The notes under the pieces are model-generated. The model searched no databases. It was not told the origin of the DNA and saw only the letters and a program-made list of their open reading frames with translations. 64,000 bases of DNA from Litorimonas taeanensis (GTDB lineage: Bacteria > Pseudomonadota > Alphaproteobacteria > Caulobacterales > Maricaulaceae). Positions 1 through 64,000 of the stretch are shown here, piece after piece. Position 1 is the stretch's first letter. The number at the start of each line of letters is the position of its first letter. The position numbers and the translations under genes were made by a program. The stretch spans positions 895,597 to 959,596 of the forward strand of contig NZ_RBII01000002.1 in assembly GCF_003634015.1 (NCBI RefSeq). The letters run 5' to 3'.

Positions 1-32
1 GTGAATTCATTATACCCTCTTTTATGATGTTA

Positions 33-46
33 TAGCACTGGTGCTA
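33..46. promoter_or_regulatory. Palindrome before a possible gene start at the left edge
   Basis: TAGCAC and GTGCTA flank a 2-base centre. On the minus strand the palindrome lies about 20 bases before an ATG (positions 10-8) that has a GAGGG ribosome-site-like string at 19-15. Only three codons of that possible gene fit in the window, so it is not called as a CDS. The palindrome could be an operator for it. The rest of 1-116 shows nothing else, and no clear terminator for tamB. Confidence 0.25.
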
Positions 47-116
47 AAACAGTTACGGAAGAGGGATGGAATTTGGTGCAGGGGCTTGGAAGTTTTTTTA
101 AACCCTGACTCAAGGA

Positions 117-3100
117 TTAAAAATCACGTTCCCATTTCAGGGATAACGCTTGTTCATTATCCGCGCGAATACGGGAACTAAGAGAGATATTTTTTCGGAT
201 TTCCCAATCAATTATAGCGCCCGTTTGATCGGGGCCCGCTCCTGAGAAAACCTGTAAATAAACATCTTTGGCCAAATATCGCCCACCCACCAATTGGGCG
301 CTGCCGTCTGGGCTGAAACTTACGCTTAATTGCGCGATGCCAAAAGCCGAGCGTAATCCGCCGAGCAAATCAAACCCTCCACCAGCGCCTGAAAATTGCG
401 CTAAGGCCCCAGCAAGCTGCGCGGCTTCTATGGTTGATAGTTCCGTCGCGGAGCGGCCAAATAAGAGGGCAGAAAGTATTTCGTCTTGTGGGCGTTCTGG
501 CGTGCTAGAAAGTTCGATTTCAGGTTTGCTCACCGTTCCCCCAATTGTAACGCTCGCATCTAGATTCTGAGTTTCAGTGACGGCCGTAAAGTCCACACGG
601 GCATCAGCGAGGTCCCCATCAAAGGTGATCGTGCCATCTTCAAAATCGAGCGTTTTCCCGGCAATTTTATATCCGCCGCGAATAACGGTGGCTTCACCTG
701 TAAATAACGGATCCACTAATGTGCCTTTAATTGTGGCTTTTATGCCCATCTCTACATCCAATCCGCGGCTGCGGATATAAATGCGGCGAGGCGCATCAAT
801 ATTGATATCAAGATCAATGGGCGTGGCGGGGTTGCGCGCCACAACGACATCATCTTGGTCAGGACGATTAATTTCTTCTACATCGATTTCAATGACGCTC
901 ATATTTCCACTGACAAATTGCTTTACCTCGGCTCGGTTTATCGTGATGTCGCCCGAGAGCTTTGCGCTCTTAGCTTCGCTTAGAAACTCAAGGGCGCCGC
1001 TCACTTTGGCTTCGACGTCACGGCGGTCTAGGCCGCGAAAGTTCTCTGCTGCAATGTCAAGTTTGCCAAGGGGTCGTCCGAGCTCCCCGAGTTTAAATTC
1101 ACCCGCGCCTGAAAGCGTGCCATCTTCGGAATCTCTGACAAAGACATCTTGGACAGATACATTATCATTGGTGAAATTTGCGGTGAAGCGGCCTTCTCTT
1201 ATGCGCGTGCCTAGCTCAGGTGCCTCAAAACGAATATCACGCCCACTGGCTTGTCCTTCTACGCGTGGGGTTTGGGCTGTCCCGCTAACAATTATCTTAG
1301 CCGACAGACTGCCGTCGAGTTCCGCTTGGCTTGGTGTGACCAAACCAAAAATGGCCGCCGCGGCCCCCGAAGCGGTGAAATTGCCCGTAAGAGGGCGCTC
1401 CATATCAAGCCGTGTTTGCTGAAGTTCGGATTGGATAATCAGCGGTAAACGTAAATCGCCATTTGCATTGAAGCCGTTCGGCGCGCTTGCTTCGAGCGTA
1501 AAATCGGCCTCTTGATTTTCAATGGCGAAACGTATGGCAGAGGTAAGTCCGTCGCCTTTATCGACATCAAATCCGCGCCAATCGGTCAAGTTCATCACGC
1601 CGCCGCCTTGTATGCCGGCCTGTGCATTAGAGGATAACTCTATTTCCGCGCTGGCCCGCCCGCGTGTATCCGCAAGGTTGCCGGGAAGGGCCAATAATGT
1701 GATGGGCAGGTTTTTCGCGACAAGCGAAAACTCTTCATCGGCGGCCTCACGCAAATAGCTTATATCAATATCGCCATCGGATAGGCTTAGCGGCGCTTTT
1801 ATATCGAAACGGCCTGCCTCATATGTTGAGAGGATAGGGCCGCGGCTCGTTATTTTGATGTCACCATAAAAAGCCTCTGGAGATATTGAAGCGCTGTAAA
1901 CAGACCCATCTTTTCGGTCTAGGCTAAAGGGGGCTTCAAATTTAAATTGCCGTGAAATTAAATCATCACCGCGTTGGCCTTGTGTCTCTATCGTCCCGTT
2001 TAATCCCGCAAGCGTCCCTTGGGCTTCGGCTTGTAAATTATCGAAACGAAATTCGCCCAAAGCGATTTCCTTTGCGTCTATTGTAAACCCAAGCCCTTGT
2101 TCACCTGAGGCATCAGAGAGGGTGAGTGCGGCGCGTGCATATTGTCCATCTTGTTCCGGCAGTCGCAAATTGAGCTGCCCAGATATAAGGCCCGTCTTGG
2201 CGCGTTTCAGAGCGCCGTTCACGGTTTGGCGGCCGAGGGTGATGTTGATGTCTTCGGCGATATAGCTATCTGTTGTCGAGGCGAATTGCGCACTGGCCAT
2301 AAACGCACCTTGCGGCGTTTCAGCATCAATTTGCACAGGGCCTTTTGGCGCTTTTAAAATGTCAGAAATCTCTGTTCGCAGACGAATATTTTGCGCCGCA
2401 TAATTTTGAAACGAGAGCCTATCTGTTTCCGCATCAAGACGAAGGGCAGGATTGTCAATTGGCCCTGTTACGGTAAAGCGGGCTTCATTCTCTTGACCTT
2501 CACGGCCCAGTGACACGCCTTTATACGCAAGGGGGCCAGAGAGCAGGGCTTCACCTGATATATTGAGGGTTTGGCCAATCGTCCCTGTCATGGCCGCTTT
2601 GGCTTTACCCGCCATGAGGCTTGCCTCGGAAAGTTGAACCCCGCCCGTCACTGGGTTCATTTTAATATTAAAGACGAGCTGTTCTCCAATAAGGTCGTCC
2701 AAAGGCGGGGTTAACTCTGCGCTTGGCCGAAAGGCCCCATTGGTTGAAATGGCCAATAAAGATTTAGGCGTTTTGCGCAGGGCAAATTCCGCCTTTAAAG
2801 CGCCAGATGTCAAGGTGTCAGAGGTTAAGGCGCCAGAGGCTTGGGCGTCATTTGAAATTATATCAAACGCGCCTTGCCCCGTAAGGTTTAAGGCCTGACC
2901 ATCTGTTGTCAGGGACCCTTTGCCCTGCACTGTATTTGCGCCAGACGATAATGAAAGATTGGCCAAGGTCAGGCGGGTTGTTTCTGAATTATACTGCCCC
3001 GAAATTGAGAGCGATGTTTTCGGTGCGAGTTTAACAGGCAGACGCGTGTCTGTGTGTAAATTTCTAATATTGAGGTCAGTCTTGAAACTATAGTTGTCTT

Positions 3101-4340
3101 GTGTGTTTTGCTCCGCATTGAGTGGGCCTGTAATTGATTGTGCCTTACCATAGGGGGTGGAAAGAGTGTTGACCGTCAGCTTGCCATTAAACTTATAAGG
3201 CGCGCGTAGGTTCAATGTGCCATTGGCTTCAGCGCTGCCTGCCGCATAGCCTTCGGGCAGAGGGTAAAAGGCTGAGAGCTTATTGACCTTGGCATCAATA
3301 ACGGCGGAATGCGGGCGGTACTCATCTTTGGGTAAGACGCCATTCATGCGCACAGAAAGACCGGGAACATTTATATCAGCTGAAAAAGGATACGGCGCCG
3401 TCCGGCGGTCAATATTTAATTCAGAGTCTAATTTAGGGCCTAATCTTTGCTTCACGGCCTCAAATGCAGGCCAGTCTTCAAGATTAATGACGGCGTTCCC
3501 TTTCAGCGCCTCAGGCGTCCAGAGCGTTTGCATCGCCACGGCCTCGGCGCCGCCGAAATAAACCGAAAGCACGCCTTCTCCATTTTCGGGTGTGCCTTTC
3601 AGCGTGCCATGGCCCTTCACCACCGACCCGATTGGCGCTTTTAATAGCTCCGCTATCGGGCCCTTATCTTGGCCTTCTAAATCAAAGACTCCAGACATGA
3701 CGCCCACATCTGTGCGCGAGAAATCTAGGGCCAAGCTATCGCCTTCTCGGTCAAGGCGCTCGGCTTTTAATTTTACATTCACGGCGCCACTGGGCTGGGC
3801 AATAAATTGCCCTTGGGTTTCTAGGCTTACAAATTGTCCTGCCAATGCCGCGTTCAGGTCTATGGTTTTTATATTAAAACTTTCAATCGTGACCTTTGGT
3901 ATGTCTCCCTCTGAATTTGATGGGTTTAAGTTAGGGCGTCTGAGAATTTGAGTGTTTTCAACGGCAAATTTTTGCACCCAGATATGGCCTTTGAAATAAG
4001 CAAAGGGCTTCCAGCTTAGCTCTATGTTTTGGGCTTCTAACCAGAGGCCTTCTTTATCTTTGAGTTTTATGGACTCAACATAGAGCGTATCAAGAGGGTC
4101 GCCCGACAGCCCCGAAATTTGGAGGCTTTCAATAGGGCCAAAACTGCGTTTATTGATTTGCTCTGCAATGAAATTTCCACCCGCCGCCGTGGTGATAAAA
4201 AGGCGCAGCGCAATAAGAAAAAGAATAAGAAGGCCGATGAGAGCCAACACCCCCCAATAGAGGCGCTTCACCCATCGCCTTTGTTTAGGCTTGATGTCGG
4301 GCTCTGTTTGCGGCTTGGCTTGCGGCGTTGACGTTTCCAT
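117..4340 (-). CDS. tamB: Translocation and assembly module inner-membrane protein TamB (DUF490)
   Basis: This 1407-residue protein is anchored in the inner membrane and forms a long beta-rich groove across the periplasm. With TamA it helps insert outer-membrane proteins and, in current models, moves phospholipids to the outer membrane. A basic N-terminus is followed by one hydrophobic segment (about residues 28-50). Then come more than 1200 residues of repetitive amphipathic beta sequence. The C-terminal DUF490/TamB domain has typical family features, such as the LLFGRSATEL string near residue 1290 and a terminal aromatic (WERDF). The ATG overlaps the tamA stop codon by one base (TAATG), so the two are translationally coupled in the order tamA-tamB. 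Length and neighbour agree with the family. Confidence 0.93.
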   Translation of the reverse strand: METSTPQAKPQTEPDIKPKQRRWVKRLYWGVLALIGLLILFLIALRLFITTAAGGNFIAEQINKRSFGPIESLQISGLSGDPLDTLYVESIKLKDKEGLWLEAQNIELSWKPFAYFKGHIWVQKFAVENTQILRRPNLNPSNSEGDIPKVTIESFNIKTIDLNAALAGQFVSLETQGQFIAQPSGAVNVKLKAERLDREGDSLALDFSRTDVGVMSGVFDLEGQDKGPIAELLKAPIGSVVKGHGTLKGTPENGEGVLSVYFGGAEAVAMQTLWTPEALKGNAVINLEDWPAFEAVKQRLGPKLDSELNIDRRTAPYPFSADINVPGLSVRMNGVLPKDEYRPHSAVIDAKVNKLSAFYPLPEGYAAGSAEANGTLNLRAPYKFNGKLTVNTLSTPYGKAQSITGPLNAEQNTQDNYSFKTDLNIRNLHTDTRLPVKLAPKTSLSISGQYNSETTRLTLANLSLSSGANTVQGKGSLTTDGQALNLTGQGAFDIISNDAQASGALTSDTLTSGALKAEFALRKTPKSLLAISTNGAFRPSAELTPPLDDLIGEQLVFNIKMNPVTGGVQLSEASLMAGKAKAAMTGTIGQTLNISGEALLSGPLAYKGVSLGREGQENEARFTVTGPIDNPALRLDAETDRLSFQNYAAQNIRLRTEISDILKAPKGPVQIDAETPQGAFMASAQFASTTDSYIAEDINITLGRQTVNGALKRAKTGLISGQLNLRLPEQDGQYARAALTLSDASGEQGLGFTIDAKEIALGEFRFDNLQAEAQGTLAGLNGTIETQGQRGDDLISRQFKFEAPFSLDRKDGSVYSASISPEAFYGDIKITSRGPILSTYEAGRFDIKAPLSLSDGDIDISYLREAADEEFSLVAKNLPITLLALPGNLADTRGRASAEIELSSNAQAGIQGGGVMNLTDWRGFDVDKGDGLTSAIRFAIENQEADFTLEASAPNGFNANGDLRLPLIIQSELQQTRLDMERPLTGNFTASGAAAAIFGLVTPSQAELDGSLSAKIIVSGTAQTPRVEGQASGRDIRFEAPELGTRIREGRFTANFTNDNVSVQDVFVRDSEDGTLSGAGEFKLGELGRPLGKLDIAAENFRGLDRRDVEAKVSGALEFLSEAKSAKLSGDITINRAEVKQFVSGNMSVIEIDVEEINRPDQDDVVVARNPATPIDLDINIDAPRRIYIRSRGLDVEMGIKATIKGTLVDPLFTGEATVIRGGYKIAGKTLDFEDGTITFDGDLADARVDFTAVTETQNLDASVTIGGTVSKPEIELSSTPERPQDEILSALLFGRSATELSTIEAAQLAGALAQFSGAGGGFDLLGGLRSAFGIAQLSVSFSPDGSAQLVGGRYLAKDVYLQVFSGAGPDQTGAIIDWEIRKNISLSSRIRADNEQALSLKWERDF

Positions 4341-6142
4341 TAAAAAGCCTGCCCGATGGAAAGGTATATTTGGAAATCATTATCCCCATCCCGCTTGTTT
4401 AGCGGTATCGCAATATCGGCGCGCAGCGGTGCAAAGCTGGTATAATAACGAATACCTAGGCCTGCGCCGTAACGCACATCTTCTAGGTTCGGTAAGTCAT
4501 TGGGCACAACACTGCCGGCATCAATAAAGGCCACGGCGCCAAAAGGGCTGTCGCCGTGATAACGAATTTCGGCGCTGGCTTCGGATATAGAGCGTCCTCC
4601 AATCACATCATCATTTTCATCAATAGGCGAAATGGTTTGATAACCAAAGCCTCTGACAGACCCGCCGCCGCCGCCATAAAACCGCCGATTCAGAGGGATT
4701 GTGTCGAGGTCAGCGCCGAAAATAGTGCCCGTTTTCACGCGGCCTGCAATGACAAGGCTATCTGATATTTTTTTATAGTGACTGGCAGAGATTTGCGCGG
4801 TTGTGAAAAGTCCATCGCGATTACCAAAATTATAAGTCGGCGTGACATTGGCTTCGACAAGCACGCCTTTCACCGGATCAAGCAAGGAATTACGCGAGTC
4901 ATAGCTCGCTGTCCCTAAACCGTCCAACAGATAGGCCGTCACATCTGTGCCGTCTTCTTCGTAACGAGAGGCTTCGAGTCCTACACCCAGACCGAGCTTA
5001 AAGCGTTCCGAAAATTTTTGTGTAATCAGGGCATTCCCAGACACCCTCTCTCCGGTGAATGCGTCTGTGTCTTCTTTGGCAATTTCAGACGAAAGATCCA
5101 AAGCGCGGTCAACACGAAACATATAAGGTATGTTATAATCAACGCCAAAACGGATTTGATTGGTTTTAACGCCTGCATTCAGCGTCAAAGTTTGGGCATA
5201 TCCAATGAAATTGCGCCTTTCATAGGAAAGCTCGACCCCGCTGCCATCTGTTGTTGAATAGCCTATTTCGCCCGTGACAGTATTGATGTCACCTTGTTCC
5301 ACATTCAATAAAATATTGCGTGTTACGGTGCCGTCTGCATTGGGCGTTTTGTCTGTGTTTAAGGTCGCGGTAGCGCTGTCAAATGCGCCTGTGGCAATGA
5401 CGCGGCTTGAGAGCTTGTTTAATTTCGTGTCGCTAAAGACTTCGCCCGTTTCAAAAGGAGAAATCATTTCAGGCCAAGATTTAATTAAATAGGCAGACCC
5501 GCTCGTTTCAATTCCGCCAAAGCGCGTTTTGTCGCCAATTGAAAAGTTAAATGTCAGAGCCATGGTTTGGCTGTCATGGTCTACAATGGCTTTGCGCGGC
5601 TGCGTTTTCGTTTCAGGATATCCATGCGCTTTGAGATAATTCACCGCGCGAATTTCGGCGGCGACAATTTCCGCGGAAAGGGCCGGGGCGCCTTCGGCTA
5701 GCAAAGCCGTTTTATTGACGGCGTCGACAACGTCAGGCTGATTGTCGTCATACAAAATTTTGACAGAGCCAAAAGTAAATTGCGGGCCAGGTTTAATAAC
5801 CAGAATAGGTTGAGGCGCTTTGCGAACCGATGTGTCTCCATCGGATGTGAATTCTTCGATGCGTGCTTTTATTTCGGCACCATAATAGCCTTGAGACCGC
5901 ATAACGATGCGGCCTTGCTCTGCCGCTTTTTCAACACGTCTTCGGGCCTGCGCCAAAGAGCGCGGCGGCGCTCCAGCTTCGCCAATGACGCCAGCTAAAA
6001 GGGTGCGAAGCTCAGAAGGCAGCTCCCCTTCGATCTTCACCAATGGTGTTGCGGCCTGCGCTTGGACAGCCCATAGACTCGCGCCCATGCCAATCGTCAA
6101 CATCAAGACATATCGTGTTGGAGAGGTCAATTTTGGCGTCAA
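4340..6142 (-). CDS. tamA: Outer-membrane assembly factor TamA (BamA/Omp85 family)
   Basis: This is a 600-residue Omp85-family protein that acts in the outer membrane as partner of TamB. A signal peptide (about residues 14-31, ending QAQAA) is followed by POTRA-like domains to about residue 290, then a C-terminal 16-strand beta-barrel. The RRFYGGGGGSVRGF segment near residue 500 is the Omp85 L6-loop VRGF motif. The protein ends in a strand with terminal Phe (SIGQAF), as expected of a barrel. The start given is a TTG preceded at only 2 bases by AGGA; an in-frame ATG at residue 14 sits at the signal-peptide start and is a fair alternative. The gene is first in a two-gene operon with tamB. Confidence 0.93.
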   Translation of the reverse strand: MTPKLTSPTRYVLMLTIGMGASLWAVQAQAATPLVKIEGELPSELRTLLAGVIGEAGAPPRSLAQARRRVEKAAEQGRIVMRSQGYYGAEIKARIEEFTSDGDTSVRKAPQPILVIKPGPQFTFGSVKILYDDNQPDVVDAVNKTALLAEGAPALSAEIVAAEIRAVNYLKAHGYPETKTQPRKAIVDHDSQTMALTFNFSIGDKTRFGGIETSGSAYLIKSWPEMISPFETGEVFSDTKLNKLSSRVIATGAFDSATATLNTDKTPNADGTVTRNILLNVEQGDINTVTGEIGYSTTDGSGVELSYERRNFIGYAQTLTLNAGVKTNQIRFGVDYNIPYMFRVDRALDLSSEIAKEDTDAFTGERVSGNALITQKFSERFKLGLGVGLEASRYEEDGTDVTAYLLDGLGTASYDSRNSLLDPVKGVLVEANVTPTYNFGNRDGLFTTAQISASHYKKISDSLVIAGRVKTGTIFGADLDTIPLNRRFYGGGGGSVRGFGYQTISPIDENDDVIGGRSISEASAEIRYHGDSPFGAVAFIDAGSVVPNDLPNLEDVRYGAGLGIRYYTSFAPLRADIAIPLNKRDGDNDFQIYLSIGQAF

Positions 6143-6566
6143 ATCCTATTCTTAAATTCAATACGCATTAGTCCCAATGACGTTCCAAAAATATTTCGCG
6201 TCCAAAAACACTTCACGGCGCGCGGGATGGGCGTTTCGAGATAGCCCAAGGGCGATAGGCTGTATAGCAGAGACTGCAGAGCAAAGGGCCTTGCAATCGC
6301 TCTGCGGTTATCGGTTTTGCGCCGTTCTTTTATTTACATCCACACAAGGAAAAGGATGCGCCATGAACAGGCCTCATAAATCTAAGGCCTTAGAGATATT
6401 TTGCAAAATTACATCCACGGTGGTTTGAGTGGCCATAGATTAAATCTGTTCTTTATGGCGGGCCTGATCGTACGTTGGATTGGCATAAAGATGATGTGCG
6501 TCGTTGAACGCTTTGGGCTGTAACGGGCCGAAAGCTATTAGGCGGCCTGATGCGTGCTATCAACGC

Positions 6567-6718
6567 CTTGTAATGAGGGGTCTTTTGGCCATCAGTGGAA
6601 AAACATGTCACCGTGTGGCCGTAGGGTTACAAAAATACTTTTCGCGAACCAGGGTTTCCCAGCCCGTAACCTAATGACCACACGGACGCCCTTTTCCATT
6701 CAGAGTAAAACATTAAAG
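6567..6718. ncRNA. Candidate structured RNA: long imperfect hairpin
   Basis: Four sets of complementary segments are nested. CTTGTAATG (6567-6575) pairs with CATTAAAG (6711-6718) with one bulge. TGGAAAA (6596-6602) pairs with TTTTCCA (6692-6698), and CCGTGTGG (6611-6618) with CCACACGG (6678-6685). GGTTAC (6625-6630) pairs with GTAACC (6666-6671). This gives a rod of about 150 bases with a large internal bubble near the open end. The outline recalls 6S RNA, but I have no sequence match to that family. A decayed inverted-repeat element is an alternative. The strand cannot be decided. Confidence 0.28.
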
Positions 6719-6840
6719 AGAAAGATAGAGAGCAATTAGACAGAAGAATGAAACAGAGACATGCAATAAACAAAATTAAGTCAGCCAGATAATACCATAT
6801 AAAGGTAAGCTGGATTGTAAAATGGCCAAGGCTTTTGCGG

Positions 6841-6854
6841 GGCGGGCGCCCGCC
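6841..6854. promoter_or_regulatory. Perfect 14-bp GC palindrome upstream of the SulP gene
   Basis: GGCGGGCGCCCGCC is a perfect palindrome in an otherwise AT-rich leader, 82 bases before the SulP start, followed by TGACCGTTTT. It could be a regulator site or a weak terminator-like hairpin; the T-run is offset, so neither is proven. Confidence 0.3.
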
Positions 6855-6936
6855 TGACCGTTTTATAACCTTGATAATTTGTCATGAACGCGCTAACCGC
6901 CGCGCCAATTACTTATGACGCCATGTCAGGAATCCC

Positions 6937-8574
6937 ATGTTACGTTCTAGTCTCTCAGCCTTTGCTGATCGCATCTCTATTCCCGCGCGTCGCCGGTCTG
7001 GCCCGCTAACCTTTACGCCCAACCGGATTAAGGTCGAGATATTGGCAGGTTTAACCGTGGCCCTAGCGCTCGTGCCCGAGGCTGTGGCCTTTGCTTTTGT
7101 GGCCGGCGTTGAACCCTTAGTGGGCTTATATGCGGCCTTTATTGTCGGATTAATTACAGCCTGCTTTGGCGGACGTCCCGGCATGATTTCAGGCGCAACA
7201 GGGGCGCTGGCCGTGGTTATGGTGGCGCTTGTGGCCCAACACGGCGTTGAATATTTATTTGCGACAGTTGTTTTGATGGGCCTCATGCAAATTGCGGCAG
7301 GCGTCTTTAAACTTGGGAAATTTATCCGCCTTGTGCCTCACCCCGTGATGCTGGGTTTTGTGAATGGTCTCGCCATTGTTATTTTCCTTGCCCAAATGAC
7401 ACAGTTCCAAACGGCGCCAGCCCCTGCCGGGGAAAGTCACGGCCCTTTTAATATGCTACATGGTACATGGATGAGCGGTGCTACGCTCTATATGATGCTC
7501 GGACTTGTTGCGCTGACGATGTTTTTAATTTGGGCGACACCCAAAGTGACCAAAATTATTCCTGCGCCTTTGGCGGGTATCGGCATTGTGTCCATTTTGG
7601 TTATTGCGCTGAATATTCCTGTCCCAAATGTCGGTGATATGAGCTCTATTAAAGGCGGGCTTCCGCCATTCCATATGCCGCAAGTCCCTTTGAATATGGA
7701 AACCTTTGAAATTATCTTTCCTTACGCCTTAATTCTGGCGGCGATTGGTTTGATAGAAAGCCTACTGACATTGAACTTGGTCGGGGAGATCAAAGAAGAG
7801 CGCGGCGGAGCCTCACAAGAATGTGTGGCCCAAGGCGTAGCCAATACGGTCACGGGATTTTTTGGCGGCATGGGCGGTTGCGCTATGATTGGCCAATCTA
7901 TGATTAATATTAAATCGGGCGCTCGCACGCGGCTTTCTGGCATTGCGGCGGCTCTATTCTTATTGGCGTTTATTTTGTTTGGGTCTTCAATCATTGAACA
8001 AATTCCTTTGGCGGCTTTGGTTGGCGTCATGTTCATGGTGGTTATCGGCACTTTTGCTTGGCAGTCTTTGACCATTATGCGCCGTATCCCGCTGACAGAT
8101 GCTTTGGTGATTGTGATTGTGACCCTTGTAACGGTTTGGCATGATTTGGCTGTGGCGGTTGTCGTCGGTGTCATAATTTCTGCGCTGACATATGCGTGGA
8201 ATAATGCGCGCCGTATCGATGCCGATATCGAAGAAACGGATGACCAAAAAATTTACAAAATTGAAGGGCCATTATTCTTTGGTTCTGCCGAAGGGTTTTC
8301 AGAGCTTTTCACACCGAACACAGACCCTGATAATGTTATCGTTGATTTCAGCCGTTCTCGTGTGGTTGATCAATCTGCCTTACAAGCGATTGAAAATCTT
8401 GCTGCTAAATATGAATCCGTGGGGAAAACGCTACAATTACGTCACTTAACCCATGATTGTCATAGGCTCTTGAATAAAGCAGGGCAGTTGATTGTCGATT
8501 CAGATGATGACCCGGATTATGGGCTGGCAGTCAATTACAATGTCAAAACAGGTGCCTTTGGCGGCGGTCATTAA
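6937..8574 (+). CDS. SulP family inorganic anion transporter with STAS domain
   Basis: This 545-residue inner-membrane transporter belongs to the SulP/SLC26 family (sulfate, bicarbonate or related anions). About 10-12 hydrophobic segments span residues 35-420. The early GLTVALALVPEAVAFAFVAG segment corresponds to the family's conserved first-helix region. A cytoplasmic STAS domain follows at about residues 440-530 and includes VIVDFSRSRVVDQSALQAIE; STAS domains regulate transport. The ATG at 6937 has a CAGGA ribosome-site-like string a few bases upstream. The gene stands alone, so the substrate cannot be assigned from context. No carbonic anhydrase or sulfate-assimilation gene is adjacent, which leaves bicarbonate and sulfate equally possible. 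Confidence 0.9.
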   Translation: MLRSSLSAFADRISIPARRRSGPLTFTPNRIKVEILAGLTVALALVPEAVAFAFVAGVEPLVGLYAAFIVGLITACFGGRPGMISGATGALAVVMVALVAQHGVEYLFATVVLMGLMQIAAGVFKLGKFIRLVPHPVMLGFVNGLAIVIFLAQMTQFQTAPAPAGESHGPFNMLHGTWMSGATLYMMLGLVALTMFLIWATPKVTKIIPAPLAGIGIVSILVIALNIPVPNVGDMSSIKGGLPPFHMPQVPLNMETFEIIFPYALILAAIGLIESLLTLNLVGEIKEERGGASQECVAQGVANTVTGFFGGMGGCAMIGQSMINIKSGARTRLSGIAAALFLLAFILFGSSIIEQIPLAALVGVMFMVVIGTFAWQSLTIMRRIPLTDALVIVIVTLVTVWHDLAVAVVVGVIISALTYAWNNARRIDADIEETDDQKIYKIEGPLFFGSAEGFSELFTPNTDPDNVIVDFSRSRVVDQSALQAIENLAAKYESVGKTLQLRHLTHDCHRLLNKAGQLIVDSDDDPDYGLAVNYNVKTGAFGGGH

Positions 8575-8669
8575 ATCCATCCTCGCCTATCACATTGATG
8601 TTAGCTTTGGTTTTCGGCCTTGATGGCACATCCCTTGGGGACTAGCCTAAGCTATAGGAGGAGGCATTT

Positions 8670-9551
8670 ATGTGTGATGACATTACAGAAATTGAAAATC
8701 AGGGATTTTACGAAAAGCAAATAACGCGGCGCGACTTCAGCCTTATGGCAGGCGGGGCGGCGATTTCCGTTGCGTTTGCAGGCTGCGTGCCGGGCGAAGC
8801 CAAGGCGGGTGTGGCAGAACAAGACGTCATGATTGAAACGCCTGATGGCGTGGCGGATGCATATTTCGCCCATCCTTCGAGCGGGGCGCATGCCGCGGTT
8901 CTGATTTGGCCAGATATTGTGGGGCTTCGCCCTGCTTTTAAAATGATGGCGAAACGTCTGGCTGATGATGGTTATGCGGCGCTTGTCATCAATCCATATT
9001 ACAGACAGGTCAAAGGGGCTCTGGTCGAAGTGGGCCAGACATTTAAAGACCCTGCCGTCAGAGAAAAAATTATTCCTTATGCGCGCGCCCTCACTCAAGA
9101 GACAAACCGCACAGATGCCCGCGCCTTTGTGGCGTGGCTGGATGCGCAAGCGGCCGTTGATACGTCGCGTAAAATTGGCACAACGGGTTATTGCATGGGC
9201 GGCCCCATGACGATGATTGCGGCGGCCGAAGTACCAAATCGTATTGGTGCGGGGGCTTCCTTCCATGGCGGCGGTTTGGCCACAGATAAAGAGAATAGCC
9301 CGCATCTGTTAATTCCGAAAATGCAGGCAGATTATTTAATTGCGATTGCGGAAAATGATGATGCGCGAGACCCTGAATCCAAAACGGTTTTGGCATCGGC
9401 TTTTGCGGATGCGGGATTAGACGCAGAAATCGAAGTTTATGAAGGGACGCAGCATGGCTGGTGTCCGCCAGACTCGGCTGTTTATGATGAAGCCGCGGCC
9501 AATAAAGCTTGGGCGAGAAAACTTGCTCTGTTCGAAAAGGCTTTAGCCTAG
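8670..9551 (+). CDS. Dienelactone hydrolase family protein, Tat-exported
   Basis: This 293-residue alpha/beta hydrolase is of the dienelactone hydrolase type, which opens lactones or esters using a Cys-His-Asp triad. The nucleophile is Cys175 in GYCMGG. The acid is likely an Asp in the ENDDARD segment, and the His lies in TQHGWC near residue 263. The N-terminus has a twin-arginine motif (T-R20-R21-D-F-S) and a small hydrophobic stretch ending FAGC39, a near-lipobox. The protein is therefore probably exported folded by Tat and possibly lipidated. Classical DLHs of chloroaromatic pathways are cytoplasmic and shorter, so the role here is probably different and unknown. A very strong AGGAGGAGG ribosome site precedes the ATG. 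Confidence 0.87.
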   Translation: MCDDITEIENQGFYEKQITRRDFSLMAGGAAISVAFAGCVPGEAKAGVAEQDVMIETPDGVADAYFAHPSSGAHAAVLIWPDIVGLRPAFKMMAKRLADDGYAALVINPYYRQVKGALVEVGQTFKDPAVREKIIPYARALTQETNRTDARAFVAWLDAQAAVDTSRKIGTTGYCMGGPMTMIAAAEVPNRIGAGASFHGGGLATDKENSPHLLIPKMQADYLIAIAENDDARDPESKTVLASAFADAGLDAEIEVYEGTQHGWCPPDSAVYDEAAANKAWARKLALFEKALA

Positions 9552-9661
9552 ACAGCTATGCCCGTCACTTTGCAGGCATGAAGTCTACAGGCTGGAGTTA
9601 GTGACAGCGAGAATAGAAATTTAAAACGGCAAAGGGACAATCGCCCTTCATTGTTAAAGGG

Positions 9662-9838
9662 CTAGTCCTCTGGTGTTTCATTTCGCGCGGCGGCTTTGGC
9701 TTTCAGAGCCGCCAAGTCACGTTTGCGTGCCCGTCTTTCTTCCTCGAACTTACGTTTTTGTTTTGTATTAATACGCCATAAGCCAAAGAATAAGACAGCG
9801 GCCACGACTGTGATTAAGATTAGGGTGTTTTCACTCAC
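9662..9838 (-). CDS. Small single-pass membrane protein, unknown function
   Basis: This 58-residue protein is called from the GTG at 9838, which has GGAG six bases upstream; a TTG four codons earlier is possible but has no ribosome site. Residues 4-24 are strongly hydrophobic (TLILITVVAAVLFFGLW). They are followed by a long Arg/Lys/Glu-rich helix (KRKFEEERRARKRDLAALKAK) that may form a coiled coil. The layout resembles other tiny helix-plus-charged-tail proteins of alphaproteobacteria, but I do not recognise a family. It lies between the DLH gene (converging) and mnmA (same strand, downstream of it). Confidence 0.55.
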   Translation of the reverse strand: MSENTLILITVVAAVLFFGLWRINTKQKRKFEEERRARKRDLAALKAKAAARNETPED

Positions 9839-9949
9839 ACAAAGCTCCAATGGAATTGCTCATCTTTTAAAGATAGATGTATTTCAACGGGGTTCAAGTT
9901 GAAACGCTGTTATCTCTTTTGCGAATGCGGCGTTAGGCTAGCAGGGGCG

Positions 9950-11104
9950 CTACTCTGTGCGGGTGATCCAGCCCCCACCGAGTGTCCGCGCGGCTTGGTC
10001 GTCATTGGCATAGAACACGCAGGCTTGCCCCGGAGACAGGCCCATATCCGGAGTATCCAATTCAACAATGATATGATTACCAGACAGGCGCAAATGCGCA
10101 GGGGCAGGGGGACGCGTTGAACGGACTTTGACCTTGATAGCCATACCATCCAATTCGGGGCCAAATTCACCTTGGCCAATCCAATTAATATCTGTGAGCC
10201 AGAGTTGAGAGCGCTCCAGTGCTTTACGAGGCCCGACTATGACTTCACCTTTATCGGCGTCAATGCGAACGACGAAGAGAGGATCGGCGCCAGAGCCATC
10301 TGGCAGGCCGAGCCCGCGTCTTTGTCCAATAGTGTAATACATAACGCCGCGATGCGTGCCCAATACTGTACCGTCCATATGGACAATATTGCCTGGGGTG
10401 GCGGCCTCAGGGCGGAGCTTTTCTATCACATCTGTATATTTTCCTGTGGGAACGAAGCAGATATCTTGGCTGTCTGGTTTAGAGGCGACATTCAATCCCA
10501 TTTCAGAGGCGAGCTTACGGGTTTCGGATTTATCCATAGCGCCCAAGGGGAAGCGCAAGAAGTCCAATTGTGCCTTGGTCGTCGCGAAGAGGAAATAGCT
10601 TTGGTCTTTGCCGCCGTCATGCGCGCGGTGCAGTTCTGGGCCATTTGGGCCTTCTACGCGGCGGATATAATGCCCCGTCGCCATGCAATCGGCATCAAGA
10701 TCTTTGGCGACCTGCAAGAGGTCACGGAATTTAACGGTTTGGTTGCAGCGCACACAAGGAATAGGCGTGGCCCCTTGGAGATAGGTATCTGCAAAGTCGT
10801 CAATGACGCTTTCTTTGAAATTACTTTCATAGTCGAGGACATAATGGGGGAAGCCCATCATCTCTGCCACGCGCTGAGCATCATAGATATCTTGGCCCGC
10901 GCAACAGGCTTTGGCCTTTTGTATCGCTTCACCGTGGTCATAGAGCTGTAAGGTGACACCGACCACATCATATCCTTGTTGCGCCAATAAGGCCGCGCAG
11001 ACAGAACTGTCCACGCCGCCGCTCATGGCAACAACGACCCGTGTTTCGGATTCTGGCTTGGCAAATCCAAGCGAATTCAGCTTGGATTTTTCGCCCGATT
11101 TCAA
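9950..11104 (-). CDS. mnmA: tRNA-specific 2-thiouridylase MnmA
   Basis: This 384-residue enzyme uses ATP to place sulfur at C2 of the wobble uridine (U34) of tRNA-Lys, -Glu and -Gln. The PP-loop motif is S28-GGVDSS at the N-terminus. The first catalytic cysteine lies in PCVRCN (Cys120) and the second in [11 protein letters not shown] near residue 216. The C-terminal beta-barrel is complete. The frame offers only a TTG start at 11104 before the PP-loop; an upstream in-frame stop rules out a longer protein and no good ribosome site is visible. It is transcribed away from sciP, sharing a 311-base intergenic region rich in CtrA/CcrM-type sites. Confidence 0.95.
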
Positions 11105-11236
11105 CTTATTTGCGAGAGGAGAAGTAATTACGCGTTACCTTTTCAAAAAAATATCAATTAATTTTAGGTCTTTCAGAGGCCCATATAGTGAGGAGTTTGT
11201 TTCAAGTCGACACAAAGGCGCAGAAATATGCGCCAG

Positions 11237-11345
11237 AATCTCCTTTATGAATCAATATGTTGCCTGTTCTGTAAACCTTTCTTAACCGTAATGTCGATTC
11301 TGTTAACCTTCGTAAACAACTGATTTTGTTCGGTTTTTCCGAATC
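11237..11345. promoter_or_regulatory. Cluster of four GANTC (CcrM methylation) sites
   Basis: GAATC occurs at 11237, 11250 and 11341 and GATTC at 11296, so four GANTC sites fall within about 110 bases. About 0.4 are expected by chance. In Caulobacter relatives, GANTC is methylated by CcrM and read by GcrA at cell-cycle promoters. The cluster lies in the 311-base gap between mnmA and sciP (11105-11415), which contains no gene. Confidence 0.55.
11271..11285. promoter_or_regulatory. CtrA half-perfect box upstream of sciP
   Basis: GTAA-N7-TTAA differs from the CtrA consensus TTAA-N7-TTAA at one base, and the second half continues into TTAACC. It lies 78 bases upstream of the perfect box at 11349 and could be an auxiliary CtrA site. 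Confidence 0.4.
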
Positions 11346-11348
11346 AAT

Positions 11349-11363
11349 TTAAACTCTTTTTAA
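11349..11363 (+). promoter_or_regulatory. Perfect CtrA box at the sciP promoter
   Basis: TTAA-ACTCTTT-TTAA is an exact match to the CtrA full-site consensus. A -10-like TAGATA lies at 11375-11380, which puts the box over the -35 region, the geometry of CtrA-activated promoters. It is 52 bases before the sciP start. SciP is a known CtrA-activated gene in Caulobacter, so the match is functionally coherent. Confidence 0.72.
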
Positions 11364-11415
11364 CATCCGCGCGCTAGATAAATTTCATAATAAGAAGTCA
11401 TATAAGGGCAGTAAA

Positions 11416-11688
11416 ATGACTGACCAACGCGTGAAAAGAGAAAATGTTGTTATTGGACCCGAAGGGACGCCTTTAACATTAGCCGACCTTCCTAAGCCTG
11501 ATACGGTAAGATGGGTCATTCGCCGCAAGGCCGAAGTTGTCGCCGCCGTTCGCGGGGGGCTTCTCACTTTGGACGGTGCCTTAGATCGATATGGATTATC
11601 GAGCGAAGAATTTATGGCGTGGCAGAGATCTATTGAGAGCCATGGCATTGCAGGGCTTCGTACAACACGGGTTCAGCAATATCGCTAA
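11416..11688 (+). CDS. sciP: CtrA inhibitor SciP (DUF1153)
   Basis: This 90-residue helix-turn-helix protein represses CtrA-dependent transcription in G1 in Caulobacter by binding CtrA and nearby DNA. The whole protein matches the DUF1153 family. The RWVIRRKAEVVAAV helix (residues 33-46) is followed by LTLDGALDRYGLSSEEFMAWQ, the recognition-helix part. The N-terminal VIGPEGTPLTLADLP segment is typical of the family, and length agrees with the Caulobacter protein. The ATG follows GGGCAG with suitable spacing. A perfect CtrA box lies upstream and a strong intrinsic terminator downstream, so the gene is a monocistron. Its minus-strand neighbour downstream is cpdR, another cell-cycle regulator. 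Confidence 0.93.
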   Translation: MTDQRVKRENVVIGPEGTPLTLADLPKPDTVRWVIRRKAEVVAAVRGGLLTLDGALDRYGLSSEEFMAWQRSIESHGIAGLRTTRVQQYR

Positions 11689-11760
11689 TTTCTAATGCCT
11701 CTTAATTTAAAGCCGTCAATCGGGCTGCGAATAGTTGATAAGAGCGCTCCAAATATGATG

Positions 11761-11791
11761 AAAGCCGCTTCAATTTGAAGGCGGCTTTTTT
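11761..11791 (+). terminator. Rho-independent terminator after sciP
   Basis: A 12-bp stem with one bulged G (AAAGCCGCTTCA paired with TGAAGgCGGCTTT) ends in six Ts (11786-11791). It lies about 70 bases after the sciP stop and faces the end of cpdR. Confidence 0.88.
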
Positions 11792-11866
11792 ATTGTCTGA
11801 ATGTCAGGCCCAATATTCACCTATCCCAAGTTTCACCCATAATGAGGTGAAGAGGGGGCTTGAATT

Positions 11867-12226
11867 TTAGGCGGCGATAAGGCGATCCACTTCGTCAACC
11901 AATTGTCTGAGATGGACAGGTTTTGAGAGAACGGTGGTGTCAGCGGCGGCGGCATCCGACATGGCGACAGCGGCAAATCCCGTAATGAACATAATTTTGA
12001 TGCCTGGTGAGAGCACTTCAGCTTGCTTCGCTAATTCAATCCCATCAAGGCCTGGCATCATAATGTCGGTTAAGAGCATATCGAAGGCGCCATCTGCAAA
12101 TTTTAGAGCCCGTAAGGCGCGTTCGCCATCTTGGCACGCAATGACTTGATGCCCAGCTTTTTCCAAGGCCTTTTCAAAGAAACGGCGCATCGCATCATCG
12201 TCTTCTGCGTAAAGTATAGTAGCCAT
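11867..12226 (-). CDS. cpdR: Single-domain response regulator CpdR
   Basis: This 119-residue receiver-only protein lacks an output domain. In Caulobacter, unphosphorylated CpdR primes polar ClpXP to degrade CtrA-linked substrates such as PdeA; CckA-ChpT phosphorylation blocks it. The acidic pocket is D9/D10 and the phospho-acceptor is Asp54 in LLTDIMMPGLDG. The conserved Lys lies in VLSKPVHLRQLVDEV. The strings IKIMFITGFAAVAM and SKPxHLRxLVxEV are close to CpdR as I remember it and unlike generic CheY proteins. The protein ends in Ala-Ala, a feature of ClpXP-recognised tails. It is transcribed divergently from the N-formylglutamate amidohydrolase gene. Confidence 0.85.
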   Translation of the reverse strand: MATILYAEDDDAMRRFFEKALEKAGHQVIACQDGERALRALKFADGAFDMLLTDIMMPGLDGIELAKQAEVLSPGIKIMFITGFAAVAMSDAAAADTTVLSKPVHLRQLVDEVDRLIAA

Positions 12227-12348
12227 ATTGCGTCCAGAGTTTATATATGTTCGATATTAGGTCAGTTTCGGCGGAATACTAGAATATATGCAGGTTTCCC
12301 GCCAAGTTTTATCTGATGCTCTATTGGAACTGTGATAGAGTTTATCCG

Positions 12349-12363
12349 TTAATGTTTATATAA
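12349..12363. promoter_or_regulatory. Possible CtrA-like site between cpdR and hutG-like gene
   Basis: TTAA-N7-ATAA has one mismatch to the CtrA consensus and lies in the divergent intergenic region 12227-12399. A single-mismatch site is expected by chance fairly often, so this is weak. Confidence 0.25.
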
Positions 12364-12399
12364 GTCACACGTCATTTAGAAAGTTTGGATCCATCCTCA

Positions 12400-13278
12400 A
12401 TGTCAAAAACGGCTTTAGAACAGGAACTGGAAAGTTTGCGGGTGTTATCCCCTGCCTTTACCCTTTCACAGCCTGCGCAATGGCGGGCAGGTCTTATTTT
12501 TTCATCCCCTCATTCCGGTCATATTTATCCGCAAAGCTTTATTGACCGTTCGGGTCTTAGCGTTGCCCAGTTACGCCGCAATGAAGATATTTTTATTCAT
12601 AAATTGTTTAGTCCATGCGTTACAGCAGGCGCACCGCTTTTGGCGGCCCGGTTCCCGCGTTGTTATGTTGATGTGAATAGAGGAGAAGATGAGCTGCCGA
12701 GTGCTTGGGTGAAAGGCCCCTCCAAGCCGAGTGTGCGCGCGCAAGCGGGATTAGGGGTAATCCCAACCCATATGAGCGAATCCGTGGAGATTTATCGCCG
12801 TCCTTTGAATCTTGAAATTGCCGAATTGCGATTGGAACATCTTTACCGCCCCTATCACCAAGCTCTACAAGACTTGATTGACGATAGCGTTTCACGATTT
12901 GGACAGGCCTTATTAATTGACTGTCATTCTATGCCGGGCTTCTCGCCTATGGGGGCGCGCCGCCCTGATATTATTTTAGGGGATCGTTTTGGTAAATCCT
13001 GTCACCCCGATACGCTTGCCCGTATACAGGGTATTTTTCGTTCAGCAGGCTATACAGTCTCAACAAATTATCCTTATGCGGGAGGGTTCGTAACCACCCA
13101 TTATGGCCGGCCAGAAACGGGTGTTGAAGCGCTCCAAATAGAAATAAATCGAGATTTATATTTGAATCCCGTCACTTTAGCCCCGAAACGGGGCTATGAC
13201 CGCTTGGCAAATGACCTCGCGCGCATAATTCAAACAATAATCTATCAATCTATCCCTGATAGCCGTGCGGCCCAATAG
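12400..13278 (+). CDS. N-formylglutamate amidohydrolase family protein
   Basis: This 292-residue member of the FGase family (PF05013) consists of metal-dependent amidases of the HutG type that release formate or act on related N-acyl amino acids. Typical strings include SSPHSGHIYP (about residue 32), RNEDIFIHKLF, VDVNRGEDELP and LIDCHSMPG; the His, Glu and Asp in these are the likely metal ligands. QIEINRDLYL near the C-terminus is also conserved. The ATG at 12400 is preferred over an upstream in-frame TTG at 12385. No other hut gene is nearby, so a role in histidine degradation is not supported. Divergent pairing with cpdR is an arrangement I recall from other alphaproteobacteria. Confidence 0.88.
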   Translation: MSKTALEQELESLRVLSPAFTLSQPAQWRAGLIFSSPHSGHIYPQSFIDRSGLSVAQLRRNEDIFIHKLFSPCVTAGAPLLAARFPRCYVDVNRGEDELPSAWVKGPSKPSVRAQAGLGVIPTHMSESVEIYRRPLNLEIAELRLEHLYRPYHQALQDLIDDSVSRFGQALLIDCHSMPGFSPMGARRPDIILGDRFGKSCHPDTLARIQGIFRSAGYTVSTNYPYAGGFVTTHYGRPETGVEALQIEINRDLYLNPVTLAPKRGYDRLANDLARIIQTIIYQSIPDSRAAQ

Positions 13279-13482
13279 AGAGACCTTAGCTTTGCACGAG
13301 TGAGCATTAGCAGGGCGATTGTCCCATTACGGTACAGAGAACTTAGGATTTCTCATATGTCAGGCGAGTAGTTGAAAATCTTTCGGTCATTTCTAAGGGG
13401 AAAAGGGAATTTTTCGGCCTTTTTTCACGCGAACAACCCTCAGGAGAATTAATTTAGTCAAATTTCGCCTAATTCCTGCTCT

Positions 13483-13499
13483 CTGGCACAAGGATTGCT
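13483..13499 (+). promoter_or_regulatory. Near-ideal sigma-54 (RpoN) promoter
   Basis: CTGGCAC-N5-TTGCT carries the invariant GG (13485-13486) and GC (13497-13498) with the exact sigma-54 spacing and matches the core consensus at every position except the G after TGGCAC. Transcription would start near 13510, about 28 bases before the XRE start codon. Confidence 0.7.
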
Positions 13500-13537
13500 G
13501 AGTAAGGAGCGTAATAAAAATAGATAGGGTGACTAAA

Positions 13538-13942
13538 ATGACCAGTGAAATCGATCTTTATGTAGGGAAACGCCTTCGTCGTCGCCGTCGTCTTTTAGGC
13601 CTGACGCAGCAAAGTTTGGCCGAGCAGGTGGGCATTCGTTTTCAGCAAATTCAAAAATATGAATGTGGCGCAAATCGTGTGTCAGCGGCGCGGCTTTTTG
13701 AATTATCCGAAGCACTGTCGGTGCCAATTCAGTATTTCTATGAAGGTCTATCCTCTCATGACCCGCTTTTCCATGATCCAGATCCAGATGTTATCGCGCC
13801 TGATGTCTTGTCAAAGAAAGAAACTATGGATCTTGTGCGGGCTTATTACTCTATGGGTGAAGCGCCGCGTAAGCACCTTTTAGATTTAGCAAAATCTCTA
13901 GAAGCCAATACAAAGCCGAATTTACGGCTTGTATCGACTTAA
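13538..13942 (+). CDS. XRE-family transcriptional regulator (PraR/SinR-like)
   Basis: This 134-residue protein has a Cro/C1-type helix-turn-helix at residues 7-62 (GKRLRRRRRLLGLTQQSLAE, then FQQIQKYECGANRVSAARL). A helical C-terminal tail of about 65 residues includes VRAYYSMGEAPRKHLLDLAKSL. The same layout occurs in rhizobial PraR-type regulators and Caulobacter homologues that control attachment, quorum sensing or motility genes. The ATG at 13538 is chosen because AGGGTGA lies five bases upstream; a GTG three codons earlier overlaps that ribosome site. A sigma-54 promoter precedes it, unusual for this family. Targets are unknown. Confidence 0.87.
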   Translation: MTSEIDLYVGKRLRRRRRLLGLTQQSLAEQVGIRFQQIQKYECGANRVSAARLFELSEALSVPIQYFYEGLSSHDPLFHDPDPDVIAPDVLSKKETMDLVRAYYSMGEAPRKHLLDLAKSLEANTKPNLRLVST

Positions 13943-13982
13943 TCTATTTCCTCTCTTTTTAAGGTCATGTTAGGCTTGCCTT

Positions 13983-14837
13983 ATGACCTTATCACCCCAA
14001 GCATTAGAGCTAGACATTAATGCGCGTCTTGAATTTATGGGCGCGCTTTCAAATGCGGCGCGGGCCATTACTTTGCCGCTCTTTCAAAGTCCCGAAGGTA
14101 TAGTCAATAAGGCAGAAAAAACGGGTGTGACAGGCGAGGCCTATGACCCTGTAACTAAGGCTGACATAGAAGCGGAAATCGCCCTGCGCAAAATGATAAC
14201 AGCGCAGTTCCCTCAAGATAGTATCGAAGGGGAAGAGTGCCCTGATTATGTCGGCGAGAACGATTTTTCTTGGACCCTAGACCCGATTGATGGCACGCGT
14301 GCCTTTGTCGCCGGTGTACCGGTCTGGAGCACGTTAATCGCCTTATCTTATAAGGGGCAGCCAGTCCTTGGGTTAATCGATGTCGCCGCGCTTGATAAAT
14401 GTTATTTCGGCCGCACAGATGCCGCGAATAAATCGGCTTGGTGTATCCATAAAGGAGAGGCCGTGTCTCTCAAAACATCGCCTTGTGATGATTTAAGAGA
14501 CGCTATTTTAGGCTGTACAGAACCTTTATCTATGTTGAAGCCCGGAGAATTAGCCGCCTATAATATTATTCGGCGCGGCGTGAAATTTTCTCGATTAGGT
14601 CTGGATGCACTCGGCTATGCGCTGATTGCTGAGGGACGAATGAATATTGTAATAGAAGCCCTTCTTAAACCGTGCGACGTCAGAGCGCTTATGCCTGTGA
14701 TTGAAGGCGCGGGCGGGAAAATGACGAATTGGTATGGCGGTTCCCCTGTCGATGGGGGACGCGTGGTGGCGGTTAGTGATGCGGCTTTATTGCCAGAACT
14801 GTATACTTATTTACAGCGGGCTATGGACCCGAGGTAA
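13983..14837 (+). CDS. hisN: Inositol monophosphatase-family phosphatase, HisN-like
   Basis: This 284-residue enzyme of the Mg2+/Li+-dependent phosphatase superfamily has the two metal-site motifs GEE (about residue 83) and WTLDPIDGTRAFVAG (about residues 98-112). The third motif, KPCDVRALMPVIEGAGG, lies near residue 230. The TRAFVAGVPVWSTLIAL string is typical of bacterial histidinol-phosphate phosphatases (HisN) rather than inositol or CysQ phosphatases, so the eighth step of histidine synthesis is the likely role. It lies 40 bases downstream of the XRE gene on the same strand. No other his gene is present, so the substrate is a family-level inference. Confidence 0.78.
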   Translation: MTLSPQALELDINARLEFMGALSNAARAITLPLFQSPEGIVNKAEKTGVTGEAYDPVTKADIEAEIALRKMITAQFPQDSIEGEECPDYVGENDFSWTLDPIDGTRAFVAGVPVWSTLIALSYKGQPVLGLIDVAALDKCYFGRTDAANKSAWCIHKGEAVSLKTSPCDDLRDAILGCTEPLSMLKPGELAAYNIIRRGVKFSRLGLDALGYALIAEGRMNIVIEALLKPCDVRALMPVIEGAGGKMTNWYGGSPVDGGRVVAVSDAALLPELYTYLQRAMDPR

Positions 14838-14859
14838 AGCCATATTAGGCCGCGAAAAT

Positions 14860-15834
14860 TTAAAGGGCTTGTTCTTCGAGGAATTTATCTATCAACGCCA
14901 AGAAGTGATTGCGATACGCATCTTTTTCTAAGAAGAGCTCATGTAATGCGCCAGGGATAACATCATAAGCCACCCCCGCATTTTTCGCGAATTCTTCGAC
15001 CGAGCTAGGGTCCACAATCGGGTCGGCCCCCGCCGCGACCAAGAGGCCGGGGACGCGAAGGTTTTCAGCATTACGGTTTACATAGGCCATTGAAGAGAGC
15101 GCTGCGCTTATCCAGCCAAATGTAGGTTGCCCTACGCGTAGACGCGGGACACTTAAAAAATAGCTCGACCAAATCTTGTAACGATCTTTATCCGTCGTGA
15201 GTTTATTGGCCGTGAAGGAAACAGGCATGCCGTTTCGCTGTGATTGGAAAGGTAGGTTTTTCTCGCCTAATCCAACTTTTGCTAGCCCTGCAATGACCCA
15301 GCGCATAAGCGGCGTTTCAAGGTCGAAAAGGCCAAGCATGGGCGCGCTACAGATGACCGCAGACGGCGCTAGAACCCCGCTTAATATGGATTGTAGAACA
15401 ATGGTTCCGCCCATTGAATGCCCCATGGCAATATGGGGACGCGGTAGATAGGCATCGAATTGTTTTGTCATATCAGACAAATCATCCGCATAGGTTTGGA
15501 AACTGTCGATATAGCTTTTTAATTTATCAGGTAATACGCGATCAGATAAACCTTGACCGCGAGGGTCAACCATAAATACACAAAATCCACGTGCAGTTAA
15601 ATCGTGTATGGTTTCCCAGTATTTTTCAATAAATTCGGTTCGCCCCGGCGAGAATATAATAGTACCGCGTGGTGATTTTGTCTCGGGTTGAGCTAATAAC
15701 ACACGAAGCGTTATGCCGTCCTTTGTCGGGACGAAATAAGTCTTAGCTCGCTCATCAAGTCCGGTGGGGAGTGGGCGTCCGCCGGGTTGAATGATCTCAG
15801 CGGCGTCAAATGGCGGCACTACGCTTTGCATCAT
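14860..15834 (-). CDS. Alpha/beta hydrolase, lysophospholipase-like (PldB/monoacylglycerol lipase type)
   Basis: This serine hydrolase of about 324 residues has the nucleophile elbow GHSMGG in its middle. The oxyanion-region string is TIIFSPGRTEFIEKYWETI, the DPRGQGLSDR motif is typical of lysophospholipases, and a C-terminal VIPGALHELFLE carries the catalytic His. The Asp is likely in GADPIVDPSS. The frame opens upstream with a TTG at 15906 that would overlap the SCP2 gene by 38 bases. The ATG at 15834 (adjacent ATG at 15831) gives a more usual N-terminus and is preferred, although its ribosome site is poor. It is downstream of the SCP2 gene on the same strand, which suggests a shared lipid-related transcript. 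Confidence 0.84.
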   Translation of the reverse strand: MMQSVVPPFDAAEIIQPGGRPLPTGLDERAKTYFVPTKDGITLRVLLAQPETKSPRGTIIFSPGRTEFIEKYWETIHDLTARGFCVFMVDPRGQGLSDRVLPDKLKSYIDSFQTYADDLSDMTKQFDAYLPRPHIAMGHSMGGTIVLQSILSGVLAPSAVICSAPMLGLFDLETPLMRWVIAGLAKVGLGEKNLPFQSQRNGMPVSFTANKLTTDKDRYKIWSSYFLSVPRLRVGQPTFGWISAALSSMAYVNRNAENLRVPGLLVAAGADPIVDPSSVEEFAKNAGVAYDVIPGALHELFLEKDAYRNHFLALIDKFLEEQAL

Positions 15835-15868
15835 GAATGTGGCCGCGCCAAAGGCACGGCCAATCAAA

Positions 15869-16162
15869 TTACATGTTTGAAAAGAGGCTTTGAAGGCCCA
15901 TTGCAACTGACATATCGCCAGTGACTTTGAGTTTTCCTGACATGAACGCCATCATAGGGTCCAAATTGCCAGAGGCCAAAGCTACGAAATCGTCCTTAGA
16001 AACATTAATGACACAATCTGCATCATCATCAGAAACTTTGGCTTCTGTACCTTGTGCCCAAACAGCGCCTTCGCCGTCAAAATCAAATTTTACAGATTTA
16101 TCAATGCCGCCGGCCTTGCCGAGCGCTTCTGTCATTTTTGCTGCGATTTCTGAATTTTCCAT
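15869..16162 (-). CDS. SCP2 sterol-binding domain protein
   Basis: This 97-residue protein consists of a single SCP2 domain (PF02036), a small hydrophobic-pocket fold that binds sterols, fatty acyl chains or acyl-CoA. Recognisable parts are KFDFDGEGAVWAQ, DCVINVSKDDFVALASG and the C-terminal KLKVTGDMSVAMGLQSLF. It is a stand-alone cytoplasmic protein with no signal. The ATG at 16162 has AGGATACC-type purines upstream. It is probably co-transcribed with the lipase-like gene downstream. The ligand is unknown. Confidence 0.9.
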   Translation of the reverse strand: MENSEIAAKMTEALGKAGGIDKSVKFDFDGEGAVWAQGTEAKVSDDDADCVINVSKDDFVALASGNLDPMMAFMSGKLKVTGDMSVAMGLQSLFSNM

Positions 16163-16271
16163 AAGGGTATCCTCTACTAAGTATTAGGTCTTATCTAGGG
16201 TTATGCCGAAAAATCGCAAGGGGGCTAGTCCTTTTTGCCCTATAGACGCGCATGATGACTATAAAGGCTTG

Positions 16272-17147
16272 CTATAAGGGTTTGCGGAATTTCAATGTTG
16301 CACGATCACTTTCACCGATATTTTTGTAAAGTTCCGCATTAAAATCAACGGCTTCGGGTGACCCAGCTTTTGGCGTAGCGGAACGCGGCGGCAAAGTCCA
16401 AACGCCCATTGGGTGGTCGGCCGTGTCTTTTGGATTTGCATTGATTTCGCTTGAGGCCACAAATTCAAATCCTGCTCGTATGGCAGCGTCTTTCATATAG
16501 CTTTCTTGCACATAGCCCGTGCGGCCATTGGGATCTTGTACGGCAGCTTCTGGCAGACGATGCTCAACTATACCCAGCGTACCACCGGGTTTCAGAGCCG
16601 CATAAAATTGGTTCATCGCTTGTTCGTAATATCCGCCGCCCATCCAATTGTGGACGTTCCGGAATGTCAGAATAACATCAATAGAGGCATCTGGTAAAAT
16701 TGGCCCGTGATCTTTGTAAAAAGCTCCATACTCGATGTCGCCATATACGGATGTATCACTATAGGCCTCTTTATAGGCGGCAATGCGTTCGTCTAGACGC
16801 TCACTTTTCCCTTTAGGGTATAATACAGCAACGTAAGTGCCGTCATTTTCTGCGTAATAAGGGGCAAGAATTTTTGAATACCAACCGGGCCAGATTTCTG
16901 CGACTTTTTTGCCAGGCTCCACGCCAAAGAACTCCAAGGTTGGAAGAGGGTTCCGGAAAGCGTCGCGAGGGCGATCAGAATCACGGCGGGGGTTAGCGAT
17001 AACCTCTGCGAGAGTGACAGGCGCAAGCGCTTGCGTTTCGGTTTCTGTGTCCACTGTTTCTGTTGAGACTGTTTCGCCAGAACAGGCAATGAGGGCTAAT
17101 GTCGCCGCGCCTATGGCTGTTAGCTTAAGCAAAGAAGTCAATTTCAT
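16272..17147 (-). CDS. Lipoprotein-like class I SAM methyltransferase family protein (COG4798 type)
   Basis: This 291-residue protein starts at an ATG (17147) with GGAGA at proper spacing. A signal peptide ends in LALIAC, a lipobox with Cys at about residue 23. The mature part has a Rossmann methyltransferase fold: VAEIWPGWYSKILAPYYAENDGTY replaces the usual glycine-rich SAM loop, DASIDVILTFRNVHNW is the motif-IV region, and ALKPGGTLGIVEHR is motif V/VI. This family of exported predicted methyltransferases is common in alpha- and gammaproteobacteria. SAM is not expected in the periplasm, so its chemistry is puzzling. The longer open frame upstream of this ATG has no signal and is not used. 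Confidence 0.82.
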   Translation of the reverse strand: MKLTSLLKLTAIGAATLALIACSGETVSTETVDTETETQALAPVTLAEVIANPRRDSDRPRDAFRNPLPTLEFFGVEPGKKVAEIWPGWYSKILAPYYAENDGTYVAVLYPKGKSERLDERIAAYKEAYSDTSVYGDIEYGAFYKDHGPILPDASIDVILTFRNVHNWMGGGYYEQAMNQFYAALKPGGTLGIVEHRLPEAAVQDPNGRTGYVQESYMKDAAIRAGFEFVASSEINANPKDTADHPMGVWTLPPRSATPKAGSPEAVDFNAELYKNIGESDRATLKFRKPL

Positions 17148-17264
17148 ATTCGTCTCCGATAGATAGCCCATGAAAGGGAGCGTAAGTCCGCCTGTCAGTA
17201 GTTGAAGGCTTTTGTGACGGAAAGAGCGGAAGGGCACAATGACAAAAATTTCACACTTAGTTGA

Positions 17265-17293
17265 CTTGAACCTTAGGATTTTAATCCCACCTT
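17265..17293 (+). promoter_or_regulatory. Candidate heat-shock (RpoH) promoter of hsp20
   Basis: CTTGAAC at 17265-17271 matches the sigma-32 -35 element, and CCCACCTT at 17286-17293 partly matches the CCCCAT -10. Spacing is 14 bases. Transcription from here would give a leader of about 85 bases containing both hairpins of the ROSE-like element. Confidence 0.42.
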
Positions 17294-17315
17294 TCTCTTG
17301 CAAGTCGCCAATCGG

Positions 17316-17383
17316 GGCTTGTTAACTGAAACCAAGCCGCTTGAAAAAGGGCTTACATTTACATCGCTTTGAAAGGATGTCTC
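17316..17383 (+). promoter_or_regulatory. ROSE-type RNA thermometer in the hsp20 leader
   Basis: The first hairpin pairs GGCTTG (17316-17321) with CAAGCC (17333-17338). The second pairs ACATC-G-CTT (17361-17369) with AAG-GATGT (17373-17380), leaving a 3-base loop and one bulged G. This arm buries the ribosome site AAAGGA (17372-17377). The anti-ribosome-site strand reads UCGCU, the conserved U(U/C)GCU of ROSE elements, with the characteristic unpaired G. Melting on heat shock would expose the site six bases before the ATG. Confidence 0.75.
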
Positions 17384-17863
17384 ATGAGAACTTATGATTT
17401 TTCTCCCCTCTATCGCAATTTTGTTGGATTTGATCGCATGGCTAATTTAATCGACGCCGCTAGCCAAGCGAGCGCGAATACAGCCAGCTACCCCCCTTAT
17501 AATGTCGCTCGTTTAGATGAAGACAGCTATCGTATTGAACTGGCCGTTGCAGGATTTGACACGGATAGTTTGGAAATACAGACCCATGAAAATGTGCTTA
17601 CAATTTCAGGGAGTAATGCTTCTGACACGGCGAATGATGAGGTTGAATACCTCCACCGCGGCATTGCGGAACGCGGATTTGAGCGTCGTTTCCAGCTTGC
17701 CGATCATGTGCGTGTAACGGGGGCTAATTTGAATAATGGCCTATTGGTTATCACCTTACAGCGAGAAGTTCCGGAGGCATTAAAGCCAAGAACTGTCGCG
17801 ATTACCAATTCTGACCAAAAATTAATTACACCGAAGCCTAGCGGTAAGGCTAAGGCTGCTTAA
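17384..17863 (+). CDS. Small heat-shock protein, Hsp20/IbpA family
   Basis: This 159-residue ATP-independent holdase has an alpha-crystallin domain at about residues 35-130. It includes YRIELAVAGFDTDSLEI and the terminal ERRFQLADHVRVTGANLNNGLLVITL. The G-L-L-V-I-T-L string is the conserved A-x-x-x-n-G-v-L hallmark. The tail carries PRTVAI, an I/V-x-I-like anchor used in oligomer assembly. The ATG at 17384 is chosen over an upstream TTG because AAAGGA lies six bases before it. Expression is probably controlled at transcription by RpoH and at translation by the ROSE-like hairpin. Confidence 0.94.
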   Translation: MRTYDFSPLYRNFVGFDRMANLIDAASQASANTASYPPYNVARLDEDSYRIELAVAGFDTDSLEIQTHENVLTISGSNASDTANDEVEYLHRGIAERGFERRFQLADHVRVTGANLNNGLLVITLQREVPEALKPRTVAITNSDQKLITPKPSGKAKAA

Positions 17864-17878
17864 ATAAAGTACACGCGA

Positions 17879-17912
17879 CTACGTTAAGGCTTTCCCCTTA
17901 AGCGAGACGTAG
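17879..17912. terminator. Nested hairpin between convergent hsp20 and panE
   Basis: CTACG (17879-17883) pairs with CGTAG (17908-17912), and TTAAGG (17884-17889) pairs with CCTTAA (17896-17901) inside it. There is no T-run, so bidirectional termination is a guess from its place between two gene ends. Confidence 0.4.
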
Positions 17913-17934
17913 CGTAAGAATGCGGTGTCATGTG

Positions 17935-18978
17935 TTAACCCCCCCTCCCAGTACGCATGGCACCGCTATTTCCTATCAAATCCCATATATCTTTACCGGA
18001 CAGTTTTGGTGAGTAGCCTTTTTCAAAGGCAAGGTTTACGGCTTGTAAAATCGCTTGATTATGCGGGGCTGTCAGACCAATCGCCTCTGCTTGCCGAATA
18101 ATTTCTCCTTGTAGATAGTCAATTTCAGAGACGCGGCCAGATTCAAGATCATCAAGCATAGACGACCGTGCTTTGGCATCCATTTTAACGATAAGCCGCA
18201 TAATCAATTGATACCCCCAATTTGGAAGGCGCAATGTCTTCAGCAGAGCTGACGGTGTGCGGCCATTATAATGGCCAATCTCTATATTGTGGGCATTGGC
18301 AATTTTTAAGCCTTCTTCGACAATTGCGGCAAAGGCAAAACGATAGTGTTTTTGGGCAAAACATTCGCGTAAAGTCCCGCCATTAAGTGTGTTCAGGGCA
18401 TTGTTTAAATTCACTAATAATTTGGCCCATTGATCTCCTTTAAAATTTCCACCGCAAAGATAGGCTTGGTTTGCCTCTGCAAAGGCCAGTTGCATATCGT
18501 GTGGGATATCCTGTTCAAATCGTATCGCGCCATCAGTTCCGCAATGATATTGCGCAGGGGCAGTGCGCGTGACGTTGAAGGGAATAATTGCGCCGGAAAT
18601 GCGTTGAATTTTCTCACCCAATAGCTCTTGCAGAATGGGGACGTTACTGATGCCGTTCTGACAGCTTATAATATGGGCTTCGGGGAGAATGACCTGATTA
18701 AGTGACTTGGCCGCTAATTCTGTGTCTTGGCTCTTTGTACACAGTAAGATCACTGTGCGGTCTGACAGAGCCTCAACCGAGGTTTCAACGCGAAGCTGGT
18801 TTGGAGATAGGGTCAGTGCGTCACGGCTAAAATGCGAGAGTGTGAGTCCGTGATTTTGGGTGTCCTGTTGCAAAGCTTCGCGTCCGATAAAGACAACATC
18901 ACAGCCCTTTGCCGCCAACATTCCCCCCAAATAACAGCCAATAGAGCCTGCGCCCAAAATACCAATTCGTGTTTTCAT
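17935..18978 (-). CDS. panE: 2-dehydropantoate 2-reductase family protein
   Basis: This 347-residue NADPH-dependent ketopantoate reductase-like enzyme catalyses the pantoate-forming step of coenzyme A synthesis. The N-terminal nucleotide motif is GILGAGSIGCYLGG (residues 6-19). The C-terminal ApbA domain contains KLLVNLNNALNTLNGGTL and the catalytic-region segment SSMLDDLESGRVSEIDYLQGEII near residue 285. A catalytic Lys is expected in WAKLLVNL. Length is slightly above the usual 300. PanE-like paralogues are common, so pantoate synthesis is likely but not certain. The start is an ATG at 18978, divergent from the thioesterase gene. Confidence 0.86.
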   Translation of the reverse strand: MKTRIGILGAGSIGCYLGGMLAAKGCDVVFIGREALQQDTQNHGLTLSHFSRDALTLSPNQLRVETSVEALSDRTVILLCTKSQDTELAAKSLNQVILPEAHIISCQNGISNVPILQELLGEKIQRISGAIIPFNVTRTAPAQYHCGTDGAIRFEQDIPHDMQLAFAEANQAYLCGGNFKGDQWAKLLVNLNNALNTLNGGTLRECFAQKHYRFAFAAIVEEGLKIANAHNIEIGHYNGRTPSALLKTLRLPNWGYQLIMRLIVKMDAKARSSMLDDLESGRVSEIDYLQGEIIRQAEAIGLTAPHNQAILQAVNLAFEKGYSPKLSGKDIWDLIGNSGAMRTGRGG

Positions 18979-19062
18979 ACTATGCAGGCTTGTTTCTAGT
19001 TGCGGGCCATAATTTCAGGCAGTTTAACGACGTGTATAAAGCCAGACCTAGGAAGTATGAAC

Positions 19063-19881
19063 ATGCCTGTCAAAGATACAGATAAACCCCTGGGTTTTCG
19101 AGACATTGCCGAAAGCCTGACCTTAACATCCGAGGGGTGGAAAGCTGAAATATGCGAAGGGTGGAAACAAGGCCGGACGGTGTATGGGGGATTGAGCGCT
19201 GCCTTAGCTTTAGAGGCCGTTTTTAGAAACCATAGTGATTTACCGCCGCTACGGTCTGCGAATATTGGTTTTATTGGCCCTGTTACCGATAACCCCGTTT
19301 ATAAAACAGAAGTCTTACGCCAAGGCCGAAATGTCGTGACTATTGAAGCCAAAGGTTATGTCGACGAAGCTGTTGTCATCACTGTGACTTTTGCTTTTGG
19401 CGCGTCACGTGAATCAATTTTAGATGTGAATTGCCCCATGCCAGAGGCAAAAAGCCCTGCTCTATATGAGGCTTATACCCCAGAGCAAATACGAGCTTTC
19501 GTTCCTAATTTTTTCCATAACTTTGATACACGGCTAGTCGAAGGTAGCCGGCCTGTAACAGGGGCGGATAAAGGCTATATCCGTACATGGAGTCGCCATT
19601 TTGATACGGCCTCACGCGAGGGCATTTCTAGCCTGTTTTGTATCGCGGATGTGTTGCCGCCAGCGGCGATGCCAGTATTAACGCAGCCTGGGCCTGTCAG
19701 CTCTATGACGTGGATGTTTAACGTCCTAAGCGATAACCCCGAGACAGAAGACGGGTGGTGGCAGATTGAATCAGACTTAACCGCGGCGAAAAATGGCTAT
19801 TCATCCCAGATCATGCGCATTTGGAATAGCCAAGGCGAATTAGTCGTTGAGGGGGTTCAAAGCGTCACGGTGTTTGTTTAA
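19063..19881 (+). CDS. Acyl-CoA thioesterase family protein (TesB-like double hotdog)
   Basis: This 272-residue protein comprises two hotdog domains, as in TesB/4HBT_3 proteins that hydrolyse medium- and long-chain acyl-CoA. The first domain has QGRTVYGGLSAALALEAVFR (about residues 33-52) and SANIGFIGPVTDNPVY; the second has SMTWMFNVLSD and GYSSQIMRIWNSQGELVVEGVQSV. The ATG at 19063 is chosen because AGGAAG lies seven bases upstream; earlier TTG and ATG options are in frame but poorly placed. It is a single gene between divergent panE and the convergent anti-sigma-like gene. Confidence 0.82.
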   Translation: MPVKDTDKPLGFRDIAESLTLTSEGWKAEICEGWKQGRTVYGGLSAALALEAVFRNHSDLPPLRSANIGFIGPVTDNPVYKTEVLRQGRNVVTIEAKGYVDEAVVITVTFAFGASRESILDVNCPMPEAKSPALYEAYTPEQIRAFVPNFFHNFDTRLVEGSRPVTGADKGYIRTWSRHFDTASREGISSLFCIADVLPPAAMPVLTQPGPVSSMTWMFNVLSDNPETEDGWWQIESDLTAAKNGYSSQIMRIWNSQGELVVEGVQSVTVFV

Positions 19882-19893
19882 TTAAATAGGAAC

Positions 19894-20271
19894 TTAAATT
19901 GGAAGCGTTCCCGTGCCCAAGGCTGATTCATCATAAGATTCTTGTGTGTCCGTATTTTCAACCTCGTCGTCATAATGCACCCAAGCATATAAGGTCTCAT
20001 ACCCTAATTCGTCGGCGGCATCGGCAAGAAGTTCGGCTTCAACGCTATCAGTATCCGTGTTGAAGTTTTGCAGCGTTGAAAATCCTGCAAATCCCATAAT
20101 CAGTGCCATTGCGGCCACTGCGCTCCATTTCTTCCAACGATTATCATTGGCCGCCGGGAGGGCCGTTTGTGCGGGACGCATAGCGGCCGCTTCGCGTAAG
20201 ATACGGGCTTTTAATAGATCGCTAGGGGCTGGGGCCTGTAAGGTATTGAGGGTTTTATCGAGCGTGTTCAT
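19894..20271 (-). CDS. Putative anti-sigma factor, single-pass membrane protein
   Basis: This 125-residue protein is encoded 13 bases after the ECF sigma gene. It has a cytoplasmic N-terminal segment of about 45 residues (SDLLKARILREAAAM resembles the start of short anti-sigma domains). One membrane helix follows at about residues 50-67 (WSAVAAMALIMGFAGFS), then a very acidic periplasmic tail. No ZAS zinc motif (HxxxCxxC) is present. Assignment as the cognate anti-sigma rests on order, topology and N-terminal character; I do not recognise a Pfam family. The ATG has GGGAT-type purines upstream. Confidence 0.55.
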   Translation of the reverse strand: MNTLDKTLNTLQAPAPSDLLKARILREAAAMRPAQTALPAANDNRWKKWSAVAAMALIMGFAGFSTLQNFNTDTDSVEAELLADAADELGYETLYAWVHYDDEVENTDTQESYDESALGTGTLPI

Positions 20272-20284
20272 CTTTATCCCTTTT

Positions 20285-20842
20285 CTAAATCACTTCATTT
20301 TCAACGAATGGGCTCAGCGCCGTTTTTAAATTTTTACGCCCGCGAGATAGTAGGCTTTCATAAGCTTTTACATTTTGACCTAAAATCTCTGCGCCTTCTT
20401 TTTGCGAAACCCCTTGATAATAAGAGAGAGTTATCGCGGCGCGTTGTGTTTCGGGTAATTGTGCTAACGCTTGTTGTACATGTTTGGCAATGTCGGCTTG
20501 TTCTAAAGCGTCTAAACCATTGGGCGAAGTGTCATTTTGTTCCGGTACTTTATTCGTATAGATGGGGCCTTTTTTACGAAGCCGATCCAGGCAGTCATTT
20601 GTCGCGACGCGGCGCATCCACGTCAATAGATTTGCATTTCCAGATTGCCATTCAGGCGCTTTTTGCCAGAGCTTGAGAAAGGTGGATTGTGCCACATCTT
20701 CGGCCAAGGCAAGGTCGCCCAACATGTAAAATCCTATGGCATTGATAGTCTTCAAATGCCGATCCATCATGGTCGATAGGGCTGTCTCTTGCCCAGCCAT
20801 AAGGCCAGGCAAGAGATCTGCATCTGGGTCAACTCTACCCAT
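20285..20842 (-). CDS. RNA polymerase ECF sigma factor
   Basis: This group-4 sigma factor of about 185 residues has only regions 2 and 4. Region 2 (about residues 12-85) contains GFYMLGDLALAEDVAQSTFLKLWQ and NLLTWMRRVATNDCLDRLRK. Region 4 (about 120-175) contains ALAQLPETQRAAITLSYYQG and the helix-turn-helix VSQKEGAEILGQNVKAYESLLSRGRKNL. The ATG at 20842 lies one base after the stop of the EF-hand gene (TAATATG), implying translational coupling; a GTG at 20875 inside that gene is a longer alternative. The downstream membrane protein is its probable anti-sigma. Confidence 0.9.
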   Translation of the reverse strand: MGRVDPDADLLPGLMAGQETALSTMMDRHLKTINAIGFYMLGDLALAEDVAQSTFLKLWQKAPEWQSGNANLLTWMRRVATNDCLDRLRKKGPIYTNKVPEQNDTSPNGLDALEQADIAKHVQQALAQLPETQRAAITLSYYQGVSQKEGAEILGQNVKAYESLLSRGRKNLKTALSPFVENEVI

Positions 20843-20843
20843 A

Positions 20844-21539
20844 TTAACGCTGCGGCTTACCTTTGCGATCACCACCGCGCTTGCCCTTTTTATGGCCCTC
20901 GCCTTTGGTCAAAATGCCGTCACCATTAGCATCCATGCGTAAGAAGAGAGCATCAGACGCCGCCATATATTCGGCTAGGCTTACGAGGCCATCTTTATTC
21001 GCGTCCAGTTGGATGCGTTGTCCACGTTTGCGGTTCATTTTTTTGCGTTCACCGTCTTCGCTTCTTTCAGCTTTTTTCTCTGCCCGTTTAGCTTGGCGCG
21101 CCTCTTTGGCAGCCTGCTTTTCCGCATCACTGATAGTGCCGTCGCCATTTGTGTCTAAGCGCGCTTTGATTTTGTCTTTCATCGCTTCGCGGCGCTCGGT
21201 ACGTTTTTCGCCTCGGGCTGCTGCAGCGGCTTCGGCCTCAGCTTCGGTCACAGAGCCATCGCCATTTAGATCCATTTTCTTAAATGTTTCAGAGCGGCGT
21301 TCTGCACGGCGAAGTTCACTGAGAGCTTTTAGCTCTTCCTTATCCAACATACCGTCAAAATTTGTGTCGGCTTGTGTGAAACGGGATTGTGCTTCGGCTC
21401 TGAATTCAGCCTGAGTAATCTGACCGTCTTGGTTTAGGTCCGCTTTGGGCGCAGCAAGAGCTGGCGCGATCAAAAGGCCCAAAGACGCTGCTGTGGCAAG
21501 AGACAAGACCTTAAAGCTTGTTTTACTTGTATTACGCAT
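20844..21539 (-). CDS. Exported EF-hand calcium-binding repeat protein
   Basis: This 231-residue protein has a Sec signal peptide (cleavage after PALA, about residue 29) and six EF-hand loops of DxNxDGxxxxxE type. Their starts are DLNQDG, DTNFDG, DLNGDG, DTNGDG, DANKDG and DANGDG. Arg/Lys/Glu-rich helices lie between them, and the C-terminus is very basic (GHKKGKRGGDRKGK). It should bind several Ca2+ ions in the periplasm. The ATG at 21539 has an ideal AAGGAG site; upstream ATG codons are ignored. It is first in the operon EF-hand, ECF sigma, anti-sigma-like protein, suggesting a calcium- or envelope-stress input. Confidence 0.88.
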   Translation of the reverse strand: MRNTSKTSFKVLSLATAASLGLLIAPALAAPKADLNQDGQITQAEFRAEAQSRFTQADTNFDGMLDKEELKALSELRRAERRSETFKKMDLNGDGSVTEAEAEAAAAARGEKRTERREAMKDKIKARLDTNGDGTISDAEKQAAKEARQAKRAEKKAERSEDGERKKMNRKRGQRIQLDANKDGLVSLAEYMAASDALFLRMDANGDGILTKGEGHKKGKRGGDRKGKPQR

Positions 21540-21630
21540 GAGAAGTCTCCTTATTGTTGCGTTCATAAACACAAACGGACTGGAAACCAAAATCCTTCGT
21601 TACATTACTGTAAGATATGTAAAGGCGTGA

Positions 21631-22335
21631 TTAGGCGGCTTTCTCTGCGATCGCTTCACGTAATTGGCCGAGTAATCTGACGTCGAGGTGAGCGTCTGCG
21701 ATATGGCCAGCATAGGGCGGCGGGGCGCCAAGATGGTCCCGCACCGTTTCAGAGAGCATTAACGCGGTTTCAACGGATTCAAGACGGTTCCCACAAGAAA
21801 GTATATGCGGATCAAATTCTGGGGCCCGTCTTCGGACGGCTTCTATCATCCAATAGGCTCTCATAAAGGCGTCAGACTTGGTGTCATAACCAATAAGGCA
21901 ATTATCCCCTGCCGCGGCCAAGCGAATATGTGCATTGGTACAGCCGGGTTTGGCGACAACAAAAACCCAATCGAAATCCAAGGATAACGCCGCCAAACTG
22001 CCCAAGGCTTCATCAAGCGCAATATTACCAAGGCAAGCGACGTTATAATGCTCGTTCGCCGTGATATAAAGAGCGTCACGAAGCTGGGCTTCGCCCGATA
22101 GAACGTCTGCGAGTGTTTTATTGAAGACAACACCTGCACGGCTCATGGCATTGCCGCCCGTACAATCAAGGATAAGAACTGTTTCGCCATAGCTCGCGGC
22201 TTTTCGCCCTAAAGCAATGGCTGTATCAATGATTTGATCGCCAACTGGATTGGCCGATAATACTGGAATAAGGCGCCCGGCAGGTTGATATACATCCGAC
22301 GCCGAAGGCGCATTTTTATTACTTAATTGGGCCAC
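21631..22335 (-). CDS. MinD/ParA-like protein lacking the Walker A motif
   Basis: This 234-residue protein has the overall SIMIBI/ParA strand pattern: GETVLILDCTGGNAMSRAGVVF, then KTLADVLSGEAQLRDAL, then LDFDWVFVVAKPG. These correspond to Walker A', the GLxDVLxG segment and the Walker B region of MinD/FlhG proteins. The place of the P-loop (residues 26-36, LSANPVGDQII) has no KGGxGKT. ATP hydrolysis is therefore unlikely and a structural or regulatory role is more probable. The GTG start has AGAGGA seven bases upstream. Neighbours give no clue: a MaoC gene lies upstream and the EF-hand operon downstream. Confidence 0.6.
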   Translation of the reverse strand: MAQLSNKNAPSASDVYQPAGRLIPVLSANPVGDQIIDTAIALGRKAASYGETVLILDCTGGNAMSRAGVVFNKTLADVLSGEAQLRDALYITANEHYNVACLGNIALDEALGSLAALSLDFDWVFVVAKPGCTNAHIRLAAAGDNCLIGYDTKSDAFMRAYWMIEAVRRRAPEFDPHILSCGNRLESVETALMLSETVRDHLGAPPPYAGHIADAHLDVRLLGQLREAIAEKAA

Positions 22336-22468
22336 GATATAGTCCTCTATTCACCTAAAGACGGCTCTTTTGAGCTCTATCATTGTGGCGTTTATAGAGG
22401 CGGGGTGTTTAAGTTTCGCAAAGAGGCGTGGTAAATTTGGCTTAAGAGGTATGACCAGAAATTAACGC

Positions 22469-22933
22469 CTAGCGCGAATTTTCTGGCTTTTTATGTTGCA
22501 AACCTTTGCGCCGTAATGAGCAAACAAGTTCATTATTTTGATTATAAGCGCGGTGTTCAAATGTCACGATTCCTTGCATGGGGCGGGACTTAGATTCGCG
22601 CAGGGCGATGATTTCTGTCTCAACATGTATTGTGTCCCCAGCGAATAATGGCTTAGGGAATTTCACATCATCCATCCCAAGATTGGCCACGGCCGTACCC
22701 ATTGTCGTTTCATGAACGGAAATACCAACAATGAGGCCAAGGGTGAAAAGACTATTTATAAGAGGCTTTCCAAACTCTGTTTCCTTGGCACAATAATCCG
22801 CATCAAGATGCAATTGAGCGGGGTTATGAGTCATAGATGTAAACAGAATATTGTCTGTTTCCGTCAGGGTTCGACGAATAGCATGTTGAAAAACCTGCCC
22901 GACTTCGAGTTCATCAAACCATTTGCCCGCCAT
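22469..22933 (-). CDS. MaoC-like hydratase in the leucine-degradation operon
   Basis: This 154-residue single-hotdog (R)-hydratase-type protein has the catalytic pair Asp/His in the MTHNPAQLHLDADYC segment (about residues 34-48). Family strings include FGKPLINSLFTLGLIVG and NLGMDDVKFPKPLFAGDTIHVETEI. It is the last gene of the MccB-MccA-Ivd operon, overlapping the end of ivd by one base. In the leucine pathway the missing step is hydration of 3-methylglutaconyl-CoA to HMG-CoA, normally done by a crotonase (LiuC). Its position suggests that this MaoC protein does it, but that is inference. Mesaconyl- or crotonyl-CoA hydration is the alternative. Confidence 0.85.
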   Translation of the reverse strand: MAGKWFDELEVGQVFQHAIRRTLTETDNILFTSMTHNPAQLHLDADYCAKETEFGKPLINSLFTLGLIVGISVHETTMGTAVANLGMDDVKFPKPLFAGDTIHVETEIIALRESKSRPMQGIVTFEHRAYNQNNELVCSLRRKGLQHKKPENSR

Positions 22934-24102
22934 TAAGCTGTCTCTCCAAAGAGTTCGCGGCCAATAAGCCAGCGGCGAATTTCTGATGTCCCTGCGCCGA
23001 TTTCCATCAGCTTGGCATCACGCCACATTCGCCCTGTGGGTGTTTCGTTCATATAGCCCATGCCGCCCATCATTTGTATGGCATCGCTGGCGACCTGCGT
23101 AGATTTTTCGGCGGCGTAAAGAATACAGCCTGCCGCGTCCTTGCGGGTTGTTTCGCCGCGGTCACAAGCGGCGGCAACAGCATAGACATAAGAGCGCGCC
23201 GTTGAGAGCGTCACATACATATCGGCGAGCTTGCCTTGCATGAGTTGGAACTCGCCAATGGATTTACCGAATTGCTTACGCTCATGGATATAGGGAAGAA
23301 CCACATCAAGACAGCCTTGCATAATGCCGACGGAAATCCCCGCGAGGGTCACGCGTTCATAGTCTAGGCCGCTCATCAAAATTTTAATGCCCTGACCCAC
23401 TTCGCCCATGACGTTTTCGTCTGAAACGAAACAGTCTTCGAATACAAGCTCACACGTATCAGAACCGCGCATGCCCAGCTTGTCGAGTTTCTGCGCGGTT
23501 GAGAACCCTTCCATATCGGGCGTGATGAGGAAAGCCGTTACGCCTTTGGAGCCCGCGCTTGGGTCAGTCTTAGCGTAAACGATAAGGACGTTCGCTGTCG
23601 GGGCATTGGTGATCCACATTTTATTACCGTTGAGGAGGTAGCCGCCTTGTTGTTTTTCGGCTTTGAGTTTCATCGAGACAACATCCGACCCCGCCGAGGG
23701 TTCGGACATGGCGAGAGAGCCCAGATGTTCACCTGAAATTAATTTAGGCAGGAACTTGGCTTTTTGTTCAGCATTTCCCCAGCGGCGCAGTTGGTTGACG
23801 CAGAGATTTGAATGCGCGCCGTAAGACAGACCAATAGAGGCCGAAGCGCGGCTGACTTCTTCGATCGCTATAGTGTGGGCCAGATAGCCCAAATCAGAGC
23901 CGCCATCGGCCTCTTCGACGGTAATGCCGTGTAAGCCCAGCTCGCCCATCATCGGCCAGAGGTGACGCGGGAATTCATTTTTACTGTCAACGTCTGCAGC
24001 GATGGGCGCAATGTGATCGCGCGCAAAATCGGCTACCATTTGGCGCAGCATTTTAATTTCATCAGAATGGTCAAAGCCAAGTGTGGGGTAGGTTGTGGTC
24101 AT
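22933..24102 (-). CDS. ivd: Isovaleryl-CoA dehydrogenase
   Basis: This 389-residue FAD acyl-CoA dehydrogenase oxidises isovaleryl-CoA to 3-methylcrotonyl-CoA in leucine breakdown and passes electrons to ETF. The string [20 protein letters not shown] carries the Glu at the position of the isovaleryl-type catalytic base, unlike most acyl-CoA dehydrogenases, which place it near the C-terminus. Other marks are [14 protein letters not shown] and [43 protein letters not shown] and the C-terminal [18 protein letters not shown] are also typical. One-base overlaps with mccA upstream and maoC downstream indicate coupled translation. Confidence 0.95.
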
Positions 24103-25982
24103 TACTTTGTCTCTTTTTCATCTTCGAGGGTCAGCAAAATTTCGCCGTCACTGACAAGGGCCCCCATTTCGAAATTCACTTCGGCGACGATACCGTCTCG
24201 CGGGGCCTCTAATGTCATTTCCATTTTCATCGCTTCCATAACGATAAGCGGATCGCCCGCTTTAACGGCGTCGCCCGCTTTGGTGTTAACAGCGATAATT
24301 TTCCCGGGCATGGAGGCCGTAAGCGTATTGCCGCCTATAGCGCCGCTAGAGGTCGCCGCCATGTTTTCTAGCAGGTAAGTGAGCCCATCGATGAAGACGA
24401 CGTCCCCTTTAGGAACGCGGCGGCGTTTGATGTGGCTTTTCAGCGTTTGAGAGCTAGGCTTGAAATTTAAGGCAATTTCTTCCCCGTTCAGCATACGATA
24501 AAAGGTCGTACGGAAAGGTTGGTTGAGACGCCAGCCATCACTTGCGGCAAAGTCTGTGCTTTCAACAGATGGGGCCATGGCAAAGGAGAGGCTCTCAAGG
24601 TCTTCACTTATGGCGTTTTCATAAAACAATGTTTCAGACTCTTGGGAAATGAAATTTGTCGAGACCTCACCTGCCACAAAGCTCGGATGTGACAGACAGT
24701 TCGCGAGAAAGCGGGCGTTGGTCTTAATGGGGTAAACGCCTGTACCTCGACACATATCTTCTAACGCAGAAATTGCCTGAACACGGTTGTCTGCAAGCGC
24801 TATAAGTTTGGCAATCATCGGGTCGTAATAAATGGAAACCTCACCGCCTTGTTCAACTCCAGTGTCAACGCGGTTAGCCTTAGGCATGTTCAAAAGAACT
24901 AAATCTCCGACACTCGGCAAGAAATCATTGGCTGGGTCTTCGGCATAAAGTCTGGCTTCGACGGCATGACCTTTTAATGTGATTTTGTCTTGATCTGGCA
25001 AGGCTTCACCCTGCGCCACGCGGATTTGCCACTCGACCAAATCGAGGCCCGTAATCATTTCAGTGACAGGATGCTCAACCTGTAAACGGGTATTCATTTC
25101 CATGAACCAGAATCCGTCCGTGCGGAGTTTTCCTGACCCGTCGACGATAAATTCCACTGTGCCTGCGCCGACATAATTTACGGCTTGAGCGGCCTCAATC
25201 GCGGCTTTGGTCATAGCGGCGCGTACGTCCTCGGTCATGCCGGGGGCGGGGGCTTCTTCTATCACTTTTTGGTGGCGGCGCTGGAGTGAGCAATCGCGCT
25301 CGAACATATGGACGACATTACCATGGGTATCGCCAAAGACTTGCACTTCGATATGGCGCGGGCTTTGGATGTATTTTTCAATTAGGACATCGTCATTGCC
25401 AAAGCTAGACTTGGCTTCGCGTTGACAAGAGGCGAGGGCGGCTTCGAAATCGTTCTCAGCTTCGACCTTGCGCATGCCTTTCCCGCCGCCGCCTGCGACG
25501 GCTTTAATTAAAACGGGATAGCCAATCATACTCGCTTTGGCTTTCAGCAGTTTCGGGCTCTGGTCTTCGCCGTGATAGCCGGGCGTCGTTGGTACGCCTG
25601 CTTTGTCCATTAACTTTTTGGCTGCGTCTTTCAGGCCCATGGCTTCCATAGATTCGGCTTTGGGGCCGATGAAATTAAGCCCCGCTTTTTCGCAGGCGCG
25701 CACAAATTCGGGGTTTTCAGACAAAAAGCCATAACCCGGATGGACAGCGTCTGCGCCTGTCTCCGTGGCGGCGGCAATGATTTTATCTATCACTAAATAG
25801 CTTTCATTGGCGGGAGAGGGGCCGATATGCACGGCTTCATCCGCCATGCGGACATGCAGAGCTTTGCGGTCAGCATCGGAATAAACGGCGACAGTGGCAA
25901 TGCCCATTTTACGCGCCGTCTTCATCACGCGGCAGGCAATTTCCCCGCGATTAGCAATCAAGATTTTTTTGATACTGTTCAT
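24102..25982 (-). CDS. mccA: Methylcrotonyl-CoA carboxylase biotin-containing subunit
   Basis: This 626-residue protein comprises biotin carboxylase plus the carrier domain. The N-terminal carboxylase has [14 protein letters not shown], the ATP-grasp glycine loop [11 protein letters not shown] (about residues 163-173) and [16 protein letters not shown]. The C-terminal biotinyl domain has the EAMKM motif with Lys586 as biotin attachment site. Length and the adjacent carboxyltransferase and ivd genes assign it to 3-methylcrotonyl-CoA rather than acetyl- or propionyl-CoA. It overlaps mccB and ivd by one base each. Confidence 0.93.
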
Positions 25983-27568
25983 TACATACGGAACACGCCA
26001 AAGCGTGTCTCCTCTAACGGCGCATTGGCCGCCATAGCGAGCCCAAGCCCCAAAACGCGGCGCGTATCGCTGGGGGCGATGATGCCGTCATCCCAGATTC
26101 GGGCGCTGGCAAAATAAGGGTGTCCTTCGCGCTCAAACATTTCACGAATGGGCGCTTTAAAGGCCTCGCGTTCTTCGTCGCTCCAGTTTTTAGCATCGCG
26201 GTTCACTGTGGCCAAAACATCCGCGGCCTGTTCGCCGCCCATGATAGAGATACGGGCATTAGGCCACATGAAAAGAAGGTTCGGATCATAGGCGCGTCCG
26301 CACATACCATAATTGCCTGCCCCATAAGAGCCGCCAACAATAATCGTGAATTTCGGCACTTTGGCACAGGCCACAGCATGGACCATTTTCGCGCCATGTT
26401 TGGCGATGCCGCCCGCTTCAGCTTTCGAACCGACCATGAAACCCGTAATGTTCTGAAGGAATATGAGTGGGATTTTACGTTGGCAACATAGCTCGACGAA
26501 ATGTGCGCCTTTGACGGCGGACTCGCTAAACAGCACGCCATTGTTTCCGAGTATACCCACTTTATAGCCATGAATTTCTGCAAAGCCGCAGACAAGCGTT
26601 TCGCCATATTCTTTCTTGAACTCGTGGAACTTTGACCCGTCTGTAATGCGCGCGATAATCTCGCGGCAATCATAGGGCTGGCGCAAGTCCGTAGGCACAA
26701 TCCCGTTTAATTCATCAATGTCATAAGCCGGAGGTGTATGTGTTTCGTCGGGGACATAAGCATAATTCGCTTTTCCTAAAGTCGCGACGCTATCTCGTGC
26801 CATTTGTAGCGCATGCGCATCATTCGCGGCGAGGTGATCTACCACGCCTGATGTGCGGGCGTGAAGCGCGCCGCCGCCGAGGCTCTCTGCATCAATATCC
26901 TCGCCTGTTGCTGCTTTTACGAGGGGCGGGCCTGCGAGGAAAATCGTGCCTTGGTCAGCGACGATAATGCTCTCATCCGCCATTGACGGTACATAAGCTC
27001 CGCCGGCTGTACAGCTCCCCATAACAACAGCAATTTGCGCAATGCCTTCGGCGCTCATATTGGCTTGGTTGAAAAAGCACCGTCCAAAATCATCTTTCCC
27101 GGGAAAAATTTCCGCTTGATTAGGGAGGTTTCCCCCGCCGCTATCCACGAGATAAATACAGGGCAATTTGTTCTTTTGCGCTATCTCTTGTGCCCGGGCT
27201 TGTTTTTGACACGTAATGGGGAAATATGTGCCGCCCTTCACCGTTGCGTCATTGCAAATGATCATGACCTCGCGGCCAGAGACGCGCCCAATTCCTGTAA
27301 TCAGTCCTGCGCTCGGCACTTCGTCATTATACATGCCATAAGCTGCCATTTGGGAAAGCTCTAGGAATGGCGTGCCTGGATCAAGCAAGCGTTCCACGCG
27401 CTCCCTTGGGAGTAATTTGCCTCTGTCTATGTGTTTTTTCCGCGCGCGTTCAGATCCGCCTTCGGCAATTTTTCCAACCTTTTCTTGCAGGTCGGCAATC
27501 AGAGCTTCCATCGCTTCGCGATTGGCGCGGAAGGCTTCGCTATCGGTGTTGATTTTAGATTTAATCAT
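25982..27568 (-). CDS. mccB: Methylcrotonyl-CoA carboxylase carboxyltransferase subunit
   Basis: This 528-residue carboxyltransferase moves CO2 from biotin to 3-methylcrotonyl-CoA, giving 3-methylglutaconyl-CoA. It has the two crotonase-like halves of the family. The first contains [20 protein letters not shown] and [18 protein letters not shown]; the second contains [15 protein letters not shown] and [37 protein letters not shown] is the typical MccB C-terminal string. It is the first gene of the leucine operon. The ATG at 27568 lies 63 bases from the divergent TetR gene, across a palindromic operator candidate. Confidence 0.95.
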
Positions 27569-27601
27569 GGCAGCCTATCATTCTTTTGACTTTGTGTATA
27601 T

Positions 27602-27625
27602 AAATTTGAACCTTGAGTCAAATTT
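27602..27625. promoter_or_regulatory. Palindromic operator between mccB and the TetR gene
   Basis: AAATTTGA (27602-27609) and TCAAATTT (27618-27625) are perfect inverted arms separated by 8 bases. They lie in the 63-base gap between the divergent mccB and TetR starts, the usual place for a TetR autoregulatory site that also controls the neighbouring operon. Confidence 0.62.
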
Positions 27626-27631
27626 ATTTCT

Positions 27632-28258
27632 ATGGTAGAAAAGCGTGTGAATATAAAGGCCGACATAAAAGAACCGTTTGACCGTGAGCGGCAATATGCT
27701 GCAAAGCGCCGCGCTGTTATTCTGGCTGCAGGGAGTGCTTTTCGTAGAAAGGGCTACCACAACACCTCAATGGTTGAGATTGCGAAGACTTTGGGCCTCA
27801 CCAAGGCCGCCCTTTATTATTACGTAAAAAACAAAGAAGAGATTTTGTTTGAATCTCATATCATGGCTTATGATTCTATGGATGATATTCTCAGTCGTCC
27901 TGTCGAGGCTGGCGTGAGCGGCCTTACACATTTAGAATTAATCTATCGAGAGTTTGTGAACCTTCTCACCCAATCTGGCGTATCGCTTTTGACCGATGTC
28001 GCCAGCTTATCAGGTGAGCGACAAGCGCAAATCCTCGCACGACGAGAACATATCGAAAAGCGAGTGACGCATTATGTTGTCATAGGGCAAGACGATGGCT
28101 CGATAAAAAAAGGTGATCCCAAATTGCAGGTTTTCTTCTTTATGGGGGCCTTGAACTGGTTGAACGCATGGTATGACAGTGAAGGGCGATTAAAGGGTAT
28201 CGATATTGCCAATCATTTTGTTGAGCAAATGAAACGGGGAATTGAGGAACGAAAATGA
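27632..28258 (+). CDS. TetR/AcrR-family transcriptional regulator
   Basis: This 208-residue TetR repressor-type protein has its HTH at about residues 28-72 (AAGSAFRRKGYHNTSMVEIA, then GLTKAALYYYVKNKEEILFE) and a C-terminal ligand domain of about 130 residues. It is divergent from the leucine operon and overlaps scoA by four bases (ATGA). It is therefore the first gene of the ketone-body operon and well placed to control both sides through the palindrome at 27602. The ligand may be an acyl-CoA of these pathways, by analogy with other TetR regulators of acyl-CoA catabolism; the sequence does not show it. Confidence 0.9.
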   Translation: MVEKRVNIKADIKEPFDRERQYAAKRRAVILAAGSAFRRKGYHNTSMVEIAKTLGLTKAALYYYVKNKEEILFESHIMAYDSMDDILSRPVEAGVSGLTHLELIYREFVNLLTQSGVSLLTDVASLSGERQAQILARREHIEKRVTHYVVIGQDDGSIKKGDPKLQVFFFMGALNWLNAWYDSEGRLKGIDIANHFVEQMKRGIEERK

Positions 28259-28950
28259 AAAAGGTTTTTAAGACAGCCGATGAGGCTTTATCGGGGCTCT
28301 GTGTCGATGGCATGACGGTGATGAGCGGAGGATTTGGACTTTGCGGTATTCCAGAAAACCTTATTGCCGCTTTGCGTGATAGCGGTGCGCAGGATTTGAC
28401 GGTTATATCAAATAATGCGGGTGTTGACGGATTTGGTCTGGGGCAATTGCTTGAGACAAAACAAATCAAAAAGATGGTTAGCTCTTATGTTGGAGAGAAC
28501 AAAGAGTTTGAACGTCAATATCTGGGCGGTGAGCTTGAGCTGGAATTTAATCCACAAGGTACCTTGGCTGAACGTATCCGTGCGGGCGGGGCAGGTATCC
28601 CGGGCTTTTATACAAAGACCGGCGTGGGGACGCTGATTGCCGAAGGCAAAGAGCATAAAGATTTTGATGGAGCGACTTATATTATGGAGACAGGCCTTAA
28701 GGCAGATGTTTCTATCATCAAAGCGTGGAAAGGCGACGCAGAAGGCAATCTCATTTATAAAGCCACGGCACGCAACTTTTCGCCCATGATGGCAATGGCG
28801 GGAAAGATAACAGTAGCCGAAGTAGATGAAATCGTGCCGGTTGGTTCTATTGATCCCAACTTCATTCATACACCGGGCGTGTTTGTGCAGCGCATAATCG
28901 AAGCGCAATGCGAAAAGCGTATTGAACAGCGCACTGTACGGGAGGCATAA
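28255..28950 (+). CDS. scoA: 3-oxoacid CoA-transferase subunit A
   Basis: This 231-residue alpha subunit of a family-I CoA transferase moves CoA from succinyl-CoA to acetoacetate. It has the family strings [19 protein letters not shown] (about residues 18-36), [19 protein letters not shown] and [15 protein letters not shown]. The ATG overlaps the TetR stop codon, and scoB begins one base after its stop. With the thiolase downstream it converts acetoacetate to two acetyl-CoA. Both the leucine and tyrosine routes encoded here yield acetoacetate. Confidence 0.94.
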
Positions 28951-28951
28951 A

Positions 28952-29605
28952 ATGGCGGATTTGAAAACAGGTTGGACGAGAGACCAAATGGCAGCGCGGG
29001 CTGCACAGGAGCTTGAAGATGGATTTTATGTTAATCTGGGGATTGGCATTCCGACATTAGTTGCGAACCATATTCCTGACGGCGTCAATGTGACGTTGCA
29101 ATCAGAAAACGGCATGTTGGGCATGGGGCCATTCCCCACCGAAGAAGAGATTGATGCAGATCTTATAAATGCCGGCAAGCAAACTATTACCACCCTTCCG
29201 AAATCCAGTTTCTTTGACAGCGCCACAAGTTTTGCAATGATACGGGGCGGTCATATTGACCTCTCTATTTTAGGAGCGATGGAAATTTCAGAAGAGGGCG
29301 ATATCGCCAATTGGATGATCCCCGGGAAAATGGTCAAGGGCATGGGCGGAGCTATGGACCTTGTGGCCGGAGTTAAGAAATGTATTGCTCTGTTTGACCA
29401 CACGAATAAGCGCGGAGAGAGTAAATTCATTAAAACATGCTCTCTCCCTTTAACCGGTCAAAAATGTATCCATATGGTTATTACAGATTTGGGCGTATTT
29501 GATCGCGCCGAAGGGCAAACACGCTTCCGACTTCGCGAGCTAGCGCCCCACGTAACGCTTGAAGAGATTAAGGCGAAAACCGAAGCTGAGGTCATCTGGG
29601 AATAA
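28952..29605 (+). CDS. scoB: 3-oxoacid CoA-transferase subunit B
   Basis: This 217-residue beta subunit carries the catalytic glutamate in the [10 protein letters not shown] motif (about residue 51). Other conserved parts are [33 protein letters not shown] and [13 protein letters not shown]. The start is the ATG at 28952, preceded by GGGAGG; an in-frame ATG at 28922 inside scoA is rejected. Subunits A and B are separate polypeptides, as in most bacteria. Confidence 0.94.
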
Positions 29606-29615
29606 TGAGGTCAGA

Positions 29616-29774
29616 ATGCTCTGGTTTTTAATTTTATTCGGAATGGGTTTGGTGGCTGCGGCCGCTTATAAGGCGCGGAATGACACGAAAGACCGCAAAG
29701 ATAAATTAAATCGAATACAGGCTGAAATTGCCCGCCGAGAGGCGCTTGAACACTTTAAATCTAAAGAAGGTTAA
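29616..29774 (+). CDS. Small single-pass membrane protein within the ketone-body operon
   Basis: This 52-residue protein has an N-terminal membrane helix (residues 1-19, MLWFLILFGMGLVAAAAYK) and a charged helical tail (KDRKDKLNRIQAEIARREAL). It starts at the ATG at 29616 with GAGG upstream, 10 bases after scoB, and ends two bases before the thiolase ATG, so the frame is firmly embedded in the operon. I do not recognise a family. The tight spacing supports a real gene; the function is unknown. Confidence 0.62.
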   Translation: MLWFLILFGMGLVAAAAYKARNDTKDRKDKLNRIQAEIARREALEHFKSKEG

Positions 29775-29776
29775 AT

Positions 29777-30967
29777 ATGTCAAATTCTAAAAATGATCCG
29801 GTTGTAATTGTTGGGATGGCGCGAACGCCTATGGGTGCGTTCCAAGGCGCGTTTTCATCTGTTTCTGCGCCTGAACTTGGCGCTGCGGCTATCAAAGCGG
29901 CAATGACGGAATCTGGCGTAAAGGCCGAGGCAGTCGAACAAACTCTTATGGGCTGCGTTCTACCTGCTGGACAGGGCCAAGCGCCAGCCCGTCAGGCCGC
30001 GATTAAGGCTGGATTAGGTGAACATGCAGAGGCAACAACTGTCAATAAAATGTGTGGTTCAGGTATGCAGGCTGCAATTATGGCTCATGACGCTATCAAA
30101 GCGGGTTCTATAAATGTAGCGGTTGCGGGCGGCATGGAAAGCATGACCAATGCGCCTTATCTTTTGCCAAAAGCGCGCGGCGGCATGCGTATGGGCGACC
30201 AGCAAGTCGTGGACAGCATGATGTATGATGGCCTAACGGATGCTTATCAAGGGAACGCCATGGGCGTTTTCGCAGATATGATTGCCAGTGAATATCAATT
30301 CACCCGCGAGCAGCAAGATGCCTATGCTATTGAATCCGTGAACCGCGCACAAACCGCGGCGAAGGCAGGAAAATTTGATAGAGAAATCGTGCCTGTGACT
30401 GTAAAAAACAGAAAAGGCGATATTGTCGTGAAAGAGGATGAGGGCCCGAATAATGCGCGTCCTGAAAAAATTCCAAGTCTACGACCTGTCTTCAATAAAG
30501 AAGGCACAGTGACCGCCGCCAATGCGAGTTCAATTAATGACGGCGCGGCTGCGCTGGTCTTAATGCGCAAATCACAGGCTGAAAAAGGCGGGCATAAGGT
30601 CTTGGCCGAAATCGTTTCTCATGCTGCCCATGCGCATGCACCCGCATATTTCACAACGGCTCCTGTTCATGCCATGAAAAAGGCCTTGGCTAAGGCGGAT
30701 TGGAAAGCCGAAGACGTAGACCTTTGGGAAATCAATGAAGCCTTTGCTGTGGTCCCTATGATTGCGATGCAAGAATTGGGGTTAGACCACGCCAAGGTCA
30801 ATGTGAATGGCGGCGGCTGTGTGTTAGGGCATCCTATTGGGGCGTCTGGCGCACGTATAATGGCCACCTTGATTGCTGAAATGGAAAAGCGCGATGCGAA
30901 AACTGGTGTGGCTTCTCTGTGTATTGGCGGCGGTGAAGCTACGGCTGTTTGTCTACAGCGTAGCTAG
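29777..30967 (+). CDS. Acetyl-CoA acetyltransferase (thiolase)
   Basis: This 396-residue thiolase interconverts acetoacetyl-CoA and two acetyl-CoA. The acylated cysteine is Cys93 in NKMCGSGMQA. The general bases lie in the C-terminal GGCVLGHPIGASGARI (His) and SLCIGGGEATAVCL (Cys). Length is that of the degradative/PhaA-AtoB class. In this operon, after ScoAB, it most probably runs in the thiolytic direction to finish ketone-body, leucine and tyrosine catabolism. A role in polyhydroxybutyrate precursor supply cannot be excluded, but no phaB or phaC is adjacent. Confidence 0.94.
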   Translation: MSNSKNDPVVIVGMARTPMGAFQGAFSSVSAPELGAAAIKAAMTESGVKAEAVEQTLMGCVLPAGQGQAPARQAAIKAGLGEHAEATTVNKMCGSGMQAAIMAHDAIKAGSINVAVAGGMESMTNAPYLLPKARGGMRMGDQQVVDSMMYDGLTDAYQGNAMGVFADMIASEYQFTREQQDAYAIESVNRAQTAAKAGKFDREIVPVTVKNRKGDIVVKEDEGPNNARPEKIPSLRPVFNKEGTVTAANASSINDGAAALVLMRKSQAEKGGHKVLAEIVSHAAHAHAPAYFTTAPVHAMKKALAKADWKAEDVDLWEINEAFAVVPMIAMQELGLDHAKVNVNGGGCVLGHPIGASGARIMATLIAEMEKRDAKTGVASLCIGGGEATAVCLQRS

Positions 30968-30975
30968 GCTATATT

Positions 30976-31785
30976 ATGGCGCTTCGCTCTCAGCTTTTTG
31001 TTCCCGGTAACCGTCCTGACAGATTTGAAAAAGCGTGTCAGACAGAGGCGGATTTAATTTGCATCGATTTAGAAGATGCGGTTGGGCCAGGAGATAAAGA
31101 GAGCGCTCGCGCGGAAACTTTGGCGTGGCTCGCGGCCACGCCTCATAAACATGTCGCCTTGCGCATTAATCCCGTCGATACAGATTTTGGTCAGGCCGAT
31201 ATAAAAGCCTTAGCTGATAGCGGATTGTCCCTGCCTTTTGTGATGATACCCAAACTTGGGTCTGCCGAAGATGTGGCCGTATTAGACTCTGCCCTGCCAA
31301 AGGCGCTGGGTGTTTTCTTTGCTATCATTGAATCCGCAAAAGGCGTGGTGAATTGCGGCGAAATTTTTAGGCACCCGCGGGTGAAAATGGCAATTTATGG
31401 GGCCATAGATTATGCAGGGGATGTGGGCTGTGATAGGTCTTGGGAGACCCATCTTTTTGCCCGTTCGAAACTGGTGGCCCATGCGGCCGTCAATGATGTC
31501 ATTTTATTTGATACGCCGCATACGGATATAAAAAATCTAGAAGATTGCGAGGCCACGACACGGAAGGCCAAGGCTTTGGGGATTTTCGCGAGAAGCGCGA
31601 TACATCCTATGCAAATCGGCGCTATTCATAATGCGCTGCGTCCATCCGAAGAAGAGTTGAGTTATGCCAATCGAGTTATGGACGCTTTCGAGGCTGCCGA
31701 CGGCAATGTGGTCGTGCTTGATGGTAAAATGATTGAAGAGCCAATTGTGAAGTCGGCACGACGAATTTTGGCCTTTAAAGGCTAG
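30976..31785 (+). CDS. HpcH/HpaI aldolase/CitE-like CoA-ester lyase
   Basis: This 269-residue TIM-barrel enzyme resembles the citrate lyase beta chain, malyl-CoA lyase and citramalyl-CoA lyase. Features are RSQLFVPGNRPDRFEKAC at the N-terminus, DLICIDLEDAVGPGDKESAR with acidic Mg ligands (about residues 31-40), and FAIIESAKGVVNCGEIF. IYGAIDYAGDVG is the equivalent of the GxxD metal segment, and ARSAIHPMQIGAIHNAL is the common C-terminal string. It is the last gene of the ketone-body operon. It might cleave HMG-CoA, (S)-citramalyl-CoA or malyl-CoA. Since HMG-CoA lyase is absent from the window and the next enzymes use acetoacetate, the first option is an attractive but unproven inference. Confidence 0.85.
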   Translation: MALRSQLFVPGNRPDRFEKACQTEADLICIDLEDAVGPGDKESARAETLAWLAATPHKHVALRINPVDTDFGQADIKALADSGLSLPFVMIPKLGSAEDVAVLDSALPKALGVFFAIIESAKGVVNCGEIFRHPRVKMAIYGAIDYAGDVGCDRSWETHLFARSKLVAHAAVNDVILFDTPHTDIKNLEDCEATTRKAKALGIFARSAIHPMQIGAIHNALRPSEEELSYANRVMDAFEAADGNVVVLDGKMIEEPIVKSARRILAFKG

Positions 31786-31791
31786 AGGGCT

Positions 31792-32253
31792 TTATCCCCC
31801 ATTAGGGATTAATTCTGTCATCTGAGCGGAATATCGTTCTAGGGTCTGGATGAATTTTTCGGGCATGGGGCCAGTGTCAAACAGTTCTATCATCGTTCTA
31901 TTCAAATGCCCGGCTATGTCGGTGTAAACGCTTTGCCCTTTATCTGTGGTATCCAGACGAGATCGTCGTTTATCCTCTGTGTCCGCCGTTTTGACAATCA
32001 TTTCCAAAGTAATGAGCGAGCTAACGGCGCGGCTGACAATTGTTTTATCCATTGGCGTAATGGCGGTGACTTCGGCGGCGCTGCGTCCCGATTTCTCAGC
32101 CACGGCGGCTAAGACACGCCATTGGCTTAGGTTTAACCCGGCTTTGGTTTTGGCGACGCTAAGTGTGTGGCGGCTAATTTGGTCGGCGAGTACAGCGACC
32201 TGATATGGCCAGAAGGTTGAAAGCTCGATGTGAGGGGGCGCAACAATATCCAT
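31792..32253 (-). CDS. MarR-family transcriptional regulator
   Basis: This winged-helix protein of about 153 residues has its HTH and wing at about residues 38-100 (LNLSQWRVLAAVAEKSGRSAAEV, then MDKTIVSRAVSSLITLEMIV). The wing contains DTEDKRRSRLDTTDKG, with the Asp-x-Arg-Arg motif of MarR proteins. The ATG at 32253 is preferred to a TTG at 32268. It is divergent from the HPPD operon, and two GTTG-N6-CAAC sites lie between them, so it probably represses both itself and tyrosine degradation. Confidence 0.9.
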   Translation of the reverse strand: MDIVAPPHIELSTFWPYQVAVLADQISRHTLSVAKTKAGLNLSQWRVLAAVAEKSGRSAAEVTAITPMDKTIVSRAVSSLITLEMIVKTADTEDKRRSRLDTTDKGQSVYTDIAGHLNRTMIELFDTGPMPEKFIQTLERYSAQMTELIPNGG

Positions 32254-32275
32254 AAGGCATATTTGCAAGATAATG

Positions 32276-32289
32276 GTTGCAATTGCAAC
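32276..32289. promoter_or_regulatory. MarR operator 1: perfect palindrome
   Basis: GTTGCAATTGCAAC is a perfect 14-base palindrome of the form GTTG-N6-CAAC, 23 bases upstream of the MarR start and in the shared promoter region with hppD. Confidence 0.68.
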
Positions 32290-32301
32290 AAAAAAGGATT
32301 A

Positions 32302-32315
32302 GTTGTTATCGCAAC
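32302..32315. promoter_or_regulatory. MarR operator 2: GTTG-N6-CAAC
   Basis: GTTGTTATCGCAAC repeats the GTTG-N6-CAAC pattern of the perfect site, with its start 26 bases away (about 2.5 helical turns). It lies 26 bases before the hppD start codon. Confidence 0.6.
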
Positions 32316-32341
32316 AATAATTTCATGGGAAAGAGACAATT

Positions 32342-33436
32342 ATGGCCGACCTATTTGAAAACCCCGCAGGATTAGATGGTTTTGAATTCATCGAGTTTTC
32401 TGCCCCTGAAAAGGGTATGTTAGAACCAATTTTTGAAACTATGGGATTTACGAAAGTTGCCCGTCATCGTTCTAAAGATGTCGAATTATGGCGTCAGGGC
32501 GGCATTAATTTAATTACGAATTACGAAATCAATAGCCCCGCTTTTTTCTTTGCTCGTGAACATGGGCCAAGCGCTTGTGGTATGGGTTTCCGCGTTAAAG
32601 ACGCGCGAAAAGCCTATGACCATTTAATTGAGCAAGGCGCTGAGCCTGTGAAAATGAAGACAGGCCCAATGGAACTTTGTATCCCCGGTATTCGCGGCAT
32701 TGGTAATTCAATCATCTATCTGATTGACCGCTATGATAGCGGTAAGGATGAACTCTCTATTTATGATATTGATTTTGAATATATTGACGGTGTTGGTCGT
32801 CATCCCGAAGGCTGCGGTTTTAAACTTATCGATCATTTGACGCATAATGTTTATGGCGGCCGTATGAAATATTGGGCCGATTATTATGAGAAGCTCTTTA
32901 ACTTCCAAGAAATCCGCTATTTCGATATTAAAGGGGAATATACAGGCCTGACGTCAAAAGCGCTTACGGCGCCAGATGGCAAAATTCGTATTCCGCTGAA
33001 CGAAGAAGGTAAAAGCGGCGGCGGCCAAATCGAAGAATTCCTCCGTGAATTTAACGGGGAAGGGATTCAGCATATTGCTCTGATATGTGATGACCTTGTG
33101 GCATGTTGGGACAAATTAAAAGCCAAGGGCGTGCCCTTTATGACAGCGCCTCCAGAAACATATTACAAAATGCTTTCTGAGCGTTTGCCTGGACATGGCC
33201 GAGATGAAGCGGCCTTAAAAACACGCGGTATCTTGCTGGACGGCACGACTGAAAATGATAGTCCAAGGCTTCTATTGCAAATTTTTGCAGAGCCCCAGAT
33301 TGGCCCTGTCTTCTTTGAATTTATTCAACGTGTCGGGGATTATAAAGACGGTTTTGGTGAAGGTAATTTCAAAGCTTTATTTGAATCTATCGAGCGTGAT
33401 CAAGTAGAACGAGGCGTCTTAGAGGCGGCTCACTAA
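32342..33436 (+). CDS. hppD: 4-Hydroxyphenylpyruvate dioxygenase
   Basis: This 364-residue Fe(II) enzyme converts 4-hydroxyphenylpyruvate to homogentisate in tyrosine breakdown. Iron ligands are seen as His165 in [11 protein letters not shown], the His in [11 protein letters not shown], and the Glu in the FFEFIQR region. The strings [20 protein letters not shown] and [20 protein letters not shown] are nearly identical to well-known bacterial HPPDs. It is first in the operon hppD-VOC-fah-maiA, opposite a MarR regulator. Its TAA stop overlaps the VOC start by one base. Confidence 0.97.
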
Positions 33437-33984
33437 TGGCTATTCAAACAGACGGGTTTCATCATGTTGCCTATCGGTGTCGAGACGCCAAAGAAACGGT
33501 TGAATTTTATCACAATCATTTAGGGATGGAATTTCAGCTCGCCATTGCCGAGGATCATGTACCCTCAACAGGGGCTTATGACCCTTATATGCATATTTTT
33601 CTTGAGGCTGGAAATAATAACGTTTTGGCGTTTTTTGAACTCCCAGAACAGCCAGATATGGACCGTGATCGCAACACGCCTGAATGGGTACAGCATATTG
33701 CTTTGCGTGTTGAGAGTATGGAGGCTCTATTATCCGCCAAAGAGAGTTTAGAGGCGGCCGGAATCGATGTATTGGGCCCCACCCATCACGGTATATTTAA
33801 ATCGATTTATTTCTTTGACCCCAATGGCCATAGGCTTGAACTTGCCGCCGATATTGGGACAAAGGAACAAATGGCGAGCCTACGCGCTGTAGCCCCTGAT
33901 ATGCTTGAAGAATGGTCAAAGACGAAAAAGGCCCCTCGCCATGCGGCTTGGCTTCATAAAAAAATCGCAGAAGAAACGAAATAG
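33436..33984 (+). CDS. VOC-fold metalloprotein, possible ring-cleaving dioxygenase
   Basis: This 182-residue protein of the vicinal-oxygen-chelate superfamily has two beta-alpha-beta-beta-beta modules and keeps the metal triad. The triad is His9 or His10 (FHHVAYR), His87 (WVQHIALRV) and Glu135 (GHRLELAAD). PNGHRLEL is typical of glyoxalase/extradiol members. It sits between hppD and fah, the slot where homogentisate 1,2-dioxygenase (HmgA, a cupin of about 430 residues) would be expected. It may act on homogentisate or protect against a side product; its true reaction is unknown. Confidence 0.85.
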   Translation: MAIQTDGFHHVAYRCRDAKETVEFYHNHLGMEFQLAIAEDHVPSTGAYDPYMHIFLEAGNNNVLAFFELPEQPDMDRDRNTPEWVQHIALRVESMEALLSAKESLEAAGIDVLGPTHHGIFKSIYFFDPNGHRLELAADIGTKEQMASLRAVAPDMLEEWSKTKKAPRHAAWLHKKIAEETK

Positions 33985-33999
33985 ATAAAAGAAAATATT

Positions 34000-35013
34000 A
34001 TGAAACTTGCTTCCCTTAAAGATGGCCGTGATGGTCAACTCGTTATTGTCTCTCGCGATTTAACGACGGCGACTGATGCGGCCGATATTGCGCTAACACT
34101 TCAGGCCGCCTTGGATGAATGGGATGTTGTCTCGCCGCAGCTTGCCGCGCGCTATGAGCTCTTAAACGCGGGCTCTATCGAAGCGACATTTCCATTTGAT
34201 CAAACGGATTGCGACTCTCCACTGCCGCGCGCTTATACATGGATGGATGGTTCGGCTTATTTGAATCACGTTGAGCTTGTACGTAAAGCCCGCAATGCAG
34301 AAGTGCCAGAAAGTTTCTATTCTGATCCGCTTATGTATCAAGGCGGCTCTGACACATTCATTGGGCCGCGGGATGCTATTCTTGCCATTGATGAATCGCA
34401 CGGCATCGATATGGAGGCCGAAATTACGGTGATTACGGATGATGTGCCTATGGGCGTTACGCCCAAAGACGCCGAATCGCACATCAAACTTGTTATGCTT
34501 GTAAATGACGTATCCTTGCGCGGCCTTATCCCAAATGAACTCCGCAAAGGCTTTGGCTTTGTGAATGGCAAGGCCTCTTCGGCTTTCTCTCCAGTGGCCG
34601 TCACGCCTGATGAACTCGGTGAGGCTTGGTGTGATAACACCATCGATTTACCCTTATTGGTCGATTATAATGGCAAGCCATTTGGTAAGGCGAATGCCAA
34701 AACCGACATGACCTTCAATATGGCTGAACTTGTCGCGCATGCCGCGAAGACACGGGATTTATGTGCGGGCTCCATTATAGGGTCTGGTACGGTATCGAAT
34801 AAATTCGAAGGCGGTGAAGGTAAGAAAATAGAACATGGCGGTGTTGGCTATAGTTGTATCGCTGAAATCCGTATGATTGAGAAAATTCAAACCGGTGAAT
34901 TTATTACGCCCTTTATGCGCTTTGGCGACACGGTTGGTATCGAAATGAATGATGCCAAAGGGCAGTCAATATTCGGGCGTATTGAAAACAAAGTCGAAAG
35001 ATACGAAGATTAA
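34000..35013 (+). CDS. Fumarylacetoacetate hydrolase family protein
   Basis: This 337-residue protein has an N-terminal FAH_N-like part and a C-terminal FAH catalytic domain. Metal-site residues are in EAEITVITDDVP, and catalytic-core strings are VMLVNDVSLRG, SAFSPVAVTPDELG, and GSIIGSGTVSNK with the usual GTP/SGT loop. Its place in the operon indicates the last step of tyrosine degradation: fumarylacetoacetate to fumarate plus acetoacetate. Acetoacetate can then enter the ScoAB/thiolase operon next door. Confidence 0.92.
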   Translation: MKLASLKDGRDGQLVIVSRDLTTATDAADIALTLQAALDEWDVVSPQLAARYELLNAGSIEATFPFDQTDCDSPLPRAYTWMDGSAYLNHVELVRKARNAEVPESFYSDPLMYQGGSDTFIGPRDAILAIDESHGIDMEAEITVITDDVPMGVTPKDAESHIKLVMLVNDVSLRGLIPNELRKGFGFVNGKASSAFSPVAVTPDELGEAWCDNTIDLPLLVDYNGKPFGKANAKTDMTFNMAELVAHAAKTRDLCAGSIIGSGTVSNKFEGGEGKKIEHGGVGYSCIAEIRMIEKIQTGEFITPFMRFGDTVGIEMNDAKGQSIFGRIENKVERYED

Positions 35014-35016
35014 GCC

Positions 35017-35655
35017 ATGATGACACTGCATGGATATTGGCGTTCCTCAGCCAGCTACCGCGTAAGGATTGCCTTTGCGCTAAAGGGGGTAGAGGTCAAT
35101 CACCATGCGGTGAATTTGCGAACCGGCGAACAATCAAAAGACACGCATCTCGCGCGTAATGTGCAAGGCTATGTCCCTGTGCTAGAGCTCGAAGACGGAA
35201 CACAGCTAACGCAGTCTCTCGCCATAATGGATTACCTTGATGCGACCTATCCAGAGCCGCGATTAATGCCGCCAGAACCCATTTTGCGCTCCAAAATATT
35301 AGCGGCGTCATTGATTATTGCTTCTGATATTTCGCCCATTCAAAATCTCTCGGTTTTAAAGTTCATTCGCGCAGAACATGGTCAAGATGATGTGGGCGTT
35401 ACAAAATGGGCGGCGCATTGGATAGCAAAAGGGTTCAAAGCCTTGGAGCTAATCGCTCAGGCGCATGAGACAGAGTTTTTAATGACTGACGCTCCGGGGT
35501 TTTTTGAATGTTGCCTCATTCCGCAAGCGTATAATGCCAAGCGGTTTGGCGTGGACATGACACAATTTCCCAAACTCTCTGCGATTAATGCGGCCTGCCT
35601 ACAGCGCCCTGAATTTGAAAAAGCGCGGCCAGAAAATCAGCTGGATGCCGTGTAA
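35017..35655 (+). CDS. maiA: Maleylacetoacetate isomerase (zeta-class GST)
   Basis: This 212-residue glutathione-dependent isomerase of the zeta GST class has the motif SSASYRVRIAFALKG (about residues 11-25) with the catalytic Ser pair. The QSLAIMDYLDATYPEPRLMP segment follows. It isomerises maleylacetoacetate to fumarylacetoacetate and is last in the hppD operon, three bases after the FAH gene. It implies that homogentisate is cleaved to maleylacetoacetate in this organism, so a homogentisate dioxygenase activity must exist. Two adjacent ATG codons are possible starts. Confidence 0.94.
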   Translation: MMTLHGYWRSSASYRVRIAFALKGVEVNHHAVNLRTGEQSKDTHLARNVQGYVPVLELEDGTQLTQSLAIMDYLDATYPEPRLMPPEPILRSKILAASLIIASDISPIQNLSVLKFIRAEHGQDDVGVTKWAAHWIAKGFKALELIAQAHETEFLMTDAPGFFECCLIPQAYNAKRFGVDMTQFPKLSAINAACLQRPEFEKARPENQLDAV

Positions 35656-35709
35656 GCGTTCTCAATAAAGTGATGGGGTGAAAACGCGGATGTCTGCTAA
35701 TGGGGCGGA

Positions 35710-36567
35710 ATGACCCCAGCCTATAAAATATTTGCATATACAATATTGGCGCTTCTTGCCTTTGCGGCCAACTCAATCCTGACGCGACTGGCTTTGATAG
35801 AAGGTGAAGCAGGGCCGTGGGCTTTCACTCTGATCCGTATTTTAGCCGGGGCATTAATATTAGCTTTGCTTATTGGCCCGCATAAGGCTCTGCAAGAAGG
35901 GAGCTGGAAAGGCGCCATAGCCTTACTCATTTATGCTCTCTTCTTCTCTCTGGCATATCTTATGCTTTCTACGGGAACGGGCGCACTCATATTGTTTGCA
36001 GCCGTTCAATTCGCCATGTTGGGCTGGGGCTATGCCAAAGGAGAGAGGCTCTCTCATTTGCAGTGGGTGGGTTTTATCTTGGCGATGGCGGGGTTAATTT
36101 ATCTCTTAAGCCCCGGCTTAGAAGCGCCGCCCTTAATAGGTAGTGTTCTGATGATACTCGCCGGATTTGGATGGGGCGCATATTCCATTATTGGTAAAGG
36201 CGCTGGCAATCCATCTGCGCAAACCGCTGGAAACTTCATTCGGGCCGCCTTGTTAATCACGGTCGTGGTGATACCCGTTTTACTGTTATATGAAGAACCC
36301 AATATATCTGTGAAGGGATGGGCTTTAGCCCTCGCATCTGGCGCGATTACCTCTGGGCTTGGATATGTTATTTGGTATAGCGCTTTGAAAGGCCTTTCCG
36401 CCACGCGGGCCGGCTTGGCGCAACTCAGTGTCCCCGCCCTAGCGGCGCTCGGCGGGGTGTTATTTGTATCAGAACCTCTTACGTTCCGTTTTGTCATGGC
36501 CTGTGCGATTATTTTGTGCGGGGTGGCTTTGTCCACTTTGCCGCGCGCAAAGATTAAATCACCCTAG
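35710..36567 (+). CDS. EamA/DMT-family transporter
   Basis: This 285-residue inner-membrane protein has ten predicted hydrophobic helices arranged as two EamA repeats: residues 5-130 with LTRLALIEGEAGPWAFTLIR and LILFAAVQFAMLGWGY, and residues 140-275 with AGFGWGAYSIIGKGAG and LSATRAGLAQLSVPALAALGGVLFVSEPLT. Drug/metabolite superfamily members export amino acids or metabolites; the substrate is unknown. Its last four bases overlap the end of the convergent FAD protein gene. Confidence 0.88.
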   Translation: MTPAYKIFAYTILALLAFAANSILTRLALIEGEAGPWAFTLIRILAGALILALLIGPHKALQEGSWKGAIALLIYALFFSLAYLMLSTGTGALILFAAVQFAMLGWGYAKGERLSHLQWVGFILAMAGLIYLLSPGLEAPPLIGSVLMILAGFGWGAYSIIGKGAGNPSAQTAGNFIRAALLITVVVIPVLLLYEEPNISVKGWALALASGAITSGLGYVIWYSALKGLSATRAGLAQLSVPALAALGGVLFVSEPLTFRFVMACAIILCGVALSTLPRAKIKSP

Positions 36568-37991
36568 TCCAGAGCTGCAATTAACTGGTTGAGCTTCATA
36601 GCGGCAGGCATGGCGTTATGTTTAAGGCGTTTCATTACGGCTTTTTTCTCTGCGTCTTCGGGTTTTATGCCCGCGACCATACGCGAAAATCCGTCTAAGC
36701 GATTATTAAATAGCCAGTCCCGGATGAGCGGCGTTTGGCCCCATGTGTACTGATTCATCATAAAGGCGGCTGTTAAACGCATGAAATCGTCTTCGCCATT
36801 TGGTAAGGGCACCACGCCGCAAAATTTATTTTTCTCAGCGTCTTCACCATAGGAAGATTCAACCATAGCGATAAAGGCGGCGCTGAAAACAGGTTGGTAT
36901 GATCGAACGGTTTGGGGCGTAATCAGGCGGCCATTAAATATGGGTTTTATCTCTAGATTAGAAATAGCCGAAGCCGAACAGTCAAGATGAATGTGCTGTG
37001 GGCTGGTTGGGATTGCGCCTTTGTTCAATGTAATCGTGTCAGAGCTAATATGCTCAATACGGCCTAGGCGCACAACATTCTTAACCCGGCGAAGCTCTTC
37101 AAGTTCTAATGGGCTTACGGTGGCGCCGTGAAACATAGTAGGGCGAACCTCTGGATCAAAACGCAAAAAATATCCACATTCATTAAGACGGTCGAACATA
37201 TTGTCTTTGTCCGTGGCTGCCGCAATGGCTTCGAATTGCGCGGCTTGTGCTTCCATCGTGTTGAAGAAGAAATCTTCTGATGGCTGTGTGTTCTCTCGAT
37301 TAAGGAGCCAGCCATCTCGTGATTTCACCCATGTAATTTTGTCGGGGTCCACATGATTTTCAAGTAAGAATAAAACGCAATCAATACCTGTTTTACCACC
37401 GCCTATGACAACGAAACCTTCTGGAGGTGTATCAATTTTAGGGACATCATTAAGCGGCATGAAGCGCACATCTTCATCATAAGTAAAGTTAGGCGTATGG
37501 GTGGAGGGTACGGTCGTTTTCAAATAGGTGGCATCGACGATTTTCTCGGCTTGAACTTGGTAGATATCACCGTTTAGGCAATGCCTAAATTCGACAAGGC
37601 CGTTTTGGGTTTGTGCAGAGTCAATTTCGCCTTCGACTGAACAAAGCGGAAAATACCGAACACGCCCAGAGGGTAAGAAAGTGTGACGCATGACATCGTC
37701 AAAATAGGCTAAAATGGCCGACCCTGAAGCTAAATCACCTAGCCCTTTGTTCAGGCCAACTTGATCGCGAAGACCTTGGCTAAGCTCCTTGGAACTAACG
37801 CCATAAAACTGAGAGGGTTGATGAAGCGTAACAAATGGATAGGCATTATTCCAATGCCCGCCGGGCTTTGCAAAACGGTCTACGATTATGATATCAGTGT
37901 CATCAGATTGTAAGAGAAGCTCATCGGCAAAGGCCATGCCTACCGCTCCGCTACCGATAATTAAATAGTCCGTTTTAAGTGTTTTCATCAA
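36564..37991 (-). CDS. FAD/NAD(P)-binding monooxygenase-like protein
   Basis: This 475-residue flavoprotein has an N-terminal FAD motif (DYLIIGSGAVGMAFADEL, residues 8-25, GxGxxG). The IIIVDRFAKPGGHWNNAYPFVTLHQPS segment recalls flavin-containing and Baeyer-Villiger monooxygenases (G-G-x-W). A second Rossmann motif, FVVIGGGKTGIDCVLFLL (about residues 193-210), is for NADPH. The C-terminal half is less familiar. It is monocistronic, converging on the EamA gene. The substrate is not predictable; a role as an oxidoreductase of amino or hydrophobic metabolites is a guess. Confidence 0.75.
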   Translation of the reverse strand: MMKTLKTDYLIIGSGAVGMAFADELLLQSDDTDIIIVDRFAKPGGHWNNAYPFVTLHQPSQFYGVSSKELSQGLRDQVGLNKGLGDLASGSAILAYFDDVMRHTFLPSGRVRYFPLCSVEGEIDSAQTQNGLVEFRHCLNGDIYQVQAEKIVDATYLKTTVPSTHTPNFTYDEDVRFMPLNDVPKIDTPPEGFVVIGGGKTGIDCVLFLLENHVDPDKITWVKSRDGWLLNRENTQPSEDFFFNTMEAQAAQFEAIAAATDKDNMFDRLNECGYFLRFDPEVRPTMFHGATVSPLELEELRRVKNVVRLGRIEHISSDTITLNKGAIPTSPQHIHLDCSASAISNLEIKPIFNGRLITPQTVRSYQPVFSAAFIAMVESSYGEDAEKNKFCGVVPLPNGEDDFMRLTAAFMMNQYTWGQTPLIRDWLFNNRLDGFSRMVAGIKPEDAEKKAVMKRLKHNAMPAAMKLNQLIAALD

Positions 37992-38116
37992 AGCTCTCCC
38001 TTAAATAATCTATAGAGAAGCCTTTCATAAATTAAAGTCGGCGGGATATGACGTTCGTGTTTAGCTTATATGCAAAGGCTTATATTGCGCCTTTGACGGG
38101 CTTAGTTCAGCGCGGC

Positions 38117-39022
38117 CTATCCCAGTCGTTTCTTAACAGCGGAAGCGAGTTTCTTTGCGCCTTCATTCTCGCCGCCTTCGCCATTTGCAAAAGTTAAATA
38201 GAGATAAGGCTCTAACATTTCGAGCTCGATGAGCTTTAATTGTCCATCATCCCCCCGTAGTAAATCAACGCGTGCGTAAAGCGGATTAAAGTCAAGAGAG
38301 TCTAATACTCGGCGCGCCGTTTCGCGTTCCTGCGCTGTCGGCTCATAAGGTGCTTCGCTTCCGCCATAGAGAGATTGAATGCGATAATCGCCTTTTTTGG
38401 GGGTTTTGTTCACTGCATGTGAAAACTGCCCTCCAAAATATAGAAAACTATATTCGCCTTCGGTTTGAACGCTGGGTAAAAAGGCTTGGATGAGAGCCGC
38501 CTCTGGGGGTAGTGTGTCTTTGCTAGGGAAGGGTTCGCCTTTATTATAAAGAACTTGTCGCCAAGCTCCTCCGCCGACTTGCGGTTTGATAACCAAGGTT
38601 TGCGTGTTCAATGTTTCAAAGGCTGCTGCAACATTGCGTTCTGTCACACGCTCTACCGTGAGTGTGCGAATGACAGGGGCGCCTAAACGCTCGAGCCCTT
38701 CTAGATAGTCTTTAACGGCATTCCACTTTAATATTTTATAACTATTAAAGAGTTTGGTTTTGGCATCAACCTTGGCCATTTCGCTCAGGAATTGGGCTTC
38801 GTTACCTTCAAAGTAATCCCAAACAAATAATGGGAGCATGGCGGCATAATTTTCAGCTTCTTTGGCGGCATCGCGCCAGCGCACAAGAGATAATTCCATG
38901 CCTTGTGCCGCAAATGCGGGGACGAGTTTGCCCATTTGCTCATCAAGTTCAAAACGGTCCAACCGTGCGCCCTCAGCATCAGGCAACATATTATCAGAAA
39001 CTAAAATTGCGACAGAAATCAT
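38117..39022 (-). CDS. ATP-grasp family protein (RimK/glutathione synthetase-like), orphan
   Basis: This 301-residue protein has its ATP-grasp core in the middle and C-terminus. TLVIKPQVGGGAWRQVLY resembles the lysine/glycine-loop strand, AALIQAFLPSVQTEGEYSFLYFGG the adenine-region E-x-x-F strand, and LYARVDLLRGDDGQLKLIELEMLEPYLYL the Mg-binding D/E/N region (E-x-E-P-x-L-Y). Closely similar proteins are described as prokaryotic glutathione synthetase-like ATP-grasp domains. The substrate is unknown, and no partner gene of a ligase pathway is adjacent. The ATG at 39022 starts MISVAILVSDN; the longer upstream frame lacks support. Confidence 0.78.
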   Translation of the reverse strand: MISVAILVSDNMLPDAEGARLDRFELDEQMGKLVPAFAAQGMELSLVRWRDAAKEAENYAAMLPLFVWDYFEGNEAQFLSEMAKVDAKTKLFNSYKILKWNAVKDYLEGLERLGAPVIRTLTVERVTERNVAAAFETLNTQTLVIKPQVGGGAWRQVLYNKGEPFPSKDTLPPEAALIQAFLPSVQTEGEYSFLYFGGQFSHAVNKTPKKGDYRIQSLYGGSEAPYEPTAQERETARRVLDSLDFNPLYARVDLLRGDDGQLKLIELEMLEPYLYLTFANGEGGENEGAKKLASAVKKRLG

Positions 39023-39120
39023 ATTAATCCAGTCAAAACGCGAATGGGAATTGAGTTTTGCTCTTTTATCTAATAACGGCAGGGCCTCAAGCAAATATAG
39101 CCGTTATTAAAGGTGTAACT

Positions 39121-40107
39121 GTGAAGACAGATTTTGATGTTCTAGGAATCGGTAATGCATTGATGGATGTTATCTTGCCCGTCGATTACGCCTTTCTTGC
39201 CGATTATAGCCTGCAAAAAGGCAGTATGGCATTAATAGATAATGACCGTGTTGCCGTTCTTGGGCAGGCCTTTCGCGATGTTGAAGCTACGCCTCGAGAG
39301 ATTGCGGGCGGCTCTGCGGCGAACACGATGGTCGGCATTGCCGAATTGGGCGTCCGCGCGGCCTATTTGGGTAAAATTGGAACCGATGGTGTGGGGCGCC
39401 GTTTGGCCAAAGGCTATCAAGAGGCAGGGGTTTATTTCCAATCAACGCCGTCTCGTTCTGGGGCGCCGAGTGGTCAATGTTTGATTGCCGTCACCCCTGA
39501 TAGCGAACGGACAATGAGCACGTGTCTGGGTACTTCTGCTGAATTTTCAAAAGCTGATGTTTTAGAGGCAGATATAAAGCGTGCCCGTATCGTATATATG
39601 GAAGGATATTTGTTTGATAAAGTTGAGGCTAAGGCCGCTTTCATCAAAGCCGCTGAGATTGCCAAAGCGCATGGCCGAGAGGTCTCTCTGACTTTATCTG
39701 ACAGTTTTTGTGTTGAACGTCATCATGAGAGCTTTGTGCATCTTGTACGAAATCACATCAATATTCTTTTTGCAAATGAGGCCGAGATGTTGGCCTTGGC
39801 GAAAACAGAGGATCTAGATGCGGCAATTGATGCCTTTACACATGAAAATTTGACGATGTGCATTACGCGAAGCGAAAAAGGCTCTCTTATTGTTGACGGG
39901 AAAACACGTCATGCCGTGCCGGCTATTCCCGTGACGAGTATTGTAGATACAACAGGGGCGGGCGATCAATATGCGGCGGGTGTTTTGGCTGGCCGAGCTT
40001 TAGGCCTAAGCTGGCCTGACGCCGGTTATTTAGGCTCGAAAGCCGCCGCCGAAGTCATCACACATTATGGCGCAAGACCTGAAACTTCGGTGATTCCGCT
40101 TTATTAG
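39121..40107 (+). CDS. PfkB-family carbohydrate/adenosine kinase
   Basis: This 328-residue ribokinase-superfamily kinase starts at GTG 39121 with AAAGGTG upstream. N-terminal strings are VLGIGNALMDVILPVD and the PfkB signature-1 region REIAGGSAANTMVGIAELG. Signature 2 is DTTGAGDQYAAGVLAG (about residue 280) with the catalytic Asp. YLGKIGTDGVGRRLAKGYQEAGVYF is typical of adenosine kinase-like bacterial PfkB proteins, widespread in alphaproteobacteria. The substrate is probably a nucleoside or sugar but cannot be read from the sequence. It is divergent from the ATP-grasp gene. Confidence 0.88.
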   Translation: MKTDFDVLGIGNALMDVILPVDYAFLADYSLQKGSMALIDNDRVAVLGQAFRDVEATPREIAGGSAANTMVGIAELGVRAAYLGKIGTDGVGRRLAKGYQEAGVYFQSTPSRSGAPSGQCLIAVTPDSERTMSTCLGTSAEFSKADVLEADIKRARIVYMEGYLFDKVEAKAAFIKAAEIAKAHGREVSLTLSDSFCVERHHESFVHLVRNHINILFANEAEMLALAKTEDLDAAIDAFTHENLTMCITRSEKGSLIVDGKTRHAVPAIPVTSIVDTTGAGDQYAAGVLAGRALGLSWPDAGYLGSKAAAEVITHYGARPETSVIPLY

Positions 40108-40154
40108 CGTCAACGCCTTTGGCGGTCTTCTTTCGGTGAATATTAAGAGCAGAG

Positions 40155-40194
40155 AGCCTTAACGAATGTTTTGGCCTTACCACGCATTAAGGCT
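40155..40194. promoter_or_regulatory. Inverted repeat upstream of lolA
   Basis: AGCCTTAA (40155-40162) and TTAAGGCT (40187-40194) are exact inverted 8-mers with 24 bases between them. It could be a terminator-like hairpin for the PfkB gene (no T-run) or an operator. The rest of 40108-40292 shows nothing recognisable. Confidence 0.35.
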
Positions 40195-40292
40195 AACCAA
40201 TTTGTAATTTAAAAACACTGCTTTGTTCAGCTTGGATTTAAAGCCTTGCAGCTATAGAGGTCTCATGCAAACGCCCTTTATGGAGACGTAGA

Positions 40293-40946
40293 ATGAAAAA
40301 ATTATGGTTAGCCGCAGCGGTCTTAGCGATTTCCGTTCCCGTTTTTGCGCAAACATCACTTACTAACGCGCCGTCAGTTCAAATGGCCGCCTTTACAGAC
40401 CCTTCAAATGTGCGGGCTGATTTAGCCCGAATAGACGCGGCTATGAACGCGACAAAAAGCTTCTCGGGCCGATTTGTACAGTATTATTCTGATGGCTCTG
40501 TGACAGGCGGTAAGGTTTATTTAAGCCGCCCTGAAAATTTACGTTTTGAATATGATGACCCAAACCCGCTTTTGATTGTCGTAGATAATGGCATGATGGT
40601 TTATCATGATAAGAAACTGGAAACCTACGACCGAGGTCCCTTATCGGCCACGCCGCTTTCATATTTTTTGAAAGAGGATTTGAATCTTGCAGAGGATACC
40701 GAAGTCGTGGCTCTGCAAAAAACAAATGCGGATTGGCGCGTTACGGCGCGCGATGGTTCGGGCAATATGGAGGGCGCCATTACGATGGTATTAGACGCGC
40801 AAACTCTGGCTTTGAAAGAGTGGATTATAACTGACGACTTTGGCGGAGAGACACGTGTTGTGCTTTCTGACCTCAGTTATAATGCTCGGCTTGACCCGCG
40901 CTTGTTTATTTTGCGCGAAGACAGCAACCGACGCGACCGCCGATAA
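40293..40946 (+). CDS. lolA: Outer-membrane lipoprotein carrier protein LolA
   Basis: This 217-residue periplasmic chaperone shuttles lipoproteins from LolCDE to LolB or the outer membrane. A signal peptide (residues 1-19, ending VFA-Q) precedes a LolA fold. Family strings include MNATKSFSGRFVQYYSDGSVTGGKVYLSRPENLRFEY, split here into the usual SGRFVQ and GKVYLSRPENLRFEY motifs, and PLSYFLKEDLNLAED. The C-terminal strand is IITDDFGGETRVVLSDLSYNARLDPRLF. The ATG at 40293 has GGAGACG upstream. It lies 71 bases before the photolyase gene on the same strand. Confidence 0.92.
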   Translation: MKKLWLAAAVLAISVPVFAQTSLTNAPSVQMAAFTDPSNVRADLARIDAAMNATKSFSGRFVQYYSDGSVTGGKVYLSRPENLRFEYDDPNPLLIVVDNGMMVYHDKKLETYDRGPLSATPLSYFLKEDLNLAEDTEVVALQKTNADWRVTARDGSGNMEGAITMVLDAQTLALKEWIITDDFGGETRVVLSDLSYNARLDPRLFILREDSNRRDRR

Positions 40947-41017
40947 ATCATAGCTGTCCATTATTTTTGGGCACTTTTTATCAGTTCAGGTGTAGAGTGA
41001 CTTAGAAGAGGAAGTCT

Positions 41018-42442
41018 ATGCCTGAAAAACCCGTTATTATTTGGTTCCGACGCGACCTCCGTCTGTCTGATAACCCTGCGTTATCTGCTGCGATAGAGAC
41101 GGGGCGGCCGCTTATTTTACTTTACATTGATGAGACAGATATTGCTCGAAAAGATGGGAGCGCGAAACGTGTCTGGCTGCATCATAGCCTGAAGGCCCTT
41201 TCACGCTCTATCAAAGAGAAAGGGGCTTCTCTGACAATACGCCAAGGCGAAGCTATGGCTATCTTAAATGATATAGTTGCAGAGACACAATCCACTGCCA
41301 TATTCTGGAACCGACGATATGAAGCCGATAGAATAGAGGCGGACAAAAATATCAAGTCCGAACTCAAAGCCAAGGGCCTACACGTAGAGACGTTTAACGG
41401 GGCATTGTTAACCGAGCCCTGGGAGGTGTCTCCGAAATCTGGGGGTGATTATTATAAGGTGTTTACGCCTTATTGGCGGGCGGCTTGTCAAATAATTGAA
41501 CCCAATATGATTGACTATGTACCGTATCCTGCGCCCGAAACCTTACGTGGCCATTCTTCTGTGCTGCGATCTGATGCTTTATCTTTGTTGCCAAAAGATC
41601 TGGATTGGGACGATAAAGTCATGCAAGGCTGGGAGGCAGGAGAGGCCGCCGCATGGGATCGCCTTGAGGATTTCTTAGCGTCATCGGTCGCTGATTATCC
41701 AGAGGCCAGAGATATTCCATCTAATAAAAGCGGCACATCACGGCTGTCACCCCATTTATCTGCGGGAGAAATCTCTCCGCGCCAAATTTGGCATGCTGCG
41801 CGGGCTTCGAATAAGAATGTCGATAAGTTTTTATCAGAAATTGGTTGGCGTGAATTCTCTTATGTCCTGCTCTATCACAATCCGAAACTAGCCAGTGAGA
41901 ATTATAAGGTGGAGTTTAATGCTTTTCATTGGAGGGTTGATGAGACGGCGCTGAAAGCATGGCAAACAGGAAAAACAGGATACCCATTTGTTGATGCTGG
42001 ATTACGGCAACTCTATCAAACTGGGTGGATGCATAATCGTGTTAGAATGGTTGTGGCCAGTTTTCTGATTAAGCATCTACTGATTGACTGGCGAGAGGGA
42101 GAGGCGTGGTTTTGGGACTGCCTCGTTGAGGCCGACCCCGCATCCAATGCAGCGAGCTGGCAATGGGTCGCTGGAAGCGGGGCTGATGCCTCGCCTTATT
42201 TCAGGATATTCAATCCTTTCACACAGGGGCAAAAATTTGATCCGCAGGGAGACTATGTAAAGGCGTTTGTTCCTGAGCTTAAATCTTTGCCGAATAAATA
42301 TATTCACACCCCTTGGACAGCGCCTAGCTCGGTTTTAGACGACGCCAATATTTGCCTTGATACGGATTACCCAAGGCCGATGGTCGACCATAAAAGCGCA
42401 CGAGAAAGGGCTTTGGCGACCTATAAACAAAGCCGCCAATAA
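41018..42442 (+). CDS. phrB: Deoxyribodipyrimidine photolyase, class I
   Basis: This 474-residue blue-light DNA repair enzyme splits cyclobutane pyrimidine dimers. The N-terminal antenna domain begins IIWFRRDLRLSDNPAL (residues 7-22). The C-terminal FAD domain contains the long helical strings WREFSYVLLYHNPKL, GYPFVDAGLRQLYQTGWMHN and RVRMVVASFLIKHLLIDWR. WFWDCLVEADPASNAASWQW and GADASPYFRIFNP are the flavin pocket and the DNA-facing region. The conserved tryptophans of the electron chain appear present. An SD-like GAGGAAG precedes the ATG. Confidence 0.95.
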   Translation: MPEKPVIIWFRRDLRLSDNPALSAAIETGRPLILLYIDETDIARKDGSAKRVWLHHSLKALSRSIKEKGASLTIRQGEAMAILNDIVAETQSTAIFWNRRYEADRIEADKNIKSELKAKGLHVETFNGALLTEPWEVSPKSGGDYYKVFTPYWRAACQIIEPNMIDYVPYPAPETLRGHSSVLRSDALSLLPKDLDWDDKVMQGWEAGEAAAWDRLEDFLASSVADYPEARDIPSNKSGTSRLSPHLSAGEISPRQIWHAARASNKNVDKFLSEIGWREFSYVLLYHNPKLASENYKVEFNAFHWRVDETALKAWQTGKTGYPFVDAGLRQLYQTGWMHNRVRMVVASFLIKHLLIDWREGEAWFWDCLVEADPASNAASWQWVAGSGADASPYFRIFNPFTQGQKFDPQGDYVKAFVPELKSLPNKYIHTPWTAPSSVLDDANICLDTDYPRPMVDHKSARERALATYKQSRQ

Positions 42443-42452
42443 TTAAGGGCTA

Positions 42453-43790
42453 TTACTTATTCTTATAAATGATGCCGCCTTTCATCACGAAATCAACATC
42501 TAAAAGTTCTTCAATATTGTTGAGCGGGTTTCCATACACACCAATCACATCAGCATATTTTCCGCCCTCTAGCGTACCGATTACGTCGCCAAGGCCAATA
42601 TGTTTGGACGCTATCGTGGTCGCCGAAGCAATCGCTTCTTGCTCGCTCATGCCCGCCTTGATGAGATATTTAAATTCTTGGGCATTATCGCCATGTTTAG
42701 ACACGCCTGTATCCGTTCCGAAGGCGATTTTAATGCCATTTTGATAGGCGATACTGGCCATTTCTTGCATTTGCGGGCCAACCTCAAGGGCTTTTTTCGC
42801 TGAATTTGGGGGCAACCAATCAGAATTATTGGCCCAGTCCACGACTGTCATGCCTGCCATAATGGTTGGAACGAGAGTGGCATCATAACGCTTGAAAAGG
42901 CGGGCGGTTGTCGCATCTAGATAGGTTCCATGTTCTATGGATTGTACGCCTGCTTTTAATGCCGATTCTATACCCGTCTTACCATGCGCATGGGCTGTGA
43001 CTTTACGGCCCATCTTGGTGGCGGCTTCAACGATTGCTTTTAATTCATCATCGAAAAACTGCTGCCCTGTGCCGGCATTTGTATTGGATAGCACGCCGCC
43101 TGTTGCTGTGATTTTAATGACATCTGCCCCGTTTTTAACAGCTTGTCTTACAGCGCGGCGGCAATCGCTCGGCCCATCGCAAACGGTTTCAGAGCGCATC
43201 ATGTGAAGGAGGTCATCCTTAAAGCCATGCGCGTCCCCATGTCCGCCAGATACGGAAATGGCGGAACCTGCCGCTTGGATATGCGGCCCCGGAACAAGCC
43301 CCGCATTAATAGCGCGTTTCAACGCAAATATCTCTTTTGGGCCGCCCACGTCTTGGACGGCGGTGAAGCCCGCCATTAGCGTCGTTTTAGCATGTTTGGC
43401 CGCTTGGAAAGCTCTGTCTCCAGCTTCCATTGTAACGGGTTCCCAGCGTGAGGTTGGTGACCATTCACTACGTAGGTGAACATGGCTGTCGATGAGGCCG
43501 GGCAGAAAAAACATATCCCGTTTATCAAGAATTGTAGCGTCTTCGTCGTCTAAAAATCCTTTTTCAACACCGACGATTTTTCCCTTATGGATGATGATAG
43601 TCGCGTCTTGAATAGGCGCCTGACCCGGCACGGCCAAAACATGCCCTGCGTGTATGAGGGTGTAATCCTCATAGTTTTCTTCGTATTTAGCCTGAGTATC
43701 ATTTTGGGCAAAGGCGTTAAACGCGACGCCTATCCCCCCAATGAAAAAGGCGATAGCGGCGGCAGAGGTCAAAAGCGTACGATAGGTCAT
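42453..43790 (-). CDS. Exported amidohydrolase (Xaa-Pro dipeptidase/imidazolonepropionase-like)
   Basis: This 445-residue metal-dependent hydrolase has a signal peptide (residues 1-28, ending AFNAFA-Q). Binuclear-site motifs run in the usual order: LPGLIDSHVHLRSEW (HxH), a Lys in VIKITATGG, VTAHAHG, IEHGTYLD and FGTDTG with the catalytic Asp. The beta-sandwich frame strands are YTLIHAGHVLAVPGQAPIQDATIIIHKGKI and KGGIIYKNK. The family includes secreted dipeptidases acting on Xaa-Pro or Xaa-Arg/Lys. A perfect CtrA box lies 10 bases before the ATG, pointing to cell-cycle control. It is separated from purD upstream by 84 bases. Confidence 0.85.
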   Translation of the reverse strand: MTYRTLLTSAAAIAFFIGGIGVAFNAFAQNDTQAKYEENYEDYTLIHAGHVLAVPGQAPIQDATIIIHKGKIVGVEKGFLDDEDATILDKRDMFFLPGLIDSHVHLRSEWSPTSRWEPVTMEAGDRAFQAAKHAKTTLMAGFTAVQDVGGPKEIFALKRAINAGLVPGPHIQAAGSAISVSGGHGDAHGFKDDLLHMMRSETVCDGPSDCRRAVRQAVKNGADVIKITATGGVLSNTNAGTGQQFFDDELKAIVEAATKMGRKVTAHAHGKTGIESALKAGVQSIEHGTYLDATTARLFKRYDATLVPTIMAGMTVVDWANNSDWLPPNSAKKALEVGPQMQEMASIAYQNGIKIAFGTDTGVSKHGDNAQEFKYLIKAGMSEQEAIASATTIASKHIGLGDVIGTLEGGKYADVIGVYGNPLNNIEELLDVDFVMKGGIIYKNK

Positions 43791-43799
43791 GATTGACCT

Positions 43800-43814
43800 T
43801 TAACACATTCTTAA
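43800..43814 (-). promoter_or_regulatory. Perfect CtrA box upstream of the amidohydrolase gene
   Basis: TTAA-CACATTC-TTAA is an exact CtrA consensus match in the 84-base gap between purD and the amidohydrolase gene. It is only 10 bases from the start codon, which fits a repressive site or a downstream true start better than standard activation. An AGGGG/CCCCT hairpin beside it may end the purD transcript. Confidence 0.5.
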
Positions 43815-43874
43815 CCTTTGCGAAGGGGCTTCCCCTGAAAGGTGATTATTGTCCCCAAATTTAAAACGAGTGAA

Positions 43875-45143
43875 CTACAGAGCGTGATGGGCAATGTCGC
43901 GTCTGTAAAATCCATCTGGCCAATCAATGGCTTCATCAATGGCTTTATAAGCTTGCTCCACAGCTTTTTCCAACGTCTCGGCTTGGGCGGTTACAGATAA
44001 GACGCGCCCACCAACGGCCTGAAGATCGTCTTCTTTACGTTTTGTACCCGCATGAAAAACTACGACGCCGTCCATTTCATTGGCAGTTTCAAGCCCTTTG
44101 ATAGAGGTGCCTTTCTTATAGCTTCCGGGATAACCCTTGGCAGCCAAAACGACGTTGACTGTGGGTTCATCAAACCAAGCTGGAGCTTGGGCTTTGTCAA
44201 GCGTGCCAGATTCAGCCGCGACAAGAATTTCCATCAAATCACTTTGTAGGCGGCGCATTAAGACCTGACATTCAGGATCGCCAAATCGCGCATTATATTC
44301 AATGAGCTTTGGGCCTTCATCCGTCATCATCAGGCCGGCAAATAAAACGCCAATGAAAGGGTTTCCGTCTTTAGCCATGCCGTAAACTGTCGGTTGGATA
44401 ATTTTATCCATGACGGTTTTCATAGCGGCATCATCAAAAATTGGAGCAGGGGAGTAAGCGCCCATCCCGCCCGTATTTGGGCCTTTGTCTCCGTCAAAAG
44501 CGCGCTTATGATCTTGCGCGGCGATGAGAGGCATAGCGGTCGTGCCGTCTGAAATCGCAAAGAAACTGGCCTCTTGCCCTTGCATAAATTCTTCAATGAC
44601 AACTTTGGTGGAGGCGTCTCCAAATTTACCTGAGAAAAATTCATCAAGTTCGGCTTCGGCGGCCTTTAAGGTTTCAGGGATGACGACGCCTTTACCTGCG
44701 GCCAACCCGTCTGCCTTCAAAACATAGGGCGCTTTCATTGTTTTCAAATAGGCCTTGGCCTCATCAATATCCGTAAAGACGCCATACCCTGCGGTGGGAA
44801 TGTTATATCGCGTGCAGAACTCTTTGGTGAAGGATTTGGAGGATTCTAATTGGGCGGCGGCTTGGGTGGGGCCAAAGACTTTTATGCCATTCGCTTGTAA
44901 TTCATCAACAAGACCCAATGCGAGAGGTTGTTCTGGTCCCACGACGACAAAATCATATTCACCGCGTTGAATAAGACCTAGTAATCCAACAATGTCATCG
45001 GCGGCAATATCAACAATATTGGCAATTTCTGCCATGCCGGCATTGCCGGGGGCACAGGTCAAATCTGAGACCAATGGGCTTTGCGCTAATTTCCAAGCAA
45101 GTGCGTGCTCGCGTCCGCCTGAACCAATAAGAAGTACATTCAT
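43875..45143 (-). CDS. purD: Phosphoribosylamine-glycine ligase PurD
   Basis: This 422-residue ATP-grasp ligase of the second step of purine synthesis has an N-terminal MNVLLIGSGGREHALAWKLAQS, FVVVGPEQPLALGLVDELQ, and ATP-grasp strings YVLKADGLAAGKGVVIPE (about residues 137-154) and FAISDGTTAMPLIAAQDHKR. GPNTGGMGAYSPAP and YNARFGDPECQVLMRRLQSD give the metal/ATP site. Length and all motifs are standard. It is divergent from xseA, with 71 bases between the starts. Confidence 0.97.
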   Translation of the reverse strand: MNVLLIGSGGREHALAWKLAQSPLVSDLTCAPGNAGMAEIANIVDIAADDIVGLLGLIQRGEYDFVVVGPEQPLALGLVDELQANGIKVFGPTQAAAQLESSKSFTKEFCTRYNIPTAGYGVFTDIDEAKAYLKTMKAPYVLKADGLAAGKGVVIPETLKAAEAELDEFFSGKFGDASTKVVIEEFMQGQEASFFAISDGTTAMPLIAAQDHKRAFDGDKGPNTGGMGAYSPAPIFDDAAMKTVMDKIIQPTVYGMAKDGNPFIGVLFAGLMMTDEGPKLIEYNARFGDPECQVLMRRLQSDLMEILVAAESGTLDKAQAPAWFDEPTVNVVLAAKGYPGSYKKGTSIKGLETANEMDGVVVFHAGTKRKEDDLQAVGGRVLSVTAQAETLEKAVEQAYKAIDEAIDWPDGFYRRDIAHHAL

Positions 45144-45214
45144 GTCTAACCCTCGAAATTCGGGCGCTCTCTACCCTATACAGACGATGAAATCCATTCT
45201 ATTTCCCAACTCTT

Positions 45215-46687
45215 ATGACCTCAAACACGCCAGAATATTCCGTCTCTGAACTCGCTTATTCTTTGAAGCGTAGTATCGAAGAACAATTTGGGCATGTGCG
45301 CGTACGTGGAGAGTTAGGCCGCGTGACCATCGCACGGTCTGGGCATTGTTATTTGGATGTCAAAGACGACAAGGCCGTGATTAACTCCATTATATGGAAG
45401 GGGGTCATGGGGCGATTGTCTATGCAGCCCGAAGAAGGCATGGAAGTTGTCTGCGAAGGCAAACTCTCGACCTATCCGGGGCGTTCAAATTATCAACTTA
45501 TCATAGATAAAATGGAACTCGCAGGGGCGGGAGCCTTGATGGCGCTCTATGAAAAGCGGAAAAAAGCCCTCGCCGCAGAAGGCCTGTTTGATGCAGGCCG
45601 TAAAGTGCCTCTCCCTTTCATGCCCAAAACGATTGGGGTTGTGACCTCACAAACTGGGGCTGTTATCCGAGACATTTTACACCGTATTTCAGATCGCTTC
45701 CCGAGCCATGTCTTGGTGTGGCCAGTTCTTGTGCAGGGCGATAAAGCCGCAGAGCAAATCGCTGCCGCTATCACAGGGTTTAACCATGCCGCGGGGTTTC
45801 CAAAACCTGATGTATTGATTGTAGCGCGGGGCGGTGGCTCCATGGAGGATTTGTGGTGCTTTAACGAAGAGGTCGTCGCGCGGGCGGCAGCGGCGTCTAC
45901 TATTCCTCTGATTTCTGCGGTTGGACATGAAACCGATTGGACATTGATTGATTATGTTGCGGATTACCGCGCGCCCACCCCAACTGGGGCGGCGGAGGTC
46001 GCCGTCCCTGTAATGGCTGATTGGGTCGAAACTTTAGCGGATTACGGTCTTCGCCTCAGCAGAGGTTTACGGCGTTCGGTGACAGAGCGTCAAAACCGTC
46101 TAAAGGCGGCCCGATTGCCGCGTCTTGAAACAGTTTTGGCCCCGGCTCAGCAAAGATTAGATTTAGCCTCCGCACGGCTTCCATCTGCTCAGCGATTATA
46201 TGAGCCACAGCGAAATGCCCTCGCCCTGCAGCGGCTCCCGTCTATGACGCAAATCCTAGCGCGGGCTTCTGAACGCTTAATTCAAAGAGAAAAAGCGCTG
46301 CAGTCAGCCATGCGTTTTGCGAAAACTCGATATGAGACAAAACTCAAACAGGACGCCGTCACTGTGTCTCGGTTAGGGGAGGAGACAAACCGTTCCATCT
46401 CGCGTTATTTTGAGAGCCAATCTCAACGCCTTAGCCGCGCGAGTAAATTGCTAGAGGCTTATAGCTATCAAGGCGTTCTTGAACGCGGATATGCCTTGGT
46501 TCAGGATGAGAATGGCAAAGTGGTTCGCAGCAAAGAGAGCGTGAGTGCGGGGCAATCCATAAATCTGACATTTGCAGATGGCAGACGACAAGCCGTAATT
46601 GCTGGCGGAGAGGTAGTTGAGACAGTGAAACCCAAGCCTTTAAAAGCAAGAAAACCCAAACCCACGACCCAGCAAGATTTGTTCTAA
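45215..46687 (+). CDS. xseA: Exodeoxyribonuclease VII large subunit
   Basis: This 490-residue large subunit of ExoVII degrades single-stranded DNA with XseB. An N-terminal OB-fold (YSVSELAYSLKRSIEEQFGHVRVRGE, then SGHCYLDVKDDKAVINSIIWKG) precedes the catalytic domain. That domain has TIGVVTSQTGAVIRDILHRI, VLIVARGGGSMEDLWCFNEE, and ISAVGHETDWTLIDYVADYRAPTPTGAAE. Then comes a long coiled-coil region (about residues 270-430) and a C-terminal segment with VLERGYALVQDENGKVV. No xseB is adjacent. The C-terminal tail is Lys/Pro-rich. Confidence 0.96.
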   Translation: MTSNTPEYSVSELAYSLKRSIEEQFGHVRVRGELGRVTIARSGHCYLDVKDDKAVINSIIWKGVMGRLSMQPEEGMEVVCEGKLSTYPGRSNYQLIIDKMELAGAGALMALYEKRKKALAAEGLFDAGRKVPLPFMPKTIGVVTSQTGAVIRDILHRISDRFPSHVLVWPVLVQGDKAAEQIAAAITGFNHAAGFPKPDVLIVARGGGSMEDLWCFNEEVVARAAAASTIPLISAVGHETDWTLIDYVADYRAPTPTGAAEVAVPVMADWVETLADYGLRLSRGLRRSVTERQNRLKAARLPRLETVLAPAQQRLDLASARLPSAQRLYEPQRNALALQRLPSMTQILARASERLIQREKALQSAMRFAKTRYETKLKQDAVTVSRLGEETNRSISRYFESQSQRLSRASKLLEAYSYQGVLERGYALVQDENGKVVRSKESVSAGQSINLTFADGRRQAVIAGGEVVETVKPKPLKARKPKPTTQQDLF

Positions 46688-46944
46688 ATCACGGCTGGCT
46701 CATAAATCCTCCCTAAATGCATTTTTGCAGCTTGGTCATATAATTATGTCTGATGGTTGAAATAGGGAAACCGCCTTCCTACTTGCCGCTGATGTTATTT
46801 ATTTTCCATGTGTCGTTCTTATAGGGTGTGACCAAGATAGAGCATTGATGCAAGTCTGATATGCAAATCCTCATCTGGTTATTTTTCATCCGCTAAGTAA
46901 GGACACATTTGGCGCACACGTGTTTAAAGAATGGTCGGATACTC
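46688..46944 (+). promoter_or_regulatory. Leader region of the RND efflux operon
   Basis: These 257 bases between xseA and the efflux operon contain no gene, strong inverted repeat or terminator that I can support. No TetR or MarR gene adjoins the operon, so its control must come from elsewhere in the genome. Confidence 0.4.
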
Positions 46945-48111
46945 ATGCCTTTTTCCCCTAAGCAGATTTCATTGAAAAAACTACTACCGAGCAGCGCTGC
47001 TGTTCTGTTTTTGGCGGCTTGCGGCACGGAGAGCGTTACCGCCCCGCCGCCCGCGCCAGCGCCTTTGTCGGTGCAGGTTCATACAGTAAAGCTTGAGCCT
47101 ATTGATAATATCGTAAGCTTGTCTGGTCGAGCGCGTGCTTATCGCGAGGCTGAAATTCGTCCAGAAGTCTCTGGTCTTATTGTCGACCGTTTATTCGAAG
47201 AAGGGCAAGAAGTCTCAAGAGGGACAGCGCTTTATAAAATTGATGATGCGCGATATTCAGCCGAAGTTCAAAGCGCCAAAGCTGCATTGGAGCGGTCGAA
47301 ATCGGCGTCTCAACTCGCGGATGAGACCTTGGCAAGGTTTGAACGCTTGGCCAGTATTCGCGCGGTGAGCCAACAAGAATATGAACAAGCTCTTGCAACA
47401 GCAAATCAAGCAAAGGCCGATATTAATATTCAACGGGCTGCGGTTGACCGCACGACAATTGATTATGAGAAAACAGTCATTCGGGCACCTATTAGCGGTC
47501 AAATTGGTCGGTCATCTGTAACAACAGGTGCGCTTGTTACCGCTAATCAGTCACAATCTTTGGCGCGTATTCTACAGCTTGATCCGATTTATGTGGACAT
47601 GGCTATCCCAAGTGTGCGTGTGGTGGACTTTAACAGAAAAATAAAGAACGGCGAAATAGAGCTGGACGATAAAGACACAGTCGAAGTCGGGATCATCATG
47701 GAAGATGGTCAGCCTTATGACTATCCGGGAAAAATTGCCTTTGCTGAGGTTAGTGTGGATGAAAATGCCGGCTCAGTCACATTGCGGACTACCGTGCCAA
47801 ATCCAGACGGAACTCTTTTGCCAGGTATGTATCTTCAAGCAGAGGTTCCAGCCGGTCGATTTGAAGCGGCTGCCACTGTCCCCCAAGAGGCTGTGACAAG
47901 AACGGCCCGCGGCGAGGTTGCTGTGTTCGTTTCAAATGCTGACAATATCGTTGAGCGTAAGAGCATTCAAACTGTCGGTAATTTAGGCAATTCATGGATT
48001 GTTACGTCGGGTCTTAAGACGGGCGATAAAATTATCACATCAAATTTACAGGGAATTAAAGAAGGCATGGCGGTTACGCCAATGACGACATTTAATTCTG
48101 GGGCTCAGTAA
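46945..48111 (+). CDS. RND efflux periplasmic adaptor (membrane fusion protein)
   Basis: This 388-residue AcrA/MexA-type adaptor has a lipoprotein signal ending LAAC (Cys at about residue 26) and a Pro-rich linker. The first half-lipoyl motif is SGRARAYREAEIRPEVSGLIV, the alpha-hairpin is about residues 100-165 (QSAKAALERSKSASQ, QQEYEQALATANQAKADI), and the second lipoyl half is TVIRAPISGQIGRSSVTTGALV. Beta-barrel and membrane-proximal domains follow. The ATG at 46945 is preferred to a TTG at 46909. It is first in a three-gene operon with the RND pump and outer-membrane channel. Confidence 0.93.
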   Translation: MPFSPKQISLKKLLPSSAAVLFLAACGTESVTAPPPAPAPLSVQVHTVKLEPIDNIVSLSGRARAYREAEIRPEVSGLIVDRLFEEGQEVSRGTALYKIDDARYSAEVQSAKAALERSKSASQLADETLARFERLASIRAVSQQEYEQALATANQAKADINIQRAAVDRTTIDYEKTVIRAPISGQIGRSSVTTGALVTANQSQSLARILQLDPIYVDMAIPSVRVVDFNRKIKNGEIELDDKDTVEVGIIMEDGQPYDYPGKIAFAEVSVDENAGSVTLRTTVPNPDGTLLPGMYLQAEVPAGRFEAAATVPQEAVTRTARGEVAVFVSNADNIVERKSIQTVGNLGNSWIVTSGLKTGDKIITSNLQGIKEGMAVTPMTTFNSGAQ

Positions 48112-48114
48112 ATC

Positions 48115-51100
48115 ATGGCGCGTTATTTTATTGATAGACCCGTTTTCGCGTGGGTAATCGCGATTGGTATTATGCTCATGGGCTTGTTGGCTTTTCGGAG
48201 TTTGCCTGTTGCGCAATACCCAGAAATAGCCCCGCCGACTATTACTGTTACGGCAACATATCCTGGCGCTTCGGGTAAAGCGGTTGAAGATTCGGTCACG
48301 CAAGTCATCGAACAACAAATGACAGGTCTGGATGGACTTGATTATATGTCATCGACCTCAAGCTCATCAGGGGTTGGTACGACGACTTTGACGTTTAAAT
48401 CCAATGTTGATGCGGATATCGCACAGGTTCAGGTTCAAAATAAACTCTCTTTGGCGACGCCGCTCTTACCGCAAGATGTGCAGCGTCAGGGTGTGACGGT
48501 GACAAAGGCTGGCGCAGGTTTCCTTATGGTTGTGTCGCTCTATTCTCCAAATGCGCAATATAATCAGTTTGATCTTGGGGATTATATTAAGAGTAACATT
48601 TTGGATACGGTGAACCGAATTCCAGGGGTCGGTAGTTCCCAGTTATTTGGTTCTGGTTACGCCATGCGAATTTGGTTGAACCCCAGTAAATTAGATCAAT
48701 TTGGCCTTATGCCCAGCGATGTCATTGCGGCTATTCAGGCGCAAAACTCTCAAGTTTCCGCTGGGTCACTGGGGGATGCGCCAACATCAAAGGATCAGAA
48801 ATATACAGCCACAGTCACATTGCAGTCTTTGATGCAAACTCCCGAAGAATTCCGCGCACTCGTGCTCCGCACAACAGCGGGGGGGCGTACTTTGACCTTG
48901 GGCGAAGTGGCTGATGTTGAGATTGGCGCTGAACAATATTCATTTGGGGCTACATATAATGGGCACCCTGCGGCTGGCTTTGCAGTGTCTCTTGCATCAG
49001 GAGCTAATGCTCTTGAAACGGCTGAAGCCGTTCGTGAGCTTGTCCATGAATTAGAGAGTTCGCTCCCAGACGGCATGTCGATTGAGGTGCCTTATGATAC
49101 GACCCCCTTTGTGGAAGAGTCTATTCATGAGGTTCAAAAGACATTGGTTGAAGCCGTGATCTTGGTCTTCATTGTTATTTTTGTTTTCTTACAATCCTTA
49201 CGCGCGACCTTCGTACCTATGGTGGCGATCCCCGTGGTATTATTAGGGACGTTGGCCATTATGTCTGTGGCAGGGTTTTCGTTAAATATGTTGACCTTAT
49301 TTGCCATGGTGCTTGCTATTGGTCTTTTGGTTGATGACGCGATTGTTGTCGTTGAAAATGTCGAACGCGTTATGGAAGAAGACGGGCTAGGCCCACGCGA
49401 AGCCGCCAAAAAGTCAATGGATCAGATTTCAGGCGCGCTTGTGGGTATCGTTGTTGTGTTATCAGCGGTTTATATCCCTATGGCCTTCTTCCCCGGTATT
49501 ACGGGCGTTATTTATCGTCAGTTCTCTGTGACGATTGTCTCGGCAATGGTATTGTCAGTGATTGTGGCGATTGTTTTATCACCTGCAATCGCAGCGAATT
49601 TCTTACGGCCCAAAGCCGAAGTAAGAGGCCCTCTCCACAAACCGGGTGATCTTTTCAATAAAGGGTTCGACCGCCTTAGAAACGGATATGAAGGTATCGT
49701 TGCGCGTATTTTGCGCCGCCGCTGGATATTTATGGGCGTTTTTGCCGTGATTACAGTCGTGATGGGATTGGGCTTTCAATCCCTACCCAATGGATTTTTG
49801 CCTGATGAAGACCAAGGCGCTGTTATTACTATGGCGACATTGCCGGGTGATGCCTCAAAAGCGCGAACAGAAGCGACTATGGCGGATGTTGCCAATCATT
49901 ATATGCAAAATGAAGCTGAGAATGTGAAAGGTGTTTTCGCTGTTTCAGGTTTTAGTTTCGCAGGAGCAGGGGCCAATCAGGGGCTATCATTTGCGCCGCT
50001 TAACCCTTGGGATGAACGAACAGATCCAAGTCAGGCTGCGGCGGCAATTGCGATGCGAACGACAATGGCGATGCATAATCACCCAGATGGTTTTATCTTT
50101 GCTTTGACGCCGCCGGCACTTCCTGCCCTTGGTCAGGTGAGTGGGTTTAACCTCTATCTTAAGGATGAAGCGCAATTAGGACGCGAAGCGTTGATGAACG
50201 CACGAAATATGCTGCTTGGACAAGCGGCGCAAAGTTCGCTCCTGGCCAATGTCCGCCCAAATGGGCGTGAGGATGGGCCGCAATATAATCTAGAGATGGA
50301 TTATAAAAAGGCGCAAGCTTTGGGCGTACAAACTAGCGACCTAGCTTCTGTTCTATCCTCTGCAATGGGGTCTAATTACGTAAATGATTTCCTAGATCGT
50401 GGCCGCATTAAACGTGTCATTTTAGGCGGTGAAATGTCAGCGCGGATGCAGCCTGATGATATTTCAAAATGGCGTGTGCGAAATAGCAATGGAGACATGA
50501 TTCCCGTCGATGAATTGCTTAGCGCGGAATGGGGTTTTGGCTCTCCGCAGCTCGAACGATATAACGGTGTTCCGGCCTTTAACATTCAAGGTGCGGCTGC
50601 CACTGGGTTGAGTTCAGGTGTTGCTATGGATGAAATGGAGCGCCTGATAAATGCGCTTCCAGAAGGTATAGGTTTTGAGTGGACAGGCGTGAGTGCTGAA
50701 GAACGGCAATCTGGCAACCAAGCCTCAATACTATATGCTTTATCCATTCTCTTTATTTTCCTCTGTTTGGCGGCACTCTATGAAAGTTGGACTGTCCCCG
50801 TTGCTGTATTGCTCGTGGCGCCCTTGGGTGTTGCTGGCGCCGTTGCGGCCGCGCATTTCCGTGGATTATCAAATGATGTGTTCTTCCAAGTGGGGCTTTT
50901 AACGACCGTTGGTCTGGCCGCTAAGAATGCAATTTTGATTGTCGAATTTGCAAAAGATCTTGAAGAAGAAGGTAAAGAATTAATTGCGGCAACCCTAGAG
51001 GCGGTTCGCATGAGATTACGTCCTATCTTGATGACATCTTTGGCGTTTGGATTTGGTGTTTTGCCTTTGGCGCTAGGCACAGGCGCAGGGGCAGGTGCCC

Positions 51101-51279
51101 GTGTGGCAATTGGTACGGCTGTTCTCGGGGGGATGATTTTCTCGACCGCTTTCGGGATTTTCTTTGCTCCGCTATTTTATGTCTTCGTAAGACGTTTAAC
51201 TGGCAAGAAAACCGAGAAGCAAATTGAAGTCGAGCAAAGCGCCGCGTCTCAGCCTAATTTACCTCAACAGGAGGCGTAA
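48115..51279 (+). CDS. RND multidrug efflux pump, HAE-1 family (AcrB-like)
   Basis: This 1054-residue inner-membrane proton antiporter has 12 membrane helices and two large periplasmic loops. It begins MARYFIDRPVFAWVIAIGIM and has the helix-4 proton-relay pair in GLLVDDAIVVVENVERVM (about residues 400-417, adjacent Asp). A Lys in helix 10 is expected in GLAAKNAILIVEFAKDL. The motif QYPEIAPPTITVTATYPGAS is typical of HAE-1 pumps for drugs and hydrophobic compounds rather than heavy metals. It starts three bases after the adaptor stop. Confidence 0.96.
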   Translation: MARYFIDRPVFAWVIAIGIMLMGLLAFRSLPVAQYPEIAPPTITVTATYPGASGKAVEDSVTQVIEQQMTGLDGLDYMSSTSSSSGVGTTTLTFKSNVDADIAQVQVQNKLSLATPLLPQDVQRQGVTVTKAGAGFLMVVSLYSPNAQYNQFDLGDYIKSNILDTVNRIPGVGSSQLFGSGYAMRIWLNPSKLDQFGLMPSDVIAAIQAQNSQVSAGSLGDAPTSKDQKYTATVTLQSLMQTPEEFRALVLRTTAGGRTLTLGEVADVEIGAEQYSFGATYNGHPAAGFAVSLASGANALETAEAVRELVHELESSLPDGMSIEVPYDTTPFVEESIHEVQKTLVEAVILVFIVIFVFLQSLRATFVPMVAIPVVLLGTLAIMSVAGFSLNMLTLFAMVLAIGLLVDDAIVVVENVERVMEEDGLGPREAAKKSMDQISGALVGIVVVLSAVYIPMAFFPGITGVIYRQFSVTIVSAMVLSVIVAIVLSPAIAANFLRPKAEVRGPLHKPGDLFNKGFDRLRNGYEGIVARILRRRWIFMGVFAVITVVMGLGFQSLPNGFLPDEDQGAVITMATLPGDASKARTEATMADVANHYMQNEAENVKGVFAVSGFSFAGAGANQGLSFAPLNPWDERTDPSQAAAAIAMRTTMAMHNHPDGFIFALTPPALPALGQVSGFNLYLKDEAQLGREALMNARNMLLGQAAQSSLLANVRPNGREDGPQYNLEMDYKKAQALGVQTSDLASVLSSAMGSNYVNDFLDRGRIKRVILGGEMSARMQPDDISKWRVRNSNGDMIPVDELLSAEWGFGSPQLERYNGVPAFNIQGAAATGLSSGVAMDEMERLINALPEGIGFEWTGVSAEERQSGNQASILYALSILFIFLCLAALYESWTVPVAVLLVAPLGVAGAVAAAHFRGLSNDVFFQVGLLTTVGLAAKNAILIVEFAKDLEEEGKELIAATLEAVRMRLRPILMTSLAFGFGVLPLALGTGAGAGARVAIGTAVLGGMIFSTAFGIFFAPLFYVFVRRLTGKKTEKQIEVEQSAASQPNLPQQEA

Positions 51280-51282
51280 GAA

Positions 51283-52677
51283 ATGACGTATAAACATGTA
51301 ATTTTGACGCTTTTATCTGGTAGTGTTTTGACGGGGTGCGCGAGTCTCTCTGAAGTGTATTCGCCGCCTAGCTCTAGCGTAGAGACGGCTCTGAGAATGA
51401 CAGATGATTCCGTTCCCTCAAAGCCTCTATATTGGGATGAACTGGTCACTTCGCCTGAGCTTAAGGCCTTGATTGAAATGGGGCTCGATGAAAATAGAGA
51501 TCTTAAAGTCTCGGCGGCTAATGTCCAATTAGCGCGCGCGCAATTAAGGCTCTCACAGGCTGACCGCTTGCCCACATTATCCGTAACAGGGAGCGCAACA
51601 GAAGGCGGCAGAATTGCCGGCAATAGAACAACAGCTTCGGCTTTCTTTTCTGATAGTACAGTCGCTCAAATTGGGGCTTCATCCTATGAGCTTGATTTCT
51701 TTGGGCGGCTTGAAAGCCGAGAAGAATCCGCTTTCCAGCAATATTTAGCTACAGAAGCTGGTGAACGCAGCGTGCGTATTTCGGTCGTTGCAGCCATTAT
51801 GGACGCATGGATGCAGTTGGGCGCGGATCAGGCCTTACTTAATCTTGCCCAAGAAACAGCAAGCAATCAAAAGGTTAGTTTAGAGCTTACCCAAGGTCTG
51901 TTGGATGCCGGCGCCGCGAATGAGCTGGATGTGCGCCGTGCCTCCGCCTCTATGCAATCTGCCTTGGCAGATGTTGCGCAATCACAAGCGCTGATCATGC
52001 AAGACAAAAACACGCTTGAGCTATTGGTGGGTAGTAAAATTCCAGAATCAATTTTTACCGCGGTGCAGCTTACGCCCTATCCTGTAAAAACTGATATTCC
52101 TGTTGAATTGTCTTCCTCAGTTTTACTTAACCGCCCTGATATTATTGCGGCTGAGGCCTCTTTGAAGGCCGCGAGTGCTGATATCATTGCAGCGCGGGCC
52201 GCATATTTTCCAACGATTTCTTTGACGGGGTCTGTCGGAGAGGCAAGCTTAGGGTTGAAGAATTTGTTTGATGGTGGCGGCGCTTTGGGATGGAGTTTTG
52301 GCCCAACTCTTTCATTGCCTATATTTGACGGTGGCCGCCGTGATGCGAATTTAGAGGGGGCAAAGGCCTCTGAAGCACTGGCCTTGGCGCAATATGAACA
52401 AGCCATCCAAACGGCCTTTAAAGAAGCCTCTGACGCCTTGGCCGTTGCGAGTACGATTGATGCACGCCTTTCCGCTTTAGACCAATTTACCGAAGATACA
52501 GGGGTGACCCTCTATTTGTCTCGAGAACGGTTTAAAGAAGGTCTTGATGATTATTTATCTGTCTTGGATGCGCAGCGCCAAGATTTCACTGGGCGTCAAC
52601 AACATATACTTGTTCAGCTTCTGAAAGGGCAAAATACAACGGCCCTTTATAGAGCGCTGGGCAGTTGGTCTGAATAA
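51283..52677 (+). CDS. RND efflux outer-membrane channel (OprM/NodT family lipoprotein)
   Basis: This 464-residue TolC-superfamily protein has a lipobox LTGC (Cys at about residue 19) followed by SLSEVYSPP. Two OEP repeats follow, with long helices such as LSVSAANVQLARAQLRLSQADRLP-type segments (here RDLKVSAANVQLARAQL), SYELDFFGRLESREESAF and LLNRPDIIAAEASLKAASADI. The C-terminal half has SLPIFDGGRRDANLEGAKASE. It completes a full tripartite pump, three bases after the RND gene. Confidence 0.94.
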   Translation: MTYKHVILTLLSGSVLTGCASLSEVYSPPSSSVETALRMTDDSVPSKPLYWDELVTSPELKALIEMGLDENRDLKVSAANVQLARAQLRLSQADRLPTLSVTGSATEGGRIAGNRTTASAFFSDSTVAQIGASSYELDFFGRLESREESAFQQYLATEAGERSVRISVVAAIMDAWMQLGADQALLNLAQETASNQKVSLELTQGLLDAGAANELDVRRASASMQSALADVAQSQALIMQDKNTLELLVGSKIPESIFTAVQLTPYPVKTDIPVELSSSVLLNRPDIIAAEASLKAASADIIAARAAYFPTISLTGSVGEASLGLKNLFDGGGALGWSFGPTLSLPIFDGGRRDANLEGAKASEALALAQYEQAIQTAFKEASDALAVASTIDARLSALDQFTEDTGVTLYLSRERFKEGLDDYLSVLDAQRQDFTGRQQHILVQLLKGQNTTALYRALGSWSE

Positions 52678-52734
52678 GCCTGTTTAAAGAGTTTGCAGAG
52701 TATTGTTGCGACAATCGCGACATATTATTTAAAT

Positions 52735-52754
52735 ACAGAGCCAAACGGCTCTGT
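52735..52754. terminator. Hairpin downstream of the efflux operon
   Basis: ACAGAGCC and GGCTCTGT are perfect 8-bp arms around an AAAC loop, 58 bases after the channel gene stop. No T-run follows on the plus strand, so termination is probable only from position. The rest of 52678-52940 has no gene. Confidence 0.5.
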
Positions 52755-52896
52755 AAGTGAAAAATATGAGTCCGCTAGACTATGGCCTCTATTTTTCTCA
52801 TTCATGAAATAAGTAATCATAGCCTTACACCTGATATTCGCATTAATTCAGAACGGAGATTATGATTATATCTATTGATTGTTAAAGGCAGGAACC

Positions 52897-52924
52897 AAAA
52901 AAGGCCGAAGATGTACCACGGCCT
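52897..52924 (-). terminator. Rho-independent terminator of the DUF4437 gene
   Basis: Read on the minus strand, AGGCCG and CGGCCT form a 6-bp stem with an 11-base loop, followed directly by six Ts. It lies 17 bases after the DUF4437 stop codon. Confidence 0.75.
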
Positions 52925-52940
52925 AAATGTGCCTATCGCA

Positions 52941-53804
52941 CTATTTAATTTGAAAACGCCCTTCCGTTCTTATGTAAACCAAGCAAGCCGTTTCGATATT
53001 ACAGCTAAGGGTGTGGGGTATGTTCTCTGCTGATGCGAAATAGCTTCCTGCATTGATGTCGGTGGGCGCTGTAACTCCAGCGACAGTATGGGTAACATTA
53101 CCCTGTATGATGACGGACTTAAGCTCTCCGCCATGTGTAGAAAGATTAGCTTGGTAGCCGGGTGGCAACCTAATCATTGAGCCGCTTAAGGCGCTCTCAG
53201 ATAAATTACCCCAGAGCAAAGTAACCTCAGGCCCGTCCTCTATATCATCAACCTTAATCCAATTCATTTGGTCTGCGTTCATCCAAACCATGTTTGAACT
53301 TTCTAGATTAAGAGGATGCTCGCCACTTTCGAATGCGAGCTCACCGGGCTGTACCAAATAAGGCCCTTCTAATATTTCAAGGAATCCTGTCCCGCCTACA
53401 CCAGACTGCGCAGAGGTTATATGCACTTCGCCCGCGGGCTGTGTCCAAAATGTTCCCGGCCCCATCCACATATTTGCGGCGTCAGGGTCATCATTGTGGA
53501 TTGCCCCGCTGATAACTATAGCCCGATAGGTGATGTTGTGAATATGGGGCGGGGACGAAAACCCGTCAGAGAATTTCAAAACCATACCAGACGCGACATC
53601 TTTGGAGATATCTCCCCAAAGCACGCCCGCCTGCGGACTGGCATCACCTCTGGCTGGATTGAGCGGTTGATATGAGACATCCTCTGCCGTCATAAGGGTG
53701 ATGCTGTCTTTTTGTGTCTGGGTATAAGTTGTGGGTTCTGCCCCAGAGCAAGCGCCAATGACGACAAAGAAGGGCGCAATAATTCGTGATTTTAAATTTT
53801 TCAT
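52941..53804 (-). CDS. DUF4437 bicupin lipoprotein
   Basis: This 287-residue protein has a lipoprotein signal (IGAC, Cys at about residue 19) and two cupin domains of about 110 residues each. The first has [22 protein letters not shown] and [13 protein letters not shown], giving a His-x-His plus His metal site. The second has [20 protein letters not shown] and [11 protein letters not shown]. The double-cupin pattern matches DUF4437 (PF14499). It is the last gene of the LysR-MDR-DUF4437 minus-strand group, 17 bases after the MDR gene, with a terminator behind it. The function is unknown; metal-dependent small-molecule chemistry at the envelope is plausible. Confidence 0.78.
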
Positions 53805-53821
53805 TTTTTGCTCCTCTGCTT

Positions 53822-54811
53822 TTAAATTGATACGACAACTTTGCCAATGGCTTGGCCACTCGTAAGGCGATCATAGGCTGCGTTAATATCTTCTAATGTA
53901 AACGCCTCATCATCAAGCCGCGGCGTTAGCGCGCCCGCATCAATAATTTTGGCAAGTTCAGCAAGAATCTGGCCATGGACTTCGCGCTCATGATTGTGAA
54001 GCATCGGAATAAGCATAAATATAACATGAAGCGAGAGACCTTTAAAATGGGCAGGACTTAGGTCTAGCTCGAGCAAAGACACTGTCGTTGCAATATGGGC
54101 ATTGAGCGCTGCGGCTTCGAATGAGTTTGTAAGGTTTTGTCCGCCCACAGAGTCAAAAATAATATCAAACCCAGCACCATCGGTATATTGGGCCACATAA
54201 TCACTCACGGCTTGACGTTTAAAGTCGATAGCTGTTGCGCCGTAACTTTCAATGAGTTCCATGCGTTTGTCGCCTGTATCCGTTGCGAAGACTTCAGCGC
54301 CCATATGTTTGGCGAGTTGTACGGCAAGGTGGCCGACGCCGCCAGAGCCGCCTTGAACCAAGATTTTTTGTCCAGACCTTGCGCCCGCGCGTTTTAAGCC
54401 TTCATAAGCGGTAATGCCTACCAGTGGAATTGCGGCGGCTTCGCGCATAGAAAGTGTTTTCGGTTTATGCGCAATGAGCTTTGCATCAGCGTTAATTAGC
54501 TCTGTTAATGTGCCCTGCAAACCAATGAGGCCGCCTGCGCAGCCATAGACTTCATCACCAGGAGCAAAGTTTGTCACGCCTTCGCCAAAAGCCTCGACCG
54601 TACCAGCAAAGTCCATGCCGAGAATGGCCGGCAGGTCAGGCGAAAGCGGTAATTGTTCCTGACCCATCTGGCGGATCATCGTATCTACTGTATTCACGCT
54701 ACTCGCAGCGATGCGGACTAAGACGTGACCATTGGTAACTGTGGGTTCGTCAATATCAGCCAGTTCGAACTTTGCAGTCTCACCATATGATTTTAGGGAC
54801 ATTGCTTTCAT
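53822..54811 (-). CDS. NADPH-dependent MDR oxidoreductase (quinone oxidoreductase/zeta-crystallin-like)
   Basis: This 329-residue zinc-free medium-chain reductase has an N-terminal GroES-like domain with [19 protein letters not shown] and [19 protein letters not shown]. Its Rossmann domain has [31 protein letters not shown] (GxGxxG at about residues 152-160). No structural or catalytic zinc cysteines are seen. The closest relatives reduce quinones, enones or similar alkenes with NADPH. It is on the same strand as the LysR gene upstream and 17 bases before DUF4437. It may supply the reductive step of the putative pathway here. Confidence 0.88.
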
Positions 54812-54915
54812 GGGGTAACCTCAATTATTGTTTGTGTTGAGGTTAATTAGATTGTGCTCCTTTTAATGATAAGCGAGCTAAAAGGATAATCAGTTTTTAG
54901 AATTTCTATATAAAA

Positions 54916-55818
54916 CTATTGTGTCCAGACGGGCGGTGTTCCGATTTTCTCTATAAGAAAATCTATCATCACTCTTACTTTGGCCGTCAGAACATTTGAT
55001 TTTGGATAGACGAGCCAAATGGCCGAGCCATCATCGACTCTATATTCAGGTAAGACTCTGAGGAGTGAACCCTTTCGCAATTCCTGATGGATACTCCACA
55101 TGGAACTCATAGAGATGCCGACCCCTGCCAAGGTGGCAAGGCGTGTGCTTGCCCCGTCATCACATTGCACGCGGGTTTTGGCTTGGCTTGGTGGAAATTG
55201 GTGAACTTCACCTTTCGGACTTGTCAGATCGCGCTTTAACCCGCCAAAAACGACAAGGCGGTGATGGGCAAGGTCTTCTGGTCTTTGTGGCGTTCCATGT
55301 TCTGCTAGATAATCAGGTGAGGCACATAGCACACGTTTATCATCTGCGAGTTTTCGTCCCATCATTGCGCTATCTTCAAGGGCAAAGTTACGCAAAGCGA
55401 GGTCATACCCTCCTTCAATCAATTTGGCTTGGGTATCTGAGAACCGCAAATCAAGGCTTATCTCTGGGTAACGGGTTAAAAATTCTGGTAATATAGGGGC
55501 GACATAAAGCTGGGCGAAAGTACTGGAGCAGGCAAAGCGGAGCGTTCCCGATACTTCGGGATTTCCTTTGCCAAGGGCGACGAGCCCTGCCTCTTCTTGT
55601 GCAATTATTTCTTTGGCAAAAGGCAGGAATTCTGCGCCTTCCAATGACAAAGAGACTTTCCGTGTTGAACGGTGCAAAAGATCGGCGCCAAGCTGATTTT
55701 CTAATTTAGCGAGGCGCGCGCCGGCGACAGCTGGCGCCAGACCTAATTGTCGGCCAGCTGCGCTGATATTCAACATTTCAGCGGCCATAACAAATAATCT
55801 AAGGGCTTCCGTATCCAT
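54916..55818 (-). CDS. LysR-family transcriptional regulator
   Basis: This 300-residue LTTR has an N-terminal winged HTH (MDTEALRLFVMAAEMLNISA, then LGLAPAVAGARLAKLENQLGADLLHRSTRKVSL) and a periplasmic-binding-like effector domain (SGTLRFACSSTFAQLYVAPILP, then DLALRNFALEDSAMMGRKLADDKRVLCAS). The ATG at 55818 is preferred to a TTG 12 codons earlier. It is divergent from the four-gene oxygenase operon and upstream of the MDR/DUF4437 genes, so it is the obvious regulator of both arms. The ligand is unknown. Confidence 0.92.
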   Translation of the reverse strand: MDTEALRLFVMAAEMLNISAAGRQLGLAPAVAGARLAKLENQLGADLLHRSTRKVSLSLEGAEFLPFAKEIIAQEEAGLVALGKGNPEVSGTLRFACSSTFAQLYVAPILPEFLTRYPEISLDLRFSDTQAKLIEGGYDLALRNFALEDSAMMGRKLADDKRVLCASPDYLAEHGTPQRPEDLAHHRLVVFGGLKRDLTSPKGEVHQFPPSQAKTRVQCDDGASTRLATLAGVGISMSSMWSIHQELRKGSLLRVLPEYRVDDGSAIWLVYPKSNVLTAKVRVMIDFLIEKIGTPPVWTQ

Positions 55819-55874
55819 AGCTTTATTATATCCAAAAACTAAAAACTGTTTCAAAATATAGCGCGTTTATTTTC

Positions 55875-55891
55875 ATAATTCAATAAATTAT
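55875..55891. promoter_or_regulatory. Candidate LysR operator in the divergent promoter
   Basis: ATAATT (55875-55880) and AATTAT (55886-55891) are inverted arms around a 5-base centre, in the 125-base gap between the LysR start and the oxygenase operon. Size and place suit an LTTR recognition site; AT-rich sequence makes chance repeats common. Confidence 0.35.
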
Positions 55892-55943
55892 CTCTAAATC
55901 AACAAAACGGCCATGACGGCTTAAATTGAATTGGAGTTGGAAA

Positions 55944-56726
55944 ATGCAAACCAAAGCCCGTGTAAATTACCACGTCAAAAAGAATATTCCGCAGGCTTTT
56001 GTCCTAGATGGAGATGGCATGTCAGGTCAGCTGATTGCGCCTGAGCTTGCATCGACTGAAGTGCAAGTCGATGATTTGCGCTCAAGTCATAAACCTCTAA
56101 ATTTCAATGATGATGGCGTATCATTTGTAACATCTCCTACCAAGGTGTCTCGCTTTAGTGAGGGTGAAAACTGGCGTGAGCCATATGAGGCAGAGCTCAT
56201 CAATCTTTTGAAGCAGACCATAGGCGCAAAAGAGGTGATAGTTTTTGACCATACTGTTCGTGTCGATGAGCCAGAAGCGACGCGGCGCCCCGCGCGTAAT
56301 GTTCATAATGATTTCACCCATGCCAGCGCAGAGCAGCGATTAGATGAGCTCTTGGGGGAAGCCCGTGCTGAAGACTTCCGTAAAGGTAAATTCGGATTTG
56401 TGAATGTGTGGCGGCCCATTGAGACTGTCGTTAAATCTTCCCCTCTTGGATTCATTAAACCCGCTTCTATGCAGGCAGGAGATTGGATGGACATTAATGT
56501 CGTTTACCCCGATCGTGTGGGCCAAGTGCTTGGTGTTGCAGCCAATGATAGACATGAGTGGTTCTATCAATCTGAGATGACACCCGAAGAAGCCATAATC
56601 TTTAACATCTACGATAATCAAGATCGTCCTCACATCGCGCATAGCGCCCTCGATATTTTGAGTGAGAGCGACGTTTCCACACCGCGTAAAAGCATCGAGA
56701 GCCGTTCTCTTGTGCGATACGAGTAA
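55944..56726 (+). CDS. CmcJ/AsaB-family (GA4-desaturase-like) oxygenase
   Basis: This 260-residue protein resembles the CmcJ/AsaB hydroxylase-desaturase family, known from cephamycin (CmcJ) and fungal (AsaB) natural-product clusters. Family marks are RRPARNVHNDFTHASAEQR with the likely metal pair His121/Asp123, GFVNVWRPIETVVKSSPLGF, NDRHEWFYQSEMTPEEAIIF and RPHIAHSAL with distal His233. This is the H-x-D...H facial triad of Fe(II)/2-oxoglutarate enzymes. The ATG at 55944 follows GGAG with good spacing. It is first in an operon with a second oxygenase, an SDR and a crotonase. The substrate is unknown. Confidence 0.8.
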   Translation: MQTKARVNYHVKKNIPQAFVLDGDGMSGQLIAPELASTEVQVDDLRSSHKPLNFNDDGVSFVTSPTKVSRFSEGENWREPYEAELINLLKQTIGAKEVIVFDHTVRVDEPEATRRPARNVHNDFTHASAEQRLDELLGEARAEDFRKGKFGFVNVWRPIETVVKSSPLGFIKPASMQAGDWMDINVVYPDRVGQVLGVAANDRHEWFYQSEMTPEEAIIFNIYDNQDRPHIAHSALDILSESDVSTPRKSIESRSLVRYE

Positions 56727-56747
56727 TTCCTGAAAGGAATGAAAACC

Positions 56748-57662
56748 ATGTCGACAACTTTATTGACACAAGCCCGCACAGTTTCCCGTCCAACGCGGCA
56801 AGCCATGTTGCAACGTGACCCTAGCGTTCATGAATTTTGGCATGAAAACGCAAAAATTTTCGAGGCAGCCTGGGCAGAGTGGGAGGAGAAAGAAGGGAAC
56901 AAGCAATTCGTTTTGGATGCCTCTTTGTATGCGCCCGCGCTTCGGCGCGCGATTGAGCAAAGCTGGAAAAACCCAAATAAAGAAATCGCCGTCAAAGACC
57001 TATGGACAGAAGTGTTTCCAAATGTGTTTGAAGCGCAATTCTTTGACCCAGAAAAACTCCATATTTTAAGAGCTTATCTCGACAAAGTATTTGAAGCCGA
57101 TATTCCCCTACGACCTCCTTATGGCATTGTCCTTAATCGAAGAGGCGCGATGCTTGACCCAAGATCCGAAGGTTATCTGGCGACTCCAACTTTTCAAACA
57201 TTCTATCATGAATTGATCAACCAATATATGCGGCCCGTCTCTCGGTTATTACTCCCGGATACCTATGGGTATGATAGTCAAAGTTTTGGTTTTTCAATTG
57301 CCTGGCAAGCAGGAAAAGATACGACCTTGCGACCACATACCGATGCATCAAGCGTGACGCTCAATATTAATTTGAACCTACCAGAAGAATCCTTTGGAGG
57401 GTCCGCTGTACGATTTATTGATCCGGTAAACCGAAAAGTAGAGAGCCTGAGCTTTAAACCAGGGACGGCTTTAATCCACCATGGCAATGTCGCGCACGCA
57501 TCGGAGCCTATCACAGAGGGAGAGCGGCATAATTTCATTTTATGGCTTTACGGGGAAGGGGGACAGACGCCTTATCCGCACGGACCAGCCTCGATGCCCA
57601 TCAGCGCGAAGGAAAGATGGACAATACCCGATAACCGCCCAGATGGTTTTGCGCCCTTTTAA
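56748..57662 (+). CDS. 2-Oxoglutarate/Fe(II)-dependent dioxygenase family protein
   Basis: This 304-residue protein has its jelly-roll core in the C-terminal half. The triad is His197/Asp199 (LRPHTDASSVTLNINLN) and His250 (HHGNVAHASEPI), with Arg260 (EGERHNFILW) as the 2-oxoglutarate anchor. SFGGSAVRFIDP precedes, as in prolyl-4-hydroxylase-like (P4Hc) enzymes. The N-terminal 180 residues are helical and mostly unfamiliar. The ATG at 56748 lies nine bases after AAAGGA; an ATG three codons earlier sits too close to that site. It lies 21 bases after the CmcJ-like gene. Hydroxylation of a small molecule is likely, but a protein substrate cannot be excluded. Confidence 0.82.
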   Translation: MSTTLLTQARTVSRPTRQAMLQRDPSVHEFWHENAKIFEAAWAEWEEKEGNKQFVLDASLYAPALRRAIEQSWKNPNKEIAVKDLWTEVFPNVFEAQFFDPEKLHILRAYLDKVFEADIPLRPPYGIVLNRRGAMLDPRSEGYLATPTFQTFYHELINQYMRPVSRLLLPDTYGYDSQSFGFSIAWQAGKDTTLRPHTDASSVTLNINLNLPEESFGGSAVRFIDPVNRKVESLSFKPGTALIHHGNVAHASEPITEGERHNFILWLYGEGGQTPYPHGPASMPISAKERWTIPDNRPDGFAPF

Positions 57663-57706
57663 TGACTGAGACAATTGAAACCGATATACGCTTAAGGACA
57701 AATATC

Positions 57707-58504
57707 ATGACAAAGACGATATTAATTACAGGGGCCACTGATGGCATTGGCCTTGAGACTGCCAAGATGATGGCCCCAGAAGGGCATACACTTTTGCTAC
57801 ATGGCCGAAACACAGACAAGCTGAAGTCGGTCAAAAATGTCATCGCCTCCGTGAAAGGAGCCGGCGAAATTAAAACCTACAGAGCGGATCTTTCGGTGCT
57901 GACCGAGGTTGAGGCTTTGGCCCGCAAGGTGAAGGATGATTTTGATACACTTGATATCCTAATTAATAATGCCGGCGTCTTCAAAATGTCGAACCCCGTC
58001 ACTGAGAGTGGATATGATGCGCGCTTCATCGTCAATGTTGTGGCGCCGTATCAATTAACGAAAGCCTTACTCCCTATTTTTAATAAAAATGGACGGGTTG
58101 TGAATTTAGCCTCAGCAGCTCAAGCGCCTGTTAATGTGAAAGGCTTCCTAGATAAGCAGGCCTTCTCTGCTGGTGAGGCTTATGCTCAGAGCAAGCTCGC
58201 ACTGATTATGTGGTCATATGAGATGGCCAAAGCGCTTGGCAAGAATGGGCCCGCCATAATTGCCGTTAATCCTGCATCATTTTTAGGCAGTAAAATGGTC
58301 AAAGAGGCTTATGGTCGTATCGGTCAGGACTTACGCATTGGCGCAGATATATTAACGCGCGCGTCATTAAGCGATGCTTTTGCGGATGCGTCTGGTCGCT
58401 ATTATGACAATGATCGCAAGGCCTTCACAGAGCCACACCCTGATGCTCTAGATTCCGCAAAAAACAAACGCCTCATCAAAGCCATTGAAGGCGTGATTAG
58501 CTAA
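57707..58504 (+). CDS. Short-chain dehydrogenase/reductase
   Basis: This 265-residue SDR has the cofactor motif TKTILITGATDGIGLETAK (TGxxxGxG, residues 2-20), LDILINNAGVF (NNAG) and the catalytic Ser/Tyr/Lys triad. In the triad, Ser lies in VVNLASAAQ, and the Tyr and Lys lie in AYAQSKLALI (YxxxK). It resembles retinol dehydrogenase/WW-oxidoreductase-like SDRs. The ATG at 57707 has AAGGA eight bases upstream; an earlier ATG overlapping the previous stop is possible. It is the third gene of the oxygenase operon, a natural partner to oxidise a hydroxyl made by the upstream oxygenases. Confidence 0.88.
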   Translation: MTKTILITGATDGIGLETAKMMAPEGHTLLLHGRNTDKLKSVKNVIASVKGAGEIKTYRADLSVLTEVEALARKVKDDFDTLDILINNAGVFKMSNPVTESGYDARFIVNVVAPYQLTKALLPIFNKNGRVVNLASAAQAPVNVKGFLDKQAFSAGEAYAQSKLALIMWSYEMAKALGKNGPAIIAVNPASFLGSKMVKEAYGRIGQDLRIGADILTRASLSDAFADASGRYYDNDRKAFTEPHPDALDSAKNKRLIKAIEGVIS

Positions 58505-58613
58505 TCCGTTAATCTCTCTACATCCCTGCATTCCAGATTGATTTTATCCATCTGGTTTAACCCCGCGCTTTCGAGCGTGCTCTCTCACTGTGTCCAAAAC
58601 AAAGGAAAATAAA

Positions 58614-59459
58614 ATGAAATATGAAGGCTTTACAACATTCGCGGTCGATCAAGTCGACGCCATCATGACGGTGACTTTTGACTTCGGAACTGTCAATCTT
58701 CAAGGGCAGGAAATGCTTGCCGATTTGAACAGCTTAGCCATGCGTCTCGAACGCGACAGACAGACAAAGGTCGTTATCTTTCAATCTGCCAATCCTGAAA
58801 TCTGGGTTTGCCATTATGATACCGAACTCCTTAAGGATATGTCCAATGAAGCGGTCTCTAGAGCGGATGCAAAGTTATTGGACCTGCAAACCATTTGTGA
58901 GCGAATAAGCAAAGTGCCACAGGCCACAATTGCTAAACTCGAAGGATTCGCCAGAGGTGGTGGTCATGAGCTAGCACTTGCGCTCGACATGCGTTTTGCC
59001 GCGCGCGGTAAGTACAAGTTTATGCAAATGGAAGTCGGTATGGGTATCTTGCCGTGCGGCGGCGGAGCCTCACGTATGGCGCGACAAACGGGACTTGGGA
59101 AAGCTCTAGAGATTATCCTTAGTGCACAAGACTATGATGCTGATGATGCCGAACGTCTTGGCACAATTAATAAAGCATTAGAGCCCGATGAAATCGGTGA
59201 CTATGTCGATGCTCTTGCAAAGCGCATCGCGCAATTTCCAGCCGAGTCCATTAATGCCTGTAAGCAGATGGTTTATGAGAGCATAGATAAACCCATTGAA
59301 GAGGCATTAAAAGCCGAAGCCTACTGGTTGTATCAGGCCACAAGCAAGACGCCTGCCCTCAAACGCTTTCGTTTAGCGGATGAACAAAGTCTTGAGCATG
59401 ACATTGAAAACCAGCGTAATTGGGGCAAACTTGTTATGGATGTTCAAGATATCAATTAA
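58614..59459 (+). CDS. Enoyl-CoA hydratase/isomerase (crotonase) family protein
   Basis: This 281-residue crotonase-fold protein has the oxyanion-hole strings VVIFQSANPEIWVCHYDTELL (first) and ATIAKLEGFARGGGHELALALDMRFAA (second, GGGHEL at about residues 113-118). The position of the hydratase Glu in the typical MxEVxxGxxPxGGG segment is seen as MQMEVGMGILPCGGGASR, keeping one Glu. Some residues differ from FadB-type hydratases, so hydrolysis or isomerisation is also possible. It is the last gene of the oxygenase operon, 109 bases after the SDR. A CoA thioester substrate is implied for at least one step. Confidence 0.85.
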   Translation: MKYEGFTTFAVDQVDAIMTVTFDFGTVNLQGQEMLADLNSLAMRLERDRQTKVVIFQSANPEIWVCHYDTELLKDMSNEAVSRADAKLLDLQTICERISKVPQATIAKLEGFARGGGHELALALDMRFAARGKYKFMQMEVGMGILPCGGGASRMARQTGLGKALEIILSAQDYDADDAERLGTINKALEPDEIGDYVDALAKRIAQFPAESINACKQMVYESIDKPIEEALKAEAYWLYQATSKTPALKRFRLADEQSLEHDIENQRNWGKLVMDVQDIN

Positions 59460-59791
59460 TTACGATTGAAATTTAGCAGATTCATGAGCTTGCAAGCAGA
59501 GAGATTGTAATCTTCATGGGCACTGAGTCGGGCATAGGCCTGTGAAGATTACGCAAGTCAAATCACTGCGTAATAAATTTATAAATTAAATCATGGCTTC
59601 GTATATTCATGTGGCATGGTCTCCTTAAATTTAGTGGTGTTCCCTAATGATGACAAAGATGCTATAAGAACTGAGATTGTTTATCTGTTGTGGTGGTCAG
59701 TGGGGCCCGCCAAAGTATACGCACAAGCCCTTTTGAGCTCTGCGAGGCATTTGGCATATTCAATACGGATTGCAATCGGGGGCGATCCATC
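59460..59791. other. Intergenic region with strong hairpin
   Basis: This 332-base gap between the crotonase gene and the PAN protein gene has no credible gene. It holds a palindrome GCTTGCAAGC near 59488-59498 and the 15-bp stem-loop listed separately, and otherwise AT-rich sequence likely to contain the promoter of the downstream gene. Confidence 0.5.
59507..59552. repeat. Long perfect stem-loop
   Basis: GTAATCTTCATGGGC (59507-59521) pairs with GCCTGTGAAGATTAC (59538-59552) over 15 base pairs, including 10 perfect outer pairs and two G-U wobbles, around a 16-base loop. No T-run follows, so it is not a standard intrinsic terminator. It could stabilise mRNA ends, form a small RNA or be the trace of a mobile inverted repeat. 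Confidence 0.6.
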
Positions 59792-62700
59792 ATGCTAAAG
59801 TTTCTATCAAGACGTAAAAAGTTATCACTGAGCACAGCGGGGGTGTCGCTAATGGCGGCAGGCATGGCCTTTGGCTATGCGGGCGAGGACATATTAAGCG
59901 GAGCCCCCTTTCATCATTTCGATATTTCCCTTCGAGCGCTAGCGGGCGATAATGCCATTAAAGGCCGCACTGGTGGTGATACATTTCCGGGAATAGGCTT
60001 TAGTCCAGCAGCCGCAACAGCGATTGGTTGGCACGCAGATTACATTGATAGCTATCTATATAGTCCTATTTGGTGGGCGGAAGGTTTTTCAGATGCGGGT
60101 GGTTTGGCAGACAAGGACAACCGATTAAAAGCCTCATTGGCTCAGTTTCATCACCTAGAACGCTTGCATTTTGATGACCTTTTTACCGTCAGTGGTGTCG
60201 AAGATACTTGGAGACGCTATGGAGGGGGCACATTGGCCGGACTCGAATGGGCGGCTTCGCAAAATGACGTAGCGGCTGCCTATAATATTTTGGGGGTTTC
60301 GGTTCACGCTGTACAGGATTTCTATTCGCATTCGAGTTTTATTTCGACAGAGGCCAATCGAAATAAAACTTGGCAATGTTCAACGCCCTCTCAACGCCGT
60401 AATAATCTCTATACAGGGGCCTATGAGACACCAGAACGGGCGGCGCAGCACCATCATGGGAAGGTGTCTTTAGAGTGTTCTGTCTTCAGGACAGCGCAAT
60501 ATAAGCAGATGGAAGATTTTGCTGATATCGCCTGTAGTGGTGTCTCTCCTTATAATCAGTCAACCTTTTGTATTTCATATAGGCAATGCCCCACGGGGAA
60601 CACAAACCTCGATGTTCAATCCGTTGCGGGAAGAATACCTAGTGCGCTGGTCCTTAATCCAAAAGGCATTGCGCTCGATTCATCATACCTTGCAAAGCCT
60701 GGTGGGATTACGCGTGGACTTTTGAATGATAACGGTCGTTTTATTACGGGGAAATCAAATAATTTTGTTAGTTTAGAACAGTGTGACCTAATCTCTAATT
60801 TTGGCGTGTCCTGTGATGAAGGCGCTGCGCATGCACAGTCTTGTCCTGTTGAGACCACGCGAAGTTGTGCATCAGACCATGAGCGTATCTTTGCAACATC
60901 AAAATTATTAGCCACTGAATCCACAGCGCAATGGGTTAAGTCCATTGATGGATATATGTCCGTTCAACATCCCTCTTTTTGGAACAGAGTTAGATCGGGC
61001 CAAACGAAGGATGTCAGTTTGAAAAGCCGTACCCAGCAATTTGAAGATTTCTCCCAAATGCCTTTTCAGTTTCTTTCGGCGGGGCCTTACCCCGTCAATA
61101 ACCCAAGGCTTGGGACTCACACATTTGAGAAAAGCGCGGATGGTTGGTATTTACGTCTCCGTCTAAAAACGGCTGATAAGCAAGGGGCGGGGACAGACGC
61201 GGATATTATCGCCTCGGTCAAATCCTCTGCTGGGACTCAAGATTTCACTTTAGATTATATGCCCATAGGGTCGAATGCCTCGACATCTTTGGCGCTTACG
61301 TCTGTGCAAAGTGACACTCCAATGGGGCGCGCCCTAGCATATAATGATTTCGAGCGCGGTGATAATGATGTTTATACTATTGGTCCGATTAAGGGGGCGC
61401 CCATATCACTGACATTGAAAAGTAAGGCGGCCACAACGGGCGATGCCGTCGAGGCCGTGTTTAATGATGTCGGCGAAAAAATTAAAAATTTTTTCGACCC
61501 TTCAAAACTTGCCGTAAATTTTGGGTCAATAGAAGATGTCGTGGGTAATGATGTCAAAACTATCAATTTTTCTGAGCTGAGAGGGGCGTCGAATAAAACC
61601 TATACGCTGGTTGGTGATGGAAAAAGTGAAGGCAAATATAGCATATCCGTGAAGATAACGGATAAAGGCACATCTGGATTAGATAATCAGACTAAGGCTG
61701 CTGGCCATAGAAATTTCGAAATTGTGCCCCAATCTCTTAAAGTCATCAGAGAATCTGATGTGGACGGGTTTCTGAGCGACAGTGATGAACCTTTTGCATT
61801 TGGATCATTCACCGCATTCAATGGGAGTTTGACTCAGCAAGAACAATTCGTTCATTTTCCTGTGAAAATCAGGGTGCGGCCACAGCTTAAAGATCAATCT
61901 TTTTCTTATAAAATGGACCCCGTAAATGACGGGATGGATAGCGGTGATGTGAAATCACTGACTTGGCCAACATTGACTGCGACGTTGGCGCCAAACGGAG
62001 CCGTCGTTCTGGCCGCTGCGTTTTTTGAGAGTGACGAAGAAACGGATGCGGATAGAAACCGAAGCTTCAATAATTTTGTTACAGGTGTCGAAAAGGCAGA
62101 GCCTGCGCCTTTTTCAAAAAGCTTATCGACAATTGGCAGCGCAGCTGGCTCTGAATGGGCATTGGCTGAAATTGATGTTTATGGGTTTTATCGTAGTGAT
62201 GTGGTCAAAACCAAATCACTTTATTCGTCGCGCCAAGGCTGGACAATTCCAGGCAATGGCACACGAACTTTTCGGTTAAATACATCCGCCCCACGGACGA
62301 TAGGACGTGTTGATGATATCTTTAAGTGGACAAAGGGTTCTATCAGTACTTTGTCTGGCGGGGCAGAAATTTGCGGAGGGCCACAAAGCGCCCAATTTAG
62401 TCAGAATGAGAACACTGTATCCGATCAATTTTCTCGTACAGAGAATGCAGCCCTGAGCGGTTACAACGACAAAACATTTAACAATTACACAGTTGCTCAG
62501 TGTCAATCCGCCTGTCTGAATGAAAAGAGTTTCTATTGTAAATCTTTTGATTACGGCAAGGAGACAGGTCGTTGTGATTTGAGCAAGAATGACGCTTCTG
62601 GAAAGACCTCTCTAAAAAGAGATTATCCTGGAAACCCTTATGATCATTATAAAAGAGTTTCTAAGGCGTCTCAGGCAGCCATAGCGGAGAAATTCTCTCA

Positions 62701-62932
62701 TACGCGAAATGCTGCTTTAAGCGGATATAATCATAAATCCTTCTCAAATTATACAGTCGCGCAATGTCAAAGCGCATGTGTGAATGAAGACAGTTTTTAT
62801 TGCAAATCTATCGATTACAATAAGAATACGGGACAGTGCGACCTAAGTAAAAATGATGCGTCGGCTGGTCTTAGTTTAAGCACAGACTATCCTGGGAACC
62901 CTTATGACCATTATAAGAGACTATCAAAATAG
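59792..62932 (+). CDS. Secreted HET-C/zinc-phospholipase-like protein with two C-terminal PAN/Apple-like domains
   Basis: This 1046-residue exported protein has a signal peptide at residues 1-30 (basic SRRKKLSLST, then a hydrophobic stretch ending FGYAG). Residues 38-190 resemble the HET-C/zinc-dependent phospholipase C-type helical fold. They are rich in His and Asp: HHFDIS, GWHADYID, HHLERLHFDD and the hallmark SVHAVQDFYSH with His172, Asp176 and His180 as likely metal ligands. Residues 300-870 are beta-rich and of unknown type. Two PAN/Apple-like repeats (from about residues 880 and 968) share CQSAC, FYCKS and CDLSKNDAS with conserved cysteines, suggesting disulfides and binding of protein or sugar. 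The ATG at 59792 follows GGGGGCG. It is monocistronic. A secreted lipase, toxin or adhesin role is possible. Confidence 0.72.
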   Translation: MLKFLSRRKKLSLSTAGVSLMAAGMAFGYAGEDILSGAPFHHFDISLRALAGDNAIKGRTGGDTFPGIGFSPAAATAIGWHADYIDSYLYSPIWWAEGFSDAGGLADKDNRLKASLAQFHHLERLHFDDLFTVSGVEDTWRRYGGGTLAGLEWAASQNDVAAAYNILGVSVHAVQDFYSHSSFISTEANRNKTWQCSTPSQRRNNLYTGAYETPERAAQHHHGKVSLECSVFRTAQYKQMEDFADIACSGVSPYNQSTFCISYRQCPTGNTNLDVQSVAGRIPSALVLNPKGIALDSSYLAKPGGITRGLLNDNGRFITGKSNNFVSLEQCDLISNFGVSCDEGAAHAQSCPVETTRSCASDHERIFATSKLLATESTAQWVKSIDGYMSVQHPSFWNRVRSGQTKDVSLKSRTQQFEDFSQMPFQFLSAGPYPVNNPRLGTHTFEKSADGWYLRLRLKTADKQGAGTDADIIASVKSSAGTQDFTLDYMPIGSNASTSLALTSVQSDTPMGRALAYNDFERGDNDVYTIGPIKGAPISLTLKSKAATTGDAVEAVFNDVGEKIKNFFDPSKLAVNFGSIEDVVGNDVKTINFSELRGASNKTYTLVGDGKSEGKYSISVKITDKGTSGLDNQTKAAGHRNFEIVPQSLKVIRESDVDGFLSDSDEPFAFGSFTAFNGSLTQQEQFVHFPVKIRVRPQLKDQSFSYKMDPVNDGMDSGDVKSLTWPTLTATLAPNGAVVLAAAFFESDEETDADRNRSFNNFVTGVEKAEPAPFSKSLSTIGSAAGSEWALAEIDVYGFYRSDVVKTKSLYSSRQGWTIPGNGTRTFRLNTSAPRTIGRVDDIFKWTKGSISTLSGGAEICGGPQSAQFSQNENTVSDQFSRTENAALSGYNDKTFNNYTVAQCQSACLNEKSFYCKSFDYGKETGRCDLSKNDASGKTSLKRDYPGNPYDHYKRVSKASQAAIAEKFSHTRNAALSGYNHKSFSNYTVAQCQSACVNEDSFYCKSIDYNKNTGQCDLSKNDASAGLSLSTDYPGNPYDHYKRLSK
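62429..62932 (+). repeat. Tandem coding repeat (two PAN/Apple-like units)
   Basis: Two copies start at 62429 and 62693, a period of 264 bases or 88 codons. The encoded units share NAALSGYN, NYTVAQCQSAC, DYPGNPYDHYKR and four cysteines at the same spacing, while the DNA has diverged at many third positions. This is an old but well conserved duplication under protein-level selection. Confidence 0.88.
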
Positions 62933-63014
62933 ACGGGGTTGTCTTTCATTTGGCTGAAAGGCGCGCATATGATGGGTTCAGACTCGGTTATCAGAATGCG
63001 TACTCTGCTCAGTG

Positions 63015-63066
63015 TCTGTGCTCTCCGTTCTGTGCTCAGAGTTCTGTGTTCAGTGCTCTGTGCGGT
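63015..63066. repeat. 14-bp periodic tandem repeat
   Basis: TCTGTG occurs at 63015, 63029, 63043 and 63057, exactly every 14 bases, with related flanks (GCTC or GTTCAG). The block lies between the ends of the PAN protein gene and the convergent TetR gene. It is not an inverted repeat and so not a terminator. Confidence 0.6.
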
Positions 63067-63075
63067 TTCCACGGC

Positions 63076-63690
63076 CTATTTTATCAACGCTAAGGCGCCG
63101 TCTTTGGCGTCTTTCATTATATCAATATCTTCACGTGATCGCGACATGATCCGAAGGCCCGAATAAACCGACAGCATCATTTGCGCTGTTTGTTGAATAC
63201 GTTTTTCTGGCCATTCTGGCCGAATTTCATATATCGCGCTTGATAAGGCCGCACTGAGTTTTCTAAAACTTCTTTGTACCAAAGCCCGCGTTTCTTCATC
63301 TGAGGAAGCGCGATCTGCAGATGAGTTGCAGAGGAAGCAGCCTTTATTGGGGGCGTTCACAGACATGTTCTTTATGGGGGCTGAGAGAAACTCATCTAGC
63401 CGCGAGATAGGGTCATCTGTTGATTTCAAAGAAGTAACAGCGGAGTCCACATAAATTTTCTCATATCTTTCGAGTGATTTTAGATAAAGATTATGTTTGC
63501 TTTCAAAGGCTTTATATATGCTCCCTTTGGTGAGGCCAGTTGCTGTCAGAATGTCTTTCAATCCTGTGCCTTCATAACCTTGCTTCCAGAACAATTTCAT
63601 GACGGCATCAAGTACGTCTTCTTCAACAAATTCTCGGGGCCGCCCGACCGGTTGCGAGGGTTTTTTCATATCACGCGTTTGTGAATTCAT
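63076..63690 (-). CDS. TetR-family transcriptional regulator (YezE-like C-terminal domain)
   Basis: This 204-residue TetR protein has its HTH at about residues 20-70 (GRPREFVEEDVLDAVMKLFW, then GLKDILTATGLTKGSIYKAFESKHNLYLKSL). The C-terminal domain contains the NKGCFLCNSSADRAS string typical of the TetR_C subgroup near reductase and quinone genes; its two cysteines might sense redox or electrophiles. The ATG at 63690 is used; another in-frame ATG lies seven codons later. It is divergent from the DUF417 gene, with a palindromic operator between them. Confidence 0.9.
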   Translation of the reverse strand: MNSQTRDMKKPSQPVGRPREFVEEDVLDAVMKLFWKQGYEGTGLKDILTATGLTKGSIYKAFESKHNLYLKSLERYEKIYVDSAVTSLKSTDDPISRLDEFLSAPIKNMSVNAPNKGCFLCNSSADRASSDEETRALVQRSFRKLSAALSSAIYEIRPEWPEKRIQQTAQMMLSVYSGLRIMSRSREDIDIMKDAKDGALALIK

Positions 63691-63696
63691 AATTAT

Positions 63697-63713
63697 TGAC
63701 CAATCGGTTCCTA
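63697..63713. promoter_or_regulatory. Second TetR operator-like site at the TetR promoter
   Basis: GACCAATCGGTTC, near 63699, resembles the GACCA-N2-TGGTC core of the strong palindrome at 63766. It lies just before the TetR start codon, so it may mediate autoregulation. Confidence 0.35.
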
Positions 63714-63765
63714 TTGTCTATATCAACTTCACCGCAGCCAGAAGGCTGCTTAATTTATAACTAAA

Positions 63766-63785
63766 TATAGACCAGTTGGTCTATA
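63766..63785. promoter_or_regulatory. 20-bp palindromic TetR operator
   Basis: TATAGACCA and TGGTCTATA are perfect 9-bp arms around a 2-base centre, 16 bases before the DUF417 start codon and in the divergent promoter region. The form is that of a TetR-family operator. Confidence 0.75.
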
Positions 63786-63801
63786 AATCAAGGACTACAT
63801 C

Positions 63802-64000
63802 ATGACTTCGACTGCAACACTTTCTAATAATAAAATTGCTGGATATTCTGCTGGCCAAATTAATGCGCTTGGAGACCGTATAAGTAAAATCGGTTTGCAC
63901 TCACTTCGTTTTACTGGTGCCGCTGTCTTAGGTTGGATTGGCGCAATGAAATTTACGGCCTATGAAGCGGGTGCTATAGAAGGCCTCGTCGCCTCTAGCC
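63802..64000 (+). CDS. DUF417 (YkgB/RclC-like) membrane protein, cut by window end
   Basis: The first 66 codons are present. The ATG at 63802 follows AAGGA at eight bases. Residues 31-66 (HSLRFTGAAVLGWIGAMKFTAYEAGAIEGLVASS, shown in part) match the start of the DUF417 family, whose E. coli member RclC belongs to the reactive-chlorine resistance operon. The first membrane helix ends in WIGAMKF, followed by Y-E-A-x-x-I, both typical. It is probably repressed by the divergent TetR through the 20-bp palindrome. The rest of the gene lies beyond the window. Confidence 0.78.
   Translation, partial: MTSTATLSNNKIAGYSAGQINALGDRISKIGLHSLRFTGAAVLGWIGAMKFTAYEAGAIEGLVASS

Follow-up and report, generated by a model that had tools for sequence, protein, structure and literature searches.

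A CmcJ-family oxygenase cluster of Litorimonas taeanensis belongs to a LysR-linked gene set of many, mostly marine bacteria, possibly for oxidative breakdown of a small compound

Camphor and alicyclic ketone pathways employ a hydroxylase, a dehydrogenase, a luciferase-type Baeyer-Villiger enzyme and a crotonase-fold beta-diketone hydrolase, and in units of the CrgA/YafC kind a LysR protein controls a quinone or enone reductase. The gene cluster described here lies in a 64,000-nucleotide stretch of the L. taeanensis genome, which was analysed as a whole and is called the window. The logic proposed for it, oxygenation, oxidation to a ketone and cleavage, would be that of the ketone pathways, but its oxygenases differ and its crotonase keeps both hydratase-type Glu residues. 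As in the CrgA/YafC-kind units, a LysR gene accompanies a gene for a zinc-free MDR enzyme, whereas the enzyme set of the window is far larger and includes two oxygenases and a crotonase.

One of these oxygenases scores far above the cut-off of NF041278, a family that contains the cephamycin C 7-alpha-hydroxylase CmcJ, the fungal endoperoxidase NvfI, and EfuI. The known pathways with CmcJ or NvfI are those of antibiotics and fungal metabolites (PMC6097109, PMC8292354). In contrast to these systems, the window cluster contains neither the partner methyltransferase CmcI nor a synthase, and its CmcJ gene stands amid genes for an SDR, a crotonase, an MDR reductase and a second oxygenase. On plasmids, Caballeronia and Variovorax have clusters with a CmcJ relative (30-34% identity), an LLM oxidoreductase, a TauD dioxygenase and genes for solute-binding or ABC proteins. 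Like clusters of the window type, they bring together a CmcJ relative, a flavin monooxygenase and another dioxygenase, one of the 2OG kind; unlike the window cluster, they have no annotated crotonase or SDR, and the Variovorax plasmid carries sulfur-related genes.

Gene content and active sites of the window cluster

The gene set, the positions of all seven ORFs and the iron-binding residues of both oxygenases were confirmed as originally predicted (Table 1). On the other hand, the genes do not form the single operon that had been assumed, but two divergent units, LysR-MDR-DUF4437 on the minus strand and CmcJ-2OG-SDR-crotonase on the plus strand. Judged from homologous proteins, two listed ORF starts probably need correction to internal codons, the ATG at 55944 for CmcJ and the ATG at 55818 for LysR. 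The GC content of the cluster equals that of its surroundings. RND efflux genes at 46909-52677 were rejected as part of the cluster: the membrane-fusion and outer-membrane proteins had no relatives in the other 84 loci, and the pump had just two (24-29%).

Table 1. Genes and putative operators of the cluster, in window coordinates
Feature	Position	Strand	Basis
DUF4437 bicupin	52941..53804	-	PF14499 5.9e-77; lipoprotein-like leader (VIGAC, by reading)
MDR reductase, quinone/enone reductase kind	53822..54811	-	ADH_N/ADH_zinc_N
Putative LysR operator, MDR-DUF4437 unit, CTAAAAACTGATT	54888..54900	-	13-mer common to both window sites
LysR regulator	54916..55818	-	PF03466, PF00126; ORF listed from TTG 55854, homologues begin near ATG 55818
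Putative LysR operator, divergent gap, CTAAAAACTGTTT	55839..55851	+	Alignment to the operator conserved in relatives
CmcJ/NvfI-family Fe(II)/2OG oxygenase	55944..56726	+	NF041278; ORF listed from TTG 55926
Likely 2OG-Fe(II) oxygenase, lysyl-hydroxylase-like catalytic domain	56739..57662	+	Conserved residues, LH3 profile match
SDR dehydrogenase	57662..58504	+	PF00106
Crotonase-family enzyme	58590..59459	+	PF00378

The CmcJ gene passed the NCBIfam CmcJ/NvfI model NF041278 with 253.2 bits (cut-off, 80), and a Pfam search with it gave no match. Its metal ligands, H127-x-D129...H239 (residues of both oxygenases are numbered from the listed ORF starts), were at least 95% conserved in an alignment with 83 homologues and aligned with those of the solved NvfI (7de2/7emz); a C-terminal R-x-S is also common to both. 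This alignment implies the order His-Asp-His for the NvfI triad, unlike the His135-His137-Asp250 printed in PMC8292354. The second oxygenase scored below the Pfam gathering thresholds (PF13640, 22.2 bits versus 27; PhyH, 18.5 versus 22), and its profile matched the catalytic domain of the lysyl hydroxylase LH3 (6.6e-12). H200-x-D202...H253 and R263 were at least 95% conserved among 33 homologues, and the former aligned with the H-x-D...H of LH3. Because of these residues and the LH3 match, the protein likely belongs to the 2OG-Fe(II) superfamily, as a diverged subfamily missed by the general model. The H-x-D...H site is intact in both window oxygenases, as had been expected.

The crotonase scored 100.5 bits with PF00378 (cut-off, 27), and its catalytic Glu residues, E127 and E148, which we equate with the two paired Glu residues of its rat counterpart, were at least 95% conserved among 51 homologues. 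The best NCBIfam relatives of the MDR reductase were the PIG3 quinone reductases, with a score below the cut-off. Since a single Cys was found on reading the whole protein, the enzyme is, by its sequence, without zinc sites. The closest models of the LysR protein were YafC, TtdR and AaeR, and all 25 models shown scored below the cut-off.

Distribution of the gene set and exchange of the second oxygenase

From a scan of species genomes, 80 relatives of the CmcJ gene were retained, in Alpha- and Gammaproteobacteria. Neighbours were counted in the 69 loci, window included, that had 6 kb on both sides (16 of the 85 loci, with short flanks, were left out), and genome searches were performed with a set of 50 loci (30 of the 80 CmcJ loci were left out, one of which, L054, belongs to a genome covered by the searches). 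Near CmcJ, an SDR was found in 61 of the 69 loci, a LysR gene in 55, a crotonase in 46 and an MDR reductase in 27; scattered ABC ATPases (23 loci) aside, the next neighbour family reached 8 loci over the 85. In most loci the LysR relative is divergent from CmcJ. The clusters occur in Roseobacteraceae, Stappiaceae, Alteromonadaceae, Granulosicoccaceae and other families. The gene set is real and common to many bacteria, mostly marine. The possibility, raised with the original prediction, that these genes stand together nowhere else was checked, and dozens of genomes, from two classes, were found to have them together. This co-occurrence and the operator motif common to the members (see below) support the view of one LysR-linked functional unit. 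DUF4437, originally listed as a partner, proved peripheral and was rejected as a core member, since it was near CmcJ in 5 of the 69 loci, window included; it lay in or beside the cluster in L020, L022 and L068, and in one of the five it was 8 kb from CmcJ, adjoining another LysR gene.

Gene order across loci is fluid and single members are also found apart from CmcJ, but the order CmcJ-LLM-SDR is strict (32/34). The crotonase is the most constrained protein of the set and was present in 37 of the 50 genomes. In six pairs, its amino acid identity was 85-89% while fourfold silent sites were near random. Because of these sites, and because the GC content matches the surroundings, recent transfer was rejected as the cause of the high identity.

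Position counts revealed that the second 2OG oxygenase occupies the slot held in relatives by a luciferase-like flavin monooxygenase (LLM). One or the other was present in 53 of the 69 loci, both in 2 and neither in 16. A pair of facial-triad oxygenases is not what is generally found: roughly half of the relatives have an unrelated flavin enzyme as their second oxygenase. Strict exclusivity was also rejected, since both enzymes occurred in 2 of 69 loci and in 7 of 50 genomes (p 1.7e-5, counting LLM matches of at least 58% identity only). When LLM matches of 44-49% identity were added, both occurred in 10 of 50 genomes and p rose to 4.5e-4. Pairs corrected by the CmcJ tree, from which L087 with its split CmcJ ORF was left out, gave median p values of 1 and 0.625 at low power. 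At most, these data suggest an exchange of 2OG and flavin enzymes in this slot.

A candidate operator

A matrix trained on 41 CmcJ promoters found 104 sites of at least 12 bits in 1.45 Mb. Core genes follow 85 of these sites: 54 are in gaps between CmcJ and LysR, 10 precede LysR alone (some of which may coincide with such gaps) and 21 belong to 2OG, crotonase or MDR genes. Two more precede a nitroreductase inside flavin-type clusters. Among detached 2OG, crotonase and MDR genes that come first in their unit, 19 of 80 have the operator upstream, versus 7 of 541 other genes. Among the first-in-unit MDR genes (n = 17, including that of the window), 7 had a site of at least 10 bits and 3 a site of 12 bits. 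No 12-bit site was found upstream of first-in-unit SDR (0/16), LLM (0/11) or DUF4437 (0/3) genes.

The two halves of the window cluster have one 13-mer, with one open position, in common (Table 1). The site before the MDR gene scored 8.7 bits on the family matrix and that in the divergent gap less than 8.5 bits, a motif sampler choosing another site in this gap; the best matrix match in the window, at 32514 with 15.8 bits, falls within another ORF. The exact 13-mer pattern occurs three times in 2.78 Mb, twice in the window cluster; around the third match (C1:694172), among ORFs closed within the stretch, a single one, of 81 aa, is listed. With up to one mismatch, a whole-genome search gave 18 matches versus 10 for the reversed pattern, so that no wider regulon can be claimed. 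A divergent LysR-type regulon with a conserved operator is apparent in the family; in the window it is indicated by the alignment and the 13-mer, and binding by LysR is putative.

Possible functions of the cluster

We give close to an even chance to a LysR regulon with which marine bacteria oxidatively break down a small exogenous compound that they encounter, through catabolism or detoxification. This is favoured by the co-occurrence counts, the operator sites at core genes, the 2-oxoacid dehydrogenase families of six loci (see below) and the lack of a constant synthase or exporter. The regulator would sense the compound or an intermediate and bind an operator of the TTCCGAATTCTGAAT type, in the Litorimonas genome probably the CTAAAAACTG(A/T)TT variant, to drive the CmcJ-2OG-SDR-crotonase unit and, from the second site, the MDR-DUF4437 unit. 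CmcJ would hydroxylate or desaturate the substrate, and a further oxidation would fall to the second oxygenase, the 2OG-Fe(II) enzyme in Litorimonas or the luciferase-like flavin enzyme in relatives. The SDR would interconvert alcohol and ketone, the crotonase would hydrate or cleave an activated alkene or carbonyl, and the zinc-free MDR would reduce an enone or quinone-like by-product. A 2-oxo or diketone product may be turned into acyl-CoA by the lipoate/TPP dehydrogenase complex of a few relatives. The order of the reactions, the direction of breakdown and the link to the habitat are presumed. No constant CoA ligase or uptake transporter was found across loci, so that breakdown leaves substrate entry and the usual crotonase activation unaccounted for. 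The poor matrix scores of the window sites, the missing 12-bit sites at first-in-unit SDR, LLM and DUF4437 genes, and an NRPS-like gene near one detached 2OG gene also count against it. A narrower proposal is more doubtful, namely that the near-invariant crotonase is the fixed core of an undescribed marine pathway in which luciferase-like flavin and lysyl-hydroxylase-like Fe(II)/2OG enzymes repeatedly swap in the second oxidation of one shared substrate, a non-orthologous replacement across cofactors.

The genes could instead form an electrophile or quinone stress regulon, LysR sensing reactive enones or quinones and the MDR, flavin enzymes, crotonase and oxygenases detoxifying individually, with no ordered pathway. 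The zinc-free, PIG3-like MDR and the models nearest to LysR are consistent with this, as are crotonase genes without CmcJ, one beside a LysR gene and others beside TetR-like or AraC-like genes (by reading) and SnoaL (HMM), the nitroreductase and nitronate monooxygenase genes among the neighbours, and two Vibrio plasmids that have a catalase-peroxidase gene at a distance of 1.3 kb from the 2OG gene. Nevertheless, the constrained crotonase and the strict CmcJ-LLM-SDR order suggest a specific intermediate, and 2OG hydroxylases are, to our knowledge, not usual stress enzymes; we regard such a regulon as rather unlikely. Members that occur apart, as in Vibrio fortis, where crotonase and 2OG genes are separate and the plasmid is absent from the CmcJ matches, fit a stress regulon too. 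At the other extreme, that LysR-MDR-DUF4437 and CmcJ-2OG-SDR-crotonase are unrelated units adjacent by chance is highly improbable: the rarity of DUF4437 near CmcJ and the modest score before the window MDR would agree with it, but MDR genes recur near CmcJ, some under the same operator type, and the two window promoters have the 13-mer in common.

A biosynthetic role, in which a common precursor is made or tailored into a small signal or natural product, was suggested originally; it ranks below oxidative breakdown and appears improbable, although the known pathways of CmcJ and NvfI and the patchy distribution, partly on plasmids, speak for it. Epibacterium ulvae (G461) has a detached 2OG gene 3.6 kb from a gene for an NRPS-like AMP-binding/PP-binding (carrier)/thioesterase protein, with ornithine-cyclodeaminase-family and PLP-enzyme genes on the other side of the 2OG gene. 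Among the contexts of six distant CmcJ relatives (from 24 plasmid records), one pairs CmcJ with a P450, three look catabolic and two are ambiguous. Against biosynthesis, the 15 neighbour families of at least 4 of the 85 loci (most HMM-checked, the rest by reading) included no NRPS/PKS and no recurrent synthase, ligase or carrier protein; none of the latter three was seen on reading the non-core genes inside clusters, and no exporter was constant across loci. Moreover, components scatter and occur singly, and 6 of the 85 loci hold at least three families of a five-family 2-oxoacid dehydrogenase set (sigma-54 activator, E1 alpha, E1 beta, E2 and a lipoate/octanoate transferase relative). From the original prediction, one LysR-linked unit and the lack of a synthase in the window cluster stand, while its description as typical of natural-product tailoring is at best weakly supported, given the neighbour families, the fluid order and the scattered members.

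As predicted, the pathway appears undescribed: among the matches listed in the literature searched, no paper described the gene cluster, and homarine/trigonelline-type catabolism was rejected because none of them had a matching gene set. The present analysis names a conserved, regulated marine enzyme set without a described function in that literature, and the operator offers a direct handle for finding the inducing compound. If the two oxygenases are interchangeable, they would provide a natural test of iron and flavin chemistry converging on one step. If the set degrades an algal or animal metabolite, it would add a missing route to marine carbon turnover.

Gene set and protein families

ORF calls and family searches placed seven genes at the positions claimed in the original prediction, and its claim of intact H-x-D...H sites in both oxygenases was borne out by homologue alignments, in which the triads were at least 95% conserved. 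The CmcJ protein passed the NCBIfam CmcJ/NvfI model far above the cut-off. The second, Fe(II)/2-oxoglutarate (2OG) oxygenase did not reach Pfam gathering scores; a profile built from 25 sequences (the window protein and 24 relatives) matched the catalytic domain of lysyl hydroxylase LH3 at 6.6e-12, and its H-x-D...H and distal Arg align with those of LH3. On the plus strand, the CmcJ and 2OG genes are separated by 12 bp, the 2OG and SDR genes overlap by 1 bp, and the SDR and crotonase genes are 85 bp apart. On the minus strand, the LysR-MDR and MDR-DUF4437 spacings are 104 and 17 bp, respectively. The PAN_1 protein encoded downstream of the cluster lacks relatives in all 84 other loci compared.

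Coordinates of features in the window and at compared loci (L, locus with relatives of cluster genes)
Feature	Location	Position	Description
Cluster	Window	52941-59459	LysR-MDR-DUF4437 (-) and CmcJ-2OG-SDR-crotonase (+)
1080-aa protein gene	Window, downstream of cluster	59690-62932	Two PAN_1 stretches, weak VWA7_N match
Short hypothetical gene	P. porticola pP97_b (L013), 3' of crotonase	10641-10775	Probable remnant of a lost second oxygenase
Neighbourhood of detached 2OG gene	Epibacterium ulvae (genome G461, L147)	6515-16997	May be a small metabolite cluster
Nitronate-monooxygenase family gene	Paraglaciecola (L017, L019)	~7750-8710	Divergent to CmcJ, replacing LysR; family assignment checked for L017

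Distribution of the cluster genes

Among 60 close genomes, including the window's own, a CmcJ orthologue was found in that genome only, and a same-genus genome carries a 30% relative in a different context. Four aligned CmcJ proteins served as the query for one scan of species genomes, which found 115 CmcJ relatives; the best 80 were retained and pooled with the window's locus and four plasmid loci to give 85 loci. The hosts are termed marine from their genus names. ORFs of these loci were called and matched to the window proteins and to the MDR and luciferase-like flavin monooxygenase (LLM) of Ruegeria sp. SCSIO 43209. Genes near CmcJ were counted in the 69 loci flanked by at least 6 kb on either side, where CmcJ is present by selection and close relatives (many Ruegeria) weigh several times: SDR (61), LysR (55), crotonase (46), LLM (29), MDR (27), 2OG oxygenase (26) and DUF4437 (5). 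Fifteen other neighbour families occurred in at least four of the 85 loci: ABC ATPases in 23 and the rest in at most eight. They include a sigma-54 activator, E1 alpha, E1 beta and E2 dehydrogenase genes and a lipoate/octanoate transferase relative, six loci having at least three of these five sigma-54/dehydrogenase/lipoate-transferase families, as well as a nitroreductase, transport proteins, an amidase, a GMC oxidoreductase and an aldolase-SDR fusion. On a Variovorax plasmid (L168), a family 2A encapsulin with its cysteine desulfurase cargo lies near the CmcJ relative, as do sulfur genes.

The crotonase was found in 37 of 50 genomes, at 83-89% identity in 29 (two of them fragments) and 66-78% in eight, and in six of 398 genomes sampled across the phylum (the window's own included); a Persicobacter plasmid carries a 73% identical copy. 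Since fourfold silent sites agree in 23-32% across six pairs of 85-89% identity, this high identity indicates constraint, not recency. Crotonase genes without CmcJ adjoin LysR in Vibrio fortis and SDR and 2OG genes in one genome, and lie near other regulators or SnoaL in further genomes. The V. fortis plasmid pLMG21557 (L011, L133), which was absent among the matches listed in the CmcJ search of plasmids, carries the 2OG oxygenase and crotonase genes apart from each other.

The second oxygenase and the putative LysR operator

Of 34 cases with an LLM gene, 32 have it between CmcJ and SDR, and in two it follows CmcJ with no SDR seen; the LLM protein of L014 passed TIGR03571. The 2OG gene occupies this slot in the window and L018 only, and elsewhere follows SDR or crotonase or lies on the far side of LysR or CmcJ. 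In Fisher tests that ignore kinship, both, 2OG only, LLM only and neither were counted as 2, 24, 27 and 16 among the 69 loci (4e-6), 7, 19, 21 and 3 among 50 whole genomes (1.7e-5), and 10, 16, 21 and 3 with weaker LLM matches added (4.5e-4); several "neither" loci have the oxygenase gene outside the stretch or at another genome site. On a quick CmcJ tree (33 of 81 inner branches weak), 2OG and LLM switch six times. These results suggest an exchange of the two oxygenases, which is a good lead but short of a result because the Fisher tests ignore kinship and pairs corrected for kinship are too sparse for a decision. Ruegeria contig NZ_JAVAMO010000016.1 (L028/L054) holds two CmcJ clusters, one of each type. 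According to a whole-genome search, part of the short gene of pP97_b shows 55% identity to 2OG oxygenase residues 4-53 and includes an internal stop.

When 50 dereplicated divergent LysR promoters were searched by Gibbs sampling under an imposed matrix symmetry, a GAATTC-type motif emerged; an unconstrained matrix from 41 CmcJ promoters gave the consensus TTCCGAATTCTGAATTCA. Sites of at least 12 bits preceded 51 of 77 first-in-unit CmcJ genes, training promoters included. At other genes called first-in-unit, they preceded 2OG (7/21), crotonase (9/42) and MDR (3/17), and none of SDR (0/16), LLM (0/11) or DUF4437 (0/3). The first three pooled gave 19/80 versus 7/541 for other genes (p 5e-13, kinship ignored and a single L024 site serving two genes). 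Over 1.45 Mb there were 104 matrix matches: 85 upstream of core genes, 14 intragenic, four upstream of others (two preceding nitroreductase within LLM clusters) and one elsewhere. The divergent gap of the window aligns with the family operator, yet the sequence there is CTAAAAACTGTTTCA; the window site among the training promoters is another place in the same gap, chosen by the motif sampler. The aligned 13-mer of the gap, with one position open, recurs upstream of the MDR gene. With at most one mismatch, two sites occur in the window versus 0.27 expected, and three shuffles in 100 gave at least two; the pattern was derived from both sites, hence the second alone is informative. Across the whole genome there were three exact matches, and 18 with at most one mismatch versus 10 for the reversed pattern.

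Breakdown or biosynthesis

The reactions that the enzyme set would perform are read from protein families. The MDR protein holds a single Cys over its whole length and so is not a zinc enzyme, which argues for enone or quinone reduction. The crotonase retains the hydratase Glu pair, and its closest solved protein is 3gkb, a putative enoyl-CoA hydratase. With no recurrent CoA ligase found at the compared loci, its substrate may or may not be a thioester. Oxidative breakdown of a small compound under LysR is the favoured explanation, and tailoring in biosynthesis one of its rivals. The neighbours of seven detached 2OG loci (L011, L012, L145-L149) were examined. In E. ulvae the 2OG gene has PALP and ornithine-cyclodeaminase-family genes next to it on one side and, at a distance of 3.6 kb on the other, an AMP-binding/PP-binding/thioesterase protein; an AMP-binding protein lies ~6 kb from the 2OG gene of Granulosicoccus (L146). 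These neighbours count against breakdown; no such neighbour was found, by annotation or reading, in the other five.

No description of this gene set was found in the literature searched. The individual parts are ordinary family members; as far as could be seen, no description exists of their combination, the regulon or the alternating oxygenase.
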